From NCBI RefSeq assembly GCF_007747215.1, contig NZ_CP036273.1:7362322-7426321 (forward strand): a stretch of DNA of 64,000 bases, in the 5' to 3' direction. Each line of letters opens with the position of its first letter. Positions within the stretch are counted from its first letter, which is position 1. The position numbers were made by a program, and so were the translations under genes. The notes below the pieces were generated by a model, which was not told the origin of the DNA, searched no databases, and worked only from the letters and a program-made list of their open reading frames with translations. This DNA is from Urbifossiella limnaea. GTDB taxonomy: Bacteria > Planctomycetota > Planctomycetia > Gemmatales > Gemmataceae. Positions 1 through 64,000 of this stretch are shown here, in pieces.

Positions 1-16
1 ACCGCCATCGGAACTA

Positions 17-150
17 GCTACCCTCGTAGGGCACATCAATCGCCATTGACGATTGATGCTTCGCTCGCTAAGATGCGAGCACGGGGGATGGGTGATGACA
101 CCCTCCGCTTCGACCCGGCCGGTGTGCCATCCCGGCCGGGTTGTTTCATT
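17..150 (+). ncRNA. Candidate structured RNA ending in a terminator
   Basis: Four hairpins follow one another: CCCT/AGGG (21-31), a perfect 8-bp stem ATCAATCG/CGATTGAT with a 7-base loop (35-57), GCTCGC/GCGAGC (63-80), and a 9-bp GC-rich stem (113-141) followed by a T-rich run. No convincing reading frame occupies the stretch. The 5' end may lie beyond the window, so the RNA could be longer. No known RNA family was recognised. That it is transcribed as an RNA is inference from the density of stems. Confidence 0.35.
113..150 (+). terminator. Rho-independent-type terminator
   Basis: Stem ACCCGGCCG/CGGCCGGGT with an 11-base loop is followed by TTGTTTCATTT. It would end transcripts entering from the left edge on the plus strand. 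Confidence 0.55.
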
Positions 151-359
151 TCTGCACGCCCCAATTCGTTGAGCCCGTCCAATACTCGTCACGGCCGCCC
201 CGTTCGTGGGTCGGCGGAACGACATTCAGCAGCATCGAGGGCGACCGGCCGTGACCGGGGTCGCTCGTGTGATTCAGCTCGCAGACCGCGGCGGGCGCGG
301 TGCTGCGAAGCAATCGAGCCAGCGCGGCGATGCCGGCCGGGCTCGGGGTCGGTCGGGGT
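151..359. other. Gap without recognised gene
   Basis: No supported gene was found between the terminator and the HTH gene. A weak stem GCGACC/GGTCGC near 241-264 lies downstream of the minus-strand gene that stops at 360 and could be its terminator. Reading frames here look like high-GC shadows. Confidence 0.4.
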
Positions 360-842
360 TCAGCGCTTGGCATCGGCAGCGCCCCCCACGGCGGCGCGCC
401 GCATCCGCGCGATCAGGTCGGCGTACAGGTCGCTCAGGCTGACCGCGGTGAGCTGCCGACCCTGCATCATCAGCGCCTCACCGCCTGCCTCACCGGCGGC
501 GCGCACGGCACCCGCGTCGAGCAAATGAGGGCAGAGGTGCGGGGCCGCGACGAGCGCGAACGGCCGATCCTTCACGACCGCTTCCAGTGCTTCGTCAGAC
601 GACAGGTTGGCGATACCGCGGATGAACGCGATGGCGTCTTCGTCGCGCACGCCGAGCTGCCGGAGCGGCGCCGCGAGCATGAGCGCGAGCAGATGCCGGG
701 CGGACCACATCAGGCGGCGGGGCCGCCGGTCGCGCCCGCCGATGCGCAGCGGTCGGATACCGGCGGCACGGGCGAAGCCTTTGACCTGAGAGACAGACCA
801 GCCCAAGATTGCGGCAGCGTCAGCGGTCGAGAGCGGAGCCAT
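360..842 (-). CDS. Small HTH-like protein, element cargo
   Basis: This 160-residue protein starts with a short helix-turn-helix-like stretch (STADAAAILGWSVSQVKGFA, about residues 5-24) like those of MerR/excisionase DNA-binding proteins, followed by basic residues (RIGGRDRRPRR). The rest is Ala/Leu-rich and mostly helical with no recognised domain. The ATG at 842 is preceded by AGGGGA, and a well-formed promoter lies upstream at 929-957. It sits inside the recombinase-carrying element and points away from the recombinase. A role as regulator or recombination directionality factor is possible but is inference from size and position only. Confidence 0.6.
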   Translation of the reverse strand: MAPLSTADAAAILGWSVSQVKGFARAAGIRPLRIGGRDRRPRRLMWSARHLLALMLAAPLRQLGVRDEDAIAFIRGIANLSSDEALEAVVKDRPFALVAAPHLCPHLLDAGAVRAAGEAGGEALMMQGRQLTAVSLSDLYADLIARMRRAAVGGAADAKR

Positions 843-928
843 GCCCGTCCCCTGTGGGGTGATGCGGGTACGGGTCTCCAGTTCAATGGCGCGCGGCAGA
901 GTGGCCGCGCAGCGGTATGTTGGGAGTT

Positions 929-957
929 ATTGTAGGCGGTCGCTAGTGCCGAGTCAA
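929..957 (-). promoter_or_regulatory. Sigma70-type promoter for the HTH gene
   Basis: On the minus strand TTGACT (957-952) and TACAAT (934-929) are separated by exactly 17 bases, upstream of the ATG at 842. An inverted repeat GTGTCA/TGACAC (961-990) lies just upstream of the -35 box and could bind a regulator. Confidence 0.65.
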
Positions 958-994
958 GAGGTGTCAGATCGAGATAATAAAACTTGACACTTGT

Positions 995-1020
995 GAGCGC
1001 CTTAGCGATTTGAGGCGCTC
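995..1020 (-). terminator. Hairpin downstream of the SWIM gene
   Basis: The stem GAGCGCCT/AGGCGCTC (8 bp, 10-base loop) lies 12 bases past the stop of the SWIM gene. On the minus strand a T-rich stretch (GTTTTATT) follows about 10 bases later, so it is a plausible but not ideal terminator. Confidence 0.45.
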
Positions 1021-1031
1021 GCTGGGGCGGC

Positions 1032-1541
1032 TCAGACGGCGGCTTCCGCCCGGTCCATCCACGACGGGCGGGCGGGCCGGACCGGCTCGGGCTGGTCTTC
1101 GATGGGCTCGGTGCAGCCGGTATCCGCGTCGGGGTTGCTCAGGTGCAAGTCCATCCACCCGTTCGCCAGGAGCGCCCGGAGAGCCGCTTCGTGCTTGCAG
1201 TGACCGTGACGGAGGAACCCGCGGCACTCGCACCCGCCGCGGCCGTCGCGGCTCACGGTGGCCGTGTAGCTGTCCGCTTCGGCGTCACTTCCGGGCGTCG
1301 TCTTGGCGAACAGGGCGGCGCGACCGCCGCGGCCGTCGCCGCCGGGGAGCTCGACTGCGAGGTATTCGCAGTTGCACCGCCCCGCCGGTGTCTGGATGCA
1401 GAGAAGGCCGGTGCCGACCATCCGCCCCGGTGTCCACCGGAGAGCCGCGGGCCGCACTCCCGGGGCGGCCGGGAGAACCTCAGTGAACGTCAGAGCCGCG
1501 GCGGGCTGGACGGGGGTCGTCTCGGTCGCGTAACTTGTCAT
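1032..1541 (-). CDS. SWIM-type zinc-finger protein
   Basis: This 169-residue protein carries a CxC...CxH motif (CECRGFLRHGHCKHEAAL, about residues 102-119) typical of SWIM zinc fingers, which bind DNA or protein and are often found with Rad51 paralogues, transposases or SNF2 helicases. No other domain is visible; the N-terminal half is beta-rich and the C-terminus acidic. The ATG at 1541 is reached from a divergent promoter shared with the ribbon-helix-helix/recombinase genes, so it is probably co-regulated with them. It is cargo of the element. A stand-alone SWIM protein of this size suggests an accessory nucleic-acid-binding role, which is inference. Confidence 0.72.
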   Translation of the reverse strand: MTSYATETTPVQPAAALTFTEVLPAAPGVRPAALRWTPGRMVGTGLLCIQTPAGRCNCEYLAVELPGGDGRGGRAALFAKTTPGSDAEADSYTATVSRDGRGGCECRGFLRHGHCKHEAALRALLANGWMDLHLSNPDADTGCTEPIEDQPEPVRPARPSWMDRAEAAV

Positions 1542-1637
1542 GGCCTGATCCCTCTCACCAGGGGTTGGGAAGTGGCCCGCGGGTGGTTGCCGCCACCCGC
1601 GGGCCGCGTCGTCGGCGGATCACCCGCCGACATCCCT

Positions 1638-1666
1638 ATCATGCCATGTGTAGCTACACAAGTCAA
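1638..1666 (-). promoter_or_regulatory. Divergent promoter for the SWIM gene
   Basis: On the minus strand TTGACT (1666-1661) and CATGAT (1643-1638) are 17 bases apart. The 14-bp palindrome at 1647-1660 lies wholly inside this spacer, as expected for a repressor operator. Confidence 0.55.
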
Positions 1667-1718
1667 TACATAACCTCGCAACTTCCCCGCCTTGATTTCA
1701 GCTACCCGTGTAGCTACA
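1647..1718. promoter_or_regulatory. Two palindromic operators
   Basis: TGTGTAGCTACACA (1647-1660) is a perfect palindrome. Its core TGTAGCTACA recurs at 1709-1718, where it overlaps the -10 box of the rightward promoter. One site per divergent promoter fits autoregulation by the ribbon-helix-helix protein encoded next to it; the identity of the binding protein is inference. Confidence 0.6.
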
Positions 1719-1720
1719 AT
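1692..1720 (+). promoter_or_regulatory. Promoter for the RHH-recombinase operon
   Basis: TTGATT (1692-1697) and TACAAT (1715-1720) are separated by 17 bases, 26 bases upstream of the ATG at 1746. The second operator copy overlaps the -10 box. Confidence 0.65.
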
Positions 1721-1745
1721 GACCCGGCACACACTTGGGGGCATC

Positions 1746-1958
1746 ATGGCGAAGAAGAAGGCGAGGACGGCGGGCGAGGTCGGGGCCACGACGCCGCGCC
1801 AGTTCCGGCTGGGTGACGACACCCTGGCGGACCTGGACGCGATTGCCGCCCACTACACGGCGGAACGCCGCAAGAAGCAGTCGCGGGCGGACGCCATCCG
1901 CATCGCCGCGGCGATGCTGGCGGACAAGATCAGGAAGCGGGAAGGGGGTGCCCAATGA
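1746..1958 (+). CDS. Small ribbon-helix-helix-like regulator
   Basis: This 70-residue basic protein has a Lys-rich N-terminus, a short strand (TPRQFRLGDDTLADLDAIAA) and two helices, the layout of a ribbon-helix-helix (Arc/CopG) DNA-binding protein. The start at 1746 is chosen because GGGGG lies 5-9 bases before it and a promoter at 1692-1720; an upstream in-frame ATG at 1692 would begin at the -35 box. Its stop overlaps the ATG of the recombinase by 4 bases (ATGA-type coupling), so the two are translated together. It most likely represses its own operon and the divergent SWIM gene through the palindromes at 1647-1718. The fold call rests on pattern and size only. Confidence 0.65.
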   Translation: MAKKKARTAGEVGATTPRQFRLGDDTLADLDAIAAHYTAERRKKQSRADAIRIAAAMLADKIRKREGGAQ

Positions 1959-3652
1959 CCACCCCGCGTGTGTGCTCCTACATCCGCATGAGCACGGAGC
2001 GGCAAGACGCGAGCCCCGATCGCCAACGGGCCGCCATCGAGAAGTACGCCGCGGGTCGCGGCTACGTCGTCACCCGGGAATACAGCGACCTCGGTGTCTC
2101 GGGGTGGAAGGACGATCGACCCGGATTCCGCCAGCTCATAACGGATGCCACGAGCGGCCAGTGGGACGTGATCCTGGTGGACGAGCCCAGCCGCCTCTCC
2201 CGCTCCGAGCCGCTGGCGCTCATCGCCCAGACGATCTACCCGCTCCAGCAAGCCGGGGTCAGTGTGGAGGCGGTCAGCACCGGCCCGACGAACTGGAACG
2301 ACCTTGTGGGGCTCATCCTCACCGTGGTGAACGCGGACAAGTCATCCGCGGAAGTGAAGGCGCTTTCCCGGCGGGTGCTGGGCGGACTCCGGCAGTCCGC
2401 GGCGGCGGGTGGGAAGGTGGGGAGTATCCCGAGCGGCTACGTTGCCGTCACCGACCCCGAGACGAAGCAACCCCGGCTCGCGCTCGGTTCGCCGGAAGTC
2501 GTGGAGGCGATCCGCTGGGCATTCGAGAACTACGCCGCCGGGCAGGTCGGGCTCACCACCATCGCCGCGAAGCTCGCGGACCGCGGCGTGATGAGCCCGA
2601 AGACGGGCAAGCCGTACTCACAGGCCGGGCTCAGTTACATGCTGCGGAACCCGGTATACGCGGGCGATCTGGTGTGGAACCGGAAGACGAGCGGCCGGTT
2701 CCATCGGCTCGCCGGAGGCCAGCCGACGGTGAAGACCCAGAAGGGCACGCGGTTCAACGCGCGGGAGGATTGGGTGCTGGTGCGTGACGGTGCCCCGGCC
2801 ATCGTCTCGCGGGACGTGTTCCAGGCGGTCCAGGAGCGGTTGAAGGGGAACAAGACCTGGACGACCCCGCACCGGGACGGGGGCGACTTCCGACTCACCA
2901 AGCTGCTGATATGCGGGCGGTGCGGCTCGTTCCTGTACGGTTCCCACCAGAAGGAGAAGGGCGGGATCGTCTACCGCTGCTCCCGGTACGCCCAGCGGCG
3001 GCTCATGGGGTGCGACTCCAACACCGTCCGCGAAAAGCCGCTACTCCAAGCCATTGGCAAGAAGCTCGCCGCGGAGTTCGTCCACCCGGACACCATCGCC
3101 ATGCTGCGGGCCGAAGTCGCCCGGCAGGAACAGACGCTTCACGACCCGCTCACCCGGGAGACGCTGGCGAAGCGGTTGGCGGACCTGGACGGCCAGATCA
3201 GCCGCGGCGAGGAGCGGTTGCTGGAGCTGCCCACAGACGTGCTGGCCGGGGCCGTGGAGGGCGTTCGCAAGCTCAAGGTGGAGCGGGAGGGGGTCAAGGC
3301 GGAACTGGTGAGGATCGACGCTCAAGCGCGGCCGACGCTCGACCTGGAGCGGGCCATTGACGAGATCACCGGCCGGATACACCGGCTCGTGGACATCCTC
3401 GACACCGGAAGCCCGGCGGACGTGCGAGCCGTGCTCCAGTCGCTCGTCAGCAAGGTGGTGCTACACTTCGACCGGACGCCAGCCAAGCGCGAGGGCGGCC
3501 GGACCCGGATCGTGTTCCGCGGCGGCGACATTCACATGATCCGCCCAGACGGCGAACCCGACCTCAACCGGAATGCGGACTCTATAAGCCAGGAACCCCC
3601 AACTTCTTGGCCTGGAGGTCCAAGTTCCCCGTCGTCGGCTGGCTCTCCGTGA
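1955..3652 (+). CDS. Large serine recombinase (integrase)
   Basis: This 565-residue protein integrates and excises DNA between attachment sites. The N-terminal resolvase domain (about 5-150) contains YIRMSTERQ with the catalytic Ser13 and the DEPSRLSR arginine motif. A recombinase domain (about 170-290), a four-cysteine zinc ribbon (CGRCG ... YRC ... GC, about 316-350) and a long coiled coil (about 385-480) follow, the order seen in phiC31/Bxb1-type enzymes. Roughly the last 20 codons appear to be target DNA, the antisense of a capsid gene: the natural end of the element lies near 3590 and the stop codon is borrowed from the target. It is translationally coupled to the RHH gene in front. Confidence 0.93.
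   Translation: MTTPRVCSYIRMSTERQDASPDRQRAAIEKYAAGRGYVVTREYSDLGVSGWKDDRPGFRQLITDATSGQWDVILVDEPSRLSRSEPLALIAQTIYPLQQAGVSVEAVSTGPTNWNDLVGLILTVVNADKSSAEVKALSRRVLGGLRQSAAAGGKVGSIPSGYVAVTDPETKQPRLALGSPEVVEAIRWAFENYAAGQVGLTTIAAKLADRGVMSPKTGKPYSQAGLSYMLRNPVYAGDLVWNRKTSGRFHRLAGGQPTVKTQKGTRFNAREDWVLVRDGAPAIVSRDVFQAVQERLKGNKTWTTPHRDGGDFRLTKLLICGRCGSFLYGSHQKEKGGIVYRCSRYAQRRLMGCDSNTVREKPLLQAIGKKLAAEFVHPDTIAMLRAEVARQEQTLHDPLTRETLAKRLADLDGQISRGEERLLELPTDVLAGAVEGVRKLKVEREGVKAELVRIDAQARPTLDLERAIDEITGRIHRLVDILDTGSPADVRAVLQSLVSKVVLHFDRTPAKREGGRTRIVFRGGDIHMIRPDGEPDLNRNADSISQEPPTSWPGGPSSPSSAGSP
3580..3604. other. Element/target junction (att site) in the capsid gene
   Basis: The capsid reading frame follows the HK97 pattern up to LQAKKLGV and then fails at once, while the recombinase frame runs in from the other side. 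The join therefore lies around 3588-3600 (AACCCCCAACTTCTTGG). Large serine recombinases usually lie directly beside one att site, as here. The second junction and the 3' part of the capsid gene must lie to the left of the window. The crossover dinucleotide cannot be fixed without the other junction. Confidence 0.7.
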
Positions 3653-4322
3653 TGCTGCTCCCCTCGCCGACCCAGTACGCGGTGCTCGCCGCCGTGAGCT
3701 TCGGGAACTGCACCCGCCCGTTCGGCGGCAGCGCCACCTCGCGCGCGCCGGCGGCGGCGAACACCTCCATGCTGCGCTGCAGGTCGATCAGCTCGCCGAG
3801 CATCGGCAGTTGCACGAGCGTGCCGCCGGCGGTGTCGGTGGACGTGCCGAGCGCCTTCGTGCGGAACCCGGTGCGGCGGCACAGCCAGTCGGCCTCCTCG
3901 GGGTCGAAGCGGACCGCGTGCGCGGTCATCTTCTGCCGCAGTTCGTTCTGCAACCGCAGCCCCTGCGGCTCGAACGCCGGCAGGTGCGAGCTGGCCAGCG
4001 GCACCAGGAACGACTGCTGCCCGTGGTGCGGGGTGAACCCGTACGCGGCGTACAGGTCGCGGAGCTGGTGGTGGGTGTGGATCTCCTCCTTCGCCTGCTC
4101 GGGGCCGACGAACCCGAGGGCGAAGGCGGCGGCCTTCAGCACCGAGTAGCCGGCCGAGTCCTGGCCGACGGGGCCGGACGTGGTCCACGGCACCCGCCGC
4201 TCGACGCGGGCGGCCCGGTCGAGGGCGCTCTGGGCCTGCTGCTCGATGAACGTCACCAGCTCGTCGCGGCTCTGGAAGCGGTCGGCCGCCGGGGCCGGGG
4301 TGTCGATCGTCGTCGCGGACAT
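3582..4322 (-). pseudogene. HK97 major capsid protein, 3' part removed by insertion
   Basis: The 246 residues match the N-terminal part of HK97-family major capsid proteins: a helical delta/scaffold-like start, then GGTLVQLPMLGELIDLQRS, a beta-rich segment and YWVGEGSSITESQPTTGN leading to LDLQAKKLGV. Here family members continue with the P- and A-domain core for about another 150-200 residues, but this frame ends after VPGL because the recombinase element begins. The ATG at 4322 has AAGGAG seven bases before it. It lies downstream of portal and prohead protease on the same strand. The capsid protein as it stands cannot be complete; excision of the element would restore it. Confidence 0.85.
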
Positions 4323-4362
4323 GGGAACTCCTTGTGGGAGACAGGGGACAGGGAACGAACAA

Positions 4363-4465
4363 CCTCACGAGCCGCGACCGCAAGGGAGCGGCTGCTGAAC
4401 ACGACTTCCGCGAACGCGGTCTGCTTTGGGCATCAGCCGCTCCCTTGCGGTCGCGGCTCGTGAGG
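4363..4465. repeat. Inverted repeat, 32-bp arms
   Basis: Perfect 32-bp arms (4363-4394 and 4434-4465; core GAGCCGCGACCGCAAGGGAG) flank a 39-base loop between the protease and capsid genes. Such a palindrome inside a phage structural operon is unusual. Confidence 0.9.
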
Positions 4466-4480
4466 TGAATCGCGCGGGGC

Positions 4481-5113
4481 TCAGGCGAGCGGCGCCACCA
4501 GTTCGGCCAGCACGTCGGACGTGCGAAAGAAGCGGCCGCCGCGGTCGTCGGGGATTTGGCCGAGCCAGTGCCGCAGCGACGGGTCGGTCACCCAGCCCTT
4601 TTGCAGCGCCACCGTCAGCGCCCCGGGGTTCTCGGGGATCGGCACCGCCGAGTACTCGAGCAAGTCCCACTCCTCGACCCGCAGGCCGGGGGTCGGACCG
4701 GCGCCGCGGCGGAAGGCCCGGCGCGGCACGAAGCCGATGCTCCAGCCGCGGAGGACGCCCTGCTCGTACAGGCGGAACACGTCCTCGGCGAACGGCACGC
4801 CGCGGGCGAACCGCGTCTCGGCGACGACGCGCCGCGGCTGCACGTCCACCCACTCGGCCGTACCGACCGGCGGGAACTGGGTGCGGTTGTGCGCCCACAA
4901 CACGACGGGGTTCAGCATGAACTCGTCGAGGTTGCGGAGGCCGTTGGGGAGGATCACGTCGCCGGCCCGGTCGGGCTCGGCGGTGGTGATGACGCTGCGG
5001 ACGCGCATCTTGCTGGGGTCGATCGACAGCGTGAGCGCCGCCGGGTGGGCGGCGCCGAAGGAGCCGTCGGGGAGCGGCCGGATGCCGGGGTCGGCGCGGA
5101 TGGCGGTCAGCAT
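4481..5113 (-). CDS. HK97-family prohead protease
   Basis: This 210-residue serine protease would cleave the scaffold part of the capsid protein during head maturation. The family features are RVRSVITTAEPDRAGDVI near the N-terminus, the His motif VVLWAHNR and the Ser motif GWSIGF, followed by DLLEYSAVPIPENPGAL. The ATG at 5113 is preceded by AGGAG at proper distance; the frame stays open far upstream through the portal gene, but that part is a shadow. It lies between portal and capsid, the usual order. Its catalytic His and Ser are both present, so it looks intact although the downstream capsid gene is broken. Confidence 0.9.
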   Translation of the reverse strand: MLTAIRADPGIRPLPDGSFGAAHPAALTLSIDPSKMRVRSVITTAEPDRAGDVILPNGLRNLDEFMLNPVVLWAHNRTQFPPVGTAEWVDVQPRRVVAETRFARGVPFAEDVFRLYEQGVLRGWSIGFVPRRAFRRGAGPTPGLRVEEWDLLEYSAVPIPENPGALTVALQKGWVTDPSLRHWLGQIPDDRGGRFFRTSDVLAELVAPLA

Positions 5114-5138
5114 GGGAGGCTCCTGATATGGGGGATAG

Positions 5139-5220
5139 GGCGAGCCGGGAGCGTGAGCGACCGGAGTGGCACGCATCTCGAAATGCGTCGGACTCCGGTC
5201 GCTCACGCTCCCGGCTCGCC
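5139..5220. repeat. Inverted repeat, 29-bp arms, overlapping portal stop
   Basis: Perfect 29-bp arms (5139-5167 and 5192-5220; core GCCGGGAGCGTGAGCGACCG) enclose a second small stem ACGCAT/ATGCGT. The right arm contains the last codons and stop of the portal gene. Confidence 0.9.
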
Positions 5221-6429
5221 GAGTTGAAACGGCCGATCGAACCGCGAATCCGGGTACGGCTCGAGCCCGCGGCCGCGGCGGATCTCGTTCACCGTCCGCA
5301 GCCCCAACCGCGCGTCCGTCTCGTCGTCCTTGCGGCGCTGGTCGGCGTGGCGCGGCGAGCAGTCGGGGAAGCTCATCGCCACGTCCGGGCCGTAGCGGCG
5401 GCCGAGGTCGCGCGTCAGGCACTGGCCGATCAGGTCGAGCTTCGGCTGCACCGCGCCCTCGCAGAACATCACCCGCGCGCCGAACCAGATGTCCGCGCCC
5501 AGGCCCATGTTCTCCACCACGCCCGTGATCGGTGCCGGCACCCGGAACACGGCCAGGATTTCGTCGCGGGTCATGCGCGACGAGTTGAGGAAGTCCATCT
5601 CCGCGGGCGTCAGCGTCCACGGACTCGCGGCGAGGCCCTGTTCGAGGATCAGCGGCCGGTGCCAGTTGTCGCGGCCGGCGAACTTCGCCTGAATCTTGTC
5701 TTCGAGCCGCGCCACCGTCTGGTCGGTGAGGGTCTGTTCGGTCCGCAGCACGACGCCGGGGCGCGGGCCGTTCTGGAACGTCTGCACGCGCGCCCGCAGC
5801 AGTTCGGTGTTCGCGTCCACGGCCAGGGCGTTCGCTTGCAGCGGCGACAGGCCGAGGTGCGGGTCGAGCGGGTTCGGGTACTTCAGGTGGATCACCTCGT
5901 CCGGGCCGAACGTCTCGGCCGCGGCGCCGGGGGCGGTCACGCGGTACCCCTTCACGAACTCGCGGGCGTCGGGCAGCACCGTCACCCACGGCGTCGGGAT
6001 GAGCCAGATTTCGCCGGGCGTGCCGAGGCGGGTGTCGCCCACGGACTGCGGCGCGACGTACCAGAAGCAGTTGCCGGTGAGCTCCAGGTACACCACCGTC
6101 AGGTACCACAGCTCCCACGGGGTGAGCCACGGGTTCGGGCGGTCGAGCAGCCGTGCGAGTGGGTGCGTGTGCGGCAGCGGCGTCAGCTCGTGGTCGGCCT
6201 GGCCGGTGTTGCGGTAGAGCAGCGGCCGGTGCTTCGCCGCCTCCTGCGCGATGGCGTTGACCGCGGCGTACACCCAGGATCGAAAGTTGCGAATTTGCTC
6301 GGCGGGGTCGGACTGCCACCACCCGGCGGCGGGGCCGTACGCGGGGGCGAACAGGCCGGCGACTTTGGGCGGGGCCGGCTTCGGCGGCGCCGGGCGGAGC
6401 GCCTTGAACAGGCTCGACAGGACGCGCAT
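5203..6429 (-). CDS. HK97-family phage portal protein
   Basis: This 408-residue protein would form the dodecameric ring through which DNA enters and leaves the phage head. Family features include RSWVYAAVNAIAQEAAKHRP near residue 50, PNPWLTPWELW, the DEVIHLKYPNP motif and the C-terminal region ending in a helical stem. Length is normal for the family. The start at 6429 (MRVLSSLFKAL) is preferred over an in-frame ATG 48 bases upstream, because the upstream residues look like leader. Its last four or five codons fall in an arm of an inverted repeat. No terminase gene is visible in the window. Confidence 0.92.
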   Translation of the reverse strand: MRVLSSLFKALRPAPPKPAPPKVAGLFAPAYGPAAGWWQSDPAEQIRNFRSWVYAAVNAIAQEAAKHRPLLYRNTGQADHELTPLPHTHPLARLLDRPNPWLTPWELWYLTVVYLELTGNCFWYVAPQSVGDTRLGTPGEIWLIPTPWVTVLPDAREFVKGYRVTAPGAAAETFGPDEVIHLKYPNPLDPHLGLSPLQANALAVDANTELLRARVQTFQNGPRPGVVLRTEQTLTDQTVARLEDKIQAKFAGRDNWHRPLILEQGLAASPWTLTPAEMDFLNSSRMTRDEILAVFRVPAPITGVVENMGLGADIWFGARVMFCEGAVQPKLDLIGQCLTRDLGRRYGPDVAMSFPDCSPRHADQRRKDDETDARLGLRTVNEIRRGRGLEPYPDSRFDRPFQLGEPGA

Positions 6430-6483
6430 GAGCGGACCCTCGTGGGGGAGTGTGACGTGCGGATGTGACCGGCGCACCGTCTA

Positions 6484-6606
6484 CGCCGCCCGGGGCTTCC
6501 ACCCCGGGCTACGCACGGCCGCCGCTCCGCGGCTCAAGACAAGAACCTGGATTTAAGCCCCGGAGGGGCGGACGTTCTTAGCCCGGGGTGGAAACCCCGG
6601 GCGGCG
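6484..6606. repeat. Inverted repeat, 27-bp arms, supplies a C-terminus
   Basis: Arms 6484-6510 and 6580-6606 (core CCCGGGGTTTCCACCCCGGG, one mismatch) lie 69 bases apart. The right arm encodes the last residues (PGVSTPG) and stop of the 6578-6892 gene. Confidence 0.85.
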
Positions 6607-6892
6607 TTGGCGTGGCGTCGGGTGCCTTCGGAACGGCTTCCGCGAACGCCTTCCGCGCCTGCGCCACCACCTCGCGCTCGGCGGCGGTCATCCGCCGCAG
6701 CGGCGTCGGCGGCGCCACCTTGCGGTAGCCCAGCGCCACCAGCACGCCGAACACCTCGCGCCACGACGGGTAGCGGCGGCCCCACCGCTTCTGGTACGCC
6801 GCCACCGCCGCCGCGAACTCCCACTCGGCGGGCGTGAAGTCGCTCCCGGGGTGGTTCTCGGCGTGCTGGCTGAACCCGAGGATCGGCGGCAT
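6578..6892 (-). CDS. Hypothetical protein at the head of the phage cluster
   Basis: This 104-residue protein contains a compact helical region (FTPAEWEFAAAVAAYQKRWG, then YPSWREVFGVLVALGYRKV) and a Pro/Thr-rich tail. No family was recognised. The start at 6892 (MPPILGFSQ) is preferred to an in-frame ATG at 6949, where the residues are Pro/Gly-rich and shadow-like. It is the first gene after a promoter at 7028-7056 and precedes the portal gene, where phages usually place terminase or other packaging genes. It could be a wHTH-like packaging or regulatory protein, which is a guess. Its C-terminus is encoded by a palindrome arm. Confidence 0.6.
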   Translation of the reverse strand: MPPILGFSQHAENHPGSDFTPAEWEFAAAVAAYQKRWGRRYPSWREVFGVLVALGYRKVAPPTPLRRMTAAEREVVAQARKAFAEAVPKAPDATPTPPGVSTPG

Positions 6893-7027
6893 CGGCTCCC
6901 TCCCGGCTCGGCCCCCGAAGGGACCGGGCGGGGGGTCGGGCGCCCTCACGGCCTCACCCCCCGCCCGGCACTCGGGAAGGGCTCCGGACCACCACCCGGG
7001 CGGGCAGTGTTATTTTGTACACTACTG

Positions 7028-7056
7028 GTGATAAGCTCCCGTTCCGGGGCTGTCAA
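7028..7056 (-). promoter_or_regulatory. Promoter for the HK97 gene cluster
   Basis: On the minus strand a consensus TTGACA (7056-7051) and TATCAC (7033-7028) are 17 bases apart. Immediately downstream an inverted repeat AGTGT/ACACT (about 7006-7024, 8-base spacer) lies at the expected transcription start and could be an operator. Confidence 0.55.
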
Positions 7057-7096
7057 GAAAATCGGGGAGGAGTTTGTCGGATTTTTCGAGAAGGGG

Positions 7097-7116
7097 TCCG
7101 CCGCGAGCGGCGGACG
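7097..7116 (-). terminator. Hairpin downstream of the kinase
   Basis: Perfect 8-bp stem GTCCGCCG/CGGCGGAC with loop CGAG, 14 bases beyond the kinase stop. On the minus strand a short T-poor stretch follows, so it is a stem-loop without a strong T tract. Confidence 0.4.
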
Positions 7117-7129
7117 TGAGGCGAGCTCG

Positions 7130-8512
7130 TCAGCGCGTCAGCAGCAGGTACCCGACGACCGACGACAGCAGCGCCACCAGCATCATCAGCGCGAACGTCG
7201 TCCAGTCGATCTTCTTCGCGGCCTGGTCCTCGGCCGGCGGCGCGTCGCGCTTCGGCACCCTCGCCGGCGCCGGCACGTACCGGCCCGACGGCGGCGCCGG
7301 GGGCTTCGGGTTCCGGCCCGACGCCTCCGCCGGGTCCACCGTCGGGTCGGAGCTCGGCCGCGGCGTCGGCACCGGCACCGGCCGGCGCGGCGTGCCGGAC
7401 GGCTTCCCGTCCGGCCCCAGCGCCGCCGGCGCCACCACCAGGTCGCGGAACTCCGGCGCCGACCCCAGGGGCACGAACTGCCCCGTCTTCGACCGGCCCA
7501 CCAGGATCTGGTTCGGGTCGCCGAGCAGGTAGTTCTTCAGCGCGTCGCGGATACTCGCCGTCGTCCCCTTCACCGTCGTCGGCTGGTTGTTCTCGTCGCG
7601 GTAGACCAGGTACCAGTTGTCGGCCGGGGCCGCCGTGGCCGCGGTCCCCTTCACCGGCCCGGACCCGCGGCTCTGGCCGGTCAGGTCCTCGTAGAACTCG
7701 CGGCAGCTCGACGGCCGGTTGGCCGGGTCGGCGCTCATGGCCCGGCGGATGGCCCAGTCCACCCGCTCGCTCACCGCCGCGTTCAGCTCCCGCGGCGGCG
7801 GGAACTCGTTGCGGATCTTCTTCATCCAGCAGTCGAGCGGGTTCGAGTTGTTGAACGGCACCACGCCGGTGACCATGCAGTACAGCGTGGCCCCGAGGCT
7901 GTACACGTCGCCGCGGGCGTCCACCCCCTTGGCGTTGCGGAACTGCTCGGGCGCCATGTAGTGCGGGGTGCCGAGGCCGCGGCCGGTCTTGGTCAGGTTC
8001 GTGTCGCCCTCCACGTCCTTCACCAGGCCCATGTCGGTCAGCTTCGCCACGCCGCCCTTGGTGACGAGCACGTTGTCCGGCTTCACGTCGCGGTGGATCA
8101 GCCCCTGTTTATGGGCCCGCTGCAACCCGTCGCACACCTGGCCGATCAGCCGCACGGCCTCGTCCTCGGGCATCGCCCCGGCGCGCTCGACCATCTGGCC
8201 GATGGACTCGCCGTCGACGAACTCCATGACGAGGAACGGGTTCGGGCCGGTGCCGCAGAACTCGATGGCGCGGACGACGTTGGGGTGCTCCAGGACGCGG
8301 GCGGAGGTGAACTCGCGCTCGAACCGCTGCAGGACGACCGGGTTGCGGGTGGTGCCGGGGGAGATGACTTTGACGGCGACGAGCTGGCCGGAGCGGGGGT
8401 CGCGGCACTTGTAGACGGTGCCCATGCCGCCCTCGGCGATCTTGCTGACGACCTCGTACAGCCCGAGCGTGAGCGGGTGGTCGGCGGCGGTCGCGTCCGG
8501 CGGGGGGGGCAT
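7130..8512 (-). CDS. Membrane-anchored Ser/Thr protein kinase
   Basis: This 460-residue Hanks-type kinase has the glycine loop IAEGGMGTVYK (25-35), the ATP-binding Lys48 (VAVK), HRDVKPDN (140-147), DMG (160-162) in place of DFG, and GTPHYMAPEQF. After the kinase domain (about 17-280) comes a small domain (about 300-365) with NWYLVYRDENNQPTTVKG, then a Pro-rich linker and one C-terminal membrane segment (ALMMLVALLSSVVGYLLL). A C-terminal anchor puts the kinase in the cytoplasm with essentially nothing outside. All catalytic residues are present. The neighbours do not reveal a target, though the coiled-coil membrane operon is divergent from it. Confidence 0.93.
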   Translation of the reverse strand: MPPPPDATAADHPLTLGLYEVVSKIAEGGMGTVYKCRDPRSGQLVAVKVISPGTTRNPVVLQRFEREFTSARVLEHPNVVRAIEFCGTGPNPFLVMEFVDGESIGQMVERAGAMPEDEAVRLIGQVCDGLQRAHKQGLIHRDVKPDNVLVTKGGVAKLTDMGLVKDVEGDTNLTKTGRGLGTPHYMAPEQFRNAKGVDARGDVYSLGATLYCMVTGVVPFNNSNPLDCWMKKIRNEFPPPRELNAAVSERVDWAIRRAMSADPANRPSSCREFYEDLTGQSRGSGPVKGTAATAAPADNWYLVYRDENNQPTTVKGTTASIRDALKNYLLGDPNQILVGRSKTGQFVPLGSAPEFRDLVVAPAALGPDGKPSGTPRRPVPVPTPRPSSDPTVDPAEASGRNPKPPAPPSGRYVPAPARVPKRDAPPAEDQAAKKIDWTTFALMMLVALLSSVVGYLLLTR

Positions 8513-8844
8513 GGAGACGACTCCGTCCGGCGGGCTGGGGCACTACCATCTATAGGTCACGACGAGGCAGTCGGTGAGAGGGATGGGGTCCGCCGCGCGC
8601 CGCGCGCCGCCGCGGGCGGCGCGGACGGGAGTCCGCGCCGCACAAGGAGTTGGATTGCGCCGGCGGCGCGGGTATGATGCCGAACGGTGCCGCGCGGCGC
8701 AACCCGGAGAACCCCCGCGGCCGACTGATCTCCCGCGGGTTCTCGCGGTTCGGCGCTTGTCCCGGTGTCCGGCGTCCGTCACAATCACGAGGTAGCGGCC
8801 CCGCGGCGGGGTCGGCCGTTGCCCGTCCCTGGGAAAAGCCCGTC
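8513..8844. other. Divergent intergenic region with hairpin
   Basis: 332 bases separate the kinase from the coiled-coil operon. A GC palindrome-rich stretch lies at about 8588-8632. A stem GAGAACCCCCGCGG / CCCGCGGGTTCTC (8707-8744) precedes the operon promoter. No gene is seen; an upstream extension of the first coiled-coil gene is possible but unlikely. Confidence 0.45.
8757..8785 (+). promoter_or_regulatory. Promoter for the coiled-coil operon
   Basis: TTGTCC (8757-8762) and CACAAT (8780-8785) are 17 bases apart, 60 bases before the ATG at 8845. The same TTGTCC-17 arrangement is found before 20611 and 48485. Confidence 0.45.
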
Positions 8845-10023
8845 ATGAGCACCCTGGGCAAGGTTCTGTTGGTCCTCAACCTCCTCGTCGGGGGCGGGTT
8901 CGCGTACCTCGCCCTCCAGGACTGGCAGGGCCGGCAGACCATCACCGCCGCCGGCCTCCGCCACAACGTCCTCCTCAACGGCCTCCCGCTCGGGGGATCG
9001 AAGGACGACCCGGAGACGATGCCGACCGACGCCGAGGCGGAGATCCCGTTCGTCGTCACCGGCCCCGGCGGCAAGCCGACCAGCACGGTCAGCGCGGCCC
9101 TGCTGAAGGACTACTTCAAGGCCGCCGGCGGGGGCGCCGCCCCCGGGGGGCTGCCGCTCGCCGGCGCCGACGCCGTGCCGAACCAGCTCGCCGAGGTGCG
9201 GCGGGTGTACGGCCTGGTGAAGGCCCAGGTCGAGGCGCAGCCCGCCGTCGCGTTCGAGTTGCTGAAGCTCCAGGCCGAGACGCTCGACGAGCGGCAGCAG
9301 TTCCAGGCGCTGAACGCGGCCAACAAGACCGACGAGCTCCGCGACCGGCTGTACGCCCGGTTCGACCGCGTGCTCAAGGCGCCGGACGCCAAGCCCGACA
9401 CGTCCGCCATCGACGCCCCGGCCGACGCCGAGGACGCGAAGAAGACGGAGGAGCGGCTCGACAAGGCCGGCGTCCTCCGCGAGGGCCCGACGAAGGACGA
9501 GGGCGAGCGCCGCGCCCGGCTGGCGCACCTGCTGGCCCACCTCGACCAGTCGGCCGCGTGGCAGAAGCGGGTGCTGATGGTGGTCGGCGCCCGCCGCTAC
9601 GCCCGCACCGTGGCCGCGCAGGCCGTCCGCCTCGGCGAGATGGTGACCCGCGTGCAGCACCTCACCGCCGACGACCAGAACACGTTCGTCGGCGAGTACT
9701 CCACCCTGCGGCGGCTCGCGATCGACCGGACGCAGCGGCTCCGCGACGTGACCGACCAGGAGGTGCGGATGGCGGCCGAGGAGAGCCGCAACGCCGACGC
9801 CGTGAAGGCGCTGGAGACGCAGCTGGACGACCCGACGGTCGGCCTGAAGGCCCAGCTGACGCAGGTGAAGGCCGACGTGTCGAAGATGCTGGCGCAGCAG
9901 AACCTGACCGAGCAGGAGCTGTTCGCCATCCAGCGGCAGGTGGCCCAGACGCTCGACGAGATCTACCGGATGGAAGCGGCCCTGACGAACGTCGAGCGGC
10001 AGCGGTACTCGAACAAGAAGTGA
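8845..10023 (+). CDS. Membrane-anchored coiled-coil protein, operon gene 1
   Basis: This 392-residue protein begins with one membrane segment (VLLVLNLLVGGGFAYLAL, about 6-23) and continues as a long, charged, mostly helical periplasmic or cytoplasmic body with coiled-coil stretches, notably near residues 295-385. No family name was recognised. The start at 8845 (MSTLGKVLLV) is chosen over an upstream in-frame ATG because of GGGAAAAG before it and the membrane segment directly after. It leads a tight four-gene operon in which each product has a single N-terminal or central membrane segment; genes 1 to 3 also have helical coiled-coil bodies. This suggests subunits of one envelope-spanning or scaffold structure, but no function can be named. 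Confidence 0.7.
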   Translation: MSTLGKVLLVLNLLVGGGFAYLALQDWQGRQTITAAGLRHNVLLNGLPLGGSKDDPETMPTDAEAEIPFVVTGPGGKPTSTVSAALLKDYFKAAGGGAAPGGLPLAGADAVPNQLAEVRRVYGLVKAQVEAQPAVAFELLKLQAETLDERQQFQALNAANKTDELRDRLYARFDRVLKAPDAKPDTSAIDAPADAEDAKKTEERLDKAGVLREGPTKDEGERRARLAHLLAHLDQSAAWQKRVLMVVGARRYARTVAAQAVRLGEMVTRVQHLTADDQNTFVGEYSTLRRLAIDRTQRLRDVTDQEVRMAAEESRNADAVKALETQLDDPTVGLKAQLTQVKADVSKMLAQQNLTEQELFAIQRQVAQTLDEIYRMEAALTNVERQRYSNKK

Positions 10024-10069
10024 CCGGCGGCGGTTCGGACCGACGGGCGGGCGGGCACGAGGCACCACG

Positions 10070-10768
10070 ATGACGGCGATCGCCAAGACACTGGTGTTCC
10101 TCACCCTGGTCGCGGGGGTCGGGGCGGTCGTGTTCGCCACGGCCGTCTACACCCAGCGGCCCGGCTGGTTCGGCGACGACGTGCCCGAGGGCGCCGTCCC
10201 GCGCGGCCACGTCGTCATGAACTTCAAGACCCTGGCCCGCGAGACGGACACCCAGGGGAAGGTGGCCGGCGCCGCCTCCGCCCTGTGGGGCCAGCGGCTC
10301 AAGGCGCTGCAGGACGCCGAAGACCTGCGCAAGAGCCGCAAGGCCGAGTACGTCAAGCTGCTGGCCGCGGCGCGGACGGCCCCGAACGGGTTCGCCGAGC
10401 TGGCCGAGGACCCGGCCACGGGGCTGCTGAACGTGACGACGCCGGGCAAGGCGGTGATCGGGCCGGACGGCAAGAACCTGGCCGGGGCCGACACGCTGGA
10501 GGCGCAGATCGCCAAGTCCATCGACCGGATGACGACCGACCTGACGCCGAAGATCGTGAAGCACCTGGTGGACGTCAAGCGGCTGCAGGGCGAGATCTCG
10601 GACGTGCAGGCGAAGCTGACCCGGCAGCGGACGATCCGCGAGGACCTGCAGAATGAGGCGGCGTACCTGGGGGCGGCCCGGGTGAACGTGGCCGAGCAGC
10701 AGGGGACCGCCGAGCGGCGGCTCAAGCAGCTCGACCTCCGGCTGAAGACGTTCGGGCCGCAGAACTGA
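10070..10768 (+). CDS. Membrane-anchored coiled-coil protein, operon gene 2
   Basis: This 232-residue protein has an N-terminal membrane segment (LVFLTLVAGVGAVVFATAVY, about 8-27), a short loop (RPGWFGDDVPEG) and then a helical body with a C-terminal coiled coil (about 165-228). The central part contains a short Gly/Asn region that may form a turn domain. It starts 46 bases after gene 1. No homologous family was recognised, but the layout repeats that of genes 1 and 3, which suggests divergence from a common ancestor or a shared complex. Confidence 0.68.
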   Translation: MTAIAKTLVFLTLVAGVGAVVFATAVYTQRPGWFGDDVPEGAVPRGHVVMNFKTLARETDTQGKVAGAASALWGQRLKALQDAEDLRKSRKAEYVKLLAAARTAPNGFAELAEDPATGLLNVTTPGKAVIGPDGKNLAGADTLEAQIAKSIDRMTTDLTPKIVKHLVDVKRLQGEISDVQAKLTRQRTIREDLQNEAAYLGAARVNVAEQQGTAERRLKQLDLRLKTFGPQN

Positions 10769-10818
10769 GACACGGGGCGGCGTTCCATCCACATCGGCAC
10801 GTTGCGGGGGGTCGGGCG

Positions 10819-11727
10819 ATGAGCTGGCTAGGCAAGATTCTCGCCGTGCTGGTGCTGCTCCTGGCGCTGGTCTGGATGTGGTTCACCGTCACCGTGTTCG
10901 CCGCGCGGACCAACTGGAAGACGCAGGCCGAGGCGTTCAAGAAGGGCCGCGAGGAGGCCGTCGCCGCCCGCGACAGCGAGTACCGCACGTACCTCGCCGA
11001 GAAGGACGCGCTGCTGCGGCAGCTGAAGTCCGAGCAGGCGCAGGTGGCCAAGCTGACCACCGACGTGACGCAGCTGGCCGCCGACGTGGCCAAGAACGGC
11101 GAGCAGATCAAGGTGCTCAACGACGCCACCGGCAAGCGCGACGCCACCATCACCGACCTGCAGGCCAGCCTCGCCGCCGAGACCAGCCGGGCCGACACGC
11201 AGACCAAGCGCGTCAACACGCTGGAGACGGAGAAGGTGGACGACACGATCAAGCGCGAGCAGGCGGTCAAGGACAAGCAGGCGGCCGAGACGGTCGCCCG
11301 GCAGGCGACGCAGGACAAGCTGACCGCCGAGAAGAAGCTGGAAGAGGTGTCGAACCTGCTGGCCGACGCCAAGGCGCAGGGCTTCACCGGGGCCGGCGGG
11401 TCGGGCGGCGCGAGCCTGTTCGCCAACCGCCCGGTGCCGATCCGCGAGGGCACCCGCGGCACCATCGAGACGTACCGCGACGGGTCGATCCAGTTCACCC
11501 TCGGCATCGACCACGGGGTGACGGACGGGGCCACGCTCGACGTGTTCCGCACCGGCGCCGACACCCGCTACCTGGGGACGGTGGTGGTGGACCGGGCGCG
11601 GCCGCAGTCGTCGGTGGGCACGTTCCGCCCGGCCGACCCGCGGCGGCCGCTGCGGTCGCTCCGCCCCGAGGAGCTGCCGAAGGCCGGCGACCGCATCGGC
11701 CGCATCGGCAGCGGCCCCACCCCGTAA
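10819..11727 (+). CDS. Membrane-anchored coiled coil with C-terminal beta domain, operon gene 3
   Basis: This 302-residue protein has an N-terminal membrane segment (ILAVLVLLLALVWMWFTVTV, about 7-26), a long coiled coil (about 35-180), a Gly-rich hinge and a small beta domain (about 205-295; GTIETYRDGSIQFTLGIDHG ... GATLDVFRTG ... GTVVVDRARPQSSVG ... GDRIGRI). The beta domain resembles small barrel domains at the end of MreC- or FlgT-like envelope proteins, where paired glycine turns and GD.V motifs recur. The coiled-coil-plus-barrel layout resembles MreC, but the sequence is not clearly MreC. It is gene 3 of the four-gene membrane operon. Confidence 0.72.
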   Translation: MSWLGKILAVLVLLLALVWMWFTVTVFAARTNWKTQAEAFKKGREEAVAARDSEYRTYLAEKDALLRQLKSEQAQVAKLTTDVTQLAADVAKNGEQIKVLNDATGKRDATITDLQASLAAETSRADTQTKRVNTLETEKVDDTIKREQAVKDKQAAETVARQATQDKLTAEKKLEEVSNLLADAKAQGFTGAGGSGGASLFANRPVPIREGTRGTIETYRDGSIQFTLGIDHGVTDGATLDVFRTGADTRYLGTVVVDRARPQSSVGTFRPADPRRPLRSLRPEELPKAGDRIGRIGSGPTP

Positions 11728-11757
11728 CTCCGCACACCGCCGCACTGGGGACGTGAC

Positions 11758-12021
11758 ATGGCCAAGAAGTCGTCGAAGGCCCCCGAGAAGAAGCCGAAGC
11801 CGGCGCGCCGCACCGAGCCGGTGTACACGGTGATGACGTTCGTCACGTTCGTGGCGATCGCCGCCGGGTGCGCGCTGCTGTTCCTCGACTACGACGAGTA
11901 CGGCAAGACGCAGCCGACGAAGGAGACCGTGCCGGCGCTGCCGAAGCTCGGCGACGCGCCCGCCGGCGGCGGTGCGGCGCAGACCCCGAAGGGCGGCGGC
12001 GCGGCCACCGACGGGATGTAG
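11758..12021 (+). CDS. Small membrane protein, operon gene 4
   Basis: This 87-residue protein has a Lys/Pro-rich cytoplasmic start (MAKKSSKAPEKKPKPARR), one membrane segment (TFVTFVAIAAGCALLFLDY, about 28-46) and a short Gly/Ala-rich tail. It closes the operon, 30 bases after gene 3. A conserved single-pass protein beside three coiled-coil membrane proteins is likely a small accessory subunit; no family was recognised. Confidence 0.65.
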   Translation: MAKKSSKAPEKKPKPARRTEPVYTVMTFVTFVAIAAGCALLFLDYDEYGKTQPTKETVPALPKLGDAPAGGGAAQTPKGGGAATDGM

Positions 12022-12036
12022 CAATCAGTTCCGTTG

Positions 12037-12078
12037 CCGCTTGCGGCTTCGCGTTGCCCGACGCGAAGCCGCAAGCGG
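12037..12078. repeat. Inverted repeat of the CCGCTTGCGGC family
   Basis: Perfect 18-bp arms CCGCTTGCGGCTTCGCGT and its complement (12037-12054, 12061-12078) with a 6-base loop lie between the convergent operon end and the YfiT-like gene. The stem could end transcription from both sides. Confidence 0.85.
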
Positions 12079-12094
12079 ATTTTCGTTCACGTCT

Positions 12095-12613
12095 TCACCA
12101 CCCATTCCGCTCGCGCACCCAGCGCACCTGCGCCGCGTGGTGCCGGCCGTGCCAGGCGTACTGCGCCAGCGCCTCGTCCAACCGCACCGTGCTGTTGCTC
12201 TCGGGGTGGAAGAACGTCCGCGCGAAGTCGGCGTCGGTCATCGTGTCGAGCAGCAGCGCCCAGCGGGCGTGGACCGCCTCCAGCAGCGCCAGCGGCGCCG
12301 CCACGTCGCCGCGGGAGTCGGGGAGCGCGGCCCAGCGCGTCTCGTCGTAGGGCTTGATCGTGGGCACGTCCTCGGTCAGCGCCAGCTTGAACCGGACGTA
12401 GCAGTTCACGTGGCTGTCGGCGACGTGGTGGACGATCTGGCGGACGGTCCAGTTGCGATATTTGGTGTCGAGCTGTTCGGCGCTGAGGCCGGCGGTCGCG
12501 GTGCGGAAGGCGGCCGGCGCGGCGACGATCTCAGCGACGAGTTCGGCGCGCCGGGCCGCCGCGAGCGGCCCCTCCGCGACGAAGGGGCCGGCGGGCCACT
12601 GGGGCGGGTGCAT
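12095..12613 (-). CDS. YfiT/DinB-like metal-dependent hydrolase family protein
   Basis: This 172-residue four-helix protein matches the YfiT/BstA branch of the DinB superfamily, which includes bacillithiol S-transferases and related metal enzymes. Visible features are RQIVHHVADSHVNCYVRFKL and IKPYDETRWAALPDS, conserved in YfiT proteins, and the C-terminal HGRHHAAQV. The three metal-binding histidines are expected in HHVADSH and HGRHH. The ATG at 12613 begins MHPPQWPAGPF; an in-frame upstream start at 12667 reads through the palindrome and is rejected. The substrate is unknown, and many planctomycetes carry this gene alone. Confidence 0.88.
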   Translation of the reverse strand: MHPPQWPAGPFVAEGPLAAARRAELVAEIVAAPAAFRTATAGLSAEQLDTKYRNWTVRQIVHHVADSHVNCYVRFKLALTEDVPTIKPYDETRWAALPDSRGDVAAPLALLEAVHARWALLLDTMTDADFARTFFHPESNSTVRLDEALAQYAWHGRHHAAQVRWVRERNGW

Positions 12614-12627
12614 CGGGGCTCCAGTTC

Positions 12628-12673
12628 CGCCGCTTGCGGCTTCGCGCTGGGCAGCGCGAAGCCGCAAGCGGCG
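12628..12673. repeat. Inverted repeat of the CCGCTTGCGGC family
   Basis: 22-bp perfect arms (12628-12649 and 12652-12673) with the same CCGCTTGCGGCTTCGCG core as the copy at 12037 lie between two minus-strand genes. Confidence 0.88.
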
Positions 12674-12680
12674 AGTCGAA

Positions 12681-14282
12681 TCAGTCCTTCTTCGGCCGCG
12701 TGAACGGCGTCATCCGCGGCAGCAGTTCCGGCAGGTTCGCGATCCGCGTCGCGGTGATCGACAGCACGCCCGCCGCCTGCGACAGGTTGCCAGTCTTGGC
12801 GTGGTCGAACGTGTCCGTCTGCGTGTGGTGCGTCAGCCGGTACTCGTCGATGTCCTGCCGGCACGCCAGGCCCGGCACGCCGGCCGGGTGGAACGCCTGG
12901 TGGTCGCTGCCGAACACGCCGCCCATGTCGATCCCCTTCCAGCCCTCGCCGGCGGCCACCGTCGTCAGCTCGCGCTCCAGAATCTCCTTCACCTTCGCCT
13001 GGCCGTGCACGCCGAACCCGTACACCTTGCCGGTGCCGGTGTCGTGGACCAGCGCGATCGACGTCTTCGGCATCTCGTCCTTGTGCCGCTCGACGTACTT
13101 CCGCGAGCCCCACAGCCCCTGCTCCTCGCCGGTGAACAGCGCGAACCGGATGGTCCGCTTCGGCGGGTAGCCCTTCTTCGCCATCGCCGCCACGACGCGG
13201 GCCGTCTCCAGCACAGAGCAGGTGCCGGTGCCGTTGTCCATCGTGCCGGTCGCCAGGTCCCACGAGTCCAGGTGCGCGCCGACGACGACGAACTCGTCCG
13301 GCTTCTCCGAGCCCTTCACCTCGCCGACGGTGTTGAAGCACGTCACCGGGCCGGGGACGAGCGTGTTGGTGATCTCGACCTCGACGCGCGTCTCGGCCGG
13401 CTCCGGGCGGTTGGCGAGCCGCCACAGCATGGCGTAGTACTCGTGGGCGACGGTGAGCCGCGGCATGATGTTCGGCGACGGCACGCGGTCGGTCCCCTTC
13501 CAGTTGCCGGACACGGCCAGCAGCCCGTGCGGCTTGCCCGAGTCTTGCAGCCGGCACGCCGCGCCCTCGGCCACGAGGAACGCCTCCACGTCGTCGGTGA
13601 ACGTGGACCGCTTCGGCTGCTCGTCCTTCTTCTCCGGCTGCGCCTCCTTCTTCTTCTCCGGCTGAACCTGCGCGAACACGGCGCCGAGGGTCGCCTTCTT
13701 CTCGTCCTTCGGCTCGGTCTTCGGCTCGACCTTCTTCGGCGGCGGGAGCGGGCCGTAGTTCAGGTCGGTCACCGGGGCCACCTTCGCCGGCTCGGCCGTC
13801 ATGATGACGGCGTTCTTGAGCTTCCCCTTGTACTTGTCGAGGTCGGCGCGGGTGGCCACCTTCAGCACCACGACGGGGCCGGTGATCTTCCCCTTGGTGC
13901 CGGGCGTCCAGCCCCACGCGGCGACGACGCAGTTCACCTTCGTGTCCGGCTCCACGACCTTGAGGCTGGCGGTGCCGCGTTCCCACCCGTAGGGCATCTC
14001 CCACGGCTCGAGCTTCACGTTCTCCAGACCGTACTTCTTCATGATCTCGGCGGTCCAGTTGTTGGCGCGCTCGAGCTGCTTGGAGCCGGTGAGCCGCGGG
14101 CCGATCACGTCCGAGAGGTGCTGCAGGTTCTTGGCGACCTCGGAGCCGGCCTTGACCTCGGCGAGCAGCGCCTGGTCGAGCTCGGCGGGGGGCATCGTTT
14201 TGACGGGGTCGGCGGTCCGCGCCGCGGCGGCGAGGCCGACGACGAGCGCGGCTGCGAGGACGGGCCTCGGGAGCGAGGGCAT
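12681..14282 (-). CDS. Exported M28-family aminopeptidase
   Basis: This 533-residue zinc peptidase has a signal peptide (LAAALVVGLAAAARTA). The M28 ligands are visible in order: VVVGAHLDSWD (His, Asp), DNGTGT (bridging Asp), GEEQGLWG (catalytic Glu pair), HDTGTG, and LTHHTQTDT (His). A protease-associated-type segment lies in the middle. Between it and the catalytic core sits a Lys/Glu/Pro-rich insertion of about 50 residues (VEPKTEPKDEKK ... EAQPEKKDEQPK), unusual for the family and probably a surface loop. The start at 14282 is set by the signal peptide. Its role would be peptide turnover in the periplasm-like compartment. Confidence 0.92.
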   Translation of the reverse strand: MPSLPRPVLAAALVVGLAAAARTADPVKTMPPAELDQALLAEVKAGSEVAKNLQHLSDVIGPRLTGSKQLERANNWTAEIMKKYGLENVKLEPWEMPYGWERGTASLKVVEPDTKVNCVVAAWGWTPGTKGKITGPVVVLKVATRADLDKYKGKLKNAVIMTAEPAKVAPVTDLNYGPLPPPKKVEPKTEPKDEKKATLGAVFAQVQPEKKKEAQPEKKDEQPKRSTFTDDVEAFLVAEGAACRLQDSGKPHGLLAVSGNWKGTDRVPSPNIMPRLTVAHEYYAMLWRLANRPEPAETRVEVEITNTLVPGPVTCFNTVGEVKGSEKPDEFVVVGAHLDSWDLATGTMDNGTGTCSVLETARVVAAMAKKGYPPKRTIRFALFTGEEQGLWGSRKYVERHKDEMPKTSIALVHDTGTGKVYGFGVHGQAKVKEILERELTTVAAGEGWKGIDMGGVFGSDHQAFHPAGVPGLACRQDIDEYRLTHHTQTDTFDHAKTGNLSQAAGVLSITATRIANLPELLPRMTPFTRPKKD

Positions 14283-14430
14283 GCGAGTCTCCGGGGGGTG
14301 CGGGCGGGGAGGGTCGGAGTATTCTGGCCGGGCGCGGGGCCCGCGGCAACGGAATACCGGCGCCCGCCTCCCGGTCCATAACATAAACCGCAACGCGACG
14401 GACGCCCGCCAACCCGCACCGGAGCCAGAG

Positions 14431-15948
14431 TTGACCCCCGACCCCGCCGCGGACGCCGACGACGAACTCGACGACGCCGCGCCGCCGCACGCCGACCCCG
14501 ACGCCGACCTCGACCTCGACGCCGAGCCGCCGGAGCACGAACTCCCGCCCGAGACGGACCCGGCCGTCACCTACGCCGACATGAAGCTGATGCGGCCGCT
14601 GTTCGACGCCGTGTCTCGCGCCGGCTACATCCACCCCACGCCGGTGCAGGAGGCCGTCATCCCCGTGGCCATGAAGGGCCAGGACGTGATCGGCCAGGCC
14701 CAGACGGGCACCGGCAAGACGGCCGCGTTCCTGCTGCCGTTCATGAACCGGTGGCGGCCGCACAACCTGAAAGGCCCGATCGGCCTGGTGATGACGCCGA
14801 CCCGCGAGCTCGCCCTGCAGATCGCCACCGAGGCCGACAAGCTGGCGCCGAGCAAGCGGTTCCGCACCGTGGCCGTGTACGGCGGCGCCAAGATGGGCAA
14901 GCAGCTCGACGGCCTCAGCCGCGGCTGCGACCTCGTCGTCGGCACCCCCGGCCGGATGCTCGACCACCTCAGCCGCGGGTCGATGGACCTGAAGGACGTG
15001 AAGTTCGTCGTGCTCGACGAGGCCGACCGGATGCTGGACATCGGCTTCCGCCCGGACATCGAGCGCATCCTCCGCCGCTGCCCGCTCACCCGCCAGACGC
15101 TCCTCATGTCGGCGACGGTGCCCGAGCCGATCAAGAAGCTCGTCCACCGGTACATGACGAACCCGGTCCACCTCCAGATGACGCCGGAGGTGATGACCGT
15201 CGACAAGATCCGGCAGAGCTACTTCACGGTGGACAAGCACAAGAAGTTCGAGCTGCTGGTGAAGGTGGTGGAGCGGGAGCAGCCGCGGCAGGCGCTGATC
15301 TTCGTGGAGCGGAAGCGGTGGGCCGACGACCTGTACCGCGGGCTGAAGCGGGTGGTGCGCGGCGCGGCGGTGATCCACGGCGACCTGCCGCAGGGGCAGC
15401 GCGAGAAGATCATGGCGGCGTTCCGCACCGGCGAGATCAAGTTCCTCATCGCCACCGACGTGATGAGCCGCGGCATCGACGTGGAGGGGCTGTCGCACGT
15501 CATCAACTTCGACCTGCCGCAGGACATCGAGAGCTACGTCCACCGCATCGGCCGCACCGGCCGCATCGGCCGCGACGGCATCGCCATCTCGTTCTCGACG
15601 CCGGAGCAGGGCGGCCTGCTGACGGACATCGAGGTGATGATCAACCGGCTGATCGAGCAGGACGAGGTGCCGGGCGGCCCGTGGTACACGGCGGTGCGCC
15701 GCAGCGAGCGGACCGCGGACGTGACCACCGGCAACGCGGACGTGGCGCGGGCGGCGACGCAGGTGCTGCGCAACGACGACGGCTGGGGCATCGACGAGCA
15801 GGACCTGGAGGGCGGCAAGCTGGGCGTGGCCGAGGGCGAGGCGCCGCCGCGCGACCCGGACATGCCGGCGGGGCCCGCGGCCGGAGCGCCGGCGGCGAAG
15901 AAGCCGGTCTTCGGCAAGCGCGGCAAGCGCTACTCGGAGCGCCTCTAA
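14431..15948 (+). CDS. DEAD-box RNA helicase
   Basis: This 505-residue helicase shows the Q-motif region (HPTPVQEAVIP), motif I AQTGTGKT, PTRELALQ, GTPGR, DEAD, SAT, and the C-terminal ATDVMSRGIDV and HRIGRTGR motifs. A 45-residue acidic start and a Gly/Ala/Lys-rich tail flank the core. No ATG fits: the frame is open far upstream through the antisense of the peptidase. A TTG at 14431 has GGAG six bases before it, and its first residues (MTPDPAADADDELDD) begin the acidic extension, so TTG is chosen. Members remodel RNA in ribosome assembly or mRNA decay. Confidence 0.92.
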   Translation: MTPDPAADADDELDDAAPPHADPDADLDLDAEPPEHELPPETDPAVTYADMKLMRPLFDAVSRAGYIHPTPVQEAVIPVAMKGQDVIGQAQTGTGKTAAFLLPFMNRWRPHNLKGPIGLVMTPTRELALQIATEADKLAPSKRFRTVAVYGGAKMGKQLDGLSRGCDLVVGTPGRMLDHLSRGSMDLKDVKFVVLDEADRMLDIGFRPDIERILRRCPLTRQTLLMSATVPEPIKKLVHRYMTNPVHLQMTPEVMTVDKIRQSYFTVDKHKKFELLVKVVEREQPRQALIFVERKRWADDLYRGLKRVVRGAAVIHGDLPQGQREKIMAAFRTGEIKFLIATDVMSRGIDVEGLSHVINFDLPQDIESYVHRIGRTGRIGRDGIAISFSTPEQGGLLTDIEVMINRLIEQDEVPGGPWYTAVRRSERTADVTTGNADVARAATQVLRNDDGWGIDEQDLEGGKLGVAEGEAPPRDPDMPAGPAAGAPAAKKPVFGKRGKRYSERL

Positions 15949-15954
15949 GAAGGC

Positions 15955-16065
15955 ATTTTTGACGGGATGAACAGGACAAGACAGGATGGAAGATAAAGAC
16001 AAGAATTAATTTAAATTCGGTCTTTGTCTTCCATCCTGTCTTGTCCTGTTCATCCCGTCAAAAAT
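15955..16065. repeat. Long inverted repeat, 46-bp arms
   Basis: Arms 15955-16000 and 16020-16065 (core GGATGAACAGGACAAGACAG, one mismatch) flank an AT-rich 19-base loop. It lies 7 bases after the helicase stop and 12 bases before the SDR start. Confidence 0.93.
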
Positions 16066-16076
16066 TGATTTCGCTC

Positions 16077-16754
16077 ATGAAACTCATCGTCCTCACCGGC
16101 GCCACGCGCGGGCTCGGCCGCGCCCTGGTGCCGCGGTTCACCGCCGCCGGGCACACCGTCGTCGGCTGCGGCCGCAGCGCCGCCCACGTCGCCGAGCTGG
16201 CCGCCGCGTTCGGCGCGCCGCACCGCTTCGACCCACTCGACGTGACCGATTCCGCCGCCGTCGCCGCCTGGGCGGAGAGCGTGCTGAAGTCGCACGGCGC
16301 GCCCGATTTGCTGATCAACAACGCCGCGGTGATGGCGGCGCCGGCGCCGCTGTGGGAGGTGCCGGCGGCCGCGTTCGACGCCGTCATCGACGTGAACGTG
16401 AAGGGCGTGGCGAACGTGCTGCGCGGGTTCGTGCCGGCGATGGTGGCGCGCAAGTCGGGCGTGGTCGTGAACCTGTCGAGCGGGTGGGGGCGGAGCGTGT
16501 CGCCGGAGGTAGCGCCGTACTGCGCCAGCAAGTACGCGGTGGAGGGGCTGACGCTGGCGCTGGCGCAGGAGCTGCCGCGCGGCATGGCGGCGGTGCCACT
16601 GAACCCCGGCGTGATCGACACCGACATGCTGCGGCAGGCGTGGGCCGACGGCGCGTCGGCGTACCCGAAGGCGGAGAAGTGGGCCGAGCGGGCGGCGCCG
16701 TTCCTGCTGGCGCTCGGCGCGGAGGACAACGGCCGGTCGCTGAGCGTGGGGTGA
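16077..16754 (+). CDS. Short-chain dehydrogenase/reductase
   Basis: This 225-residue SDR has the classical cofactor motif TGATRGLGRAL (8-18), the NNAAV motif, the catalytic Ser in NLSSGW, and YCASK (Tyr and Lys). The substrate is not predictable. The start at 16077 (MKLIVLTGATRG) is preferred over ATG 16041, which lies in the palindrome. It stands alone between two long inverted repeats, with no operon partner. Confidence 0.92.
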   Translation: MKLIVLTGATRGLGRALVPRFTAAGHTVVGCGRSAAHVAELAAAFGAPHRFDPLDVTDSAAVAAWAESVLKSHGAPDLLINNAAVMAAPAPLWEVPAAAFDAVIDVNVKGVANVLRGFVPAMVARKSGVVVNLSSGWGRSVSPEVAPYCASKYAVEGLTLALAQELPRGMAAVPLNPGVIDTDMLRQAWADGASAYPKAEKWAERAAPFLLALGAEDNGRSLSVG

Positions 16755-16756
16755 GG

Positions 16757-16822
16757 CGCCGGGGTTTTCCGCTTGCGGCTTAGCGCTGCCCAGCGCTAAG
16801 CCGCAAGCGGAAAACCCCGGCG
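16757..16822. repeat. Inverted repeat, 32-bp arms, CCGCTTGCGGC family
   Basis: Perfect 32-bp arms (16757-16788, 16791-16822) combine a GGGGTTTTCC outer part with the CGCTTGCGGCTTAGCGCTG inner part; the loop is two bases. It starts three bases after the SDR stop codon. Confidence 0.9.
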
Positions 16823-16838
16823 CGTCGGAGCGTAAGTC

Positions 16839-17537
16839 ATGTCCGCCCGCGTGGTCCGCGTCGGCGACCTGGGGACGGCGCTCACCGCGATGAGCCCCAG
16901 CGGCGTGGTCGAGCTCGACGGCCGCCGCCTCGACGCGCGGTCCGACGGCGCCCCCATCCCCGCCGGCGCCGCCGTCGTGGTGCTGCGCGGCGACCCGACC
17001 GGCTACGTCGTCCGCGCGGTCGGCCCGGACCAGCCCATCCCGCAACTTCCCGACGCCGGTGCCGAAATCGTGCGCCCCGAGTTCATGCGGAACTCGGCCG
17101 AGGTCCGCCGCGTCGAAGCGGCCGACGAGGCGAAGCTGCGCCGACGATGGAAGGTCGCGGCGCGGTGGCGGGTCGTGGCCGGCGTCTTCGGCGGGCTGAT
17201 CGGCGGTCAAATCCTCGGAGACGCACTCGCCCCGCCGCAGGTCGTGCTCTATCGCGGCCACGCGGAGGGTGGTCTCGGCCTGGCGGTCGGTTGGGCCGTC
17301 GGCGCCGCCTTGAAACTGGCCGGCCCGCTGTTTCGTTGGTCCACCCTCGCCGGTCACGCCGCGCTGGCATCGAGCCTGGGCGGCGCGGCAGTCGGGTACT
17401 GGCTCGCCGGCGACCCGCACTCGTTCGGCCAGTCGGCCGGCGCCGCCGCGGCCGGGGCGCTGGTCGGCGTCGTGGCCGGATGGTTCGTGGCGACGCGGCT
17501 GGAACTGGTCTTCGGCGGGCCGGAAGGCCCGGAGTGA
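16839..17537 (+). CDS. NfeD-like OB domain fused to a glycine-rich membrane domain
   Basis: This 232-residue protein begins with the fold of the NfeD C-terminal OB domain (VGDLGTALTAMSPSGVVELD ... GAAVVVLRGDPTGYVVRAV, about 6-64). A charged linker follows and then a glycine-rich membrane region with perhaps three or four segments (about 112-225; GVFGGLIGGQILG, GLGLAVGWAVGAALKLAG, AAAAGALVGVVAGWFVA). NfeD normally places membrane segments before the OB domain; here the order is reversed. NfeD proteins act with stomatin-like proteins in membrane quality control, but no stomatin partner is seen here, so the role is open. Confidence 0.72.
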   Translation: MSARVVRVGDLGTALTAMSPSGVVELDGRRLDARSDGAPIPAGAAVVVLRGDPTGYVVRAVGPDQPIPQLPDAGAEIVRPEFMRNSAEVRRVEAADEAKLRRRWKVAARWRVVAGVFGGLIGGQILGDALAPPQVVLYRGHAEGGLGLAVGWAVGAALKLAGPLFRWSTLAGHAALASSLGGAAVGYWLAGDPHSFGQSAGAAAAGALVGVVAGWFVATRLELVFGGPEGPE

Positions 17538-17570
17538 CGCCCCGCCGCGGGAACCGGGTACAATACCCGG

Positions 17571-19007
17571 ATGACACCACCCGCCCCCCCGCCCGAGCCG
17601 CACCACCCCACCGAGCCGACCCTCACCTTCTGGGGGGCGGCCGGGAGCGTGTCCGGCTCCATGCACCTGCTCGAAGTCGGCAACCACAAGGTCCTCCTCG
17701 ACTGCGGCCTCAACCAGGGCAAGCGCGAAGAAGCCCGCCAGCGCAACGCCCACTTCCCGTTCCACCCGAACCAGATCGACGCGGTCGTGCTCAGCCACGC
17801 CCACATCGACCACTGCGGCAACCTCCCCACGCTCGTCCGCCAGGGCTTCGCCGGGCCGATCTACTGCACCCCGCCGACCCGCGACCTGTTGCGCGTGATG
17901 CTCCACGACTCCGCGAAGATTCAGGAGGAGGACGCCGCGCACCTGAACATCGCCCGCAACTACGCCGAGCCGTGGGTGCAGCCGCTGTACAGCCAGGTGG
18001 ACGTGGAGCAGGTGTTCCGCCAGGTGGTGCAGGTGCCATACGGCCGCGTCGCCGAGGCCACCCGGAGCGTGCAGTTCAAGTTCGTGGAAGCCGGGCACAT
18101 CCTCGGCTCGGCGATGGTCCTCATCACCGCGACCGGCCCCGACCGCGAGCGCACCCTGTGCTTCAGCGGCGACATGGGCCGCCGCGGCATGCCGATCCTG
18201 AAGCCGACCGCCCCGGTGCCGCCGGCCGACCTGCTGGTGTGCGAGAGCACGTACGGCAACCGCCTCCACCGCTCGTTCGAGGAGACGGTGGAGCAACTGT
18301 ACGCGGCGATCCGCGACACCGTCGCCCGCGGCGGCAAGGCGCTGATCCCGGCGTTCAGCCTCGGCCGGACGCAGCTCATCATCCACGTGCTGCAGCTCGG
18401 CCTGCGGGCGGGCAAGTTCCCGCACCTGCCGATCTTCGTGGACAGCCCCTTGGCGAGCGAGGTGGCCGAGGTGTACCGGGCGCACCCGGACAGCCTGTCG
18501 GCGGACATCGCGCAGGCTTTGCGGGAGGGCCACGGCCTGCTCGGCGGCGACGGGGTGAACTACGTGCGCGACTTCGAGCAGAGCACGCTGCTGGCGACGC
18601 GGCCGGGGCCGGCGGTGGTGATCGCGTCGAGCGGCATGTGCGACGCCGGCCGGGTGCAGCAGCACCTGAAGCAGATCGTGGACGACCCGCGCTGCACGGT
18701 GATCCTGGTGAGCTTCCAGGCGCCGGGCACGACCGGCCGGCGGCTGCTGGAGAACAAGCCGACGGTGCGGTTCCAGGGCCGCGACTGGAACAAGTGGGTG
18801 GAGGTGGTGCACCTGGACGGCTTCAGCGGCCACGCCGACCGCGACGACTTCCTGGCGTACCTGGGCCCGCTGGCGGGGAAGGTGGGGAAGGTGCGGCTGA
18901 TCCACGGCGAGCGCGAGCAGGCGCTGGCGCTGTCGGACACGCTGCGCGACCTCGGCTTCGCCGACGTGGGCGTTCCCGCCCCGGGCGACCGGGTGGTGAT
19001 CGGGTAG
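17571..19007 (+). CDS. Beta-CASP metallo-beta-lactamase RNA-processing nuclease
   Basis: This 478-residue protein belongs to the Ysh1/CPSF73-like MBL group with an RNA-specificity domain. Visible motifs are LSHAHIDHCG (motif 2), EAGHILGSAM (motif 3), FSGDMGRRG (motif 4) and the beta-CASP/C-terminal motifs ASSGMCDAGR, SFQAPGTTGRRL and GFSGHADRDD. All metal ligands are present. The predicted reaction is endo- or exonucleolytic RNA processing. The protein starts 33 bases after the NfeD-like gene. Confidence 0.93.
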   Translation: MTPPAPPPEPHHPTEPTLTFWGAAGSVSGSMHLLEVGNHKVLLDCGLNQGKREEARQRNAHFPFHPNQIDAVVLSHAHIDHCGNLPTLVRQGFAGPIYCTPPTRDLLRVMLHDSAKIQEEDAAHLNIARNYAEPWVQPLYSQVDVEQVFRQVVQVPYGRVAEATRSVQFKFVEAGHILGSAMVLITATGPDRERTLCFSGDMGRRGMPILKPTAPVPPADLLVCESTYGNRLHRSFEETVEQLYAAIRDTVARGGKALIPAFSLGRTQLIIHVLQLGLRAGKFPHLPIFVDSPLASEVAEVYRAHPDSLSADIAQALREGHGLLGGDGVNYVRDFEQSTLLATRPGPAVVIASSGMCDAGRVQQHLKQIVDDPRCTVILVSFQAPGTTGRRLLENKPTVRFQGRDWNKWVEVVHLDGFSGHADRDDFLAYLGPLAGKVGKVRLIHGEREQALALSDTLRDLGFADVGVPAPGDRVVIG

Positions 19008-19047
19008 CGATTCGGGTATGCTCGGTGACGTGAACCGGAGGTGCGTG

Positions 19048-19293
19048 ATGTCCCAGACGGTCGCCGCGCTACTCGATGCCGCGCTCGCCCTCCCAGAAGA
19101 CGAGCGGGCGGAGTTGGTCGATCTGCTTGCCGCGTCGCTCGAGCCGCCGCCGAGTTCGCTTCACCCGGCCTGGAAGGACGAAATCCGCCGCCGCGCCGCC
19201 GAAGTCGATTCCGGGCAGGTGAAGCCGATCCCGTGGGAGGAGATCCGTCGAGAGCTGGAGGCCGAACTCGACGCGGGGGCGGGTGGTGGCTAA
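19048..19293 (+). CDS. Antitoxin of a ParE/RelE-type module
   Basis: This 81-residue protein has the shape of the addiction-module antitoxin family with the N-terminal ALALPEDERAELVDLLAASL and a C-terminal acidic helix (WEEIRRELEAELD). The ATG at 19048 has GGAGG nine bases before it; the in-frame ATG at 19018 is less well placed. Its stop overlaps the toxin start by 11 bases, so the pair is translationally coupled. The antitoxin should bind the toxin and repress its own promoter. Confidence 0.85.
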   Translation: MSQTVAALLDAALALPEDERAELVDLLAASLEPPPSSLHPAWKDEIRRRAAEVDSGQVKPIPWEEIRRELEAELDAGAGGG

Positions 19294-19582
19294 CCTCGAG
19301 TTCCTCCCCGGCGCCCGGCGGGAGCTCCGGGAAGCCTTCGACTGGTACAGGCAACGAAATCCGGCGGCTGCCCGGCGGTTCGTCACCGAGGTCGATCGGG
19401 TGACGGCCGCCATCGCCGCCCAACCGGACCGGTACGGCTGGTACGACCCGCCGTTCCGTGAAGCAATTCTCAACCGTTACCCGTTCAGCGTGATCTACCG
19501 CGTCGATGACGCCGGGGACGTACTCGTCGTCGCCGTGGCCCACGCCAGCCGCGAGCCCGGCTACTGGCTCGACCGCACCTGA
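19283..19582 (+). CDS. ParE/RelE-family toxin
   Basis: This 99-residue protein carries the ParE/RelE core: EFLPGARRELREAFDWYRQR, RFVTEVDRVTAAIAAQPDRY, and the C-terminal FSVIYRVDDAGDVLVVAVAHASREPGYW. Members block translation by mRNA cleavage or poison gyrase; sequence alone does not settle which. Translation most likely begins at a GTG at 19283 or 19286, inside the end of the antitoxin gene. The pair looks intact. Confidence 0.88.
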   Translation: MVANLEFLPGARRELREAFDWYRQRNPAAARRFVTEVDRVTAAIAAQPDRYGWYDPPFREAILNRYPFSVIYRVDDAGDVLVVAVAHASREPGYWLDRT

Positions 19583-19593
19583 CGGAGCCGCCC

Positions 19594-20454
19594 ATGCGCC
19601 CCCTGCTTGTCCCCTGCGCAGTCGCCGCCGTCCTCGCCGCCGCGCCGGCGCCGGCGCAGCCGGAACCCGACGCGCTCAAGAAGGCCGTCACCCTCTACGC
19701 CTCGTTCGACGAGCACGTCCAGGCCGACGTCGCCGGCGGCGGCAAGATGCTCAACACCCGCTTCAACCACCCGTCGCGGCCGGGCACGTTCCTCGTCGAG
19801 CCGGGGTTCAACGACAACGTCTTCCACGTCGCCCGCGGCCGCGGCGTCGCCGGCGGCGGGGCGCTCGAAGTTACCGACGTGCTCCCCCGCAACGGCCGCG
19901 TCTTCTTCCCCGCCAGGGGGAACCTCGCCTACGACCCGAAGGGGTGGGGCGGGGCGCTCTCGGTGTGGTGCCAGACCGACCCGAACACGTCGCTCAAGAC
20001 GTCGTTCTGCGACCCCGTGCAGATCACCGAGAAGGGCGCCAACAACGGCGGGCTGTGGTTCGACTTCAACGACGCGAAGCCGCGCGACCTGCGGCACGGG
20101 GCGTTCCCGGCCGTCCCCGCCGGGCAGAAGGGCGTGGGCGAGGACGACCCGAAGGCGCCGCTGGTCCGCGTCCCGCGGGTGGCGTGGAAGCTGGGCGACT
20201 GGCACCACGTCGTGCTGTCGTGGTCCGGGTTCGACACCGGCAAGGCGGACGCGGTGTCGCAGCTGTACATCGACGGCAGGCTGATCGGCGAGGTCCGCGA
20301 CCGCGCGATCGCCATGAACTGGGACATCGACCGCACGGGGATTTACGTGGCGGTCAGCTACATCGGCCTGATGGACGAGCTGGCGCTGTTCCGCCGCCCG
20401 CTCACCGCCGCCGAGGTGAAGGAGCTCCGCGAGCGCCCCGGCCTGCTGAAGTGA
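19594..20454 (+). CDS. Exported LamG/concanavalin-like protein
   Basis: This 286-residue protein has a signal peptide (LLVPCAVAAVLAAAPAPAQ) followed by one LamG/concanavalin-A-like beta-sandwich: VTLYASFDEH at the start, WHHVVLSW, LYIDGRLIGEVRD and IGLMDELALFRRPLTAAEV at the end. That closing pattern is typical of planctomycete LamG domains. It may bind carbohydrate or protein at the cell surface. It starts 12 bases after the toxin gene, but function gives no reason to join them. Confidence 0.88.
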   Translation: MRPLLVPCAVAAVLAAAPAPAQPEPDALKKAVTLYASFDEHVQADVAGGGKMLNTRFNHPSRPGTFLVEPGFNDNVFHVARGRGVAGGGALEVTDVLPRNGRVFFPARGNLAYDPKGWGGALSVWCQTDPNTSLKTSFCDPVQITEKGANNGGLWFDFNDAKPRDLRHGAFPAVPAGQKGVGEDDPKAPLVRVPRVAWKLGDWHHVVLSWSGFDTGKADAVSQLYIDGRLIGEVRDRAIAMNWDIDRTGIYVAVSYIGLMDELALFRRPLTAAEVKELRERPGLLK

Positions 20455-20470
20455 CGGCGCCGCCCGTTAG

Positions 20471-20541
20471 CCCGTTAGGCCGGGGCGCAAGCCCCGTCGG
20501 GGATCAGACGCCCGACGGGGCTTGCGCCCCGGCCTAACGGG
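20471..20541. repeat. Inverted repeat, 31-bp arms
   Basis: Perfect 31-bp arms (20471-20501, 20511-20541; core GGCCGGGGCGCAAGCCCCGT) with a 9-base loop lie between the LamG gene and the DUF481 promoter. It could terminate the first and insulate the second. Confidence 0.9.
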
Positions 20542-20560
20542 ATACCCGCCCCGCCCGGGG

Positions 20561-20589
20561 TTGTCCGAATCCGGGCCGGTCGGTATCGT
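20561..20589 (+). promoter_or_regulatory. Promoter for the DUF481 gene
   Basis: TTGTCC (20561-20566) and TATCGT (20584-20589) are 17 bases apart, 21 bases before the ATG at 20611, with CGGAGG just before the start. Confidence 0.5.
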
Positions 20590-20610
20590 CCGCCCCTCCC
20601 CGGAGGGCAG

Positions 20611-21639
20611 ATGGGCATGCGCGGGCTCGCGGTCGTGGTCGGATTCCTCGCGGCTACCGCGGCGGCGCACGCCCAGACCCCCGAACCCGCCGTCGTCAAA
20701 GCGCCCGCGCCGCCCGCGCCGCCCGAGCCGAACCCGTGGGCCGCGCCGGCGAAGCTGCCGGAGGTCAAGGCGCCCGAGGTCAAGGTGCCGGACTACTTCG
20801 GCCCGGCGGTGTCGCAGCCGTTCAACGAGAAGTCGCTGTTCCCCAACCCCGTCAAGCTCGACGTCCCGCCGCCGGGCCCGCCCACCACGCAGCCCCCCGC
20901 CGGGCTCCTGCCGCCGCCCGACGCCGGGCCGCCGGTCGTCATCCCCGACGGGTCGCTGCCGACCGCCCCGCCGCCGCGGAAGTGGCGCGGCGGGTTCGAG
21001 TTCGGCCTCAACGGGGCCGACGGCAACTCGGACATCCTCAGCCTCCGCCTCGGCACCACCTTCGACGCCAAGGTGGAGCGGAACGCCCTCCACGTGAACG
21101 CCCTGTACACGCTGTCGCGGCAGGACGGCAGCACGAGGCAGAACCAGGCGATCCTCAACGTCCGCGACGAAATCCTGTTCCCCGGCAGCCCGTGGAGCGT
21201 GTTCAGCGCCGTGCAGGTGGAGTACGACGAGTTCCGCTCCTACGACCTCCGCGCGGGTGCCTACGCCGGTATGTCGTACCGCTGGCTGAAGACCGACACG
21301 ACGCTGTTCAAGACGCGGCTCGGTGCCGGTGCGGTGCGCGAGATCGACACGGACAACAACGGCCCGGCCGACCGGTGGGTGCCGGAAGCCGTAATCGGCG
21401 GCGACTTCAACCACCGGCTCAACGACCGGCAGAGCTTCCTGTCGGGGCTGGACGTGTTCCCGAACCTGAGCCAGCTGGGCCAGTACCGCGTGCGGGCGCG
21501 GGTCGGGTACGAGATCGTGCTGAACCCCGAGCGCGGCATGGTGCTGCGGCTCGGCGTGCAGGACCGCTACGACACCAGCCCGGGCAACGCCAAGCGGAAC
21601 GACCTGAACTACTTCACGACGCTGCTCTTTCGCTTCTGA
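20611..21639 (+). CDS. DUF481-family outer-membrane barrel
   Basis: This 342-residue protein has a signal peptide (GLAVVVGFLAATAAAHAQ), a Pro-rich linker (about 23-125) and a C-terminal beta-barrel domain of the DUF481/YdiY family. It begins WRGGFEFGLNGADGNSD and ends LNYFTTLLFRF, with the terminal Phe typical of outer-membrane proteins. Alternating hydrophobic strands run throughout. The function of the family is poorly known (salt-induced in enterobacteria). The long Pro-rich linker is an addition to the usual short N-terminus. Confidence 0.86.
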   Translation: MGMRGLAVVVGFLAATAAAHAQTPEPAVVKAPAPPAPPEPNPWAAPAKLPEVKAPEVKVPDYFGPAVSQPFNEKSLFPNPVKLDVPPPGPPTTQPPAGLLPPPDAGPPVVIPDGSLPTAPPPRKWRGGFEFGLNGADGNSDILSLRLGTTFDAKVERNALHVNALYTLSRQDGSTRQNQAILNVRDEILFPGSPWSVFSAVQVEYDEFRSYDLRAGAYAGMSYRWLKTDTTLFKTRLGAGAVREIDTDNNGPADRWVPEAVIGGDFNHRLNDRQSFLSGLDVFPNLSQLGQYRVRARVGYEIVLNPERGMVLRLGVQDRYDTSPGNAKRNDLNYFTTLLFRF

Positions 21640-21647
21640 TGCCGCCA

Positions 21648-21750
21648 TGAAGGGGTGAAGGGGTGAGGAAGACGGCCCACCCGTCGCAACGGGTGAGCGT
21701 TCCTCCTCACCCCTTCACCCCTTCACCCCTTCACCCCTTCACCCCTTCAC
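21648..21750. repeat. Inverted repeat plus CCCCTTCA octamer array
   Basis: 22-bp arms (21648-21669, 21704-21725) built from GGGGTGAA units flank a second stem CACCCGT/ACGGGTG (21679-21694). On the right the octamer CCCCTTCA is repeated five times in a row (21710-21749), so the right arm has expanded by three units. Confidence 0.88.
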
Positions 21751-21818
21751 AGGCTCCCCGCCGCCCTATCATGTACCCGACCCCGCAGACGCGGGAGCAC
21801 CCCCAGCAGGAGCAGCCG

Positions 21819-22697
21819 ATGCGGCAGTCCAGGTGGCTCGTCGGGGCGGTCGCGGTCGTCGCCGGGTTCGTCGGCACCGGCACCGCCCGCCAGGACGCGG
21901 AGTACGACCTCCGCGGCCCCGCCCCGCAGAAGGGGCAGGTCGTCGCCCACAAGTCCACGTTCCAGATCAAGAACGCCGCCGTGGCCATCAAGGTCGCCGG
22001 CATGGGCATCGACGCCAAGCAGACCCTCAAGGCCTACGAGGAGGAAGAGATCAAGTACCTCGCCGTGGACGGCCGGCAGGTCACCAAGGCCCAGACCCGC
22101 GTCGTCGTCGAGAAGGTGGACACCGTCACCGACGTCGGCGGCAACGAGATGGACGAGTCGAAGGACGGCGACCTGCAGGGCGAGATCATCGTCAGCGAGC
22201 GCGTCGGCCAGGCCAAGTGGAAGCACACGCTGGTGGACGGCCGGCCGACCGCCAAGCAGAAGAAGGAGCTGGACAAGCGCGTCGGCCCCGAGAGCGACGA
22301 CGACCTGTACCCGGCCGAGAAGGTGAAGGTCGGCCACGAGTGGAAGGTGAAGGCGGCGGCGCTCCAGCGCATCTTCGGCGGCTCGATCAGCGACCTGAAG
22401 GGCGAGCTGAAGATGAAGTTCGTCCGCGTCGAGAAGCTCGGCGACGAGGAGTGCGCCGTCATCTCGTCGAAGGGGAAGGTGACCGGGGTCGCGAAGGAGG
22501 ACGAGGGCGACCTGAACGTCGAGATGGAGCTGGACGGCCTGACGTGGCGGGCGCTGAAGACCGGCATCGACGTGAAGGACCAGGCGAAGGGCCGCATCCG
22601 CATGTCGGGCACGGTGGACCAGGACGGCCAGAAGCTCGACCTGGACCTGTCCGGGCCGATCACCATCGACGGCACGGCCCGGCTGAAGACGAAGTGA
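21819..22697 (+). CDS. Exported protein of unknown family
   Basis: This 292-residue protein has a signal peptide (WLVGAVAVVAGFVGTGTA) and a beta-rich body in which long strands alternate with charged turns: TFQIKNAAVAIKVAGMGIDA, KYLAVDGRQVTKAQTRVVVEKV, then VEMELDGLTWRALKTGIDV and LDLSGPITIDGTARLKTK. It resembles exported beta-sandwich proteins such as the LolA/YceI-like or DUF6263-like groups, without a firm match. The start at 21819 has CAGGAG before it; ATG codons at 21663 and 21771 fall in or near the repeat. No operon partner is visible. Confidence 0.7.
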   Translation: MRQSRWLVGAVAVVAGFVGTGTARQDAEYDLRGPAPQKGQVVAHKSTFQIKNAAVAIKVAGMGIDAKQTLKAYEEEEIKYLAVDGRQVTKAQTRVVVEKVDTVTDVGGNEMDESKDGDLQGEIIVSERVGQAKWKHTLVDGRPTAKQKKELDKRVGPESDDDLYPAEKVKVGHEWKVKAAALQRIFGGSISDLKGELKMKFVRVEKLGDEECAVISSKGKVTGVAKEDEGDLNVEMELDGLTWRALKTGIDVKDQAKGRIRMSGTVDQDGQKLDLDLSGPITIDGTARLKTK

Positions 22698-22704
22698 CGC
22701 GCCG

Positions 22705-22751
22705 GCCGCTTGCGGCGTAGCGGCCCGCGGGCTCGCTACGCCGCGAGCGGC
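22705..22751. repeat. Inverted repeat, CCGCTTGCGGC family
   Basis: 18-bp arms (22705-22722, 22734-22751; GCCGCTTGCGGCGTAGCG, one mismatch) sit between two convergent genes. Confidence 0.8.
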
Positions 22752-22757
22752 GGACGG

Positions 22758-25700
22758 CTACCGCCCCTCGAACCGCAGCAGGCCCAGCCCCTCGGGCCGC
22801 GGCTCGGCGTCCGCCGGGCCGCTCCACGTCTGCACGCCGGCGCCCGGCACCACCCGCGACACGTTCACCGCCCACGCCCGGCCGCCGAGCCGGTCCCCGG
22901 TCAGCTCCGCCAGCGGGATGGCGAACTCGCACGTCCACCCGGCCTCGCCCGGCACGAACGCCACGAAGTACTTGGGGTTCCACGTCCGGTCGCCCCAGCA
23001 GTCCTCGGCCAGGCAGCCGCGCTGGTCCACCTGGAAGCGGTAGTACGTCTGGTAGTCGCGGTCGAGGTCCAGGGTGATGTCCACGCGGTCGCGGCCGGTC
23101 ATGTCGGCGTCGCGGTCGCGCTTCGCCACCGCGGCCACGGCCTTCCCCGCCGGGTGGGCGCAGCTCACGGCCACGTACAGGTACTGGCCGTCGTGCGCGA
23201 ACTTCGCCTCGGTCTTGTAGCCGGCGGCGAACGCGGCCGCGTCGTCGGGGCGGTTGCTCGCCGAGGTCGCGGTCAGCGGCAGCACCTTCGCGGCCTGCCA
23301 GCACGGGTCGTCGAGCTTGCCGTCGAGCAGCGGGCGCGTCTCGGTGAACGCGCTGCCGGCGACCGGCTTCGGCGGCGTCGGCACGAGCGTGCGGTCGGCG
23401 AGCCACAGCTCAGCGGCGAGGCAGTCGCGCCAGTGGTCCTGGCCCGGCGGCATCGTCGCGGCGTCGGAGCCCTTGAAGTACTCGCGGAGGAAGGCGTCGG
23501 CCTCGGCGTGCTTGCCGACGTGCCGCCGCGCCGCCAGCAGCGCCAGCCACGCCGCCGGGTCGCGGCTGTACAGCGGGCCGAACGCCGTCAGCTTCGGCTC
23601 CATGTCGAGGCACGCCTGGTGCCACTTCACGATCATCGCCGGGTCGTGCAGCCGGTACACGTCCTCCTCGACGATCGTCTTGGAGCCGCCGGTGGCGCCG
23701 GCCTGCACGACCTTGCCGCCGCCGAGCGGGTCGAACGAGACGCGGCCGAAGGCGAGCTTCTGCTGCACCTCGACGCGCCGCCGCGTCTCCGTGCCGGCGT
23801 GGTAGCGGAGGAGCCAGCGGTAGCCGTCCACGGCGAGCGGGTGGCCGGGGTACTTCATCGACAGCAGCGCGAACACCTCCCGCGCCTCGGCCCACTTGCC
23901 CGTCTGCGCGAACCGCGTGGCGACGGCGTGCGCCGTCCGCGCGGCGATGTCGTCGGGCAGCTTCGGCAGCTCGGCGCCGAGCGCCCCGAGGGCGCGGTCG
24001 GCGCCGGCCAGGTCCAGGTTGTCGGCGAACGCCAGCCCTTCGAGGTGCCGCCGCTTCTGCGCCGCGGCCTTCCGCTCCTCGGTGGCCACGGGGTCGAACT
24101 TCGCCCCGCTCTCGGCGCGGCGGGCGACGCCGCCGCGGGCCAGGCCAAAGCCGTCGGTCAGCTTCGAATGCGCCTCGGCGCCGTCCTGCCGGTGGGCGAT
24201 CAGCTTCAGGCTTCGCTGTGACACCGGGTTGACACCGAGCACGCGCGCCGCGGGCTCGGCGGCGTCCCGGGCCGACTCGCCGAGCTCGCGCACGAACTCC
24301 GTCAGGTCGTACTTCACCGCCGCGGCGGGGTCGCTGCCGGCGAGGGCGTACAGCTTCTTCGGCGCCCACGGGTGCAGGCCGAGTGCCGTGATTTGTTCGG
24401 GGAAGCACGCGGGGTCGGCGGCCTGGCGGAAGGCCTCGCGGGCCGCGTGCAGCACCAGCACCTCGGCGGCGCCGGCGTCGGCCGCGGCCGGGTCGGTGAC
24501 GACCACCTCGGGCTGCCACATCCGCACGGCGAGCACCGCCTGCCGCAGCAGCTGCTCGTTCGCCTTGCCGTCGTGGAGGCGGTCCCAGGTGGCGAGCAGC
24601 TCGCGCGGCGGGAGCCCGGCGGCGTGGCCCGGCAGCGGGAAGGCCCACGCCGTTTCCGCCGCGGCGCCGCCGGCCAGCCGCACCGCCTGCGCGAACCGCG
24701 CCGCGTCGGCCCCGGCCCGCGGGTGGGCGGTCGCCGGGTCGGCGCTCATCACGTTGACCGCGGCGCAGAGGTAGCCGTCGGCGGCGCCGACGAGCGCCGC
24801 CAGGTCGAGCGGGGCGCCGCGGCCGTGGGCGTTCAGGAACAGCACCGCGGCGCGGCCGCCGCCGGTGCGGCTCGCGGTCCACGTGCGGCCGCCGTCGGTG
24901 GTGCGGGCGATGGTGCCGAGCTCGCCGACGGCCCAGCCGGTGGTCGCGTCGAGGAAGTGCATGCCGAGCACGGGCGTGGTCAGGTTCGTCTTCTGCGTCT
25001 CCCACGTCTTGCCGCCGTCGGGCGAGTGGAACACGACGCTGCCGGGCCGGCCGGCGACCCACACGTGCGTGCCGCTCGCGGCCACGGCGCGGAAGTCGCA
25101 CGACATCGCCACGGCCGCCGGCACGCCGAGGTTCACCGCGCCCCAGCGGCGGCCGTCGTCGCTGGTCATCACGAGCCCGCCGTCGCCGGCCGCGACCCAG
25201 CGGAAGGGCGTGTTCTTGATCGCGTGAACGGCGCGGCCGCCGAGCGGGTCGAGGTCGGCGTCGGCGAGCGCGCCGCCGCGGACGACCGCCAGCCGCGACC
25301 ACACGCCGGCCACGACGCCGGTGCCCTGCGCGTCGAAGTCGGCGGCGCGCCAGCCGGGGGACCGTGCGCCGCTGACGGGGCGCCACGTCTTGCCGCCGTC
25401 GGCGGTGTGGAACATGCCGGTGGGGAAGGCGTCCGAGCCGTCGCCGCAGACGAAGCCGTTCTTGTCGTCGAAGAAGCGGACGGCGTGGAGGCCCGGCAGC
25501 ACGTTGACGCCGACCTCCTCCCACGTCAGGCCGCCGTCGGCGGTCTTGAGCATGACGCCGGCCGAGACGCCGTTCGGGGCGTCGAGCCGGCCGACGGCCC
25601 AGCCGGTGTACGGGTTCTGGAAGTGGACGCCGCGGAGGCTGGCGCGGCTGCCGGTCTTCTGCCGCTCCCAGTGGGCGCCGCCGTCGATGGAGTGCCAGAC

Positions 25701-25850
25701 GACGCCGTCGTCGCCGACCGCCCAGCCTTCGTCCTTGTCCACGAACTGCACGGCGCGGACGGCCGCGTCGGCGAACGCGACGGGCGGCTGTGCGTGGGCT
25801 GCGGGGGCGAGGGCGAACAGGGCGAGGAGGGCAAGGAGCCGGCGTGTCAT
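22758..25850 (-). CDS. Exported three-module protein: Ycf48-like propeller, PIG-L-like, CBM9-like
   Basis: This 1030-residue protein has a signal peptide (LLALLALFALAPAAHAQ). The first module (about 20-330) is a beta-propeller of the Ycf48/BNR type with repeated WAVGDDG, TADGGLTWEEV, SPDGGKTWE and TTDGGRTW units. The second (about 335-560) follows the fold order of PIG-L deacetylases (AAVLFLNAH, VNVMSADPAT, PEVVVTD, PWAPKKLY), but AHPDD is replaced by AHGRG, so the metal site is lost. A helical region follows (about 560-850). The third (about 860-1028) is a CBM9/DOMON-like sugar- or heme-binding domain (LDGKLDDPCW, YLYVAVSCAH, DRVDITLDLD, WTCEFAIPLAEL). It is probably a surface binding protein. 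Confidence 0.82.
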   Translation of the reverse strand: MTRRLLALLALFALAPAAHAQPPVAFADAAVRAVQFVDKDEGWAVGDDGVVWHSIDGGAHWERQKTGSRASLRGVHFQNPYTGWAVGRLDAPNGVSAGVMLKTADGGLTWEEVGVNVLPGLHAVRFFDDKNGFVCGDGSDAFPTGMFHTADGGKTWRPVSGARSPGWRAADFDAQGTGVVAGVWSRLAVVRGGALADADLDPLGGRAVHAIKNTPFRWVAAGDGGLVMTSDDGRRWGAVNLGVPAAVAMSCDFRAVAASGTHVWVAGRPGSVVFHSPDGGKTWETQKTNLTTPVLGMHFLDATTGWAVGELGTIARTTDGGRTWTASRTGGGRAAVLFLNAHGRGAPLDLAALVGAADGYLCAAVNVMSADPATAHPRAGADAARFAQAVRLAGGAAAETAWAFPLPGHAAGLPPRELLATWDRLHDGKANEQLLRQAVLAVRMWQPEVVVTDPAAADAGAAEVLVLHAAREAFRQAADPACFPEQITALGLHPWAPKKLYALAGSDPAAAVKYDLTEFVRELGESARDAAEPAARVLGVNPVSQRSLKLIAHRQDGAEAHSKLTDGFGLARGGVARRAESGAKFDPVATEERKAAAQKRRHLEGLAFADNLDLAGADRALGALGAELPKLPDDIAARTAHAVATRFAQTGKWAEAREVFALLSMKYPGHPLAVDGYRWLLRYHAGTETRRRVEVQQKLAFGRVSFDPLGGGKVVQAGATGGSKTIVEEDVYRLHDPAMIVKWHQACLDMEPKLTAFGPLYSRDPAAWLALLAARRHVGKHAEADAFLREYFKGSDAATMPPGQDHWRDCLAAELWLADRTLVPTPPKPVAGSAFTETRPLLDGKLDDPCWQAAKVLPLTATSASNRPDDAAAFAAGYKTEAKFAHDGQYLYVAVSCAHPAGKAVAAVAKRDRDADMTGRDRVDITLDLDRDYQTYYRFQVDQRGCLAEDCWGDRTWNPKYFVAFVPGEAGWTCEFAIPLAELTGDRLGGRAWAVNVSRVVPGAGVQTWSGPADAEPRPEGLGLLRFEGR

Positions 25851-25949
25851 GCGGGAACCCCCGGGGGCGGGCGTGGACGACGTTCGACCCGGGGGAATAG
25901 GCAAACCCGGCGGGAAGTGCTAGAGCAGTTTCGCGGAGGGTAAGGTATA

Positions 25950-26005
25950 GGGCCTCGCCGCTTGCGGCGTAGCGCCGCAGCGCTACGCCGCAAGCGGCGA
26001 GGCCC
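25950..26005. repeat. Inverted repeat, 25-bp arms, CCGCTTGCGGC family
   Basis: Perfect 25-bp arms (25950-25974, 25981-26005) with a 6-base loop lie 17 bases before galE, in the divergent gap, so this copy sits in a likely promoter region and not at a gene end. Confidence 0.9.
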
Positions 26006-26022
26006 CAAGCCGGAGCGATCCC

Positions 26023-27009
26023 ATGCCACGCATCCTGGTCACCGGCGGCGCCGGGTACATCGGCAGCCACACCGTCCGCCGGCTGCTCGCCGACGGCCAC
26101 GACGTGACCGTCCTCGACAGCCTCGTCTACGGCCACCGCGCCGCCGTCCCCGCCGGCCGCCTCGTCGTCGGCGACATCGGCGACGCCGCGGGCCTCGACC
26201 ACTTGTTCGCGGAGAAGCGGCCCGAGGCGGTCGTCCACTTCGCGGCGTTCGCCTACGTCGGCGAGTCGGTCACGGACCCGGCGAAGTACTACGCCAACAA
26301 CCTCGTCGGCTCGCTATCGCTGCTCGACGCCTGCCGCCGCCACGGCGTCACGAAGTTCGTCTTCTCCAGCACCTGCGCCACCTACGGCACCCCCGACCGC
26401 GTGCCGATCACGGAGGCCGAGAAGCAGTCGCCGATCAACCCCTACGGGAACACGAAGCTGGCGTTCGAGCGCGCCCTCGCCGACTACGCCGGCGCGTACC
26501 CGTTCGGGTTCTGCGCCCTGCGCTACTTCAACGCCGCCGGCGCCAGCCCGGACGGCACCATCGGCGAGGACCACGACCCCGAGACGCACCTCATCCCGCT
26601 GGTGATCGACGCCGCGACCGGCCGCCGGCCGCACATCAGCGTGTTCGGCACCGACTACCCGACGCCCGACGGCACCTGCGTCCGCGACTACATCCACGTG
26701 GACGACCTGGCCGAGGCGCACGTCCTGGCGCTGGGGGCGCTGAAGCCGGGGGCGGCGCTGCGGTACAACGTCGGCACCGGCCGCGGGTACAGCGTGCGCG
26801 AGGTGATTCGCACGGTGGAGGAGGTGACGGGGTTGCGCGTGCCGGTGGTGGAAGCGCCGCGCCGCGCCGGCGACCCGGCGGAGCTGGTGGCGGACGCGGC
26901 GCTGATTCGGCGCGAGCTGGGCTGGGCGCCGAGGTACGCGGAGTTGCGGCCGATCGTGGAGACGGCGTGGAACTGGCACCGCACGCACCCCGCGGGGTAC
27001 GCCGACTGA
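26023..27009 (+). CDS. galE: UDP-glucose 4-epimerase
   Basis: This 328-residue enzyme interconverts UDP-glucose and UDP-galactose. It has the NAD motif TGGAGYIGSH (7-16), the FSSTCATYG segment with the catalytic Ser/Thr, YGNTK with the catalytic Tyr and Lys, and RYFNAAGASPDG, all typical of GalE. The length matches the family (about 330-340). The ATG at 26023 follows the palindrome directly. It would supply UDP-galactose for surface glycans. No other sugar gene is nearby. Confidence 0.96.
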   Translation: MPRILVTGGAGYIGSHTVRRLLADGHDVTVLDSLVYGHRAAVPAGRLVVGDIGDAAGLDHLFAEKRPEAVVHFAAFAYVGESVTDPAKYYANNLVGSLSLLDACRRHGVTKFVFSSTCATYGTPDRVPITEAEKQSPINPYGNTKLAFERALADYAGAYPFGFCALRYFNAAGASPDGTIGEDHDPETHLIPLVIDAATGRRPHISVFGTDYPTPDGTCVRDYIHVDDLAEAHVLALGALKPGAALRYNVGTGRGYSVREVIRTVEEVTGLRVPVVEAPRRAGDPAELVADAALIRRELGWAPRYAELRPIVETAWNWHRTHPAGYAD

Positions 27010-27023
27010 CGCGGGCCTCGGAC

Positions 27024-27184
27024 TTCGTAGGTCGGGTCGAGGCTTTGCGAGGCCCGACGCGGGGAGCCAGCGGCGAATGTGGAAATGGCGGAAACCGATC
27101 CCTGACCGGGGTTTGCTTCTAACCCTGCGCCGTTCGCGTCCGGCGCCCCGCGTCGGGCCTCGCAGACTCAACCCGACCTACGAA
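27024..27184. repeat. Imperfect long inverted repeat, about 40-bp arms
   Basis: Arms near 27024-27064 and 27146-27184 (TTCGTAGGTCGGGT and GCGAGGCCCGACGCGGGG shared, with a few mismatches and a 2-base gap) flank an 80-base centre with no gene. Confidence 0.75.
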
Positions 27185-27220
27185 ACCCGGTCGCGACACT
27201 CCAACATACTTTCGTGTCAC

Positions 27221-27270
27221 TGACTCATTGCGTGCCTCGACCCCCCGGGGGGGTCGGCGGCACACAATGA
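27221..27270. repeat. Dispersed palindromic repeat, copy 1
   Basis: A 50-bp unit with the perfect palindrome CGACCCCCCGGGGGGGTCG at its centre and CATTG...CACAATGA flanks. A second copy, inverted, is at 57939-57988 with four mismatches. Both lie between convergent genes, here galE and holA, which suits a two-way terminator. Confidence 0.85.
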
Positions 27271-27279
27271 CCCTCGCCC

Positions 27280-28287
27280 CTACGTCCGCGGGCGGGCGAG
27301 CCGCACCACCAGCCGCTCCACCTGCACCTTCTCCGGCAGCGGGCTGCCGCCCTTCAGGTCGCGGTCGATCTCGACGAGCCAGCCGCTGAGCGCGTCCAAC
27401 CGGCGCCGGCCGAGCCAGCGGACCTGTCGCTGGAAGCTCTCACGCGCCTGCGGCCACGCCGGCACCTTCGCCGCGTCCATCGCCGGGCCGAGCGCCTGCC
27501 CGTCGGCGGTCAGCCGGCCCACCGCGGCGAGCTTCCGCAGCTGCGCCATCATCGGCGCCAGCACGCCCATCGGCGCCACCCCCTCCGCGAACAGGCGTTC
27601 GAGGATCGTCAGCGCCGCGGCGGGCTTGCCTTCGCCGATGGCGTCGAGGATGCGGAACACGTCCGCGCCCTGGCTGCGGCCGACGAGGCGGTGAACGTCC
27701 GCGGCCTCGATCGTGCTTTTGGCGCCGGCCGCGACGGCGAGCTTTTCGAGCTCCTGGTCGAGCTGCCCCATCGTGTTGCCGGCGAGGTCGATGAGCAGGG
27801 CCGCGGCGTCGGGGCTGAGCTTCTTGCCGTGGCCGGCGCGCGCCCACTCCTGCACCCAGGCGCCGAGCTTGTACGCCGGCGGCGCCTTGCAGTGAACCTT
27901 CGCCGCGTCCGGCAGCGCCTTCGCCAGCTTCGTGTTCTCGGGGAACGCCTTCACGTCGAGGACCAGCACCCCGGCCGCGGACGGCGCGGCGGCGTAGCGC
28001 TCCAGCGCCGGCCGGTGGGCGGTGACGAACGTGTCGGCCGCGTCCACCACGACGACGCGGCACGGGCTGAGGAACGGCAGCGTGTCCAGCTCGTTGCGGA
28101 CGGTGGAGAAGTCGAGCTTGTCGCCGGCGTAGGTGCCGACGGCGAACGCGGCGTCGGCGTCGCCGAGGGCCGCGTGAATGATGGCGTCGCGGCAGCGGCG
28201 CTTGAGAAAGTCCTCGTCACCGGCGAGGACGTAGACGGGCTGGCGCTTCGACTTGGCGACGGCGGCGAGGAACGGGAGGGCGTCCAT
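27280..28287 (-). CDS. holA: DNA polymerase III subunit delta
   Basis: This 335-residue protein opens the sliding clamp as part of the clamp loader. It matches HolA: QPVYVLAGDEDFLKRRCRDA at the start, ELDTLPFLSPCRVVVVDAAD, the AAA+-like lid and the C-terminal helical collar (GEGKPAAALTILERLFAEGV ... PMGVLAPMMAQLRKLA ... LEIDRDLKGG-like WLVEIDRDLKGG). Length is normal. It lies 12 bases from the end of the sigma-WD40 gene, on the same strand, with no functional link. Confidence 0.9.
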   Translation of the reverse strand: MDALPFLAAVAKSKRQPVYVLAGDEDFLKRRCRDAIIHAALGDADAAFAVGTYAGDKLDFSTVRNELDTLPFLSPCRVVVVDAADTFVTAHRPALERYAAAPSAAGVLVLDVKAFPENTKLAKALPDAAKVHCKAPPAYKLGAWVQEWARAGHGKKLSPDAAALLIDLAGNTMGQLDQELEKLAVAAGAKSTIEAADVHRLVGRSQGADVFRILDAIGEGKPAAALTILERLFAEGVAPMGVLAPMMAQLRKLAAVGRLTADGQALGPAMDAAKVPAWPQARESFQRQVRWLGRRRLDALSGWLVEIDRDLKGGSPLPEKVQVERLVVRLARPRT

Positions 28288-28299
28288 GCGGCGGGTATC

Positions 28300-31200
28300 T
28301 TATCGGCCCGGCGGCTCCGCGAACGTCAGCCGCGTCACGCCGCCGCCGGCGGCGACCAGCACCGAGCGCCCGTCGGGGCTCACGGCGAGCGCTGTCACCG
28401 GCGGGGCGCCGGCCGGACGGACGGTCGTCATGTCGATCGCCGAGATGCCGCCGAACGCCTGCTTCCGGTCGATTACGTGGGCGAACAGCCGGCGCTCGTA
28501 CACCGGCGGGTCGGACTTCCCGTCGGCGTAGCGGCCCTCGCCGGCGACGAGGACGCGGCCGTCCGGCAGGAAACCGACCGCGCCCAGGTCGCCGAGCAGC
28601 GCCTCGCGCCGCGGCGCCTTCGCCCCGTCGGCCCACAGGTAAACGTCGTGCTGCGTGGCGACCGCGAGCGTCTTGCCGTCCGGGGAGAAGGCCGCGGCGC
28701 GGGCCTCGGCCGCGGGGAAGCCGTCGAGCTCGACGGAGAGCGGCCGCGCCGCGTCCCACAGCAGCACGCCGACCTTGCCGTCGGCGCGCGCCGGCAGCCC
28801 GACGACCGCCAGCCGCTTGCCGTCGGCCGACCACGCCACCCGGGCGACGGCCCCCGCCGGCAGGATGCGTTGCGGCAAGATCGGGTCGGGGCCGAGCCGC
28901 TCCAGCTCGAAGCCGGAGGCCCCGTCGAGCACCTGCGCGAACGTGCCGTGGTGGACGGCGTACCGCTTGCCGTCCGGGCTGAACGCCGCGGCGCGAACGG
29001 GGTGGCTGTGCTTCGGCCGCGGCAAGCCCGTCAGCACCTTGCCGGTGGCGGCGTCGCGGCGGATCAGGCCGTCGCCGACGGTCAGCACCGTCTTGCCGTC
29101 CGGGGTGAAGCGGGCGGCGTCGGCGGGGGCGTCCCACCGCACGCGGTCGGTGGCCGCGTCCGCCAGCTGCACGGTGCCGCCGTGAACGAACAGGTACGTG
29201 CGGCCGTCCGGGGCGAAGCTCACGTCGTCGGCCGCCGGCGCGGCCGGCGGCTCCTTCGGCTCCGGGTCGGTGGTGAACAGCACGACCGAGCCGAGCGGCC
29301 GGTCCTCGCCGCCGGGCGGCAGCTGGATTTGCGGGAGGAAGTCGGCGAGCCCCACGGCGAGCGGCCGGCCGTCCGGCGCGAACGCCAGCGCCACCGGGGT
29401 GAAGCTGCCGAAGCCTTGCAGGTCGTTGCCGCGGCGCTCGCCGGTGGCGGGGTCGAGCATCACCACGCGCTCGGCGTTCTTCCCCGCGTCGAAGCTGACG
29501 GCGGCGGCGAGCGTCTGGCCGTCGGGGGCGAAGGCGAGCGCGCGGATGATTCCCTCGCCGCTGCGGCCGCCGAGCCGGGTGCGGCGCAGCTCCTGGAACG
29601 TCTTCGCGTCCCACACGACCACGTCGCCCAGCCGGCAGCCGCTGGCGATCGTCTTGCCGTCCGGCGACCACGCGACCGCGGTGACCGGGGCGGTGCCGTG
29701 CGGCAGGGGGTACATCGCCTCGCCGCTGCCGCCGCCCCACACGTGTGCGACCCAGTGCGTCGCCGGCCCCGCCGCCGCGGCCTTCCCGGCGAAGAACGCC
29801 GGATCGACCTTGTGGTTGGGGATGAACACGAGCTGCCGCCCGCTCGGCGCGAACGCCACGCCGGCCGGCAGTTCGCCCTCGACCTTCGGGCCGTCCTTCA
29901 GCGGGCCGAACGTGGCGCTCGACACCGGCACGCCCTCGGCCCAGTCCAGCACGGCCACCATGCGCCCGTCGGTGACCGCCAGCTTGCGCCGCGCCTGCCC
30001 CGCGACGCGCTCCGCGGCGTGGCTGAACGCCGCCGCCTTGCCGCCCGGCAGCGGCGGGTTCATCGGCACCGGTTGGCCCGTCCGTGCGTCGTAGAGGCCG
30101 GTCGTCGTGTCGCAGGTGGCGGCGAGCAGCTTGCCGTCCGGGCTGAAGCTCACGCCGGTGGTGCCGGCCGGGACGGGGCCGCCGGCCCACAGTTGCCGGC
30201 GCGTCGCGGCGTCCCACATGGTAACGGTGTGCTGTGCCGCGCCGCCGCGACCGCCGACGGCCAGCTGCTTGCCGTCGGCGCTGAACGTCACCGACTGCAC
30301 GCGGTCCTCAAACCGCGGCAGCTTCCCCGTCTCGCGCCACACCGGGGCCGCGGCCCCCTTCGCCGGCGGCTCGTCGGCCAGGATGAACCGCTTCACCTCG
30401 CCGGGAGGAATCGGCCCGGCCGGCGGTGTGGACAAGTGTGACAGACCGGTGCCGGCCAGGAGCGTCTTGCCGTCGGGGCTGAACGCCAGCGCCGTCACCG
30501 GCAGCACCGTCGGCCCCATGTGGTTGACGCCCCCGAAGCCGTCGAACCGGCGCAGCTCCTTCCTCGTCGCCAGCTCGATCAGCTGCACCTCGGTCTTGTG
30601 GCCGACGACCGACGGCTTCACTTCACCGCCGTGGAGCAACGGCAGGCGGTAGCCGACGGCGAGGCTCTTGCCGTCGGGCGCGAACGCCAGCGCCGTGACC
30701 GGCCCGCTGCCGGGCGTGTCGTCGAGCCGGAGTTGGTGTTTGAACCCGGGCACGTCGAACACGTGAACGCGCTTCTCCAGCGCGACCGCGAACCGCTTGC
30801 CGTCGGCGCTGAAGGCCGCGGCCGTGGCCCCCTGCCACTCGCCGAGGTTCCCCGGCGGCGGGTACGCGAGCAGCCGTTTGCCGGTCTCGGCGTCCCACAC
30901 CGCCGTGCCCATGTCGGTCGGCGTCAGCATCACGCCGACGGCGGCGAGCAACTTGCCGTCCGGGGAGTAGCGCACGTCCCGCCCGTGGACCCCGATGAGG
31001 GCACCGCCGGGCGGCCCGAACGACCGCTCCAGTCGGAACGGCTCGGCGGCGGGGTCGCGGTCGTAGACGCGGGCCTCGAACCCGAAGTGGGCGGCGTACC
31101 GGGCGCCCTCCGGGCTGAACGCGACGGCGTGCCAGCCGAGTTCGGTCTTCGGCCGCCGCGCCGCCGTCTGCACCTCGCCGGTCGCGGCCGAGCGGCGCTC

Positions 31201-33177
31201 CACGTCCTTCCCCATCGTCACCACCGCGGTGCCGTCGGCGGTGAAGCGCGCGGCCTCGGCGGGGGCGTCCCACAGGATGCGGTCGGTGGCGGCGTCCTTC
31301 ACCCGCGCCTTTTCGCTTGCGACCACGAGGTACGTTTTGCCGTCCGGGGCGAACTGCAGCGCCGAGACGTGGCTCGACGCCGGCGGCGGGTCGGCCACGG
31401 CGAAGCGCTTCACCTCGCCGCCGGCGGTGCCGGCCAGCAGCGTCCGGCTGTCCGGGCTGAAGGCCAGCGCCGTCACCGCGGCGTCGGCCGCGAACCCGCC
31501 GAAGCGGCGCAGCTCCTTACCGGTCGCCGCGTCGAGCAACTGCACCGCCGCGGCCAGCTTGCCGGCCCCGCCGCGGACGCCGGCCGCCACCACCTTCCCG
31601 TCCGGGCTGAAGGCCAGCGCCGTCACCGGCGCCGCCGGCGGCAACTGCTTGTGCGGCCGCAGTCGCGTGCGCTCCCGCCCGCCCTCGGGTTCCGGTGCCT
31701 CCGTCGCCTTGTTCGACAGCAGCACGATGCGGTCCGCGAAGCCCTCCGCGATCATGTCGGAATCGGGCGAATACGCCGCGGCCGTGGGGCGCGGGTCGCC
31801 GCCGGTGGCGCGGCGGCGGTGGCCGTTCTCCATCGCCCACTCGGCGAGGCCGACGTTCCCCGGCTCGATCATCACCCCCAGCCCGACCAGCGCCTTGCCG
31901 TCGGGGGAGAACAGCACGTCGGCCGCGTGCGCCGCGGCGGGGCGGTCGCCCGGCCCGTGCTGCTCCGCCGGCTCCACCGCCTCGGCGCCGGTCGTCGTCT
32001 CGTACACGCGGACGCCGGCGCCGGTGTGGACCGCGTACCGCGCGGCGTCGGCCGAGAAGCGGACGGCGCGCCACGGGGTGGCCGTCTTCGGCCGCGGCGC
32101 CGTGCGGCCGTGCGGCGTGCCGTCTGCGCCGCCGCGCTGTACGACGCCGTCGGCCGTCAGCGTGGTCAGGTCGTCGCGGCCGGCCGGGGTGCGGGTGAAG
32201 CGGACGGCCTCGGCGGGGGCGGTCCACAGCGTCTGGTCCGTCGCCGCGTCCTTCACCGCCGCCGCGCCGCCGGCCAGCACCACGTAGCGCGTGCCGTCGG
32301 CGTTGAACGACAGATCGACGACGGGCCGCGCCGCGGCCGGTACGGGGTCGGCGGCCGCGACCGCTTCCGCCGGCGCCGGCCCCGCCGCCCACAGCGCCCC
32401 GGCGGCGATCGCCGCCGCCGCCAGCGCCGCCACCGCCAGCGACAGCGGGTGCGCCGCCATGCCCCGCACCACGCCGTCGGCCAGCGACCGCACCGCCGCG
32501 GGGATCGGCCCGCCGTCGGCGAAGCGGGCCACGGCCGCGGCCAGCTCCGCCGGCACCGCCGCGGCCGCGACCACCGCCGGCGCCGTCACGCCGCGGCGCG
32601 TCAGCCGCTCGGCCAGCGCCTTGCGGGCGCGGTGGACCCGCGCCGCGACGGTGCCTTCGGGGCAGCCCAGGTCGGCGGCGGCCTCCGCGCGCGTCTTGCC
32701 GGCCAGGTCGCACAGCACCAGTGCTGCCCGCTGCGGCTCGGGCAGCTTCGCCAGCTCCTCGTCCAGCACGGCCCGCAGTTCGGCGTGCTCGGCGGGGGAC
32801 AGGGACGACTCCTCGGGGCTCGTCAGCACGCGTGTCATCTCGCGCCTCCGCCGGCGGGCGGCGGCCACCCGGGCCTTCTGGGCCGTCCGCACCGCCACGC
32901 CGTGGAGCCACCCGCCGACGGCCCCCGCCGGCCGCACCGCCCCCGCCTTCCGCAGCAGCACCAGGAACACGGCCTGGAAGGCGTCGTCGGCGTCGGCGGG
33001 GGTGGGCAACATGCGGCGGCAGGCGGCCAGCACCATCGGCCCGTGCCGGCGCACGAGCGCGGCGAACGCGGCCGGGTCGGCGGTGCGGGCGAACCGGCCC
33101 ACGAGGTCGGCGTCGGCCGACGGGTCGGGGTGGGGCTCGACGCGGCGGACGAGGCCGCGGGCGGTGGCGGGGGTCAT
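28300..33177 (-). CDS. ECF sigma factor fused to giant WD40 protein
   Basis: This 1625-residue protein starts with an ECF sigma domain (about 20-200): sigma-2 region DADLVGRFARTADPAAFAAL ... PADADDAFQAVFL and sigma-4 region LPEPQRAALVLCDLAGKTRAEA ... CPEGTVAARVHRARKAL. One membrane segment (SLAVAALAAAAIAAGALWAAG, about 255-275) leads to about 1330 residues of WD40-like units (AFSPDGKTLLAGT, FTADGTAVV, KVKDAATDRILWDAPAEA). A block of about 400 residues recurs roughly three times, so the propeller region arose by internal duplication. Sigma-TM-WD40 fusions are characteristic of planctomycetes; sensing outside the membrane and sigma release are inferred. The ATG at 33177 follows a weak purine run. 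Confidence 0.9.
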   Translation of the reverse strand: MTPATARGLVRRVEPHPDPSADADLVGRFARTADPAAFAALVRRHGPMVLAACRRMLPTPADADDAFQAVFLVLLRKAGAVRPAGAVGGWLHGVAVRTAQKARVAAARRRRREMTRVLTSPEESSLSPAEHAELRAVLDEELAKLPEPQRAALVLCDLAGKTRAEAAADLGCPEGTVAARVHRARKALAERLTRRGVTAPAVVAAAAVPAELAAAVARFADGGPIPAAVRSLADGVVRGMAAHPLSLAVAALAAAAIAAGALWAAGPAPAEAVAAADPVPAAARPVVDLSFNADGTRYVVLAGGAAAVKDAATDQTLWTAPAEAVRFTRTPAGRDDLTTLTADGVVQRGGADGTPHGRTAPRPKTATPWRAVRFSADAARYAVHTGAGVRVYETTTGAEAVEPAEQHGPGDRPAAAHAADVLFSPDGKALVGLGVMIEPGNVGLAEWAMENGHRRRATGGDPRPTAAAYSPDSDMIAEGFADRIVLLSNKATEAPEPEGGRERTRLRPHKQLPPAAPVTALAFSPDGKVVAAGVRGGAGKLAAAVQLLDAATGKELRRFGGFAADAAVTALAFSPDSRTLLAGTAGGEVKRFAVADPPPASSHVSALQFAPDGKTYLVVASEKARVKDAATDRILWDAPAEAARFTADGTAVVTMGKDVERRSAATGEVQTAARRPKTELGWHAVAFSPEGARYAAHFGFEARVYDRDPAAEPFRLERSFGPPGGALIGVHGRDVRYSPDGKLLAAVGVMLTPTDMGTAVWDAETGKRLLAYPPPGNLGEWQGATAAAFSADGKRFAVALEKRVHVFDVPGFKHQLRLDDTPGSGPVTALAFAPDGKSLAVGYRLPLLHGGEVKPSVVGHKTEVQLIELATRKELRRFDGFGGVNHMGPTVLPVTALAFSPDGKTLLAGTGLSHLSTPPAGPIPPGEVKRFILADEPPAKGAAAPVWRETGKLPRFEDRVQSVTFSADGKQLAVGGRGGAAQHTVTMWDAATRRQLWAGGPVPAGTTGVSFSPDGKLLAATCDTTTGLYDARTGQPVPMNPPLPGGKAAAFSHAAERVAGQARRKLAVTDGRMVAVLDWAEGVPVSSATFGPLKDGPKVEGELPAGVAFAPSGRQLVFIPNHKVDPAFFAGKAAAAGPATHWVAHVWGGGSGEAMYPLPHGTAPVTAVAWSPDGKTIASGCRLGDVVVWDAKTFQELRRTRLGGRSGEGIIRALAFAPDGQTLAAAVSFDAGKNAERVVMLDPATGERRGNDLQGFGSFTPVALAFAPDGRPLAVGLADFLPQIQLPPGGEDRPLGSVVLFTTDPEPKEPPAAPAADDVSFAPDGRTYLFVHGGTVQLADAATDRVRWDAPADAARFTPDGKTVLTVGDGLIRRDAATGKVLTGLPRPKHSHPVRAAAFSPDGKRYAVHHGTFAQVLDGASGFELERLGPDPILPQRILPAGAVARVAWSADGKRLAVVGLPARADGKVGVLLWDAARPLSVELDGFPAAEARAAAFSPDGKTLAVATQHDVYLWADGAKAPRREALLGDLGAVGFLPDGRVLVAGEGRYADGKSDPPVYERRLFAHVIDRKQAFGGISAIDMTTVRPAGAPPVTALAVSPDGRSVLVAAGGGVTRLTFAEPPGR

Positions 33178-33282
33178 GGCAGAGTCCCCGGACGGGGGTG
33201 GGGCGGGGACCGCCCCCGCCCGTCGCCAGGATATGCCCGCCGGCCGGCGGGGTGTTGCGGGAATTGGGGGGCGGCAAGCGCG

Positions 33283-33440
33283 TCGTTCGAAGCCCCGAAG
33301 GGGCGACAGCCAATAGCCCAGGGTGTCAACCCTGGGCAGCGTGGGCGGTGTCACGGGTGCGTGGCCCCACGAACCCCGCCGCAGGCTGCCCAGGGTTGAC
33401 ACCCTGGGCTATTGGCTGTCGCCCCTTCGGGGCTCCGAAC
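33283..33440. repeat. Long inverted repeat, 57-bp arms, in a 325-base gap
   Basis: Arms 33283-33339 and 33384-33440 (core CAGCCAATAGCCCAGGGTGT, one mismatch) flank a 44-base loop; a degenerate third unit (CGCCCCGTCGGGGTTCCGAA) follows at about 33470-33490. The whole gap 33178-33502 between the sigma-WD40 start and the end of the hydrolase gene holds only this structure; no gene is seen. Confidence 0.92.
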
Positions 33441-33502
33441 GATGCGCGTGCGCCCCGGCCTACTGGCCGTCGCCCCGTCGGGGTTCCGAACCCGGGCCGC
33501 GT

Positions 33503-34654
33503 CTAGCGCGGGCTCAGGTAGTGGTTCACGTTCACGTAGTACGGGGTGACGTAGTTCCGGCTCTTGCGGATCATGTCCACGCGGTCCTTCTGCCGGGCCT
33601 TCAGGTACTCCAGGATCTTCGTCTCGGTCTTCAGGTCCTTGTCCTTGCCGAGCAGGGCCACGCCGTTCAGGTTCGTCTTCCCCAGGTCGGCCTTGAACGT
33701 CTGCTCGACCGCCGCGACGCCGGCCGCGCCCTTGCGGCCGTCGGCCACCAGCACCTGGTCGAAGAAGAAGTCGGCGTCCTTCTTCGCGGCCGCGTCGGTG
33801 CCGCCGTACAGGAACAGCATCTTGTTGTTGTCGCGGAGCTTGACCGACGACTTGGCCCACCACTGCACGGTCGTCTGCGGGAAGACGGGCGGCCGGCTGC
33901 CGCTCAGCCACACGGCGCCGGCGATGTCGGCCCCGGCCGGCGGGTCCACCACGATGCCGGGGGTGGGGGTCGCCTTGTACTGGAGGCCGCCGCCGAGGAG
34001 CGGGGCCACGCCCGGCCGCTGCCACTCCGACGCCAGCCACATCATCCCCAGCGACGCCGTCTCGCCCGCCCCGACGATGTACAGCGAGCTGGTGTTCACC
34101 TCGCCGTTGTCGTTCTTCTGGTCGAGGTGGAGGCGGGCGGCGGCCAGGTCGTTCACGAACACCGGCAGGTACGCCGGCAGGGTGATGCCGCCCTTCACCC
34201 GCAGCTCGTTCGGCTTCTTGGCGAGCGCCCCACCCTTGACGTACCTCACGTTCCACCCGCCGGTGATGCCGTTGGAGAAGAACCCGTTGTACAGCACCCC
34301 GCCGATCGGCATGTTGTCGCCGACCGGGTCCACGATGTCGGTGCTGCCGCCGTGGCCCCGCCAGTCGAACCGGAAGACGTGGAAGCCCTCGGTGTTCAGG
34401 GCGTCCACGAGGCCGTCCCAGTCGCCCTTGAGCATCGTCCGCTCCGCCCCCGGCGGGTACAGGAGCATGACGACCGCGTTCCCCTGCTTGGGCCCGTTCG
34501 GGCTCTTGTGGAACAGCCCCTTCAGCCGCACCCCGTCGGCCGTGGTGAACGCCTCCTCGGTCGGCTTGGCGGCCTGCGCCTCCACCGGCGTGGCGTCGAA
34601 ACTCAGCGCGACGAGCGCGGCGGCCAGGAGCGGGAGGGACCACAGGCGGCGCAT
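33503..34654 (-). CDS. Exported alpha/beta-hydrolase-like protein without the catalytic Ser
   Basis: This 383-residue protein has a signal peptide (LLAAALVALSFDATPVEAQA) and the early strands of an alpha/beta hydrolase (LKGLFHKS ... NAVVMLLYPPG ... WDGLVDALNTEGFHVFRFDW RGHG). At the nucleophile elbow the sequence is YIVGAGETASLG, with Gly where the Ser of GxSxG belongs. The later part (KMLFLYGGTDAAAKKDADFF) keeps the strand before the acid. The catalytic function therefore looks lost, or a different residue serves. The end carries a charged tail. A promoter is present at 34684-34712. Confidence 0.75.
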   Translation of the reverse strand: MRRLWSLPLLAAALVALSFDATPVEAQAAKPTEEAFTTADGVRLKGLFHKSPNGPKQGNAVVMLLYPPGAERTMLKGDWDGLVDALNTEGFHVFRFDWRGHGGSTDIVDPVGDNMPIGGVLYNGFFSNGITGGWNVRYVKGGALAKKPNELRVKGGITLPAYLPVFVNDLAAARLHLDQKNDNGEVNTSSLYIVGAGETASLGMMWLASEWQRPGVAPLLGGGLQYKATPTPGIVVDPPAGADIAGAVWLSGSRPPVFPQTTVQWWAKSSVKLRDNNKMLFLYGGTDAAAKKDADFFFDQVLVADGRKGAAGVAAVEQTFKADLGKTNLNGVALLGKDKDLKTETKILEYLKARQKDRVDMIRKSRNYVTPYYVNVNHYLSPR

Positions 34655-34683
34655 GTCGTGTCCTCGGGGGAGGGGGTTACGGG

Positions 34684-34712
34684 ATCATACTCCGGGCCGC
34701 ACGGGGAAGCAA
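34684..34712 (-). promoter_or_regulatory. Promoter for the hydrolase-like gene
   Basis: On the minus strand TTGCTT (34712-34707) and TATGAT (34689-34684) are separated by 17 bases, 29 bases before the ATG at 34654. Confidence 0.45.
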
Positions 34713-34736
34713 TTCGCACCGCCGCGAGCGGCGGAA

Positions 34737-36101
34737 TCACGGCGCCGGGGCCACCGTGTTGTCGGCCACCACGTTCCCGCTGCCGCCGACCACCCGGACC
34801 GCCGGGCCGGCCCCCGGCCGGTCGTCGCGGACCACGCACCCGGTCACCCGGCTCCGCGTCAGCCCGTCCAGCAGCAGCCCGCCGCCGTCGCAGTCCAGCA
34901 CCGTCAGCCCGGACAGGTGCATCCGGTCGCACGTCACCAGCGCCACGCCGGCGGGCGCCGTGCGCGTGCCCTTCACGAACAGGCCGGTCACCGTGCAGTC
35001 GGCGCAGTCGCGGAACCGCACGGCGTTCGCGGCCCCGTCCTCCTCGCGGTGGTAGCGCGGGTTGCGGTCCATCGCGTTCGGCCCCACCACCACGCCCGTG
35101 CTGTGCTCGACCAGCAGGTTGTACTCGACCCCCGTCCAGAACGTGTTCCCCGTGACCACGACGCCGCGGGCGTGCGCCAGGTGGACGTTCACCTTCACGT
35201 CGCTGAGCACGTTCCCCGTTATGGTAACGTGCCCGTCGCGCGTCTCGTTGGTCCCCTTGTCGGGGTTGCTCGGCCCCACGACGCGGACGTTCGCCGAGCC
35301 CGGCGCGGCCCGCGTGTGCTGGATCGTGCAGCCGGTGACCGCCACCTCCGCGTTCGACCCGCCGGTGCTGTCGATCAGCACGTTCGCCGTCGGCGGGCCG
35401 TCCTTGTCGTGGTTCGCCTCGATGTCGCAGCCGGTGACTTGCAGGTTCCGCACCTCGCCGGCCTTCACCACGATTCCGCCGCCGCCGTTGTAGCTGACGT
35501 GGCTGCCGCTCACGTTCGCCTGGTGGAGGTTGACGCGGTCGAAGAACACGCCGACGCCGCGGTTGTGGTAGACGTGGCTGTCGGACATGGCGAAGTTGCG
35601 GTTGCGGCCGGTGAGGTGGATGCCGTGGAGGCACTTGCGGACCAGCACGCGGCGGATCGTCAGCATGTGGGTGCCGGTCGCCTCGACGCCGACGGCCGCG
35701 GCGTGGTCGCCGACGACCTCGACGCCGTCGAGGCAGGGCATCCGCTGCTTGTCCCAGACGTTGTCCTTGACGCTGGCCGGGGCCGCGGTGCCGGCGTGGG
35801 TGCCGACGAACTTGAACGCCGGCCCGGGGCCGGCCATCACGACGCGCGCCGGGCCGTTCCCCGAGATGGACGCGGGGCCGGTCTTGTCGAGGTCGACGAC
35901 GACGGGGCGGGTGATGCGGTACGTGCCGGGCGGCAGCACCACGGCGCCGGCGGCGCGGTCGACGGCGTCTTGCAGGGCGGCGGTGTCGTCGGCGGTGCCG
36001 TCGCCCTTCGCGCCGTGGTCGCGGACGTTGCCGGTGGCGGGGCGGGGCGCGGGTTGGGCGCAGCCGGCGGCGAAGGCGGCGGCGAGAAGCAGGCGGCGCA
36101 T
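34737..36101 (-). CDS. Beta-helix lipoprotein of the pectate-lyase-3 superfamily
   Basis: This 454-residue protein has a short signal peptide with a possible lipobox (LAAAFAAGC, Cys near 15). Then comes the typical start of a pectate-lyase-3 right-handed beta-helix (NVRDHGAKGDGTADDTAALQ). Repeated short strands follow (TGCDIEANHDKDG, VTGCTIQHTR, ITGNVLSDVKVN, VTGNTFWTGVEYN), as in parallel beta-helix proteins. No catalytic residues of pectate lyase can be assigned. Such proteins bind or cut polysaccharides at the surface. The ATG at 36101 is chosen because the lipobox follows; a longer frame upstream reads through the next gene. Confidence 0.83.
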   Translation of the reverse strand: MRRLLLAAAFAAGCAQPAPRPATGNVRDHGAKGDGTADDTAALQDAVDRAAGAVVLPPGTYRITRPVVVDLDKTGPASISGNGPARVVMAGPGPAFKFVGTHAGTAAPASVKDNVWDKQRMPCLDGVEVVGDHAAAVGVEATGTHMLTIRRVLVRKCLHGIHLTGRNRNFAMSDSHVYHNRGVGVFFDRVNLHQANVSGSHVSYNGGGGIVVKAGEVRNLQVTGCDIEANHDKDGPPTANVLIDSTGGSNAEVAVTGCTIQHTRAAPGSANVRVVGPSNPDKGTNETRDGHVTITGNVLSDVKVNVHLAHARGVVVTGNTFWTGVEYNLLVEHSTGVVVGPNAMDRNPRYHREEDGAANAVRFRDCADCTVTGLFVKGTRTAPAGVALVTCDRMHLSGLTVLDCDGGGLLLDGLTRSRVTGCVVRDDRPGAGPAVRVVGGSGNVVADNTVAPAP

Positions 36102-36130
36102 GGCGGACCTCCTGGCGGGTGCCGGGTGGT

Positions 36131-36634
36131 CTAGGCGCCGCGGGGGGCGGTGGCCGCTGTCGTGGGGCCGGTTCCCACCTGCCCGCCACCCGGCCGGGTG
36201 GGAACCGGCCCCACGACAGCCGGCTCGGCGAACACGGGCGCGGGCGGAATGGAAGCGAAGTCGAGCGGCCGCCCGCCGGGGCCGACGGCGAGTTCCACGT
36301 CCACCGTCGCCACGTACAGCCGCACGCCGCGCACGACCGGGCCGGGCTCGCACCCGCTGCGGACGATTCGCAGGTGACCGGCGGGGAAGCCGGCGAACGG
36401 GCGGTCGTTGTGGCACCCCTGCACCCCGGCGCGCACCTCGTCCGAGTGGCCGACCTCCACGCGCCGCCACGACCCCCCGGCCGCGGCGGCGGACGCGAAC
36501 GCCTCGCGGACGGCGTCCTCGAACGAGCGGAAGCGCAACCCCGGCGCCGGGCCGGTGGCGGCGGCGCGGGCGGGGATGCCGAACGGGACGGCCAGCCCGA
36601 GGGCGGCCAGGACGGACCGGCGGTCGCGGAGCAT
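36131..36634 (-). CDS. Small exported protein, C-terminus encoded by a palindrome
   Basis: This 167-residue protein has a twin-arginine-like signal (MLRDRRSVLAALGLAVPFGI, cleavage after PARA). The body contains RFRSFEDAVREAFASAAAAG, SWRRVEVGHSDEVRAGV and VRGVRLYVATVDVELAV. No family was recognised. The last about 30 residues (VVGPVPTRPGGGQVGTGPTT and on) are encoded by the inverted repeat at 36156-36220, so the true ancestral stop was probably further upstream in the coding direction. It lies 24 bases after the start of the catalase stop region and may be cotranscribed with katE. Confidence 0.6.
   Translation of the reverse strand: MLRDRRSVLAALGLAVPFGIPARAAATGPAPGLRFRSFEDAVREAFASAAAAGGSWRRVEVGHSDEVRAGVQGCHNDRPFAGFPAGHLRIVRSGCEPGPVVRGVRLYVATVDVELAVGPGGRPLDFASIPPAPVFAEPAVVGPVPTRPGGGQVGTGPTTAATAPRGA
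36156..36220. repeat. Inverted repeat, 24-bp arms, inside the 3' end of a gene
   Basis: Perfect 24-bp arms (36156-36179, 36197-36220; core GTGGGAACCGGCCCCACGAC) enclose an inner palindrome CACCCGGCCGGGTG. It overlaps the 3' end of the 36131-36634 gene. Confidence 0.9.
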
Positions 36635-36658
36635 GTGCGCCTCCAGGAGGGGTCGGAA

Positions 36659-38740
<2,082 letters not shown>

Positions 38741-38873
38741 GGGGTGCGTCCTGACAGGGGGGAGGCTCGTCGTGGGGCGGACCGATGCAAACCGCGCACC
38801 GCTCGCGTACCGGTAACCGGCGCGGTATCATGGGTTCGGTAAGTGCCCGGCGTGCCGCGACCGAGTTCGCCCG

Positions 38874-39086
38874 ATGCACAAGAAGAAGAAGCCCGGCCTG
38901 AGCGGCAAGGACGCGGCCGACGACATCCCCAGTTGGGCGGAGGGAACCCGGCCGCTCGCCACCGAAACCGGGCGCGACTTTGCCAAGCGGTTGCTCGACG
39001 ACAAGTACGGGGCGGGCAACTACCCGACGGGGCCGGGGAGCGAGTTCAGCAAGATCAAGAAGTGGGGCGACCGGGCGTTCGAGTGA
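38874..39086 (+). CDS. Small protein resembling a polymorphic-toxin C-terminal domain
   Basis: This 70-residue basic protein contains KPGLSGKDAADDIPSWAEG, ETGRDFAKRLLDDKYGAGN and GPGSEFSKIKKWGDRAF, a pattern also found at the C-terminal ends of large secreted polymorphic toxins. Here it stands alone without an export or repeat region. The next gene begins 14 bases downstream and could encode an immunity partner. Toxicity is inference by family resemblance; it may be a domesticated domain. Confidence 0.55.
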   Translation: MHKKKKPGLSGKDAADDIPSWAEGTRPLATETGRDFAKRLLDDKYGAGNYPTGPGSEFSKIKKWGDRAFE

Positions 39087-39100
39087 CGGGAGGGCCGACG

Positions 39101-39322
39101 ATGGCGAGCGTGTTCATCCTCCAGCACGTCCACGAGCGGGACGACGGCTCCGAGGACGTGAAGTTGATCGGCGTGTATTCGTCGCGTGCGGCGGCGGCGG
39201 CGGCGGTGGACCGGATGTCCCGCCGGCCCGGGTTCGTGGACGCGGCGGCCGGGTTCCACATCGACGAGTACCGGCTGGACCAGGACCAGTGGGCCGAGGG
39301 TTACGCGACCGTCGGCGGGTGA
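39101..39322 (+). CDS. DUF7336-like small protein
   Basis: This 73-residue protein matches the DUF7336 pattern: VFILQHVHERDDGSEDVKLI, GVYSSRAAAAAAVDRM, PGFVDAAAGFHIDEYRLD and the closing WAEGYATV. Such proteins often sit beside polymorphic-toxin-like domains. GGAGG lies 11 bases before the ATG. With the preceding gene it may form a toxin/immunity-like pair, but the role is unproven. Intact and normal in length. Confidence 0.6.
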   Translation: MASVFILQHVHERDDGSEDVKLIGVYSSRAAAAAAVDRMSRRPGFVDAAAGFHIDEYRLDQDQWAEGYATVGG

Positions 39323-39347
39323 CGCCAAGATCCGGTGAGAAGCGGTG

Positions 39348-39785
39348 ATGTCAAACCCGGCATCGGACGTGATGCGGCTGGCCCACGCCGAGGCGGTGGC
39401 GCTGGGGCACGCGGTGATCGGCACCGAGCACATGCTCCTGGGCCTGACGGCCGCCCCGGACGAGCCCGCCGCGCGGGCCCTGGCGGAACGTGGGGTGTAC
39501 GTCGGGACGCTCCGCACCCAGGTCCGTCGCCTCACCGCCCCGGGGCCGTCCGAGGCGCCGGCCGGCCGGCTGCCGCACAGCCCCCTGGCCAAGCAGGTCG
39601 TCGAGCGGGCGGTGTGGGAGGCGCGGATGCGGGAACAGAACTTCGTCGGCCCGACGCACCTGATGATCGCCCTGCTCGCCGTCGAGGACTCGGTCGCCGC
39701 GGACGTGTTACGGGCCCTGGGGGTCGACCCCGAGGAACTCCGGGCGGACGTGCTCCGCGAAGTCGGGTGGCCGGACACCGACTGA
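39348..39785 (+). CDS. Stand-alone Clp N-terminal domain protein
   Basis: This 145-residue protein consists of two Clp-N repeats (MRLAHAEAVALGHAVIGTEH ... and VVERAVWEARMREQNFVGPT HLMIALL), the substrate/adaptor-binding domain of ClpC/ClpA, without any ATPase part. Stand-alone Clp-N proteins may act as adaptors or decoys for Clp proteases. A GTG directly before the ATG at 39348 is an alternative start. It lies 25 bases after the DUF7336-like gene. Confidence 0.85.
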   Translation: MSNPASDVMRLAHAEAVALGHAVIGTEHMLLGLTAAPDEPAARALAERGVYVGTLRTQVRRLTAPGPSEAPAGRLPHSPLAKQVVERAVWEARMREQNFVGPTHLMIALLAVEDSVAADVLRALGVDPEELRADVLREVGWPDTD

Positions 39786-39807
39786 CCACCAACCCCCGAC
39801 CCCGCCC

Positions 39808-39856
39808 ATGCACCCCGCCGCGCTCCAGGCCCGCCGCGACTTCCTCGCCACCAGCG
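39808..39856 (+). repeat. Direct repeat: second copy of a DUF1501 gene start
   Basis: 49 bases starting at an ATG match 40563-40611, the first 49 bases of the intact DUF1501 gene, with one mismatch. The copied frame would begin MHPAALQARRDFLATS and then fails. The two-gene cassette 39894-40543 lies between the copies, so the region looks like an insertion with a duplicated target or a gene remnant. Confidence 0.9.
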
Positions 39857-39893
39857 GCACCGGGGGTACGCGCGACCGATCGGGCCGCTGAGT

Positions 39894-40340
39894 ATGGGAC
39901 TACCGGCGTTCAACGCGGACGGCGACCTGCCTCCGGGCGTGTACCTGGTGACGCTCGCCGACGCCCTTGCCCGCTTCGGCCGCGGGTCGGCACAGCGGCA
40001 GGTGGTCGCCGGCCGGCTCGCCAGGATTCACGGCCTCGCCGCCTCCACCGGCCGCCTGGCCCGGTTCGTCGTGTTCGGGTCGTTCGTGACCGCCAAGCCC
40101 GACCCGCGGGACGTGGACGTCGTGCTGCTCATGGACGACGGCTTCGACGTGACCGCCACGGCCGACGACGTGGCCGCGGTGTTCGACCACGCCGAGGCCG
40201 ACGCCCGGCTCGGTGCGAGCGTGTTTTGGGCCACGCGGTCCGGGGCGTTCGGCGGCGAGCAGGCCATGATCGAGTACTGGCAGACCCGCCGCGATGGCCG
40301 CCTGCGCGGTATCCTGGAAATCGTCCCGGAGCAGTCATGA
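39894..40340 (+). CDS. Nucleotidyltransferase-fold protein (DUF6932-like)
   Basis: This 148-residue protein has the nucleotidyltransferase pattern FVVFGSFVTAKPDPRDVDVV (GSF...DxD) of MNT-type enzymes, after an N-terminal GDLPPGVYLVTLADALARFG typical of DUF6932. The third acidic residue is less clear. Its stop overlaps the ATG of the next gene by 4 bases. MNT enzymes in such pairs can modify a partner protein or RNA by AMPylation. It lies in the cassette flanked by the 49-bp repeats. Confidence 0.78.
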   Translation: MGLPAFNADGDLPPGVYLVTLADALARFGRGSAQRQVVAGRLARIHGLAASTGRLARFVVFGSFVTAKPDPRDVDVVLLMDDGFDVTATADDVAAVFDHAEADARLGASVFWATRSGAFGGEQAMIEYWQTRRDGRLRGILEIVPEQS

Positions 40341-40543
40341 TCGCCGACGACCGCGAACTCACCGTCACCCAGGACCGGATTACCCGGCTCCAGCAGCAGG
40401 TCGCCCACCTGCGGAGGACGGTGGCGAACCCGGCCAACTACCGCGCGGCCGCGGCCGGGTTCCTGGCCGAAATCGACCGGATGCAGCGCGAGGTCCGCGA
40501 GTTCCTCAGCCTCCACCCGTCCGAACTCGCCGGCGTCGCCTGA
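40337..40543 (+). CDS. Small coiled-coil partner of the nucleotidyltransferase
   Basis: This 68-residue protein is almost entirely helical, with a coiled coil (TVTQDRITRLQQQVAHLRRT and AAAAGFLAEIDRMQREVREF). Its ATG overlaps the stop of the nucleotidyltransferase (ATGA), so both are made together. The pair resembles a two-component toxin-antitoxin or defence module, with a coiled-coil protein in place of the usual HEPN partner. The function is inferred. Confidence 0.62.
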   Translation: MIADDRELTVTQDRITRLQQQVAHLRRTVANPANYRAAAAGFLAEIDRMQREVREFLSLHPSELAGVA

Positions 40544-40562
40544 CCCTCACCCCCGGAACGCC

Positions 40563-42008
40563 ATGTACCCCGCCGCGCTCCAGGCCCGCCGCGACTTCCT
40601 CGCCACCAGCGCCAACGGCGTCGGGCTGCTGGCTCTCGCGTCGCTGCTGACGGACGACGGCCGCCTCGCCGCCGCGCCGCTCGCCCCGCACTTCGCGCCG
40701 AAGGCCAAGAACTGCATTTGCATCTACCTCGAAGGCGCCCCCAGCCAGCTCGACCTGTTCGACCCCAAGCCGCGGCTCAACCAGCTCCACGGCCAGAAGC
40801 TGCCGGAGTCGCTCACCCGCAACGTGCGGTTCGCGTTCCTCCAGAAGGACACCGCCACCGTCATGGGGAGCCCGCGGCGGTGGACGCGCCACGGGCAGTG
40901 CGGCATGGAACTGTCCGAACTGCTGCCGCACCTCGGCTCCGTCGCCGACGACATCTGCTTGATCCGCTCGATGCACACGGAGGCGTTCAACCACCACCCC
41001 GGCCAGCTGCTGATGAACACCGGCAGCACGTCCTTCGGCCGGCCGAGCCTGGGGGCGTGGCTCACCTACGGCCTCGGCAGCGAGAGCCGCAACCTGCCGG
41101 GGTACGTGGTGCTGAACGCCGGCCGCGGCACGAGCGGCGGCACGAGCAACTGGGGCAGCGGCTTCCTGCCGAGCACGCACGCCGGCACGCTGTTCCGCAA
41201 CCACGGCGACCCGGTGCTGAACCTCGGCAACCCGCCCGGCGTGTCCGACGAGATTCAGCAGCGCACCATCGAGGCGGTGCGCGACCTGAACGGCACCCGC
41301 GCCGCGGCGGTCGGCGACCCGGAGGTGAACGCCCGCACCGCCGCCTACGAACTCGCGTTCCGCATGCAGGCCGCGGCGCCGGAGCTCATCGACCTGTCGA
41401 AGGAGTCGCAGCGGACGCTCGACGCCTACGGCCTCGACCGCCGCGAGCCGGACGTGAAGGCCGACCGCGGCGGCGGCCGCGGGCAGTACCGCCAGTTCGC
41501 CGCGAACTGCCTGCTGGCCCGCCGGCTGGTCGAGCGCGGGGTGCGGTTCGTGTCGCTGTTCCACGCCAGCTGGGACCACCACTCCAACCTCGAAGTGGAG
41601 CTGCCGTTCAACTGCGGCATGGCGGATCAGCCCGTGGCGGCGTTGATCAAGGACTTGAAGCAGCGCGGCCTGCTGGACACGACGCTGGTGCTGTGGCTGA
41701 GCGAGTTCGGGCGGACGCCGCTGGGCGAGAACCGCGCCGGCCGGCCGGGCGTGACCGGCCGCGACCACCACCCGTTCGCGTTCTCGGTGTGGGCCGCCGG
41801 CGGCGGCATCAAGGGCGGGCAGGTGATCGGCGAGACGGACGAGATCGGCTGGACCGTGACGAAAGACCCGGTTCACATCAACGACCTGCACGCGACGCTG
41901 CTGCACCTGTTCGGGCTGGACCACCTGCGGCTGACGTACCGCTTCCAGGGCCGCGACTTCCGCCTGACGGACGTGGGCGGCAAGGTGGTGACGAAGCTGC
42001 TGGCGTGA
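40563..42008 (+). CDS. Tat-exported DUF1501 protein
   Basis: This 481-residue protein has a twin-arginine signal (RRDFLATSANGVGLLALASL, about 10-29) and the DUF1501 core (CICIYLEGAPSQLDLFDPKP, QFAANCLLARRLVERGVRF, LWLSEFGRTPLGE, GRDHHPFAFSVWAAGGGIKG). DUF1501 is an alkaline-phosphatase/sulfatase-fold family abundant in planctomycetes; it lies next to DUF1549/1553 genes in many genomes, but none is present here. Its first 49 bases are duplicated upstream at 39808-39856. Confidence 0.93.
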   Translation: MYPAALQARRDFLATSANGVGLLALASLLTDDGRLAAAPLAPHFAPKAKNCICIYLEGAPSQLDLFDPKPRLNQLHGQKLPESLTRNVRFAFLQKDTATVMGSPRRWTRHGQCGMELSELLPHLGSVADDICLIRSMHTEAFNHHPGQLLMNTGSTSFGRPSLGAWLTYGLGSESRNLPGYVVLNAGRGTSGGTSNWGSGFLPSTHAGTLFRNHGDPVLNLGNPPGVSDEIQQRTIEAVRDLNGTRAAAVGDPEVNARTAAYELAFRMQAAAPELIDLSKESQRTLDAYGLDRREPDVKADRGGGRGQYRQFAANCLLARRLVERGVRFVSLFHASWDHHSNLEVELPFNCGMADQPVAALIKDLKQRGLLDTTLVLWLSEFGRTPLGENRAGRPGVTGRDHHPFAFSVWAAGGGIKGGQVIGETDEIGWTVTKDPVHINDLHATLLHLFGLDHLRLTYRFQGRDFRLTDVGGKVVTKLLA

Positions 42009-42041
42009 CGCGGGTCCCGGGCTCGGCCCGCGGCCCCCGCC

Positions 42042-43892
42042 TCAGCCCGGGTAGACGCCGTCGAGCGTCACGCCGGTGCCGAGCGGGTTCTGCAGCGGCC
42101 CCGTCGGGTTGCCGAGCTGCCCCAGCGGGATCACCCGCACGAACGGGTTCGCCGGGTCGGCCGACGCCGCGATCAGCTCGGCCTTGCCGTCGCCGTCGAG
42201 GTCGCGGGCCGCCACCCGCAGCCCCTTGCGGTCGCGCGAGTCCCAGGTGAAGAAGTCGGCCAGCGCCGGCAGCGCCGCCATGTCGGCGCCCGGGTTGGCG
42301 ATCAGCAGCGCCCCGCTCACGACCCGCACCCGCGGGCCGCCGGTCACGCCGGTGCTGTAGATCACGTCGCCGCGGCCGTCGCCGTCGAGGTCCGCGGCCG
42401 CCACGTACACGCCGCTGCGGAGCGCCGGGTCGAGCGCGAAGAAGTCGGGGACCAGCCGCGCCGCCTGGCCGCGGGCCAGCGCCGCGCCGTCGTACACCGC
42501 CACCCGCGGGCCGCCGCCGAGGCCGGCGCCGACGATCAGCTCGGCCGCCCCGTCGCGGTTCATGTCGGCCATCGCCACCCGGCTGCCGCCGCGGAAGCCG
42601 GGGTCGCCGAACGCCAGGAAGTCGGCCAGCGGGACGAGCCGGCCGCCGGTCACCTTGTACACGCTCACCCGGGTGCCGCCGCCCGCGTCCGCCGACACGG
42701 CGAGCTCGGCCCGGCCGTCGCGGTCCACGTCGGCCGCGGCCAGGAACACGCCCCCGCCGAACCCGTCCAGCACCACCCCCGACGCCACGTCGGCGCCGGT
42801 CGCGCCGTTCACGATCCGCACGCCCGCGGCGGCCCCGGGGCCGGTGCCGAACGCCAGGTCTTCGACGCCGTCGCCGGTGAAGTCGGCGGCCACGCCGCGG
42901 GTGACGCCGGCGTACCCGGGGAAGGCCGGGACGGCGTCGCCGGCCGGGCGGAGGAAGCCGTCGGCGCTCAGGGTGTAGGCGCGGCCGGTGCCGTCGGCCG
43001 GGCCGGTCAGCACCACCGGGGCCGGGGCCGTCCTGGGGTTGTTGAGCGGCACCGGCACGAACGGCGGCGGCGACGGCGCGGCCGGCGGCGGCGCGGCCGC
43101 GGACGCGTTCCACCCGACGTCACGCAGGGCGGCGTAGTCCAGCGCCGAGAACGTCACCCGCCCGCCGAGCGTGGCCGTCGGGTCCAGCGCCACCACCTGC
43201 CCGCCGACGCTGATGCCGTCGGCCCAGTGGGACGTGCCGGCCAGCGGCACCGGGCCGCCGTACAGCGCCGACGCCTGCGGGCCGACGAACGCCCCGTTGC
43301 GGACCTGCGACGTCCACGTCGGGGCGGTGCCGAGGCCGAGGGCGTGGCCGAACTCGTGCGCCGCTACTGAATAGAAGTCCACCTGGCTGCGGCCGATGCC
43401 GGCGGCGCTCGTGCCGAAGTACCAGTTGGTGCCGGCGGTGTCAAACGCCAGCGCGCCGCCCCACAGGGTGAAGCCGGGGCCGCGCGAGCGGATCAGGTCG
43501 AACCACGCCTGCGACCCGCCGGCGGCGTACCCGCCGTACCCGCCGAGGCCGGCCTCGGCGCCCACCAGGTCGCGGCCGCCGGCGTACAGGACGATGGTGT
43601 TCGCCGGGATGGTCCGGTTGGAGACGCGGACCTCCCGGCCGGTGGCGGGGTTGAAGAACGTCGCGTCCCAGGTGTTGCCGTTGCCGGGGGTGAGGGCGGG
43701 GAGGTTGGCGCTGAGGTTGGCGGCCACGTCGTTGACGGCGCGCTCGAGGACGGCGCGGCGGGTCGGGTCGGCGAAGAAGCCGAGGGCGTCGAGCGAGTAG
43801 TCGATCTGGACGACGAAGGCGGGGGTGTCGCGGGCTTCGAGGTGTTCGAGTGTCAGCCGGGCGCGCGGGGGCGAGTCGGTCCGGTTCCGCAT
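42042..43892 (-). CDS. Matrixin-like metalloprotease with FG-GAP/VCBS propeller
   Basis: This 616-residue protein begins with the planctomycete export-associated signature LEHLEARDTPAFV (about 15-27) and a metzincin domain (about 28-265). The zinc motif is HEFGHALGLGT (179-189); in classical metzincins the position of T189 is the third His. From about 330 to 600 run FG-GAP/VCBS repeats (ADFTGDGVEDLAFG, ADVDRDGRAELAVS, ADMNRDGAAELIVG, ADLDGDGRGDVIYS) that form a calcium-binding propeller. The protease may be weak or use another ligand (His in SHWADG). Confidence 0.85.
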   Translation of the reverse strand: MRNRTDSPPRARLTLEHLEARDTPAFVVQIDYSLDALGFFADPTRRAVLERAVNDVAANLSANLPALTPGNGNTWDATFFNPATGREVRVSNRTIPANTIVLYAGGRDLVGAEAGLGGYGGYAAGGSQAWFDLIRSRGPGFTLWGGALAFDTAGTNWYFGTSAAGIGRSQVDFYSVAAHEFGHALGLGTAPTWTSQVRNGAFVGPQASALYGGPVPLAGTSHWADGISVGGQVVALDPTATLGGRVTFSALDYAALRDVGWNASAAAPPPAAPSPPPFVPVPLNNPRTAPAPVVLTGPADGTGRAYTLSADGFLRPAGDAVPAFPGYAGVTRGVAADFTGDGVEDLAFGTGPGAAAGVRIVNGATGADVASGVVLDGFGGGVFLAAADVDRDGRAELAVSADAGGGTRVSVYKVTGGRLVPLADFLAFGDPGFRGGSRVAMADMNRDGAAELIVGAGLGGGPRVAVYDGAALARGQAARLVPDFFALDPALRSGVYVAAADLDGDGRGDVIYSTGVTGGPRVRVVSGALLIANPGADMAALPALADFFTWDSRDRKGLRVAARDLDGDGKAELIAASADPANPFVRVIPLGQLGNPTGPLQNPLGTGVTLDGVYPG

Positions 43893-44282
43893 CGAGGGCC
43901 CCAGTTGACGGGCGTGGACGACCGGCCCCGCGCGGCGGGCCGCGCGGGCGACGAGTTCTCGCGCCGGCGCTCGGGGCCGGCTGCGGCGTGGACGACTTTC
44001 CCGGATGGGAGAGTTTTTTCTAACGACCCGGCTGTTCCGGGAGCAACAGTTCTTCCGCTTTATTCGCCGATTCCGTCAAGTCCAGTGGCGGAACTTCCGA
44101 CGGCGCTGCTGATGTGTAGGACACCGATTCAGGTCGTGTCGGCTGGGAGCAAAAATCCCCATGTCGGGGTGGTGCGACGTGGTCCGATTGCGGAATCGCT
44201 GCGGGTGGTGCGGGTTGTGCCGGGTGCGGCCACGGGGGGCGAGGAGCGGCGGTTCAGGGCGGGCGGGAATGGCCGGCGGGAT
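43893..44282. other. 390-base gap without gene
   Basis: No supported gene is seen between the metalloprotease start and the HNH stop. A weak hairpin (CTTTCCC/GGGAGAG) followed by T6 lies near 43996-44018. No convincing promoter for the metalloprotease was found by eye. Confidence 0.4.
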
Positions 44283-44795
44283 TCACGGCGGACCTGACGG
44301 GCTGGTGCTTACCGCGCCACCGCCCGCGGCAGGGCGGTCGGCACCTCGCCGCGCTTCTACGTCTTCGCCGCCGGTGACCTCGGGGAACAGCCCGATGTCG
44401 GCGAGGAGTACCCGAAGGGCGACGACGGTCGGGTCGTTCATCCGGAGGCGGGCGACGGTGGCCCGGCCGATTGGGGTGCGGGCGACGAGCTGACCGGGCG
44501 CGGCGGCCGACCACGCGAAATGATCGGCCCACACGTCGGCCCGCGGGTTGAAGAGCGGGGCCACCGCCCCCGTGTCCGGGTCGGTGGCGTCGGTCGCGGC
44601 CCACTTGTGCCCGTTGCAGCGCGGGCAGGCCAGCGCCAGGTTGTTCGGGTCGTCGGTGCCGCCGGCCGTGCGCGGGCGGACGTGATCCACCGGGAACGTG
44701 GCGACCTGCCCGCGGGTCGGGAGGCGGCAGTACTCACACCGGTCGCCGGCGCGGGCGACGACGGCGGCCCGGACGGCGTCGGACACGACGCTCAC
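44283..44795 (-). CDS. HNH endonuclease
   Basis: This 170-residue nuclease has the HNH/zinc finger pattern CEYC ... VDHVRPRTAGGTDDPNNLAL ACPRCN, with the catalytic His in VDHV. The C-terminal half (FAWSAAAPGQLVARTPIGRA) is conserved in planctomycete and cyanobacterial HNH proteins of this type. The GTG start at 44795 overlaps the stop of the upstream 91-residue gene by 4 bases, so the two are coupled. A single-gene mobile or defence role is possible. Confidence 0.9.
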   Translation of the reverse strand: MSVVSDAVRAAVVARAGDRCEYCRLPTRGQVATFPVDHVRPRTAGGTDDPNNLALACPRCNGHKWAATDATDPDTGAVAPLFNPRADVWADHFAWSAAAPGQLVARTPIGRATVARLRMNDPTVVALRVLLADIGLFPEVTGGEDVEARRGADRPAAGGGAVSTSPSGPP

Positions 44796-45067
44796 GGCGC
44801 CCCGCCGAGGTCGGGGCGGAGGGCGAGGAGGCGGCGGAGGGCGCGCTCGGCGGTGAACTTGTCGAGCGCCCGCTGCTCGGTGAACGCGACCCAGGCGAGG
44901 AGCTCCTGGTGCTCGGCGGGGGTGAGGAACTCCTTCCGCTCGCCGAGTTCGAGAACGCGCTGATCGAGGGCCGGGTCGAGCGCGTACCCGGCGACGCGGC
45001 GGAGCGCGGCGACGGACGCTTCGAGGGCGGTCTGCCAGGCCGGCTCGGCGGGTGCGGCCGCGGACAT
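44792..45067 (-). CDS. Small partner of the HNH endonuclease
   Basis: This 91-residue helical protein (ASVAALRRVAGYALDPALDQ, LGERKEFLTPAEHQELLAWV, AERALRRLLALRPDLGG) is found in front of HNH endonuclease genes of this kind. The ATG at 45067 is preferred to an in-frame start at 45184. It overlaps the HNH gene by 4 bases. A role as partner, adaptor or inhibitor of the nuclease is inferred from coupling. Confidence 0.7.
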   Translation of the reverse strand: MSAAAPAEPAWQTALEASVAALRRVAGYALDPALDQRVLELGERKEFLTPAEHQELLAWVAFTEQRALDKFTAERALRRLLALRPDLGGAP

Positions 45068-45104
45068 GAGCGGTCCTCGCGGGCGGGGGACGGGCCGGGG
45101 TATT

Positions 45105-48100
45105 CTACCGCCCCACCGCCCGCGGCGGCGGGGCGGTCGGCACCTCCCCGCGGAGGACGCGCTGGCAGTAGTCGAGCCCCTCATGGGCGTATCCGATGTA
45201 CGGCTGGATGGCGAGCGCGGCGCGGTAGGCGGCGATGGCGTCGGCGTGACGGGCCTGCTTGCGGAGCACGACGCCGAGGTTGGCGCGGGCGACGGCGAAC
45301 TGGGGGTTCAGCCGCACCGCCTCCCGGTACGCCGCCTCGGCCTGATCCAGCCGGAGTTGTTCTTCGTAGATCAGCCCCAAGATGTTGTGCGGGAGGGCGT
45401 CCTTGGGGTCGAGGCGGATGGCCTCGCGGTACGCCGCCGCAGCACCCTCCAGGTCCTTCCGGCCGCGGAGCACGTTCCCCAGGCCGTTGTGCGGGTCGGC
45501 GGCGTTGGGGTCGAGGCGGATGGCCTCGCGGAACGCCGCCGCAGCACCCTCCAGGTCCTTCCGGCCGCGGAGCACGAGCCCCAGGTTGTAGTGTGGTGTG
45601 GCGAAGTTGGGGTCGAGGCGGATGGCCTCCCGGTACGCCGCCGCCGCACCCTCCAGGTCCCTCCGGTTGACGAGCACGTTCCCCAGGCCGTTGTGCGGGA
45701 GGGCGAAGTTGGGGTCGAGGCGGATGGCCTCGCGGAACGCCGCCGCCGCACCCTCCAGGTCCTTCCGGTCGACGAGCACATTCCCCAGGCCGTTGTGCGG
45801 GAGGGCGTCCTTGGGGTCGAGGCGGATGGCCTCGCGGTACGCCGCCGCAGCACCCTCCAGGTCCTTCCGGCCGCGGAGCACGTTCCCCAGGCCGGTGTGC
45901 GGGTCGGCGGCGTTGGGGTCGAGGCGGATGGCCTCCCGGTACGCCACCGCCGCCCCCTCCAGGTCCTTCCGGTCGTAGAGCACGAGCCCCAGGTTGTGGT
46001 GTGGTGCGGCGAAGTTGGGGTCGAGGCGGATGGCCTCCCGGTACGCCGCCGCCGCACCCTCCAGGTCCTTCCAGTCGACGAGCACGAGCCCCAGGTTGTT
46101 GTGCGGGAGGGCGTAGTTGGGGTCGAGGCGGATGGCCTCCCGGTACGCCGCCGCCGCCCCCTCCAGGTCCTTCCGGTTGCGGAGGGCGACCCCCAGGTTG
46201 TTGAGCACGGCCGCATTCTCGGGGCGGAGCGCCGCCGCAGCCTGGAAATATTGGGCTCGCTCGCCAGACCCTTCCGTGCGGGCGATCGGGTACCTCGCCC
46301 CTAGCTGCATCAGCAGCGGGAAATCCGTCCGCCGCGCGACCGCCAACCGAAGCAGGAGCTCCCGCCCGGCGGCGGCCGGCACCGCCCGGGAGCCGCCGTA
46401 CGCCACCACCAGCCCCGACGGCTGCGTCGCCCACTCTCCCCGCCCGGCCAGAGCCTTCAGCGCGATCGCGTCTCCGGCCGCCAGGAGCCGCCTCACCTCG
46501 TCCCGGAACGGGTGCGGGTCGGCCGCGGCCAGCAGATCGCAGACCGCCGCCGACTGCGCCAAGGCCAGCCACCCGTCCAGGCCCGCCACCAGCGCCGTCC
46601 GGATGGGAGAGTCGTTGATGCGTGTGGCGGCCTCGGCCGGCGGGGTCGTGCCCGGGACAATCCCGTACCCGGCGAACGTCTCCGCCCACCGCTCCGCCAC
46701 CCGCTCCGGCGGCGGGAAGTTCTTCGAGTCGTGCGGCGTCCAGCGGTAGTCGTTCACCCCGTCCAGGGCGCGGAGCATCGCCAGGTCGCGGGCGTAGGCC
46801 GCCAGCCGGTCGGCGTGGTCGGTCACGGCGTCGTCGGCGGCGCGGCGCTCCGCCTGGGCGAGCAGCGGGGCGGCGCGGGCGGCCTCGCCCGCCTCCAGCG
46901 CCGCCTTCGTCCGGTCCAGCAGGTCGTTCACCGCGTCCGCGGACCGCGCCGCGGCGGTCCGCCTCCTCCCGTCCTCGTCCACGCGCCACACCGCCACGCC
47001 GCCGGCCCCGGTCACCAGCAGCACCACCGCCGCCGCCAGCCAGAGCTGCACCCGCCGCCGCTTCCGCTGCTCCGCGGCCCGCGCCTCCGCCTCGCGGCGG
47101 GTGACCGCCTCCGCCGCCGCCTTCGCCTCGGCCGTCGCCCGCTCCCCCTCGGCCTTCACCCGGTCGAGCTCCGCCTGTCGCGCCCGCGCCTCGGCGTCCG
47201 CCCGGAAGTCCGCGACCTCCCGGGCCACCTCCCCGGCGGTTGCGGGGCGATCGGCCGGCTTCGGGCTCAGGCACCGCTTGCACAGCGCCACCAGTTCCGG
47301 CTCCGCCCCGCAATCGTCCAGCCGCGACAGGCAGTCGGCCACGTCCCCCTGCGCCGCCTTCACCCGCGTCGTCTCGGCCGACCCCGCCTCGAACGGCGGC
47401 CGACCCGTCAGGATCACCGCCAGCACAGCGCCGAGGCCGAACACGTCGCTCCGCGGCGTCACCTTGTGCGCCGCACCCGCCGCCTGCTCCGGCGGCATGT
47501 ACGCCGGCGTCCCCATCACCGCCCCCGCTTGCGTGCGCTCGATGTCCGAGTCGCGCAAGGAACGCACCTCGGTGTTCGGCGCGGTGGCGGCGGCATCGGC
47601 GACTGTGCCGTCGGCGGCGGTACCGGGGCGCAGCACCTTCGCCAGCCCCCAGTCCATCACCTGGACCTCGCCGAACGCGCCGACCATCACGTTCGCCGGC
47701 TTCAGGTCGCGGTGGATCACGTCGTGGGCGTGGGCGTACCCGACCGCCTGGCACACCGCCTCGAACACCGCCACGAACCGCCCTCGGTCGTCGCCCGGGT
47801 CGCGGCGGGTGCGCAGCAGATCGTCGAGGGTGTCGCCCTTGATGAGCTTCATCGCCAGGAACGGCCGGCCGTCGGGGAGGGTACCGAAGTCATGGACCGG
47901 CGGGATGCCCGGATGCTGGAGCTGGCCGGCGATGTGGGCCTCGTCGGCGAACCGGCGGGCGGTGCCGCTGTCCGGGCCGAACTGCTCCTGGAGCAGCTTC
48001 ACCGCCACCTCGCGGCCCAGCGCCGTGTCGGTGGCCCGGTAGACGGCGCCCATGCCGCCGCGGGCGATCTCGGCGCCGAGGACGTACCGCCCTCCAGTCG

Positions 48101-48215
48101 GCGGCGGGAGCACGACGGGCGGGAGCGAGTCGCCGCGGCGGGTGGTAACGTCCGGGTCGGGCGTTCGCGCGGTGAGGCCGGCGGCGGGCGGGGCGGCCGG
48201 CGGGTCGTTGGGCAT
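45105..48215 (-). CDS. Ser/Thr protein kinase with TPR array
   Basis: This 1036-residue kinase has the glycine loop IARGGMGAVYR (50-60), Lys73 (VAVK), HRDLKPANVM and DWG (for DFG) and GTPAYMPPEQ. A coiled coil and one membrane segment (LWLAAAVVLLVTGAGGVAVW, about 405-425) follow. Outside lie a helical region and about ten TPRs near the C-terminus, eight of them nearly identical (KDLEGAAAAYREAIRLDPN) and clearly recently multiplied. This suggests a binding surface of variable size. Divergent from the KS operon. Confidence 0.94.
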   Translation of the reverse strand: MPNDPPAAPPAAGLTARTPDPDVTTRRGDSLPPVVLPPPTGGRYVLGAEIARGGMGAVYRATDTALGREVAVKLLQEQFGPDSGTARRFADEAHIAGQLQHPGIPPVHDFGTLPDGRPFLAMKLIKGDTLDDLLRTRRDPGDDRGRFVAVFEAVCQAVGYAHAHDVIHRDLKPANVMVGAFGEVQVMDWGLAKVLRPGTAADGTVADAAATAPNTEVRSLRDSDIERTQAGAVMGTPAYMPPEQAAGAAHKVTPRSDVFGLGAVLAVILTGRPPFEAGSAETTRVKAAQGDVADCLSRLDDCGAEPELVALCKRCLSPKPADRPATAGEVAREVADFRADAEARARQAELDRVKAEGERATAEAKAAAEAVTRREAEARAAEQRKRRRVQLWLAAAVVLLVTGAGGVAVWRVDEDGRRRTAAARSADAVNDLLDRTKAALEAGEAARAAPLLAQAERRAADDAVTDHADRLAAYARDLAMLRALDGVNDYRWTPHDSKNFPPPERVAERWAETFAGYGIVPGTTPPAEAATRINDSPIRTALVAGLDGWLALAQSAAVCDLLAAADPHPFRDEVRRLLAAGDAIALKALAGRGEWATQPSGLVVAYGGSRAVPAAAGRELLLRLAVARRTDFPLLMQLGARYPIARTEGSGERAQYFQAAAALRPENAAVLNNLGVALRNRKDLEGAAAAYREAIRLDPNYALPHNNLGLVLVDWKDLEGAAAAYREAIRLDPNFAAPHHNLGLVLYDRKDLEGAAVAYREAIRLDPNAADPHTGLGNVLRGRKDLEGAAAAYREAIRLDPKDALPHNGLGNVLVDRKDLEGAAAAFREAIRLDPNFALPHNGLGNVLVNRRDLEGAAAAYREAIRLDPNFATPHYNLGLVLRGRKDLEGAAAAFREAIRLDPNAADPHNGLGNVLRGRKDLEGAAAAYREAIRLDPKDALPHNILGLIYEEQLRLDQAEAAYREAVRLNPQFAVARANLGVVLRKQARHADAIAAYRAALAIQPYIGYAHEGLDYCQRVLRGEVPTAPPPRAVGR
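45390..46205 (-). repeat. Tandem 102-bp repeats in the kinase gene
   Basis: Eight units of 102 bases (34 codons, one TPR each) are nearly identical at DNA level, differing mainly at the residues after LDP and before KDL. Such identity points to recent expansion or ongoing recombination. Confidence 0.92.
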
Positions 48216-48243
48216 GAGGGCGAGTCCCGTGGGAGTCGCACCG

Positions 48244-48272
48244 ATGCTATCACGACCAAACGTGGCCCGCAA
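48244..48272 (-). promoter_or_regulatory. Promoter for the TPR kinase
   Basis: On the minus strand TTGCGG (48272-48267) and TAGCAT (48249-48244) are 17 bases apart, 28 bases before the ATG at 48215. Confidence 0.4.
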
Positions 48273-48398
48273 CCGGCCGGAATCGCTCCAACGCTGATCT
48301 TTATGAGTCGGTGACATGATTCCGGGAATCGACCCCCCTCGGCCGGAAACAATGATTTCGGCCAGAACGTCGGCCCGGGTTGCGCCGACACCCCGGGC

Positions 48399-48427
48399 TT
48401 GTCCCGTTCCCCGGGCCTTCCTATACT
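48399..48427 (+). promoter_or_regulatory. Promoter for the KS/CLF operon
   Basis: TTGTCC (48399-48404) and TATACT (48422-48427) are exactly 17 bases apart, 57 bases before the ATG at 48485. It is the best-matching promoter of the TTGTCC type in this window. Confidence 0.6.
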
Positions 48428-48484
48428 CCCCTCTCTCGAAACGACATCCGGCGACCGCCGGGCCGCCGGACAACGTAAAGAGCG

Positions 48485-48964
48485 ATGCGGTTCCACCTGA
48501 TCGACCGGATCGACAGCTGCGAGCCGGGCAAGGCGCTCACCGCCACCAAGCGCCTCGCCCTCGGCGAAGAATACCTGGCCGACCACTTCCCCAAGTGCCC
48601 GGTCATGCCCGGCGTGCTCATGCTCCAGGCCGTGGTCGAAGCCGCCTCGTGGCTCTGGCGCGCCACCACCGACTACCGCCACCCCGTCGTCGTGCTCCGC
48701 GACGTGAAGAGCGTCAAGTACGGCACCTTCATGCTCCCCGGCCGCACCATGAGCGTGTCGGTGGAACTCGTGAAGCACGAAGGGGATACGGCGACGTTCA
48801 AGGGCAAAGGCACCAACGACGCCGGCCTGCAGACCGTGGCCGCGCAGTTCGTGCTGCACGGCTACGCCCTCGCCAACCGCGGCCCGGCCGGGGAAGCCGC
48901 CGACGCCAAGCTGCAAGACCACTGGAAGACGCGCTGGGCTCTCCTGACTGGGGCTCTCCGATGA
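48485..48964 (+). CDS. FabZ-like hotdog protein with Gln in place of catalytic Glu
   Basis: This 159-residue protein is a FabZ/FabA-type 3-hydroxyacyl-ACP dehydratase fold. The catalytic His34 is present (DHFPKCPVMPGVLMLQA), but the acidic residue 14 positions later is Gln48, where FabZ has Glu and FabA Asp. The second hotdog protein of the operon has the complete pair, at the same positions. In aryl-polyene clusters a similar pair forms a heterodimer with one active subunit; the same is suggested here. It overlaps fabG by 4 bases. Confidence 0.85.
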   Translation: MRFHLIDRIDSCEPGKALTATKRLALGEEYLADHFPKCPVMPGVLMLQAVVEAASWLWRATTDYRHPVVVLRDVKSVKYGTFMLPGRTMSVSVELVKHEGDTATFKGKGTNDAGLQTVAAQFVLHGYALANRGPAGEAADAKLQDHWKTRWALLTGALR

Positions 48965-49725
48965 CCCTGACCGACAAAGTCGCGCTGGTGACGGGCGGGA
49001 GCCGCGGGATCGGCCGGGCGGTGGTGCAGAAACTCGCCGCCGAGGGCGCGAAAGTCGCCTTCGTCTACCGCGGCAGCCAGGCCGCTGCCGAAGAGTTGGT
49101 GAAGGAGATCACCGCCGCCGGTGGGACCGCGAAGGCCATCCAGGCCGACGTGGCCGAGCCGACCGCCGCCCGCCGGGTCGTGGACCAGGTGCTGGCGGAC
49201 TGGGGCCGGGTCGATATCCTGGTGAATAACGCCGGCGTCATCCGCGACGGGCTGTTCGTGCGGATGGAGCCCGAGAACTGGCTGGCGGTGATCGACACGA
49301 ACCTGAACGGCACGTTCTACTTCTGCCGGGCCGTCGCCGACCAGATGGCCCTGAAGCAGCGGAGCGGGCGGATCATCAACGTGTCGAGCGTCGCGGCCAG
49401 CCACGTGAACGCCGGCCAGACGAACTACGCGGCCAGCAAGGGCGCGGTGAACAGCTTCACCCGCGCCCTGGCCGTGGAACTCGGGAGCCGGAGCGTGACC
49501 GTCAACGCGGTCGCGCCCGGGTTCATCGAGACGGACATGAGCGAGGCGGTCCGCGCCAAGGGCGGGGACTTCATCGCCAAGAAGCTGGTCCCCCTGCGGC
49601 GACTCGGCAAGCCCGAGGACATCGCAGGGGTGGTGGCGTTCCTGGCCGGCCCCGCGGCCGCCTACGTCACCGGCCAGGTGCTCACCGTGGACGGCGGCCT
49701 CAGCCTGGGTGCCGTGACCGCGTGA
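48961..49725 (+). CDS. fabG: 3-oxoacyl-ACP reductase
   Basis: This 254-residue SDR reduces 3-oxoacyl-ACP with NADPH. It has TGGSRGIGRAV (11-21), NNAGVIRDG, the catalytic Ser in INVSSVA, YAASKGAV and the C-terminal YVTGQVLTVDGGLSL. The fit to FabG is close. It overlaps the first dehydratase by 4 bases and precedes the ACP by 46 bases, forming part of a complete reduction cycle in the operon. Confidence 0.94.
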   Translation: MTLTDKVALVTGGSRGIGRAVVQKLAAEGAKVAFVYRGSQAAAEELVKEITAAGGTAKAIQADVAEPTAARRVVDQVLADWGRVDILVNNAGVIRDGLFVRMEPENWLAVIDTNLNGTFYFCRAVADQMALKQRSGRIINVSSVAASHVNAGQTNYAASKGAVNSFTRALAVELGSRSVTVNAVAPGFIETDMSEAVRAKGGDFIAKKLVPLRRLGKPEDIAGVVAFLAGPAAAYVTGQVLTVDGGLSLGAVTA

Positions 49726-49771
49726 CCCGCACCGACACCCCCCGCCCTGCGGGCCACCGGAGGTTCCTGTC

Positions 49772-50161
49772 ATGCCGACGAAGGACGAGATCTTCGAGAA
49801 GGTCCGCACCACCCTGGTGGACGCCCTCAACGTCGACGACGACGAGGTGAAGCTCACGAGCCGGCTCCGCGCCGACCTGAACGCCGAGTCGATCGACTTC
49901 CTCGACATCGTGTTCCGGCTGGAGAAGCAGTTCAACGTGAAGATTCCGCGGGAGGAGCTCTTCCCCGAGTCGATCTTCCAGGGCGACGCCGACTACGTGG
50001 CCGACGGCAAGGTGACGGCCAAGGGGCTGGACGAGCTGGCCAAGCAGATGCCGTTCGCCGACCTGACGGAGTTCCGCAAGGACCCGCGGCTCGACAAGAT
50101 GGAAGACCTGTTCACGGTGGACCTGATCGTGAACTACCTCCAGAAGAAGCTGGGCGGCTGA
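49772..50161 (+). CDS. Acyl carrier protein, extended
   Basis: This 129-residue protein has the carrier core (EIFEKVRTTLVDALNVDDDE ... LRADLNAESIDFLDIVFRLE) with Ser40 as phosphopantetheine site, but an insertion and longer C-terminus (ESIFQGDADYVADGKVT ... DLTEFRKDPRLDKMEDLFTV DLIVNYLQ) make it about 50 residues longer than housekeeping ACP. That marks it as a dedicated carrier of this pathway. Its stop overlaps the next start by one base. Confidence 0.9.
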   Translation: MPTKDEIFEKVRTTLVDALNVDDDEVKLTSRLRADLNAESIDFLDIVFRLEKQFNVKIPREELFPESIFQGDADYVADGKVTAKGLDELAKQMPFADLTEFRKDPRLDKMEDLFTVDLIVNYLQKKLGG

Positions 50162-50652
50162 TGCGCTGGACGTGGATCGACCGGTTCACGGCGTTCGAGT
50201 CGCGGAAGGCGGCGACGGCGGTGAAGTGCCTGTCCCTGGCCGAGGACCACTTCGCCGACCACTTCCCCGGCTTCCCCGTCATGCCGGCGCCGCTCATCCT
50301 TGAAGGACTCGCCCAGACCGGCGGTATCCTCGTGGGCGAGGCCAACGGCTTCAAGGAGAACGTCGTCCTGGCCAAAATGAGCGCCAAGTTCGCCCGCGAG
50401 GCGTATCCCGGCGAGCAGCTCACCTACACCGCCACCCTCGTGGACCTGGGGGCGACTGGCGGGCGGGTCAGCGGCACGGTCAAGAGCGGCGACGTCCTGG
50501 TGGCCGAGGCCGACATCCTGTTCGCCCACGTCGGCCCCGACCAGCTGCCGCCCGGCGTTACCGACTCGAAGTTTGTGTTCACGGGTGAGCTGCAGACGCT
50601 CCTGAAGACGGCCGAGGCCGTGGCCGTAACCCCCGCCACAACAGCGGGTTAA
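50161..50652 (+). CDS. FabZ-like dehydratase with complete His/Glu pair
   Basis: This 163-residue hotdog protein has His34 and Glu48 (DHFPGFPVMPAPLILEGLAQ) in FabZ spacing, so it should be active. It resembles the first hotdog gene in length and start (both begin MR.. with DR.T/D.), and probably forms a heterodimer with it. It is translated immediately after the ACP (one-base overlap). Confidence 0.9.
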   Translation: MRWTWIDRFTAFESRKAATAVKCLSLAEDHFADHFPGFPVMPAPLILEGLAQTGGILVGEANGFKENVVLAKMSAKFAREAYPGEQLTYTATLVDLGATGGRVSGTVKSGDVLVAEADILFAHVGPDQLPPGVTDSKFVFTGELQTLLKTAEAVAVTPATTAG

Positions 50653-50685
50653 CGGCCGAGTTCGACACCCGCCGACGCAGCCGGA

Positions 50686-50705
50686 GGCCCCGTGTGGGGC
50701 TTTCC
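50686..50705 (+). terminator. Hairpin between dehydratase and CLF genes
   Basis: GCCCC/GGGGC with loop GTGT and TTT after it (50687-50703). In the 230-base gap inside the gene set it could act as attenuator or internal terminator; no convincing promoter for the downstream part was found. Confidence 0.35.
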
Positions 50706-50882
50706 GCGTTTAACGGCGGCCCCGACAACCGGAGTTTCCCGCACCCCCCAACCCTCCTGGCTTATCAGACTGGGGTGTCGCGGCTCCAACGGCGCAAGTC
50801 CGCCGGCCGAATACACTACCTTGATGCTACACCCGCACCCAGGGCCGCCGATGTTTTGCCCTCTCCGTGCCGAGCCGCCCGT

Positions 50883-52169
50883 ATGGTAGAGACCCCCCGC
50901 CGCCGGGCCGTCGTAACGGGGCTCGGGGTGATTTCCGCGATCGGCAGCACGCCCGCCGCATTCTGGGCCGCGCTCGAGGCCGGCACGCCCGGCGTCGGTC
51001 GGATTCGCGCCTTCGACCCCACCCCCCTCCCCTGCCAGCTCGGCGGCGAGGTGCCCGACTTCAACGCCAAGGCCGTTGTCGAGAAGGCCTACCGCAAGAC
51101 GCTGAACGCGATGTCGCGGCCGGTGCAGATGGGGCTGGTGGTGTCGCAGTTCGCCATGCAGGACGCCGGGCTCGCCAAGGGGACCGTGGCGCCGGAGCGG
51201 ATCGGCATCTCGTTCGCGTCGGTTATGGGGGCCACCGATATCGACGACCTGGCCGGGGCGAGCAAGCGCTCGTCCGTGGGCGCCCGGCAGGCGGTGGACA
51301 TGGCGGTGTGGGGCGAGAAGGGGCTCCCCGAAGTGCCGCCGATGTGGATGCTGCGGTACCTGCCGAACATGCCGGCGTGCCACGTCACGATCGTGTTCGA
51401 CATGCAGGGGCCGAGCAACACCATCATCCCGAACGACGCCGCCGGGGTGATGGCGCTGGGCGAGGCGCTCCGCATCCTCCGCCGCGGCGCCGCCGACGTG
51501 ATGTTCGTCGGCGGCAGCGAGGCGAAGGTGAACCCGCTGAGCATGTCGCGGTTCAACAGCTTCTACCCGCTGACGCGCCGCAACGAGCTCGGCGGCGCGG
51601 CCGTGCGGCCGTTCGACGAGGCGGCCAGCGGCTCGGTGCTCGGCGAGGGCGGCGCCGCCTTCCCGCTGGAGGAGTTGGAGCACGCGAAGACGCGCGGCGC
51701 GAACATCCTCGCGGAAGTGGTCGGGTTCGCGGCGGGCGTCGACCGGCCGCTGGCGGGGCCGGGGTTGGCGCGGGTGATCCGAACCGCGCTGGCCGAGGCC
51801 GGCATCCAACCGGCCGACGTGGACCACGTGAACGCGCACGGCGTCGGCGTGCCGGCGCTGGACCGGTTCGAGGCTAACGGCATCGGCGCGGTGTTCGGCA
51901 AGGACGTGCCGGTGTTCGCCCCGCTGAGCCGCTTCGGCAACATGGGCGCCGCGTCCGGCGCGGCCGAGCTGGCGTGCAGCCTGCTGGCGCTGAAGCACGG
52001 CAGGCTGCCGGGCACGCTGAACCACGCCGCCCCGTACCCGGGCTGCCCCATTACGGTGCACACGGGGTCGCCGCGGCCGGTGACGAAACCCTACGCGGTG
52101 AAGGTGAGCGCCACCGACCTGGGCCAGTGCGCCGTGGTGGTGGTGAAGCGTTGGGACGGGGGGGCATGA
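50883..52169 (+). CDS. Ketosynthase-like chain-length factor (KS-beta)
   Basis: This 428-residue protein has the FabF-type thiolase fold. At the active-site position the sequence is GPSNTIIPNDAAGVMALGEA, so Asp185 replaces the Cys. The first His is kept (VNAHGVG, His319), but the second is Asn353 (RFGNMG). It cannot condense by itself and resembles the chain-length factors/KS-beta of type II polyketide and aryl-polyene systems, where Cys is replaced. The ATG at 50883 is preferred; the frame is open for 63 codons upstream. Coupled (ATGA) to the intact KS. Confidence 0.9.
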   Translation: MVETPRRRAVVTGLGVISAIGSTPAAFWAALEAGTPGVGRIRAFDPTPLPCQLGGEVPDFNAKAVVEKAYRKTLNAMSRPVQMGLVVSQFAMQDAGLAKGTVAPERIGISFASVMGATDIDDLAGASKRSSVGARQAVDMAVWGEKGLPEVPPMWMLRYLPNMPACHVTIVFDMQGPSNTIIPNDAAGVMALGEALRILRRGAADVMFVGGSEAKVNPLSMSRFNSFYPLTRRNELGGAAVRPFDEAASGSVLGEGGAAFPLEELEHAKTRGANILAEVVGFAAGVDRPLAGPGLARVIRTALAEAGIQPADVDHVNAHGVGVPALDRFEANGIGAVFGKDVPVFAPLSRFGNMGAASGAAELACSLLALKHGRLPGTLNHAAPYPGCPITVHTGSPRPVTKPYAVKVSATDLGQCAVVVVKRWDGGA

Positions 52170-53458
52170 TGCGTCGTCGGGTCGTCATCACCGGGATGGG
52201 CGTGATCACCCCGCTGGGGCACACCGTCGCCGAGCTGTTCGCCTCCCAGCTGGAGGGGCGCACGGCCGTGGGTCCGCTCACCCGGTTCGACGCCCGCACC
52301 ATGCCGACCACGTTCGCGTCCGAGGTGAAGGGCTTCGAGCTCGACAAGTACGTCGACGACCGCGGCCGCTACGCCCACTGCGGCGTCAACACGCAGTTCG
52401 CAATCGGCGCCACGAAAGACGCCCTCGCCGACGCCGGCCTCCTCGACGAAGGCACCGGCGACCGCAGCCGCATCGGCGTCTACCTCGGCTCGGGAGAAGG
52501 TGCGGAGGACTTTCCCGCGCTCATCAACAGCATCGCGCTGGCCACGGGTCCGAGCGGCAAGGCCGACCCGGCGACGTTCCAGCGGGAAATCCTGCAGGTG
52601 CTCAGCCGCGACCGCGAGGCCGAGGTGGAGATGCACACCACCTGCGGCCACCTGGCGCACCTGTTCGCGCTGGACGGCCCCAACTTCGCCTGCCAGACGG
52701 CGTGCGCCGCCAGCTCGCAGGCCATCGGCGAAGCCGCGGAACTCATCCGCGCCGGCGACGCCGACGTGATCGCCGCCGGCGGCTCGCACTCGATGCTCCA
52801 CCCGCTCGGCATCACCGGGTTCAACCGCCTCACGGCGCTGTCGCAGCGGAACGAGTCGCCGCGGACCGCGAGCCGGCCGTTCGACCTGACCCGCGACGGC
52901 TTCGTCATCGGCGAGGGCGGCGGCATCGTCGTGCTGGAGGAGTTGGAGCACGCCAGGAAGCGCGGCGCCACGATCTACGCCGAGGTGACCGGCTACGGCA
53001 CCACCGCCGACGCCTACCGCATGACCGACCCGCACCCGCAGGGGAAGGGCGCCATCCGCGCGATGGCCGACGCCCTGACCGACGCGAAGCTGAAGCCGAC
53101 GGACATCGGCTACATCAACGCCCACGGCACGAGCACGCAGGCGAACGACTCGGCGGAGACAGCGGCGATCAAGGCCGTGTTCGGCGAGTACGCGTACCAG
53201 TTGCCGGTGTCGAGCAGCAAGAGCATGTTGGGCCACCTGATCGCCGCGGCGGGGGTGGTGGAACTGGTGATCTCGGTCATGGCGCTGCGGAAGGGCGTGC
53301 TGCCGCCGACGATCAACCTGGAGACGCCGGACCCCGAGTGCGACCTGGATTACATCCCGAACGTGGCCCGCGAGAAGCGCGTGGACCACGTGCTGAGCAA
53401 CAGCTTCGGCTTCGGCGGGCAGAACATCGCGCTGGTGGTCAGCCGGTTTCGGGACTGA
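52166..53458 (+). CDS. Beta-ketoacyl-ACP synthase (KS-alpha)
   Basis: This 430-residue FabF-type enzyme has the complete Cys-His-His triad: Cys180 (CQTACAASSQ), His320 (NAHGTSTQAND) and His357 (SMLGHLIAAAG). It would extend acyl chains with malonyl-ACP, paired with the preceding KS-beta. The start overlaps the CLF stop by 4 bases with a G7 run before it. It ends the type II operon core; a 30-bp inverted repeat follows. Confidence 0.94.
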   Translation: MMRRRVVITGMGVITPLGHTVAELFASQLEGRTAVGPLTRFDARTMPTTFASEVKGFELDKYVDDRGRYAHCGVNTQFAIGATKDALADAGLLDEGTGDRSRIGVYLGSGEGAEDFPALINSIALATGPSGKADPATFQREILQVLSRDREAEVEMHTTCGHLAHLFALDGPNFACQTACAASSQAIGEAAELIRAGDADVIAAGGSHSMLHPLGITGFNRLTALSQRNESPRTASRPFDLTRDGFVIGEGGGIVVLEELEHARKRGATIYAEVTGYGTTADAYRMTDPHPQGKGAIRAMADALTDAKLKPTDIGYINAHGTSTQANDSAETAAIKAVFGEYAYQLPVSSSKSMLGHLIAAAGVVELVISVMALRKGVLPPTINLETPDPECDLDYIPNVAREKRVDHVLSNSFGFGGQNIALVVSRFRD

Positions 53459-53463
53459 TGATT

Positions 53464-53546
53464 GATGATTGGTGATTTGTGATTGATGAATGATGTGGCA
53501 CCGTTCCTGTGTCCGGCATTCATCAATCGTCAATCACCAATCATCA
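53464..53546. repeat. Inverted repeat, 30-bp arms
   Basis: Arms 53464-53493 and 53517-53546 (TGATGATTGGTGATT core, about 3 mismatches) flank a 23-base loop. The units are low-complexity and AT-rich, unlike the surrounding DNA. Confidence 0.85.
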
Positions 53547-53604
53547 ACGTGGAGCAGGAGGCTCCCGCGAAGTGACAGCAAGTTAAGCACCGGGAGAAGC
53601 CAAG

Positions 53605-54609
53605 GTGGTCTTTTGGTTGTGGGTCACGCTCGCGGTCGTCGCCACCCCGCCCGTCGCGGTCGGGCTGGGGCTGGCCATGCTGTACCTGTACCTGCGCTGG
53701 AAGTACGTCCCGCTCCTCGTCCGCATCTTCCAGGAGAAGCCGCTCTTCATCGTGCCGAAGGGCCAACCCTCCGACGCCGCCGAGCCGGTGGCGTTCCCCG
53801 CCGCCGACGGGCTCACCCTCCGCGGCTGCTACGTCCGCACCCCGGCGCCGACCCGCAAGGGCGTCATCCTGTTCGGCCTCGAGTTCGGCTCCGACCGGTG
53901 GGCGTGTCGGCAGTACTGCGAGCAACTGGTCGCCGCCGGGTACGACGTGTTCACCTACGAGCCGCGGAACCAGGGCGACAGCGACAAGGACGCCGCCTAC
54001 GAGCCGCTCCAGTGGGTGACCGATAAGGACACCGCCGACCTGTCCGCGGCCCTGAAGTACCTCCGCGCCCGACCCGACGCCGACCCCGCCGGCATCGGCC
54101 TGTTCGGCATCAGCAAGGGCGGCAGCACCGGGTTCGTGGCCGCCGCCGGCGACCGCGGCATCCGGTGCGTCGTCACCGACGGGGCGTACGCGACGTACAC
54201 GACGCTCGTGCCGTACATGCAGAAGTTCGTCAAGATTTACAGCAGCCGCAGCAACTTGCAAAAGGCGCTGCCGAACTGGTTCTACGGGCTGCTGGGCCTG
54301 TCCGGGGTGCGGCGGGTGGGGCGGAACCGCGGGGTGACGTACCCGAGCGTCGAGAAGGCGGTGGGGCGGATGCGGCAGCCGCTGCTGATGATCCACGGCG
54401 AGGGCGACACGTACATCAAGCCGGACATGGCGCGGGCGCTGTTCGAGCGGGCGAAGGGCGAGAAGGAGCTGTGGGTGGTGCCGAAGGCGAAGCACAACCA
54501 GGCGCTGCACGTCGCCGGCGACGAGTACCACCGCCGCGTGGTCGAGTTCTTCGACCGGCACCTCGCGCGCGTCGACGCGGAGCCGACCGTACCGGCCGGG
54601 GCGGACTGA
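53605..54609 (+). CDS. Membrane-anchored alpha/beta hydrolase
   Basis: This 334-residue protein starts with a membrane segment (LWVTLAVVATPPVAVGLGLA, about 4-23) and an alpha/beta hydrolase domain: GVILFGLEFGSDRWACRQYC, FTYEPRNQGDSD, the nucleophile GISKGGS, and the C-terminal Asp and His in LLMIHGEGDTYIKPD and AKHNQAL. It uses a GTG start at 53605 with GGGAG eight bases before it. It follows the KS operon and could release or transfer its acyl product, which is inference. Confidence 0.88.
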   Translation: MVFWLWVTLAVVATPPVAVGLGLAMLYLYLRWKYVPLLVRIFQEKPLFIVPKGQPSDAAEPVAFPAADGLTLRGCYVRTPAPTRKGVILFGLEFGSDRWACRQYCEQLVAAGYDVFTYEPRNQGDSDKDAAYEPLQWVTDKDTADLSAALKYLRARPDADPAGIGLFGISKGGSTGFVAAAGDRGIRCVVTDGAYATYTTLVPYMQKFVKIYSSRSNLQKALPNWFYGLLGLSGVRRVGRNRGVTYPSVEKAVGRMRQPLLMIHGEGDTYIKPDMARALFERAKGEKELWVVPKAKHNQALHVAGDEYHRRVVEFFDRHLARVDAEPTVPAGAD

Positions 54610-54617
54610 CGCCGCGG

Positions 54618-54708
54618 GAATGACCAATTTCCAATGACCCACCAATGACCAAGAAAGACGTCGCTGGGTTTCCTTGGTCATTGGTGGGTCATTGGTCATT
54701 GGTCATTC
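54618..54708. repeat. Inverted repeat, 36-bp arms
   Basis: Arms 54618-54653 and 54673-54708 (CCAATGACCCACCAATGACC core, two mismatches) consist of short ATTGGTCATTGG-like units; nine bases after the hydrolase stop and before the GH3 gene. Confidence 0.88.
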
Positions 54709-54721
54709 GGCGGAAATCTCC

Positions 54722-56413
54722 ATGTCGCTGAAGCGCTTCCTGCTCGTCCGCCTCGGCCGCCTCCTCACCTACCCCGTCCGCCGCAAGCTGCGCCACTTCG
54801 AGACCGCCTGCCACGACCCGGAAGCCGTGCAGACGGCGCTGCTGTTCCACATCCTCCGCAAGCAGGCCGGCACCGGCTTCGGCCGCGACCACGGCTTCGC
54901 CGAAATCCGCACCGTCGCCGACTACCGCCGCAGCGTGCCGATCGCGCCGTACGAGCGCGTCGCCCCGTACATCGAGCGCGTTCAGAAGGGCGAGCTGAAC
55001 GCGCTGCTCGCCGACCGCGCCGTGCGCCTGTTCGCGCTGACAAGCGGCACCACCGCCAGCCGCAAGCTCATCCCGGTGACCGACGACTACCTCGCGGCGT
55101 ACCGGCGCGGGTGGAACATGTGGGGCGTGCGGATGTACCGCGACCACCGCGGCCGCCGCATCGCCATGCGGCCGATCATCCAACTCGGCGGCGACCCGGA
55201 GGAGTACCGCACCCCGGCCGGCATCCCGTGCGGCAACCTCAGCGGCTACACCGCGATGGTGCAGCGCCGCCTGATCCGCCGCATGTACGCGGTGCCGTAC
55301 CAGGCCGGCAAGATCAAGGACGCCACCGCCCGCTACTACGTCGCCCTGCGGTTCGCCCTCGGCCGCGACGTGTCGCAGCACGCCGCCGCCAACCCCAGCA
55401 CGCTCGTGCAACTCGCCCGCACCCTCGACGCCGAGAAGGACCACCTGCTGCGGGATTTGCAGAACGGCACCCTCCGCAGTGACATCGACCTGTCACCGGA
55501 GATTCGCGCCGAACTGACGCGCGGGTTGAAGCCGAACCCCGTCCGCGCCCGCGAGCTCGCCGCCGTCGCCGCGAAGATGGGCCGGCTGTACCCGATGGAC
55601 GTGTGGCCCACCGAAGGCACGATCATCAACACGTGGACCGGCGGCAGCATGGGGCCGTACCTGCGGCAGCTGCCGCGCTACTACGGCGAGCCGCCGGTGC
55701 GCGACCTGGGGCTGCTGGCCAGCGAGGGCCGCATGACGATCCCGTTCGCCAACCACACGGCGAGCGGCGTCCTCGACATCTGGTCGCACTACTTCGAGTT
55801 CGTGCCGGAAGCCGAGATCGACTCGCCGCAGCCGACGGTGCTCGGCGCCCACGAGCTGCTCCTCGGCCGCAGCTACTACATCCTGCCGACGACGCTGTAC
55901 GGCCTGTATCGCTACCACATCTCGGACCTGGTCCGCGTCACCGGCTTCTACGGCCAGACGCCCGAGGTCGAGTTCCTGGGGAAGGGCCACCGCTTCGCCA
56001 ACCTGACGGGCGAGAAGCTGAGCGAGTACCACGTCACGCGGGCGGTGGACGCCGCGGCGGCACGGGTGCCCCAGCCGCTGACGGCGTACACCCTGGCCCC
56101 GGTGTGGGACGACGTGCGGCCGTACTACGCGCTGTTCCTGGAGGAGCCGGACGCGGGCGCGGCGCTGCCGGCGTTCCTGGCGGAACTCGACCGCGCACTC
56201 GGCGAGGAGAACGTGGAGTACGCGTCGAAGCGGGAGGGGAACCGGCTCGGCCCGGTGCGGGCGGCGCTGCTGCCGGCGGGGGCGTGGGCGGCGTGGGACC
56301 GCGCCCGGCTGGCGAGTACCGGCGGCTCGGCGGAGCAGTACAAGCACCCGTGCCTGATCGGCGACCTGTCCTTCCGCGCGTCGATGCCGGTGACGCGCGA
56401 GGTGGGGGCGTGA
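54722..56413 (+). CDS. GH3-family acyl-adenylate protein
   Basis: This 563-residue protein belongs to the GH3 superfamily of acyl-adenylate-forming amido synthetases, best known from plant hormone conjugation but common in planctomycetes. Features are the P-loop-like LFALTSGTTASRKLIPVTDD, the mid motifs YPMDVWPTEGTIINTWTGGS and YYILPTTLYGLYRYHISDLV and LTGEKLSEYHV near the C-terminus. It would activate a carboxylic acid and transfer it to an amine. Its position after KS operon and hydrolase suggests action on the acyl product. Start at 54722 is after the repeat. Confidence 0.9.
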   Translation: MSLKRFLLVRLGRLLTYPVRRKLRHFETACHDPEAVQTALLFHILRKQAGTGFGRDHGFAEIRTVADYRRSVPIAPYERVAPYIERVQKGELNALLADRAVRLFALTSGTTASRKLIPVTDDYLAAYRRGWNMWGVRMYRDHRGRRIAMRPIIQLGGDPEEYRTPAGIPCGNLSGYTAMVQRRLIRRMYAVPYQAGKIKDATARYYVALRFALGRDVSQHAAANPSTLVQLARTLDAEKDHLLRDLQNGTLRSDIDLSPEIRAELTRGLKPNPVRARELAAVAAKMGRLYPMDVWPTEGTIINTWTGGSMGPYLRQLPRYYGEPPVRDLGLLASEGRMTIPFANHTASGVLDIWSHYFEFVPEAEIDSPQPTVLGAHELLLGRSYYILPTTLYGLYRYHISDLVRVTGFYGQTPEVEFLGKGHRFANLTGEKLSEYHVTRAVDAAAARVPQPLTAYTLAPVWDDVRPYYALFLEEPDAGAALPAFLAELDRALGEENVEYASKREGNRLGPVRAALLPAGAWAAWDRARLASTGGSAEQYKHPCLIGDLSFRASMPVTREVGA

Positions 56414-56538
56414 CGACGGCCGTCGGCATCCGACAGCCCGGCCAGGGCCGGGTCGGCGACATTGCCGCTTGACGCCGGCCCGTCCGAATGCGACATTTCC
56501 AGTACCCGCCGGTCTGCCCTTCCCGCCCCGGAGCCCGC

Positions 56539-57912
56539 ATGTTCCGCCTCGACCTCGGCCGCTCCGGCCCGTACTGCGACGGCCGCACCCGCCGCGACTT
56601 CCTCCAACTCGGCGTCGCCGGCATGGCGTCGGTCGGCCTCCCCGCGCTGATGAAGGCGAAGGCCCAGCCGTCGCTGTCCGACCGCAAGAACACGTCGGTC
56701 GTTCTCATCTGGCTGGACGGCGGCCCCGGCCACATGGACATGTACGACATGAAGCCCGACGCCCCGGAGGAGTACCGCGGCCTCTGGCGCCCGATCCGCA
56801 CCCGGGTGCCCGGCTTCGACGTCACCGAGCTCTACCCGAAGCAGGCGAAGATCACCGACAAGTTCTCCGTGGTGCGCAGCCTGCACCACGACACCGGCGA
56901 CCACTTCGCCGGCGGCCACCGGATGCTCACGGCGAAGGACATGGGCGTCAGCGGCGCCAACACGCCGGGCAAGTTCCCCGGCATCGGCTCGATCGTCAGC
57001 CGCGAACTCGGGCCGCGCGTACCCGGCATGCCGGCCTACGTCGGGGCGCCGCACGCCGCGAGCATCGGGCTGGCCCCGGGCTACTTCGGCGGCAACTTCC
57101 TCGGCACGCACCACGACCCGTTCCTGACCGGCGACCCGAGCCCGGCCAACTACCAGGTCCGCAACCTCAACCTCGCCGCCGGCCTCACCGTCGAGAAGCT
57201 CGACAGCCGCCGCGACCTGCTAGCCCACTTCGACACCGCGCAGCGCAGCCTGGACCGCAACGCGACGGCGCAGGCGATGGACCGCTTCAACCGCGAGGCG
57301 CTCGAGTTCGTGATGGGGCCGACGGCGCGGGCGGCGTTCAACATCGGTCGCGAGCCGGTCGGCCTCCGCGACCGCTACGGCCGCAACGGCCTCGGCCAGA
57401 GCTGCCTCCTGGCGCGCCGACTCGTCGAGGCGGGTTCGACGTTCGTGACCGTCCACTCCGGCGGCTGGGACCACCACTGGGACTTGAAGGCGAGCTACGA
57501 ACGGATGCTGCCGCAGGTGGACGCCGCGGTGGCGACGCTGTTCGAGGACCTGGACGACCGCGGGCTGCTGGACACGACGCTGGTGGTGCTGTGCGGCGAG
57601 TTCGGGCGGACGCCGAAGATGAACGACGGCGGCAACGGCGGCCCGCCGCGCAGCCAGGGGACGCCCGGCCGCGACCACTGGGGCAACGCCTTCTTCTGCC
57701 TCATGGGCGGCGGCGGCGTGAAGGGCGGCCAGCTGGTCGGCTCGACCGACCGGCTCGGTCAGCGGCCGCACACCCGGGCGGTGACGCCGTCGAACATCCA
57801 CGCCACGATCTATCAGGTGTTAGGGATCGACCCGAAGCTGATGCTGCTGGACCCGAGCGGCCGGCCGGTGAACGTGCTCGACGACCCCGAGCCGATCCAC
57901 GAGCTGTTCTGA
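56539..57912 (+). CDS. Second Tat-exported DUF1501 protein
   Basis: This 457-residue protein has a Tat signal (TRRDFLQLGVAGMASVGLPA, about 17-36) and the DUF1501 core (VVLIWLDGGPGHMDMYDMKP, RSLHHDTGDHFAGGHRML, LLARRLVEAGSTFVTVHSGG, VLCGEFGRTPKMND, GRDHWGNAFFCLMGGGGVKG). It is a paralogue of the 40563 protein but not its nearest copy. The ATG at 56539 follows GGAG. No DUF1549/1553 partner is next to it. Confidence 0.93.
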   Translation: MFRLDLGRSGPYCDGRTRRDFLQLGVAGMASVGLPALMKAKAQPSLSDRKNTSVVLIWLDGGPGHMDMYDMKPDAPEEYRGLWRPIRTRVPGFDVTELYPKQAKITDKFSVVRSLHHDTGDHFAGGHRMLTAKDMGVSGANTPGKFPGIGSIVSRELGPRVPGMPAYVGAPHAASIGLAPGYFGGNFLGTHHDPFLTGDPSPANYQVRNLNLAAGLTVEKLDSRRDLLAHFDTAQRSLDRNATAQAMDRFNREALEFVMGPTARAAFNIGREPVGLRDRYGRNGLGQSCLLARRLVEAGSTFVTVHSGGWDHHWDLKASYERMLPQVDAAVATLFEDLDDRGLLDTTLVVLCGEFGRTPKMNDGGNGGPPRSQGTPGRDHWGNAFFCLMGGGGVKGGQLVGSTDRLGQRPHTRAVTPSNIHATIYQVLGIDPKLMLLDPSGRPVNVLDDPEPIHELF

Positions 57913-57938
57913 GCCGCGGGGCGACGCTCGGGTGGGGT

Positions 57939-57988
57939 TCATTGTGTGCACGCGACCCCCCCGGGGGGTCGAGGCACGCATTGAGTCA
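57939..57988. repeat. Dispersed palindromic repeat, copy 2 (inverted)
   Basis: Reverse complement of the unit at 27221-27270 with four mismatches. It again lies between convergent genes (DUF1501 and the LysM protein). Confidence 0.85.
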
Positions 57989-58074
57989 AATACACAAATT
58001 ATCGCTGGGACGACAGGCAGGCGGAAGCCACGTCGGAGCAACGGGTTACGCCGGCACCACGACCGCCTCCGCCG

Positions 58075-59727
58075 TCACCGCACCGTCGCGTCCGGCGGCA
58101 GCGCCAGCGTCGTGCCCGCGGGAACCATCTCCGGCGTCACGCCGCCGTTCAGGTCGTAAATCTCCCGCCACCGCGCCCGCGAGCCGAGCGTCTGCTGCGC
58201 TACCGCGTCCAGCGACATCCCGCCCGCCGGCACCACGAACCGCTTCGTGCCGCCGGCGCGGAACGCCGGCGCCGGGTCGGTCGCGGTCGGCGGCTGGAAC
58301 CCGCCGGTCGTGCCGACGAGCTGCCCGTGCCGCTGCCGCAGCACGTGGACCGGCGGCACCTCCACCGCCTGGCCGCCGGTCAGCGGCCGGTTGCGGTTGA
58401 ACGCCGCCAGCGCCCCCGCGTACCGGGCGTCGTTGTAGAACGCCTTGCTGATCGACTCGTAACTGTCGCCCGCCTTCGGCTCGTGCAGGTCCACGTCGAA
58501 CGTGGTCTGCGGCGCCCGGTCGGTGATTGCCGGCGACCGCACCCCGGCCGCGGGCGTCACCGTCGGCGGCAGCGCCGCGGGCGCCGGCGTGAGGTTCGGC
58601 GTCGGCGTCAGGTTCGGAACCGCAGCTGGTGGCGTGGGCGTGAGGGTGGGCGCCGGCACGAGCGGCGTCGGCGTGACTGGCGCGCCGGACACCGGCGCGT
58701 TCGGCACTGCCGGCGTCAGCGGCGGCGCGTTCGGCACCGTCGGCGTCAGCGGCGGCGCAGTCGGAAGGGACGGCGTGAGCGGGGGCGCGCTCGGCACCGT
58801 CGGCGTCAGCGGCGGCGCGTTCGGCACCGTCGGCGTCAGCGGCGGGGCGCTCGGCACCGTCGGCGTCAGCGGCGGGGCGCTCGGCAGCGGCGGCGCCGTC
58901 GGCACAAGAGCCGGCGTCGTGGGCGGCACCACCGACGGCGCCGCGGGGAGCCCGACCGGCGCGGCCGGGGCCGACGGCAGCGGCGGCAGTTCCACCTTCG
59001 TGACGGCGGGCGGCGCGGCCGGACCCTGCGGTGCCGTCGGGAACGACTTCGGATCGATGCCGGCGACCGGAACGACGGCCGGCGGCAGCGGCGGGGCTGC
59101 CGGCACCACCGGCGTGGTGCGCGCCGCCCCGGGGGCGGTGAACTCGGCGGGCGTCACGAGTGGCGGCGACGGCAACTGCGGCACGTCTTGCGTCACGCGC
59201 GGCGGGTAGGGCGGCAGCGCGGCCGGCACCGCGGGCACCTGCGGCGCCGCCGGGTACAGCTGCGGCGCGGCCGGCAGCGGCACCGCGGCCGCGGGCGTCG
59301 GCGGGACGACCGGCGCCGGGCCGCGGCCGGACTCGACCGGCAGGAGCGGCACCGCCGCGGGGAGTTGCTGGGTCTGCGCCGGCACGCCCGGCGGGCCGAA
59401 CGGCACCGCCGGCGGCTCGGCCTTCGCCTTCGCCGTCTCCGGCGTGGGCGTCGCCTTCGCCGTCTCCGGCGTGGTCAGCTTCTCGGTCGGCCGGTCGGGC
59501 GCGACGGGGGCGCCGTACTTCACCACCGCGACGCCGGCGCACAGGCTCAGCCCCGCGACCGCGGCGCCGATCGCCTGCTTCTTCGTGAACGACTTCACCC
59601 AGCCGAGCAGGCCGAACGGCGCGGCCGCGTCGGCCTTCGCCTCGGGCTTCGCTTCGGGCTTCGGGGCCGCCGGCTTCGGGGCCGCCGGCTTCGCCGCGGC
59701 GGGCAGGTCAACCGCGATCGGGTCCAT
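58075..59727 (-). CDS. Pro-rich membrane protein with C-terminal LysM-like domains
   Basis: This 550-residue protein has a cytoplasmic Ala/Pro/Lys start, one membrane segment (AIGAAVAGLSLCAGVAVVKY, about 52-71), a very long Pro-rich stretch (about 85-420) with tandem decapeptides (SAPPLTPTVP type), and two LysM-like domains at the end (about 425-485 and 500-548; GDSYESISKAFYNDARYAGA, GMSLDAVAQQTLGSRARWRE). LysM binds peptidoglycan. It starts 15 bases after rsmH on the same strand, where ftsL lies in most bacteria; a similar topology suggests a wall-linked role. Confidence 0.85.
   Translation of the reverse strand: MDPIAVDLPAAAKPAAPKPAAPKPEAKPEAKADAAAPFGLLGWVKSFTKKQAIGAAVAGLSLCAGVAVVKYGAPVAPDRPTEKLTTPETAKATPTPETAKAKAEPPAVPFGPPGVPAQTQQLPAAVPLLPVESGRGPAPVVPPTPAAAVPLPAAPQLYPAAPQVPAVPAALPPYPPRVTQDVPQLPSPPLVTPAEFTAPGAARTTPVVPAAPPLPPAVVPVAGIDPKSFPTAPQGPAAPPAVTKVELPPLPSAPAAPVGLPAAPSVVPPTTPALVPTAPPLPSAPPLTPTVPSAPPLTPTVPNAPPLTPTVPSAPPLTPSLPTAPPLTPTVPNAPPLTPAVPNAPVSGAPVTPTPLVPAPTLTPTPPAAVPNLTPTPNLTPAPAALPPTVTPAAGVRSPAITDRAPQTTFDVDLHEPKAGDSYESISKAFYNDARYAGALAAFNRNRPLTGGQAVEVPPVHVLRQRHGQLVGTTGGFQPPTATDPAPAFRAGGTKRFVVPAGGMSLDAVAQQTLGSRARWREIYDLNGGVTPEMVPAGTTLALPPDATVR
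58711..58890 (-). repeat. Tandem 30-bp repeats in the LysM gene
   Basis: Six or more 30-base units (10 codons, SAPPLTPTVP-like) follow each other; two are variant (SLPTAPP). They are coding repeats in the Pro-rich linker. Confidence 0.9.
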
Positions 59728-59742
59728 CCGTGCCCCTCGTCT

Positions 59743-60636
59743 TCAGGGTTGGGTCGGCTCCCGCGCCGCGACCCGCAGCTTGGCGCTGCGCGACCGCGGG
59801 TTGCGGGCCAGTTCCTCGGCGTCCGCCTCGACCGGCTTCCGCGTCACCGGGCTCCACACGCCCGGCGTCCGGAACGCCTGCTTCACCCGCCGGTCCTCCA
59901 GCGAGTGGAAGCTGATGATCCCCGCCCGGCCGCCCGGCTTCACCACCGCGGGCAGCGCCGCGAGGAGCCGGTCGAGCGCGCCGAGCTCGTCGTTCACGGC
60001 GAGCCGCAGCGCCTGGAACACCCGCGTGGCGGGGTCGATGCCGCCGCTGCGCGGCACGCACCGCCGCACCACGTCGGCCAGGTCGGCGGTCGTGGCGAAC
60101 GGCTTCGTGGCGCGCCGCTCGACGATCTTCCGCGCCACCCGGCGGCTGTGCCGCTCCTCGCCGAGTTCGAAGAACAGGTCGGCGAGGCCGGCCTCGGACA
60201 GCGTGTTCACCAGGTCCGCGGCGGGCCGGCCGCCGGTCGGGTCGAGCCGCATGTCGAGCGGCCCGTCGGCCCGGAAGCTCAGGCCGCGGTCCGCCGCGTC
60301 CATCTGGTCCGAGGCGAACCCCAGGTCCGCGAGGACGCCGTCGACGGCGGTCAGGCCGCGGTTCGCCAGCACGGCCGGGAGCTGGTCGAAGTTCGCGTGG
60401 ACGAGTTCGACCGGCAGCCCGGCGAGCCGCACGGCGGCGCGCGCGAGCATGGTCGGGTCCTGGTCCAGGGCGATCACGCGGCCGGTCGGGCCGACGCGGT
60501 CGGCGATCAGCTTCGCGTGCCCGCCGCCGCCGGCGGTGCCGTCGACCCACAGCTGTCCGGGCTGTGGGTCGAGGAGGCGGACGACCGCGTCCGCGAGGAC
60601 GGGGACGTGCCGGGCGACCGGGTCGGCTGGGGACAT
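59743..60636 (-). CDS. rsmH: 16S rRNA (cytosine-1402-N4)-methyltransferase
   Basis: This 297-residue enzyme methylates C1402 of 16S rRNA. RsmH features are HVPVLADAVV at the start, the SAM-binding VDGTAGGGGHAKLI, ADLGFASDQMD, FRADGPLDMRLD, and the C-terminal GRAGIISFHSLEDRRVKQAF and RNPRSRSAKLR. The length is normal. In most bacteria it is the first gene of the division/wall (dcw) cluster after mraZ; here no mraZ is seen upstream, and downstream lies the LysM protein instead of ftsL. Confidence 0.96.
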   Translation of the reverse strand: MSPADPVARHVPVLADAVVRLLDPQPGQLWVDGTAGGGGHAKLIADRVGPTGRVIALDQDPTMLARAAVRLAGLPVELVHANFDQLPAVLANRGLTAVDGVLADLGFASDQMDAADRGLSFRADGPLDMRLDPTGGRPAADLVNTLSEAGLADLFFELGEERHSRRVARKIVERRATKPFATTADLADVVRRCVPRSGGIDPATRVFQALRLAVNDELGALDRLLAALPAVVKPGGRAGIISFHSLEDRRVKQAFRTPGVWSPVTRKPVEADAEELARNPRSRSAKLRVAAREPTQP

Positions 60637-60722
60637 AGGCGGTTCCGGAAAACGGGTCAAGCCGAACCGGGGGCGCGTGCAACGCCGCGAGCGGCGGGGG
60701 CATTCGTAACCTAGCGGGAACG

Positions 60723-63398
60723 ATGTCGCACTGCTCCCACTGCGGCGGGCCGGTCGGCGGGTCGGGCCTCGCCGGCCGGCCGTGGCCCGGCCGCGCCGCC
60801 GCCGCGTACTGCTGCTACGGCTGCCTCAGCCTCGGCGAGGCCGACCGCCAGCGCGACGCCGCGCCGCGCCCGGGGATGGCGCTGGGGATGCGCCTGGCCG
60901 CGGCGCTGCTCGTCGTCGGGCAGTCGATGATCTTCGGGCTGGCGCTCAACCTCCACGACGACGTTCCCGCCGACGTCCGCCGCGTCGTGCAGTCGCTGAT
61001 GCTCGGCGCCACCGCGGTCGTGTTCGCGCTGCTCGGCGGGCCGCTGGTCCGCGCCGCGTGGGCGGAACTGCGGCACGGCCGGGTCACGCTGGAGGCGCTG
61101 TTCGTCGTCACCGGGCTGGGCGCGACCGCGGCGTCGGTGCAGGCGCACGTCACCGGCCGCGGGGCGGTGTACTTCGAGGTGGTGTCGATCCTGCTGGTGG
61201 TGTGGACGCTCGGGAAGCTGGTCGGCGCCCGCGCCCGCGCCGCGGCGCTGGCCGGGGCGCACGCCTGGGCCGGGCAGCTGGCGACGGCGCGCGTCGTGGA
61301 CGCCGCCGGCCGGTCGCGCGCGGTGCCGGCCGCGGACGTGCTTCCCGGCGACGTGGTGGAGGTGAGCCCCGGCGAGACGGTGCCCGTGGACGGCGTGGTC
61401 GTCGCCGGCGTGGGGTACGTGTCGGAGGCGCCGGTGAGCGGCGAGCCGTTCGCGGTGGTGCGGCGGCCCGGCGACCGCGTCCTGGCCGGGGTGGCGTCGC
61501 ACGACGCCACGTTTCGCGTGGAAGCGACCGCGGCCGGGACGGCGCGGCAGGTGGACCGCCTGCTCGCGGCGGTGGCGGCGGCGCGTGACATCCCGTTGTC
61601 ACTGCAACACCGCGCGGACCGGCTGAGCGCCGCGTTCGTGCCGCTGGTCGTGGCGGTCGCGGCGCTGACGTTCGGCTACTGGGCGGTCCTCACGCCGCTG
61701 GGGTGGGAGGCGGCGCTGTTCCGGGCGATGTCGGTGCTGCTGGTGGCGTGCCCGTGCGTGCTCGGGCTGGCGACGCCGGTGGTGGTGTGGACGGTGTTGG
61801 GCCGGCTGGCCGAGCGCGGGCTCGTGGTCCGCTCCGGCGACGCGGTCGAGCGGCTGGCGGCGGTCGATGTCGTGCTGCTCGACAAGACGGGGACGCTGAC
61901 CGACGAGCAGTTTTCCCTCGTGGACGTGGAGACGGCGTGCGCCGGCGAGGCCCGCGCGGAGCTACTGGGCTGGGTGGCGGCCGTCGAGGAGCGGAGCAAG
62001 CACCCGGTGGCGGCGGCGTTCGCGCGGCTGCCGCAGGCGGAGGTGCGGGTGGAGCGGCTGACGGCGGTGCCGGGCTGCGGCGTGGAGGCGGACGTGGTGG
62101 CGAACGGTGTGGCGCGCACGCTGCGGGTCGGGCGGCCGGGGTGGGTGGCGGGGGAGGGCGGGGAAGGGCTTCGTCCGACGTGGTTAACCCCGCACGATGA
62201 AAGCCAATTCCACCACCGCGTCGCCGTTTCGGTCGACGGCGAGCTCGCCGCGGTCGCCGTGGTGGCCGAGCGGCTGCGCGACTCCGCCGCCGACGCGCTC
62301 GCCGCCTTCGACCGCCTCGCGCTTCCCGTCGAAGTGCTCACCGGCGACACCGCCGCCCGCGCCGCCGCGCTCGGCCTTCCCGCGGCGCATGGCGGCCTCC
62401 TCCCCGCCGACAAGCTGGCGCGAATCAACACCTTAGCCGCAGCGGGGCGGCGGCCGCTGATGGTCGGGGACGGCATCAACGACGCCGCCGCGCTGGCCGC
62501 GGCGCACGCCGGCGTCGCGCTGGCGTCGGGCACCGACCTGGCGGTCGCGGCCGCGGACGCCACCCTCTACCACGGCGACCTGCGCGTGCTGCCGTGGGCC
62601 GTGGAACTGTGCCGGGCCGGCGTCCGCGCGGTGCGGCGCGGGCTCGCCGCGGCGGTCGCGTACAACGCCGTCGGCGTCGCGCTCGCGGCCGCGGGGCTGC
62701 TCCACCCCGTCGCCGCGGTGCTGCTGATGGTGCTGTCGAGCGTCACGATGGTGGTGTTCGCCGGGCGCGTCGGCGTGCGGCCGGATTGTGGGGGGAACCG
62801 CGAAGTCGTGTGCGGCGTGGGCCGCGGCGTGGTTCACGGCGCCGCGGTGGCGCTGCAGGGGCTGCTGTTCGCGCTGCTGACCGGGGCGACGCCCGCGGTC
62901 GCGGGTGCCACGGTGGCCGCGGCAGTGGTGCTCGGCGGGCTGCTGGCGGCGTGGTGGGTGCGGCGGCCGGCGCTGGCGCACGGCGCGGACATGGCGTTCG
63001 GGATGCTCACCGTCGGCAACCTCGGCATGCTCGCGGGCTGGTTCGCCGACGCCGGGTTCGCGCCGCTGGCGTGCGCGCGCTGCTGCACGGGCGCGGAACC
63101 CGGCATGTGGTTCGGCATGCTGGTGGCGGCGAACGCGGCGATGCTGTGGCTCGGCCGGCGGCCGTTGCCGGGCGGCGACCACGCGGCGGCGATGTTCGGC
63201 GGCGGGAACGTCGGCATGCTGGTCGGCATGGCCGCCGGCGGGCGGCTCGCGGCGGCGGCGGAGGTGACGCCGCTGGCGGGGGCCGTGGCGGTGGCGCTGG
63301 CGGGGATGACGGTCGGGATGGTCGGCGGGATGCTCGCGGGGACGTGGCTCGCGGAGCGGCTCGTCGGTGCGGCGCGGCGCCACGCCGCAAGCCGCTGA
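60723..63398 (+). CDS. CcoI/CtpA-like copper P1B-ATPase with Met-rich membrane tail
   Basis: This 891-residue pump has an N-terminal cysteine cluster (CSHC at 4-7, CCYGC at 30-34), typical of the CcoI/FixI group that supplies copper to cbb3 oxidases. The P-ATPase core holds the TGE-like SGEP, CPC (about 343), DKTGTLT (about 386), an HP motif (KHPV) and GDGINDAA (about 582). From about 690 on comes an extension of some 200 residues with several membrane segments and many Met, Gly and His (ADMAFGMLTVGNLGMLAGWF, CARCCTG, GGNVGMLVGMAAGG). Such a tail is not part of normal P1B-ATPases and may bind or pass on Cu(I). Confidence 0.92.
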   Translation: MSHCSHCGGPVGGSGLAGRPWPGRAAAAYCCYGCLSLGEADRQRDAAPRPGMALGMRLAAALLVVGQSMIFGLALNLHDDVPADVRRVVQSLMLGATAVVFALLGGPLVRAAWAELRHGRVTLEALFVVTGLGATAASVQAHVTGRGAVYFEVVSILLVVWTLGKLVGARARAAALAGAHAWAGQLATARVVDAAGRSRAVPAADVLPGDVVEVSPGETVPVDGVVVAGVGYVSEAPVSGEPFAVVRRPGDRVLAGVASHDATFRVEATAAGTARQVDRLLAAVAAARDIPLSLQHRADRLSAAFVPLVVAVAALTFGYWAVLTPLGWEAALFRAMSVLLVACPCVLGLATPVVVWTVLGRLAERGLVVRSGDAVERLAAVDVVLLDKTGTLTDEQFSLVDVETACAGEARAELLGWVAAVEERSKHPVAAAFARLPQAEVRVERLTAVPGCGVEADVVANGVARTLRVGRPGWVAGEGGEGLRPTWLTPHDESQFHHRVAVSVDGELAAVAVVAERLRDSAADALAAFDRLALPVEVLTGDTAARAAALGLPAAHGGLLPADKLARINTLAAAGRRPLMVGDGINDAAALAAAHAGVALASGTDLAVAAADATLYHGDLRVLPWAVELCRAGVRAVRRGLAAAVAYNAVGVALAAAGLLHPVAAVLLMVLSSVTMVVFAGRVGVRPDCGGNREVVCGVGRGVVHGAAVALQGLLFALLTGATPAVAGATVAAAVVLGGLLAAWWVRRPALAHGADMAFGMLTVGNLGMLAGWFADAGFAPLACARCCTGAEPGMWFGMLVAANAAMLWLGRRPLPGGDHAAAMFGGGNVGMLVGMAAGGRLAAAAEVTPLAGAVAVALAGMTVGMVGGMLAGTWLAERLVGAARRHAASR

Positions 63399-63401
63399 TC
63401 G

Positions 63402-64000
63402 TCACGCCGGCACCAGGTACGTTCCGGCGAGGCGGTCCTGCGGCGGCCGCGTCGGGAACTTCAGCGCCACCGCCACGTACACCGGCAGGAGCGCCGCCGC
63501 CAGCAGCCACAGCGCCACCGCCGCCCCCGACCGCGCCGGGTGGTACACCTGCACCCACGCCGACGCCGTGAGCAGCCCCGCCACCGGCAGCCACACCAGC
63601 AGCGCCCGCCACGCGCACTGCCGCCGCGACGCCCGCCGGCCGTCGGCCCGCACCACCGCGATGCCGGTCAGCAGCATCGACACGCCGCCGCGGAGCAGCC
63701 CGGCCGTCAGCACCCACACCAGCGGCACCGCGGCCAGCAGCACCCACACCGGCCCCGCCTCGGAGCCCCACGGCGAGGTCACGTCGCCGCGGCCGGCCTT
63801 CTCGGGGGCGGCGGCCCACGCCAGCACCACGCCCATCTCGCGGGCCTCCTCCGCCGGCTGCCGCGACAGGTCCAGCACCACGTCCTCGATCCGGTCCAGC
63901 GCCTTCCGCTGAACCCCGAGGAGTTCCGCGCGGCGGGCGCCGGCCTCGTCGCGCTTGCGGTCGCGCAGCCGCTCCACCCGGCCGGCCGCCCGCGGGTCGT
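63402..64000 (-). CDS. RDD-like membrane protein, N-terminus beyond window
   Basis: The frame is open to the right edge, so the gene is cut. The visible 199 residues contain a charged helical part (GVQRKALDRIEDVVLDLSRQ) and then membrane segments (VWVLLAAVPLVWVLTAGLLR, LVWLPVAGLLTASAWV, AALWLLAAALLPVYVAVAL) with the RDD-type pattern GIAVVRADGRRASRRQC and the ending RPPQDRLAGTYLVP. RDD proteins are small membrane proteins of unclear transport or modification role. The N-terminal part may hold another domain such as a kinase or zinc finger. Confidence 0.72.
   Translation of the reverse strand, partial: DPRAAGRVERLRDRKRDEAGARRAELLGVQRKALDRIEDVVLDLSRQPAEEAREMGVVLAWAAAPEKAGRGDVTSPWGSEAGPVWVLLAAVPLVWVLTAGLLRGGVSMLLTGIAVVRADGRRASRRQCAWRALLVWLPVAGLLTASAWVQVYHPARSGAAVALWLLAAALLPVYVAVALKFPTRPPQDRLAGTYLVPA

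Follow-up and report, generated by a model that had tools for sequence, protein, structure and literature searches.

In the planctomycete Urbifossiella limnaea, genes for an alpha/beta hydrolase and a GH3 acyl-acid amido synthetase lie directly behind a six-gene chain-building operon, and this KS/CLF-hydrolase-GH3 arrangement is widely conserved in planctomycetes, with the hydrolase usually present. We hold with roughly even confidence that the eight genes form one functional unit, in which a second GH3 pathway amidates an acyl chain built by the KS/CLF system; the product of this pathway is probably a lipid-amine conjugate. The analysed stretch of DNA (the window) comprises 64,000 nt of the forward strand of NZ_CP036273.1 (GCF_007747215.1; positions 7,362,322–7,426,321), and all features described below are on its + strand, with coordinates counted within the window.

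As originally predicted, both open reading frames were present downstream of the ketosynthase operon. The hydrolase gene (53605..54609) has a GTG start and encodes 334 aa. The GH3 gene (54722..56413) encodes 563 aa from an ATG at 54722, which is likelier than the earlier TTG start at 54674. The spacers separating the KS, hydrolase, and GH3 genes of the window both fold strongly, each containing a long hairpin: the KS-hydrolase spacer (53459..53604, 146 nt) at −62.5 kcal/mol (z −6.2) and the hydrolase-GH3 spacer (54610..54721, 112 nt) at −72.2 kcal/mol (z −10.9). Conserved regulatory hairpins were considered and rejected, as just 3 of the 40 spacers between KS and hydrolase and 8 of the 46 between hydrolase and GH3, counting those of the window, had z values of −4 or below against mononucleotide shuffles.

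Conservation of the gene arrangement

Linkage was assessed in two sets of loci, one drawn from the own and related genomes (the relatives set, window locus included) and one of named loci, which is separate but shares organisms with the first. Of the 39 relatives loci with at least 6.5 kb of upstream sequence, 25 had the KS, CLF, and hydrolase genes immediately ahead of GH3, as did 46 of the 59 named loci. The hydrolase adjoined GH3 in 41 of 54 relatives loci (at least 2 kb upstream) and 62 of 73 named loci. The linkage at stake in the original prediction is thus kept in planctomycetes rather than missing from relatives. Since the hydrolase-GH3 pair and its attachment to the operon are both retained in relatives, the association is, judged from gene order, not a chance one. 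In the openly licensed PubMed Central literature, in the text available there, no paper on a KS/CLF-GH3 operon was found.

The full set was not upstream of GH3 in 14/39 relatives loci and 13/59 named loci, and the 14 relatives exceptions comprised five with the hydrolase only, one with a ketosynthase match only, and eight with neither. In several genomes, GH3 was unlinked but the operon was found elsewhere (L215, L217, L218, L219, and L226). Four genomes lacking GH3 (G045, G047, G052, and G056) had no operon around their best CLF-like gene, at that locus (L210–L213), and G050 carried an operon without CLF (L208). Outside the class, 14 GH3 loci had sufficient upstream DNA, and L189 alone among them had the operon; there, GH3 is directly behind KS with no hydrolase between them, so this hydrolase is not indispensable. 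The GH3 of this locus branches basally to the window-type group (64 rows, SH-aLRT 99), and the KS-linkage label changed 13 times on the GH3 tree, compared with 31.8 times in shuffles. The unlinked loci of both sets, the lack of the hydrolase at L189, and the hairpins between the genes speak against a single functional unit.

Beyond the operon, DUF1501 was among the neighbours of the window GH3, and a lipoprotein-like DUF1571 gene adjoined GH3 in 8/47 and 14/61 eligible loci of the two sets, respectively. Remote similarity of DUF1571 to RseB was detected at an E value of 0.047, and one of 12 members had a LolA_like match; on these weak signals, a Lol-like fold was not adopted.

The chain-building genes

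The first gene, DH1 (48485..48964, 159 aa), encodes a FabZ/FabA-like hot-dog dehydratase (Pfam FabA, 57.8 bits), which the NCBIfam FabZ models match below cut-off. Its active-site His was present in 56/56 aligned rows; at the position of the FabZ active-site Glu, 28 of these rows have Gln, 27 have Glu, and one has His. The KR gene (48961..49725, 254 aa), whose start overlaps the DH1 stop (48961 vs. 48964), encodes a FabG-like ketoreductase according to Pfam and NCBIfam; its longer ORF matched adh_short_C2 and adh_short with 228.3 and 211.7 bits, respectively, and KR scored 289.8 bits against TIGR01830, under the cut-off of 297.75, and 260.3 bits against the FabG subfamily model NF009466, above the cut-off of 222. 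The acyl carrier protein (ACP; 49772..50161, 129 aa) matched Pfam PP-binding at residues 9–64 (36.5 bits), followed by a C-terminal extension, and its Ser40 was invariant in 60/60 rows. The FabZ-like DH2 (50161..50652, 163 aa; Pfam FabA, 45.2 bits) has both His and Glu, with His34 in 59/61 and Glu48 in 61/61 rows. The idea that DH1 and DH2 are two half-active dehydratases complementing each other was dropped, since the window DH2 has a complete active site and the DH1 Glu position is a mixture of Gln, Glu, and His.

The last two genes encode CLF (KS-beta; 50883..52169, 428 aa), which has a ketosynthase fold with Pfam ketoacyl-synt domains, and KS (KS-alpha; 52169..53458, 429 aa). The active-site Cys position of CLF held Asp in 46 and Glu in 16 of 62 rows, i.e., an acidic residue in all 62, and Cys179, His319, and His356 of KS were present in 69/69 rows, so that a complete Cys-His-His ketosynthase stands beside a CLF without the catalytic Cys. 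The same combination, together with KR, DH, and ACP genes, is found in known KS/CLF type II systems, such as that of actinorhodin (1TQY) and that of 6KXD, presumably the ishigamide KS/CLF. The window proteins differ from these systems in that, among solved structures, FabF gives the best score for both KS and CLF, and in the Asp/Glu that replaces the Cys of CLF.

This nearness to FabF bears on whether the operon performs ordinary fatty acid synthesis, with the GH3 and hydrolase genes as functionally unrelated neighbours, a reading that we find scarcely credible. In its favour, the KS scored 488.6 bits against the FabF model TIGR03150, just under the cut-off of 493.75 that marks a housekeeping FabF, and linkage is lost in part of the loci. 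However, another FabF in the genome reached 610.3 bits, above the cut-off, and adjoins a carrier-protein gene; KS/CLF pairs are not known to be part of ordinary FASII; and the linkage is kept over families, reaching one genome outside the class. Because of this other FabF beside a carrier-protein gene, we regard the window system as accessory, and primary fatty acid synthesis was set aside as the whole explanation.

A replacement of Cys by Asp/Glu like that in the window CLF was noted in 2009 for RB3714 and RB4527, two FabF paralogues of Rhodopirellula baltica; in the available text of that paper, they are not treated as CLF partners, and GH3 is absent from the main text (PMC2649909).

With regard to the chain itself, no dedicated enoyl reductase was recognised by Pfam or NCBIfam among the six operon genes, and a polyene product is possible for this reason. 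The sole SDR (KR) matches the broad adh_short_C2 family, described as enoyl-ACP reductase, whereas NCBIfam ranks it as a FabG ketoreductase. No aryl-polyene ketosynthase label occurred among the best 60 of 130 (KS) and the best 60 of 119 (CLF) structure matches, whose labels are generic, and an aryl-polyene assignment is accordingly unsupported by the nearest solved structures. The nearness of KS and CLF to FabF stands against the polyene hint, and the acyl chain may be either a polyene or saturated.

The GH3 protein and the hydrolase

The GH3 protein, a member of the KS/CLF-linked subfamily by tree, carries the N-terminal, middle, and C-terminal GH3 Pfam domains (236.9, 73.3, and 65.8 bits, respectively; cut-off, 23.6). 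The three nucleotide-binding motifs are all kept (TSGTTASRK, ASEGRM, and GLYRYHISD), and G109, K115, S334, E335, G394, R397, and D402 were invariant in 21/21 rows. An AlphaFold2 model (pLDDT 88) had 4epl as its best VIA match (Z 40.1, rmsd 4.6, 522 residues aligned), corresponding to a full-length GH3 fold. The top 12 rows of VIA-align were all plant GH3 enzymes (Z 38.8–40.1), as were the top 30 rows of Foldseek. The plant amido synthetases (JAR1/GH3.11, GH3.5, GH3.6, and GH3.12) share the full-length fold (Z approximately 40) and the three nucleotide motifs, with the GLYRYHISD of the window resembling the plant GLYRYRLGD. They differ in sequence (approximately 22% identity) and in substrate, which is a hormone in plants and probably a lipid chain for the window enzyme, whose gene belongs to a bacterial lipid operon.

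Related ligases were next in the structure ranking, namely BT_0428 and PaaK, and Pfam and NCBIfam recognised no dedicated starter enzyme in any of the eight genes. Both observations would fit a loading or salvage ligase, in which GH3 would prime the operon ACP (or CoA) with a free acid that it has activated, with no amide formed. We consider this improbable, because amido synthetases top the structure list and ligases score far lower (best Z 22.0, vs. 40), and we know of no thioester-forming GH3.

A characterised paralogue is available in OlsH, a planctomycete GH3 that uses ATP to couple a free fatty acid with ornithine, yielding N-acylornithine; in Singulisphaera acidiphila, deletion of olsH led to the loss of trimethylornithine lipid, as followed by acetate and ornithine labelling under one culture condition (PMC12493201, 2025). 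Fold, motifs, and this paralogue agree in indicating that the window GH3 is likely an acid-activating, amide-forming enzyme, in line with the activity originally predicted. The OlsH/OlsI/OlsG pathway of S. acidiphila likewise pairs a GH3 with an alpha/beta hydrolase, and ATP-dependent acid activation would be expected in both (PMC12493201). In contrast to that system, the window pair has neither OlsG nor an OlsI-model hydrolase and is attached to a KS/CLF operon, and its GH3 belongs to another subfamily (22–31% identity in local alignments), in a separate group of the tree. The window GH3 scored 123.5 bits against the OlsH model NF052613 (cut-off, 620) and is not OlsH. Its paralogue in the genome is an OlsH by this curated model (696.1 bits), at a separate OlsI-OlsG-OlsH locus whose OlsI scored 420.1 bits against NF052614 (cut-off, 385); OlsI and a methyltransferase frame are located at L089. 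The curated models NF052613 and NF052614 thus rule out an OlsH/OlsI identity of the window pair, and the failed OlsH model, with OlsH and OlsI above their cut-offs in the same genome, points to a separate pathway.

A redundant second route to ornithine lipids, suggested by membership in the GH3 family and by the OlsH identity of the other GH3 of the genome, is very unlikely. The OlsH model failed, and neither OlsG nor OlsI was found in the window operon. Moreover, S. acidiphila has a window-type operon (L184; strain DSM 18658, with the GH3 gene at 9923–11629 of that locus) in addition to its OlsH-type GH3, and the olsH mutant lost trimethylornithine lipid despite this operon, under one culture condition (PMC12493201).

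The hydrolase matched alpha/beta-hydrolase families of Pfam (best, 42 bits), with GISKGG at residues 168–173. The original description of its triad as complete is borne out, with Ser170, Asp268, and His297 invariant in 81/81 rows, which include the window sequence twice and are not independent. Residues 2–43 form one predicted helix, with a hydrophobic stretch at the N-terminus. Such a stretch was present in 80/81 rows, and charge was more positive after than before it in 71/80, in a lenient test in which rows were trimmed at the window start and the N-terminal flank was short or empty; from this charge bias, the active site is predicted to be cytosolic. The fold matched thioesterases, esterases, and monoglyceride lipases alike, and from this modelling the hydrolase could be a thioesterase or an OlsI-like acyltransferase. 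Of the release and amidation of the product that had been proposed, the amidation is favoured by the GH3 fold, motifs, and OlsH paralogue, whereas the hydrolase may either release the product or transfer an acyl group.

Under the latter scheme, GH3 would make an N-acyl amino acid, onto which the hydrolase, as an O-acyltransferase, would move the ACP-bound KS/CLF chain to give an acyloxyacyl amino lipid, following OlsH/OlsI with other substrates. We rate it as rather unlikely. The sole characterised bacterial GH3-hydrolase pair that we found works in this way (PMC12493201), the hydrolase is membrane-anchored by prediction with its active site on the cytosolic side, and hydrolase and GH3 stay paired in 5 of the 14 relatives loci without the full set. 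Conversely, the window hydrolase was absent from the matches of the OlsI model (NF052614) at E values up to 0.001, its nucleophile elbow is GISKGG, compared with ASSLGG in the OlsI of its own genome, and no hydrolase is located between KS and GH3 in L189.

A candidate second amino-lipid pathway

In the functional unit that we favour, an accessory type II system (DH1, KR, ACP, DH2, CLF, and KS), which its gene content suggests to be separate from ordinary fatty acid synthesis, would build a special chain on its own ACP. The membrane-anchored hydrolase would then free the chain from ACP at the inner membrane face, as a free acid. With ATP, GH3 would convert this acid into an acyl-AMP and couple the acyl group with an amine, which is most likely an amino acid but not ornithine, to give a lipoamide, a reaction type suggested by the fold and the characterised paralogue. 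In some lineages, the lipoprotein-like DUF1571 protein, weakly Lol/RseB-like, may, speculatively, assist transport of this product in the direction of the outer membrane.

We tentatively propose, with somewhat less than even confidence, that a second GH3 amino-lipid pathway with its own KS/CLF system makes undescribed membrane or outer-membrane lipoamides, and that it is common to Gemmatales and Isosphaerales and older than the class. Bacterial GH3 proteins are for the most part without an assigned function, and the single characterised example that we found comes from the same phylum (PMC12493201). A second widely conserved GH3 subfamily with its own chain-building operon would predict a lipid class as yet unassigned in planctomycetes, for which S. 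acidiphila, with a window-type operon and an olsH knockout already made (PMC12493201), offers a testable host.

Organization of the operon

The window corresponds to G000:C1:7362322-7426321 of its own genome (G000), a single planctomycete contig of 7.8 Mb. Two ORFs, for a hydrolase (53605-54609) and a GH3 protein (best start 54722, stop 56413), had been predicted behind the ketosynthase genes, and both were confirmed in the window sequence. They lie downstream of DH1, KR, ACP, DH2, CLF, and KS, six genes that share their (+) strand, where KS is the ketosynthase and CLF a KS-like protein; overlaps of 1–4 bases were found at DH1/KR, ACP/DH2, and CLF/KS. The next gene after GH3 encodes a DUF1501 protein (56488-57912), which was placed outside the conserved set because only 8 of the 58 GH3 loci compared contained any match to it, at varying positions. 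The spacers on either side of the hydrolase gene (53459-53604 and 54610-54721) carry extended, nearly perfect inverted repeats (folding z −6.2 and −10.9, respectively). Two short patterns derived from them (13 and 21 bases, allowing ≤1 and ≤3 mismatches) had no match in the window outside these spacers. Strong folding was observed in only a minority of the spacers of relatives.

Linkage of GH3 to the KS/CLF operon

Among 59 genomes, 54 (counting the window's own) encoded full-length relatives of the window GH3, and 58 loci from these 54 genomes, four of which contributed two loci each, were compared with the eight window proteins. KS, CLF, and the hydrolase were all encoded ≤8 kb from GH3 and on its strand in 25 of the 39 loci with ≥6.5 kb upstream (24 of 38 with the window's own locus left out), and the hydrolase lay ≤2.5 kb from GH3 in 41 of the 54 loci with ≥2 kb upstream. 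Among 80 loci from named genomes, which were the best 80 of at least 520 confirmed matches and partly shared organisms with the first set, the full set was linked in 46 of 59 and the hydrolase in 62 of 73; the association with the KS/CLF operon noted in the original prediction is thus kept in other planctomycetes.

This linkage is strong, yet repeatedly broken, because some loci lacked the full set, the operon was located elsewhere in some genomes, and the KS-linkage label required 13 changes on the GH3 tree, compared with a shuffle mean of 31.8. Among the relatives' loci, 14 lacked the full set: five retained the hydrolase alone (L042, L045, L056, L061, and L066), one had a ketosynthase match only (L037), and eight had neither, five of these eight representing GH3 relatives of 40–42% identity (L076, L079, L081, L083, and L088). 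For the GH3 loci L084 (G055), L038 (G008), and L044 (G014), the operon was found on a different contig (L215, L219, and L226, respectively), and in G006 the operon and hydrolase (L218) lay ~120 kb away from GH3.

Several variant arrangements were also observed. Five planctomycete genomes carried a second, divergent GH3 (38–42% identity; L076, L081, L085, L088, and L207) of the window type, i.e., the KS/CLF-linked subfamily, which formed its own subclade and had no KS operon match within the fetched stretch. G050 contained a DH1-KR-ACP-DH2-KS operon (L208, G050:C1:496001-516000) with a distant hydrolase (26% identity) and no CLF adjoining KS, its GH3 being located elsewhere. In a same-genus genome, a ~2 kb insert between CLF and KS (L035:4032-5931) held a gene of the 3-demethylubiquinone-9 3-methyltransferase family plus an ORF lacking any Pfam match.

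In a phylum sample of 149 genomes, 22 had GH3 matches at E ≤1e-80, including 17 outside the class, the GH3 loci of which were all fetched; three had ≤2 kb upstream (L190, L193, and L195). One of the 14 loci with enough upstream DNA, L189, contained the operon (DH1-KR-ACP-DH2-CLF-KS-GH3); no hydrolase was present between KS and GH3, and an alpha/beta hydrolase of another kind lay ~4.4 kb further downstream (15255-16136). On a quick, midpoint-rooted tree, the L189 GH3 formed the base of the window-type group (64 rows, SH-aLRT 99), with a long branch and deviant composition.

DUF1571 is a possible further partner of the operon. A profile built from 13 of the counted loci and L189 located its gene behind GH3 in 8 of the 47 relatives' loci that were eligible, in 14 of the 61 eligible loci from named genomes, and in L189; the open frame in Singulisphaera acidiphila starts 157 bases past the GH3 match. 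The window genome had no DUF1571 gene close to the operon. In all 12 aligned members a Cys is conserved within a stretch resembling a lipobox, and there is no more than a hint of a relationship to Lol/RseB proteins (RseB, E 0.047; LolA_like, matched by 1 of the 12). In L073, genes for DUF1571, a response regulator, and GroES (Cpn10) follow GH3 (L073:10921-12033, 12291-12707, and 12730-13029), and ORFs of the same BLAST clusters were also located behind GH3 in several other loci.

GH3 and hydrolase compared with ornithine lipid enzymes

The window GH3 contains all three GH3 domains, and its nucleotide motif residues (G109, K115, S334, E335, G394, R397, and D402) were invariant in a 21-row alignment. 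Its best solved relative by sequence was plant JAR1 (E 2.4e-31, nearly full length). A structure search with an AlphaFold2 model (pLDDT 88) gave plant GH3 amido synthetases in the first 12 rows (Z 38.8–40.1), compared with Z up to 22 for BT_0428 and PaaK-type ligases, and a Foldseek search likewise ranked plant GH3 enzymes first. Amide formation is the likely function that we infer.

The complete catalytic triad originally predicted for the hydrolase was recovered as Ser170, Asp268, and His297, invariant in 81 of 81 rows. A hydrophobic N-terminal stretch was present in 80 of these, and the catalytic domain is predicted to be cytosolic by the positive-inside rule, from a charge more positive after the stretch than before it in 71 of 80 rows; the preceding flank was short or empty because the alignment had been trimmed to the start of the window protein. 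The hydrolase model (pLDDT 90) resembled esterases, monoglyceride lipases, and DcsB, a thioesterase, to a similar degree; therefore, the fold cannot separate a thioesterase from an acyltransferase role, and the enzyme would act in either release or acyl transfer.

In the planctomycete ornithine lipid pathway, S. acidiphila OlsH (Sinac_1599) is reported to couple ornithine with free fatty acids, and the second acyl chain is added by the alpha/beta hydrolase OlsI (PMC12493201). The window proteins were rejected as candidates for these enzymes: on the curated OlsH model, which requires 620 bits, GH3 scored 123.5, and the hydrolase was not listed for the OlsI model at E ≤0.001. The own genome has two GH3-family matches, the second of which scored 696.1 bits on the OlsH model, and its adjoining hydrolase passed the OlsI cut-off (420.1 bits; cut-off 385). 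Between them, a methyltransferase domain occupies the place expected for OlsG (L089, G000:C1:5502001-5518000), and ornithine lipid synthesis is predicted from this OlsI-OlsG-OlsH-like locus. OlsH-type and window-type GH3 proteins fell into separate groups (19 rows, SH-aLRT 100). The window GH3 is distinct from OlsH, and the window hydrolase is distinct from OlsI.

S. acidiphila also has a window-type GH3 (L184; 47% identity, 83.2 bits on the OlsH model), together with DH1, ACP, DH2, CLF, a second ketosynthase match, and the hydrolase; no KR match was found in this locus. As described in PMC12493201, the olsH mutant lost trimethylornithine lipid, and therefore OlsH is not replaced by the window-type GH3 under the conditions reported there. 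Another compound labelled by ornithine, located near the origin, was retained in the mutant, and the authors suggested that it is citrulline (PMC12493201).

Chain-building genes and product

The Cys-His-His residues of KS were present in 69 of 69 rows, and in CLF the Cys was replaced by Asp or Glu in 62 of 62 rows; the same Asp and Glu changes are reported for R. baltica FabF paralogues by Rattray et al. 2009 (PMC2649909). Among solved structures, FabF was nearest to both proteins, and KS scored 488.6 bits on the FabF model, slightly under the cut-off of 493.75. The own genome contains another FabF (610.3 bits), encoded at 5.369 Mb next to a carrier-protein gene, and at 5.566 Mb a gene of the FabA/FabZ type; the window operon is therefore read as accessory. 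Two large multidomain regions were also observed in this genome: G000:C1:4917392-4930528, with three FabA-type domains, a ketosynthase, and tandem carrier domains, which we read as PUFA/PKS-like, and G000:C1:7521596-7531622, which combines a ketosynthase with several carrier domains. Our search of the openly licensed PubMed Central literature found no paper on a KS/CLF-GH3 operon.

The operon SDR matched Pfam adh_short_C2, described as enoyl-ACP reductase, and was ranked FabG by NCBIfam. We treat the chain type, amine, and destination of the product as inferences; as none of the eight window genes was recognised as a dedicated enoyl reductase, the acyl product may be saturated or a polyene.
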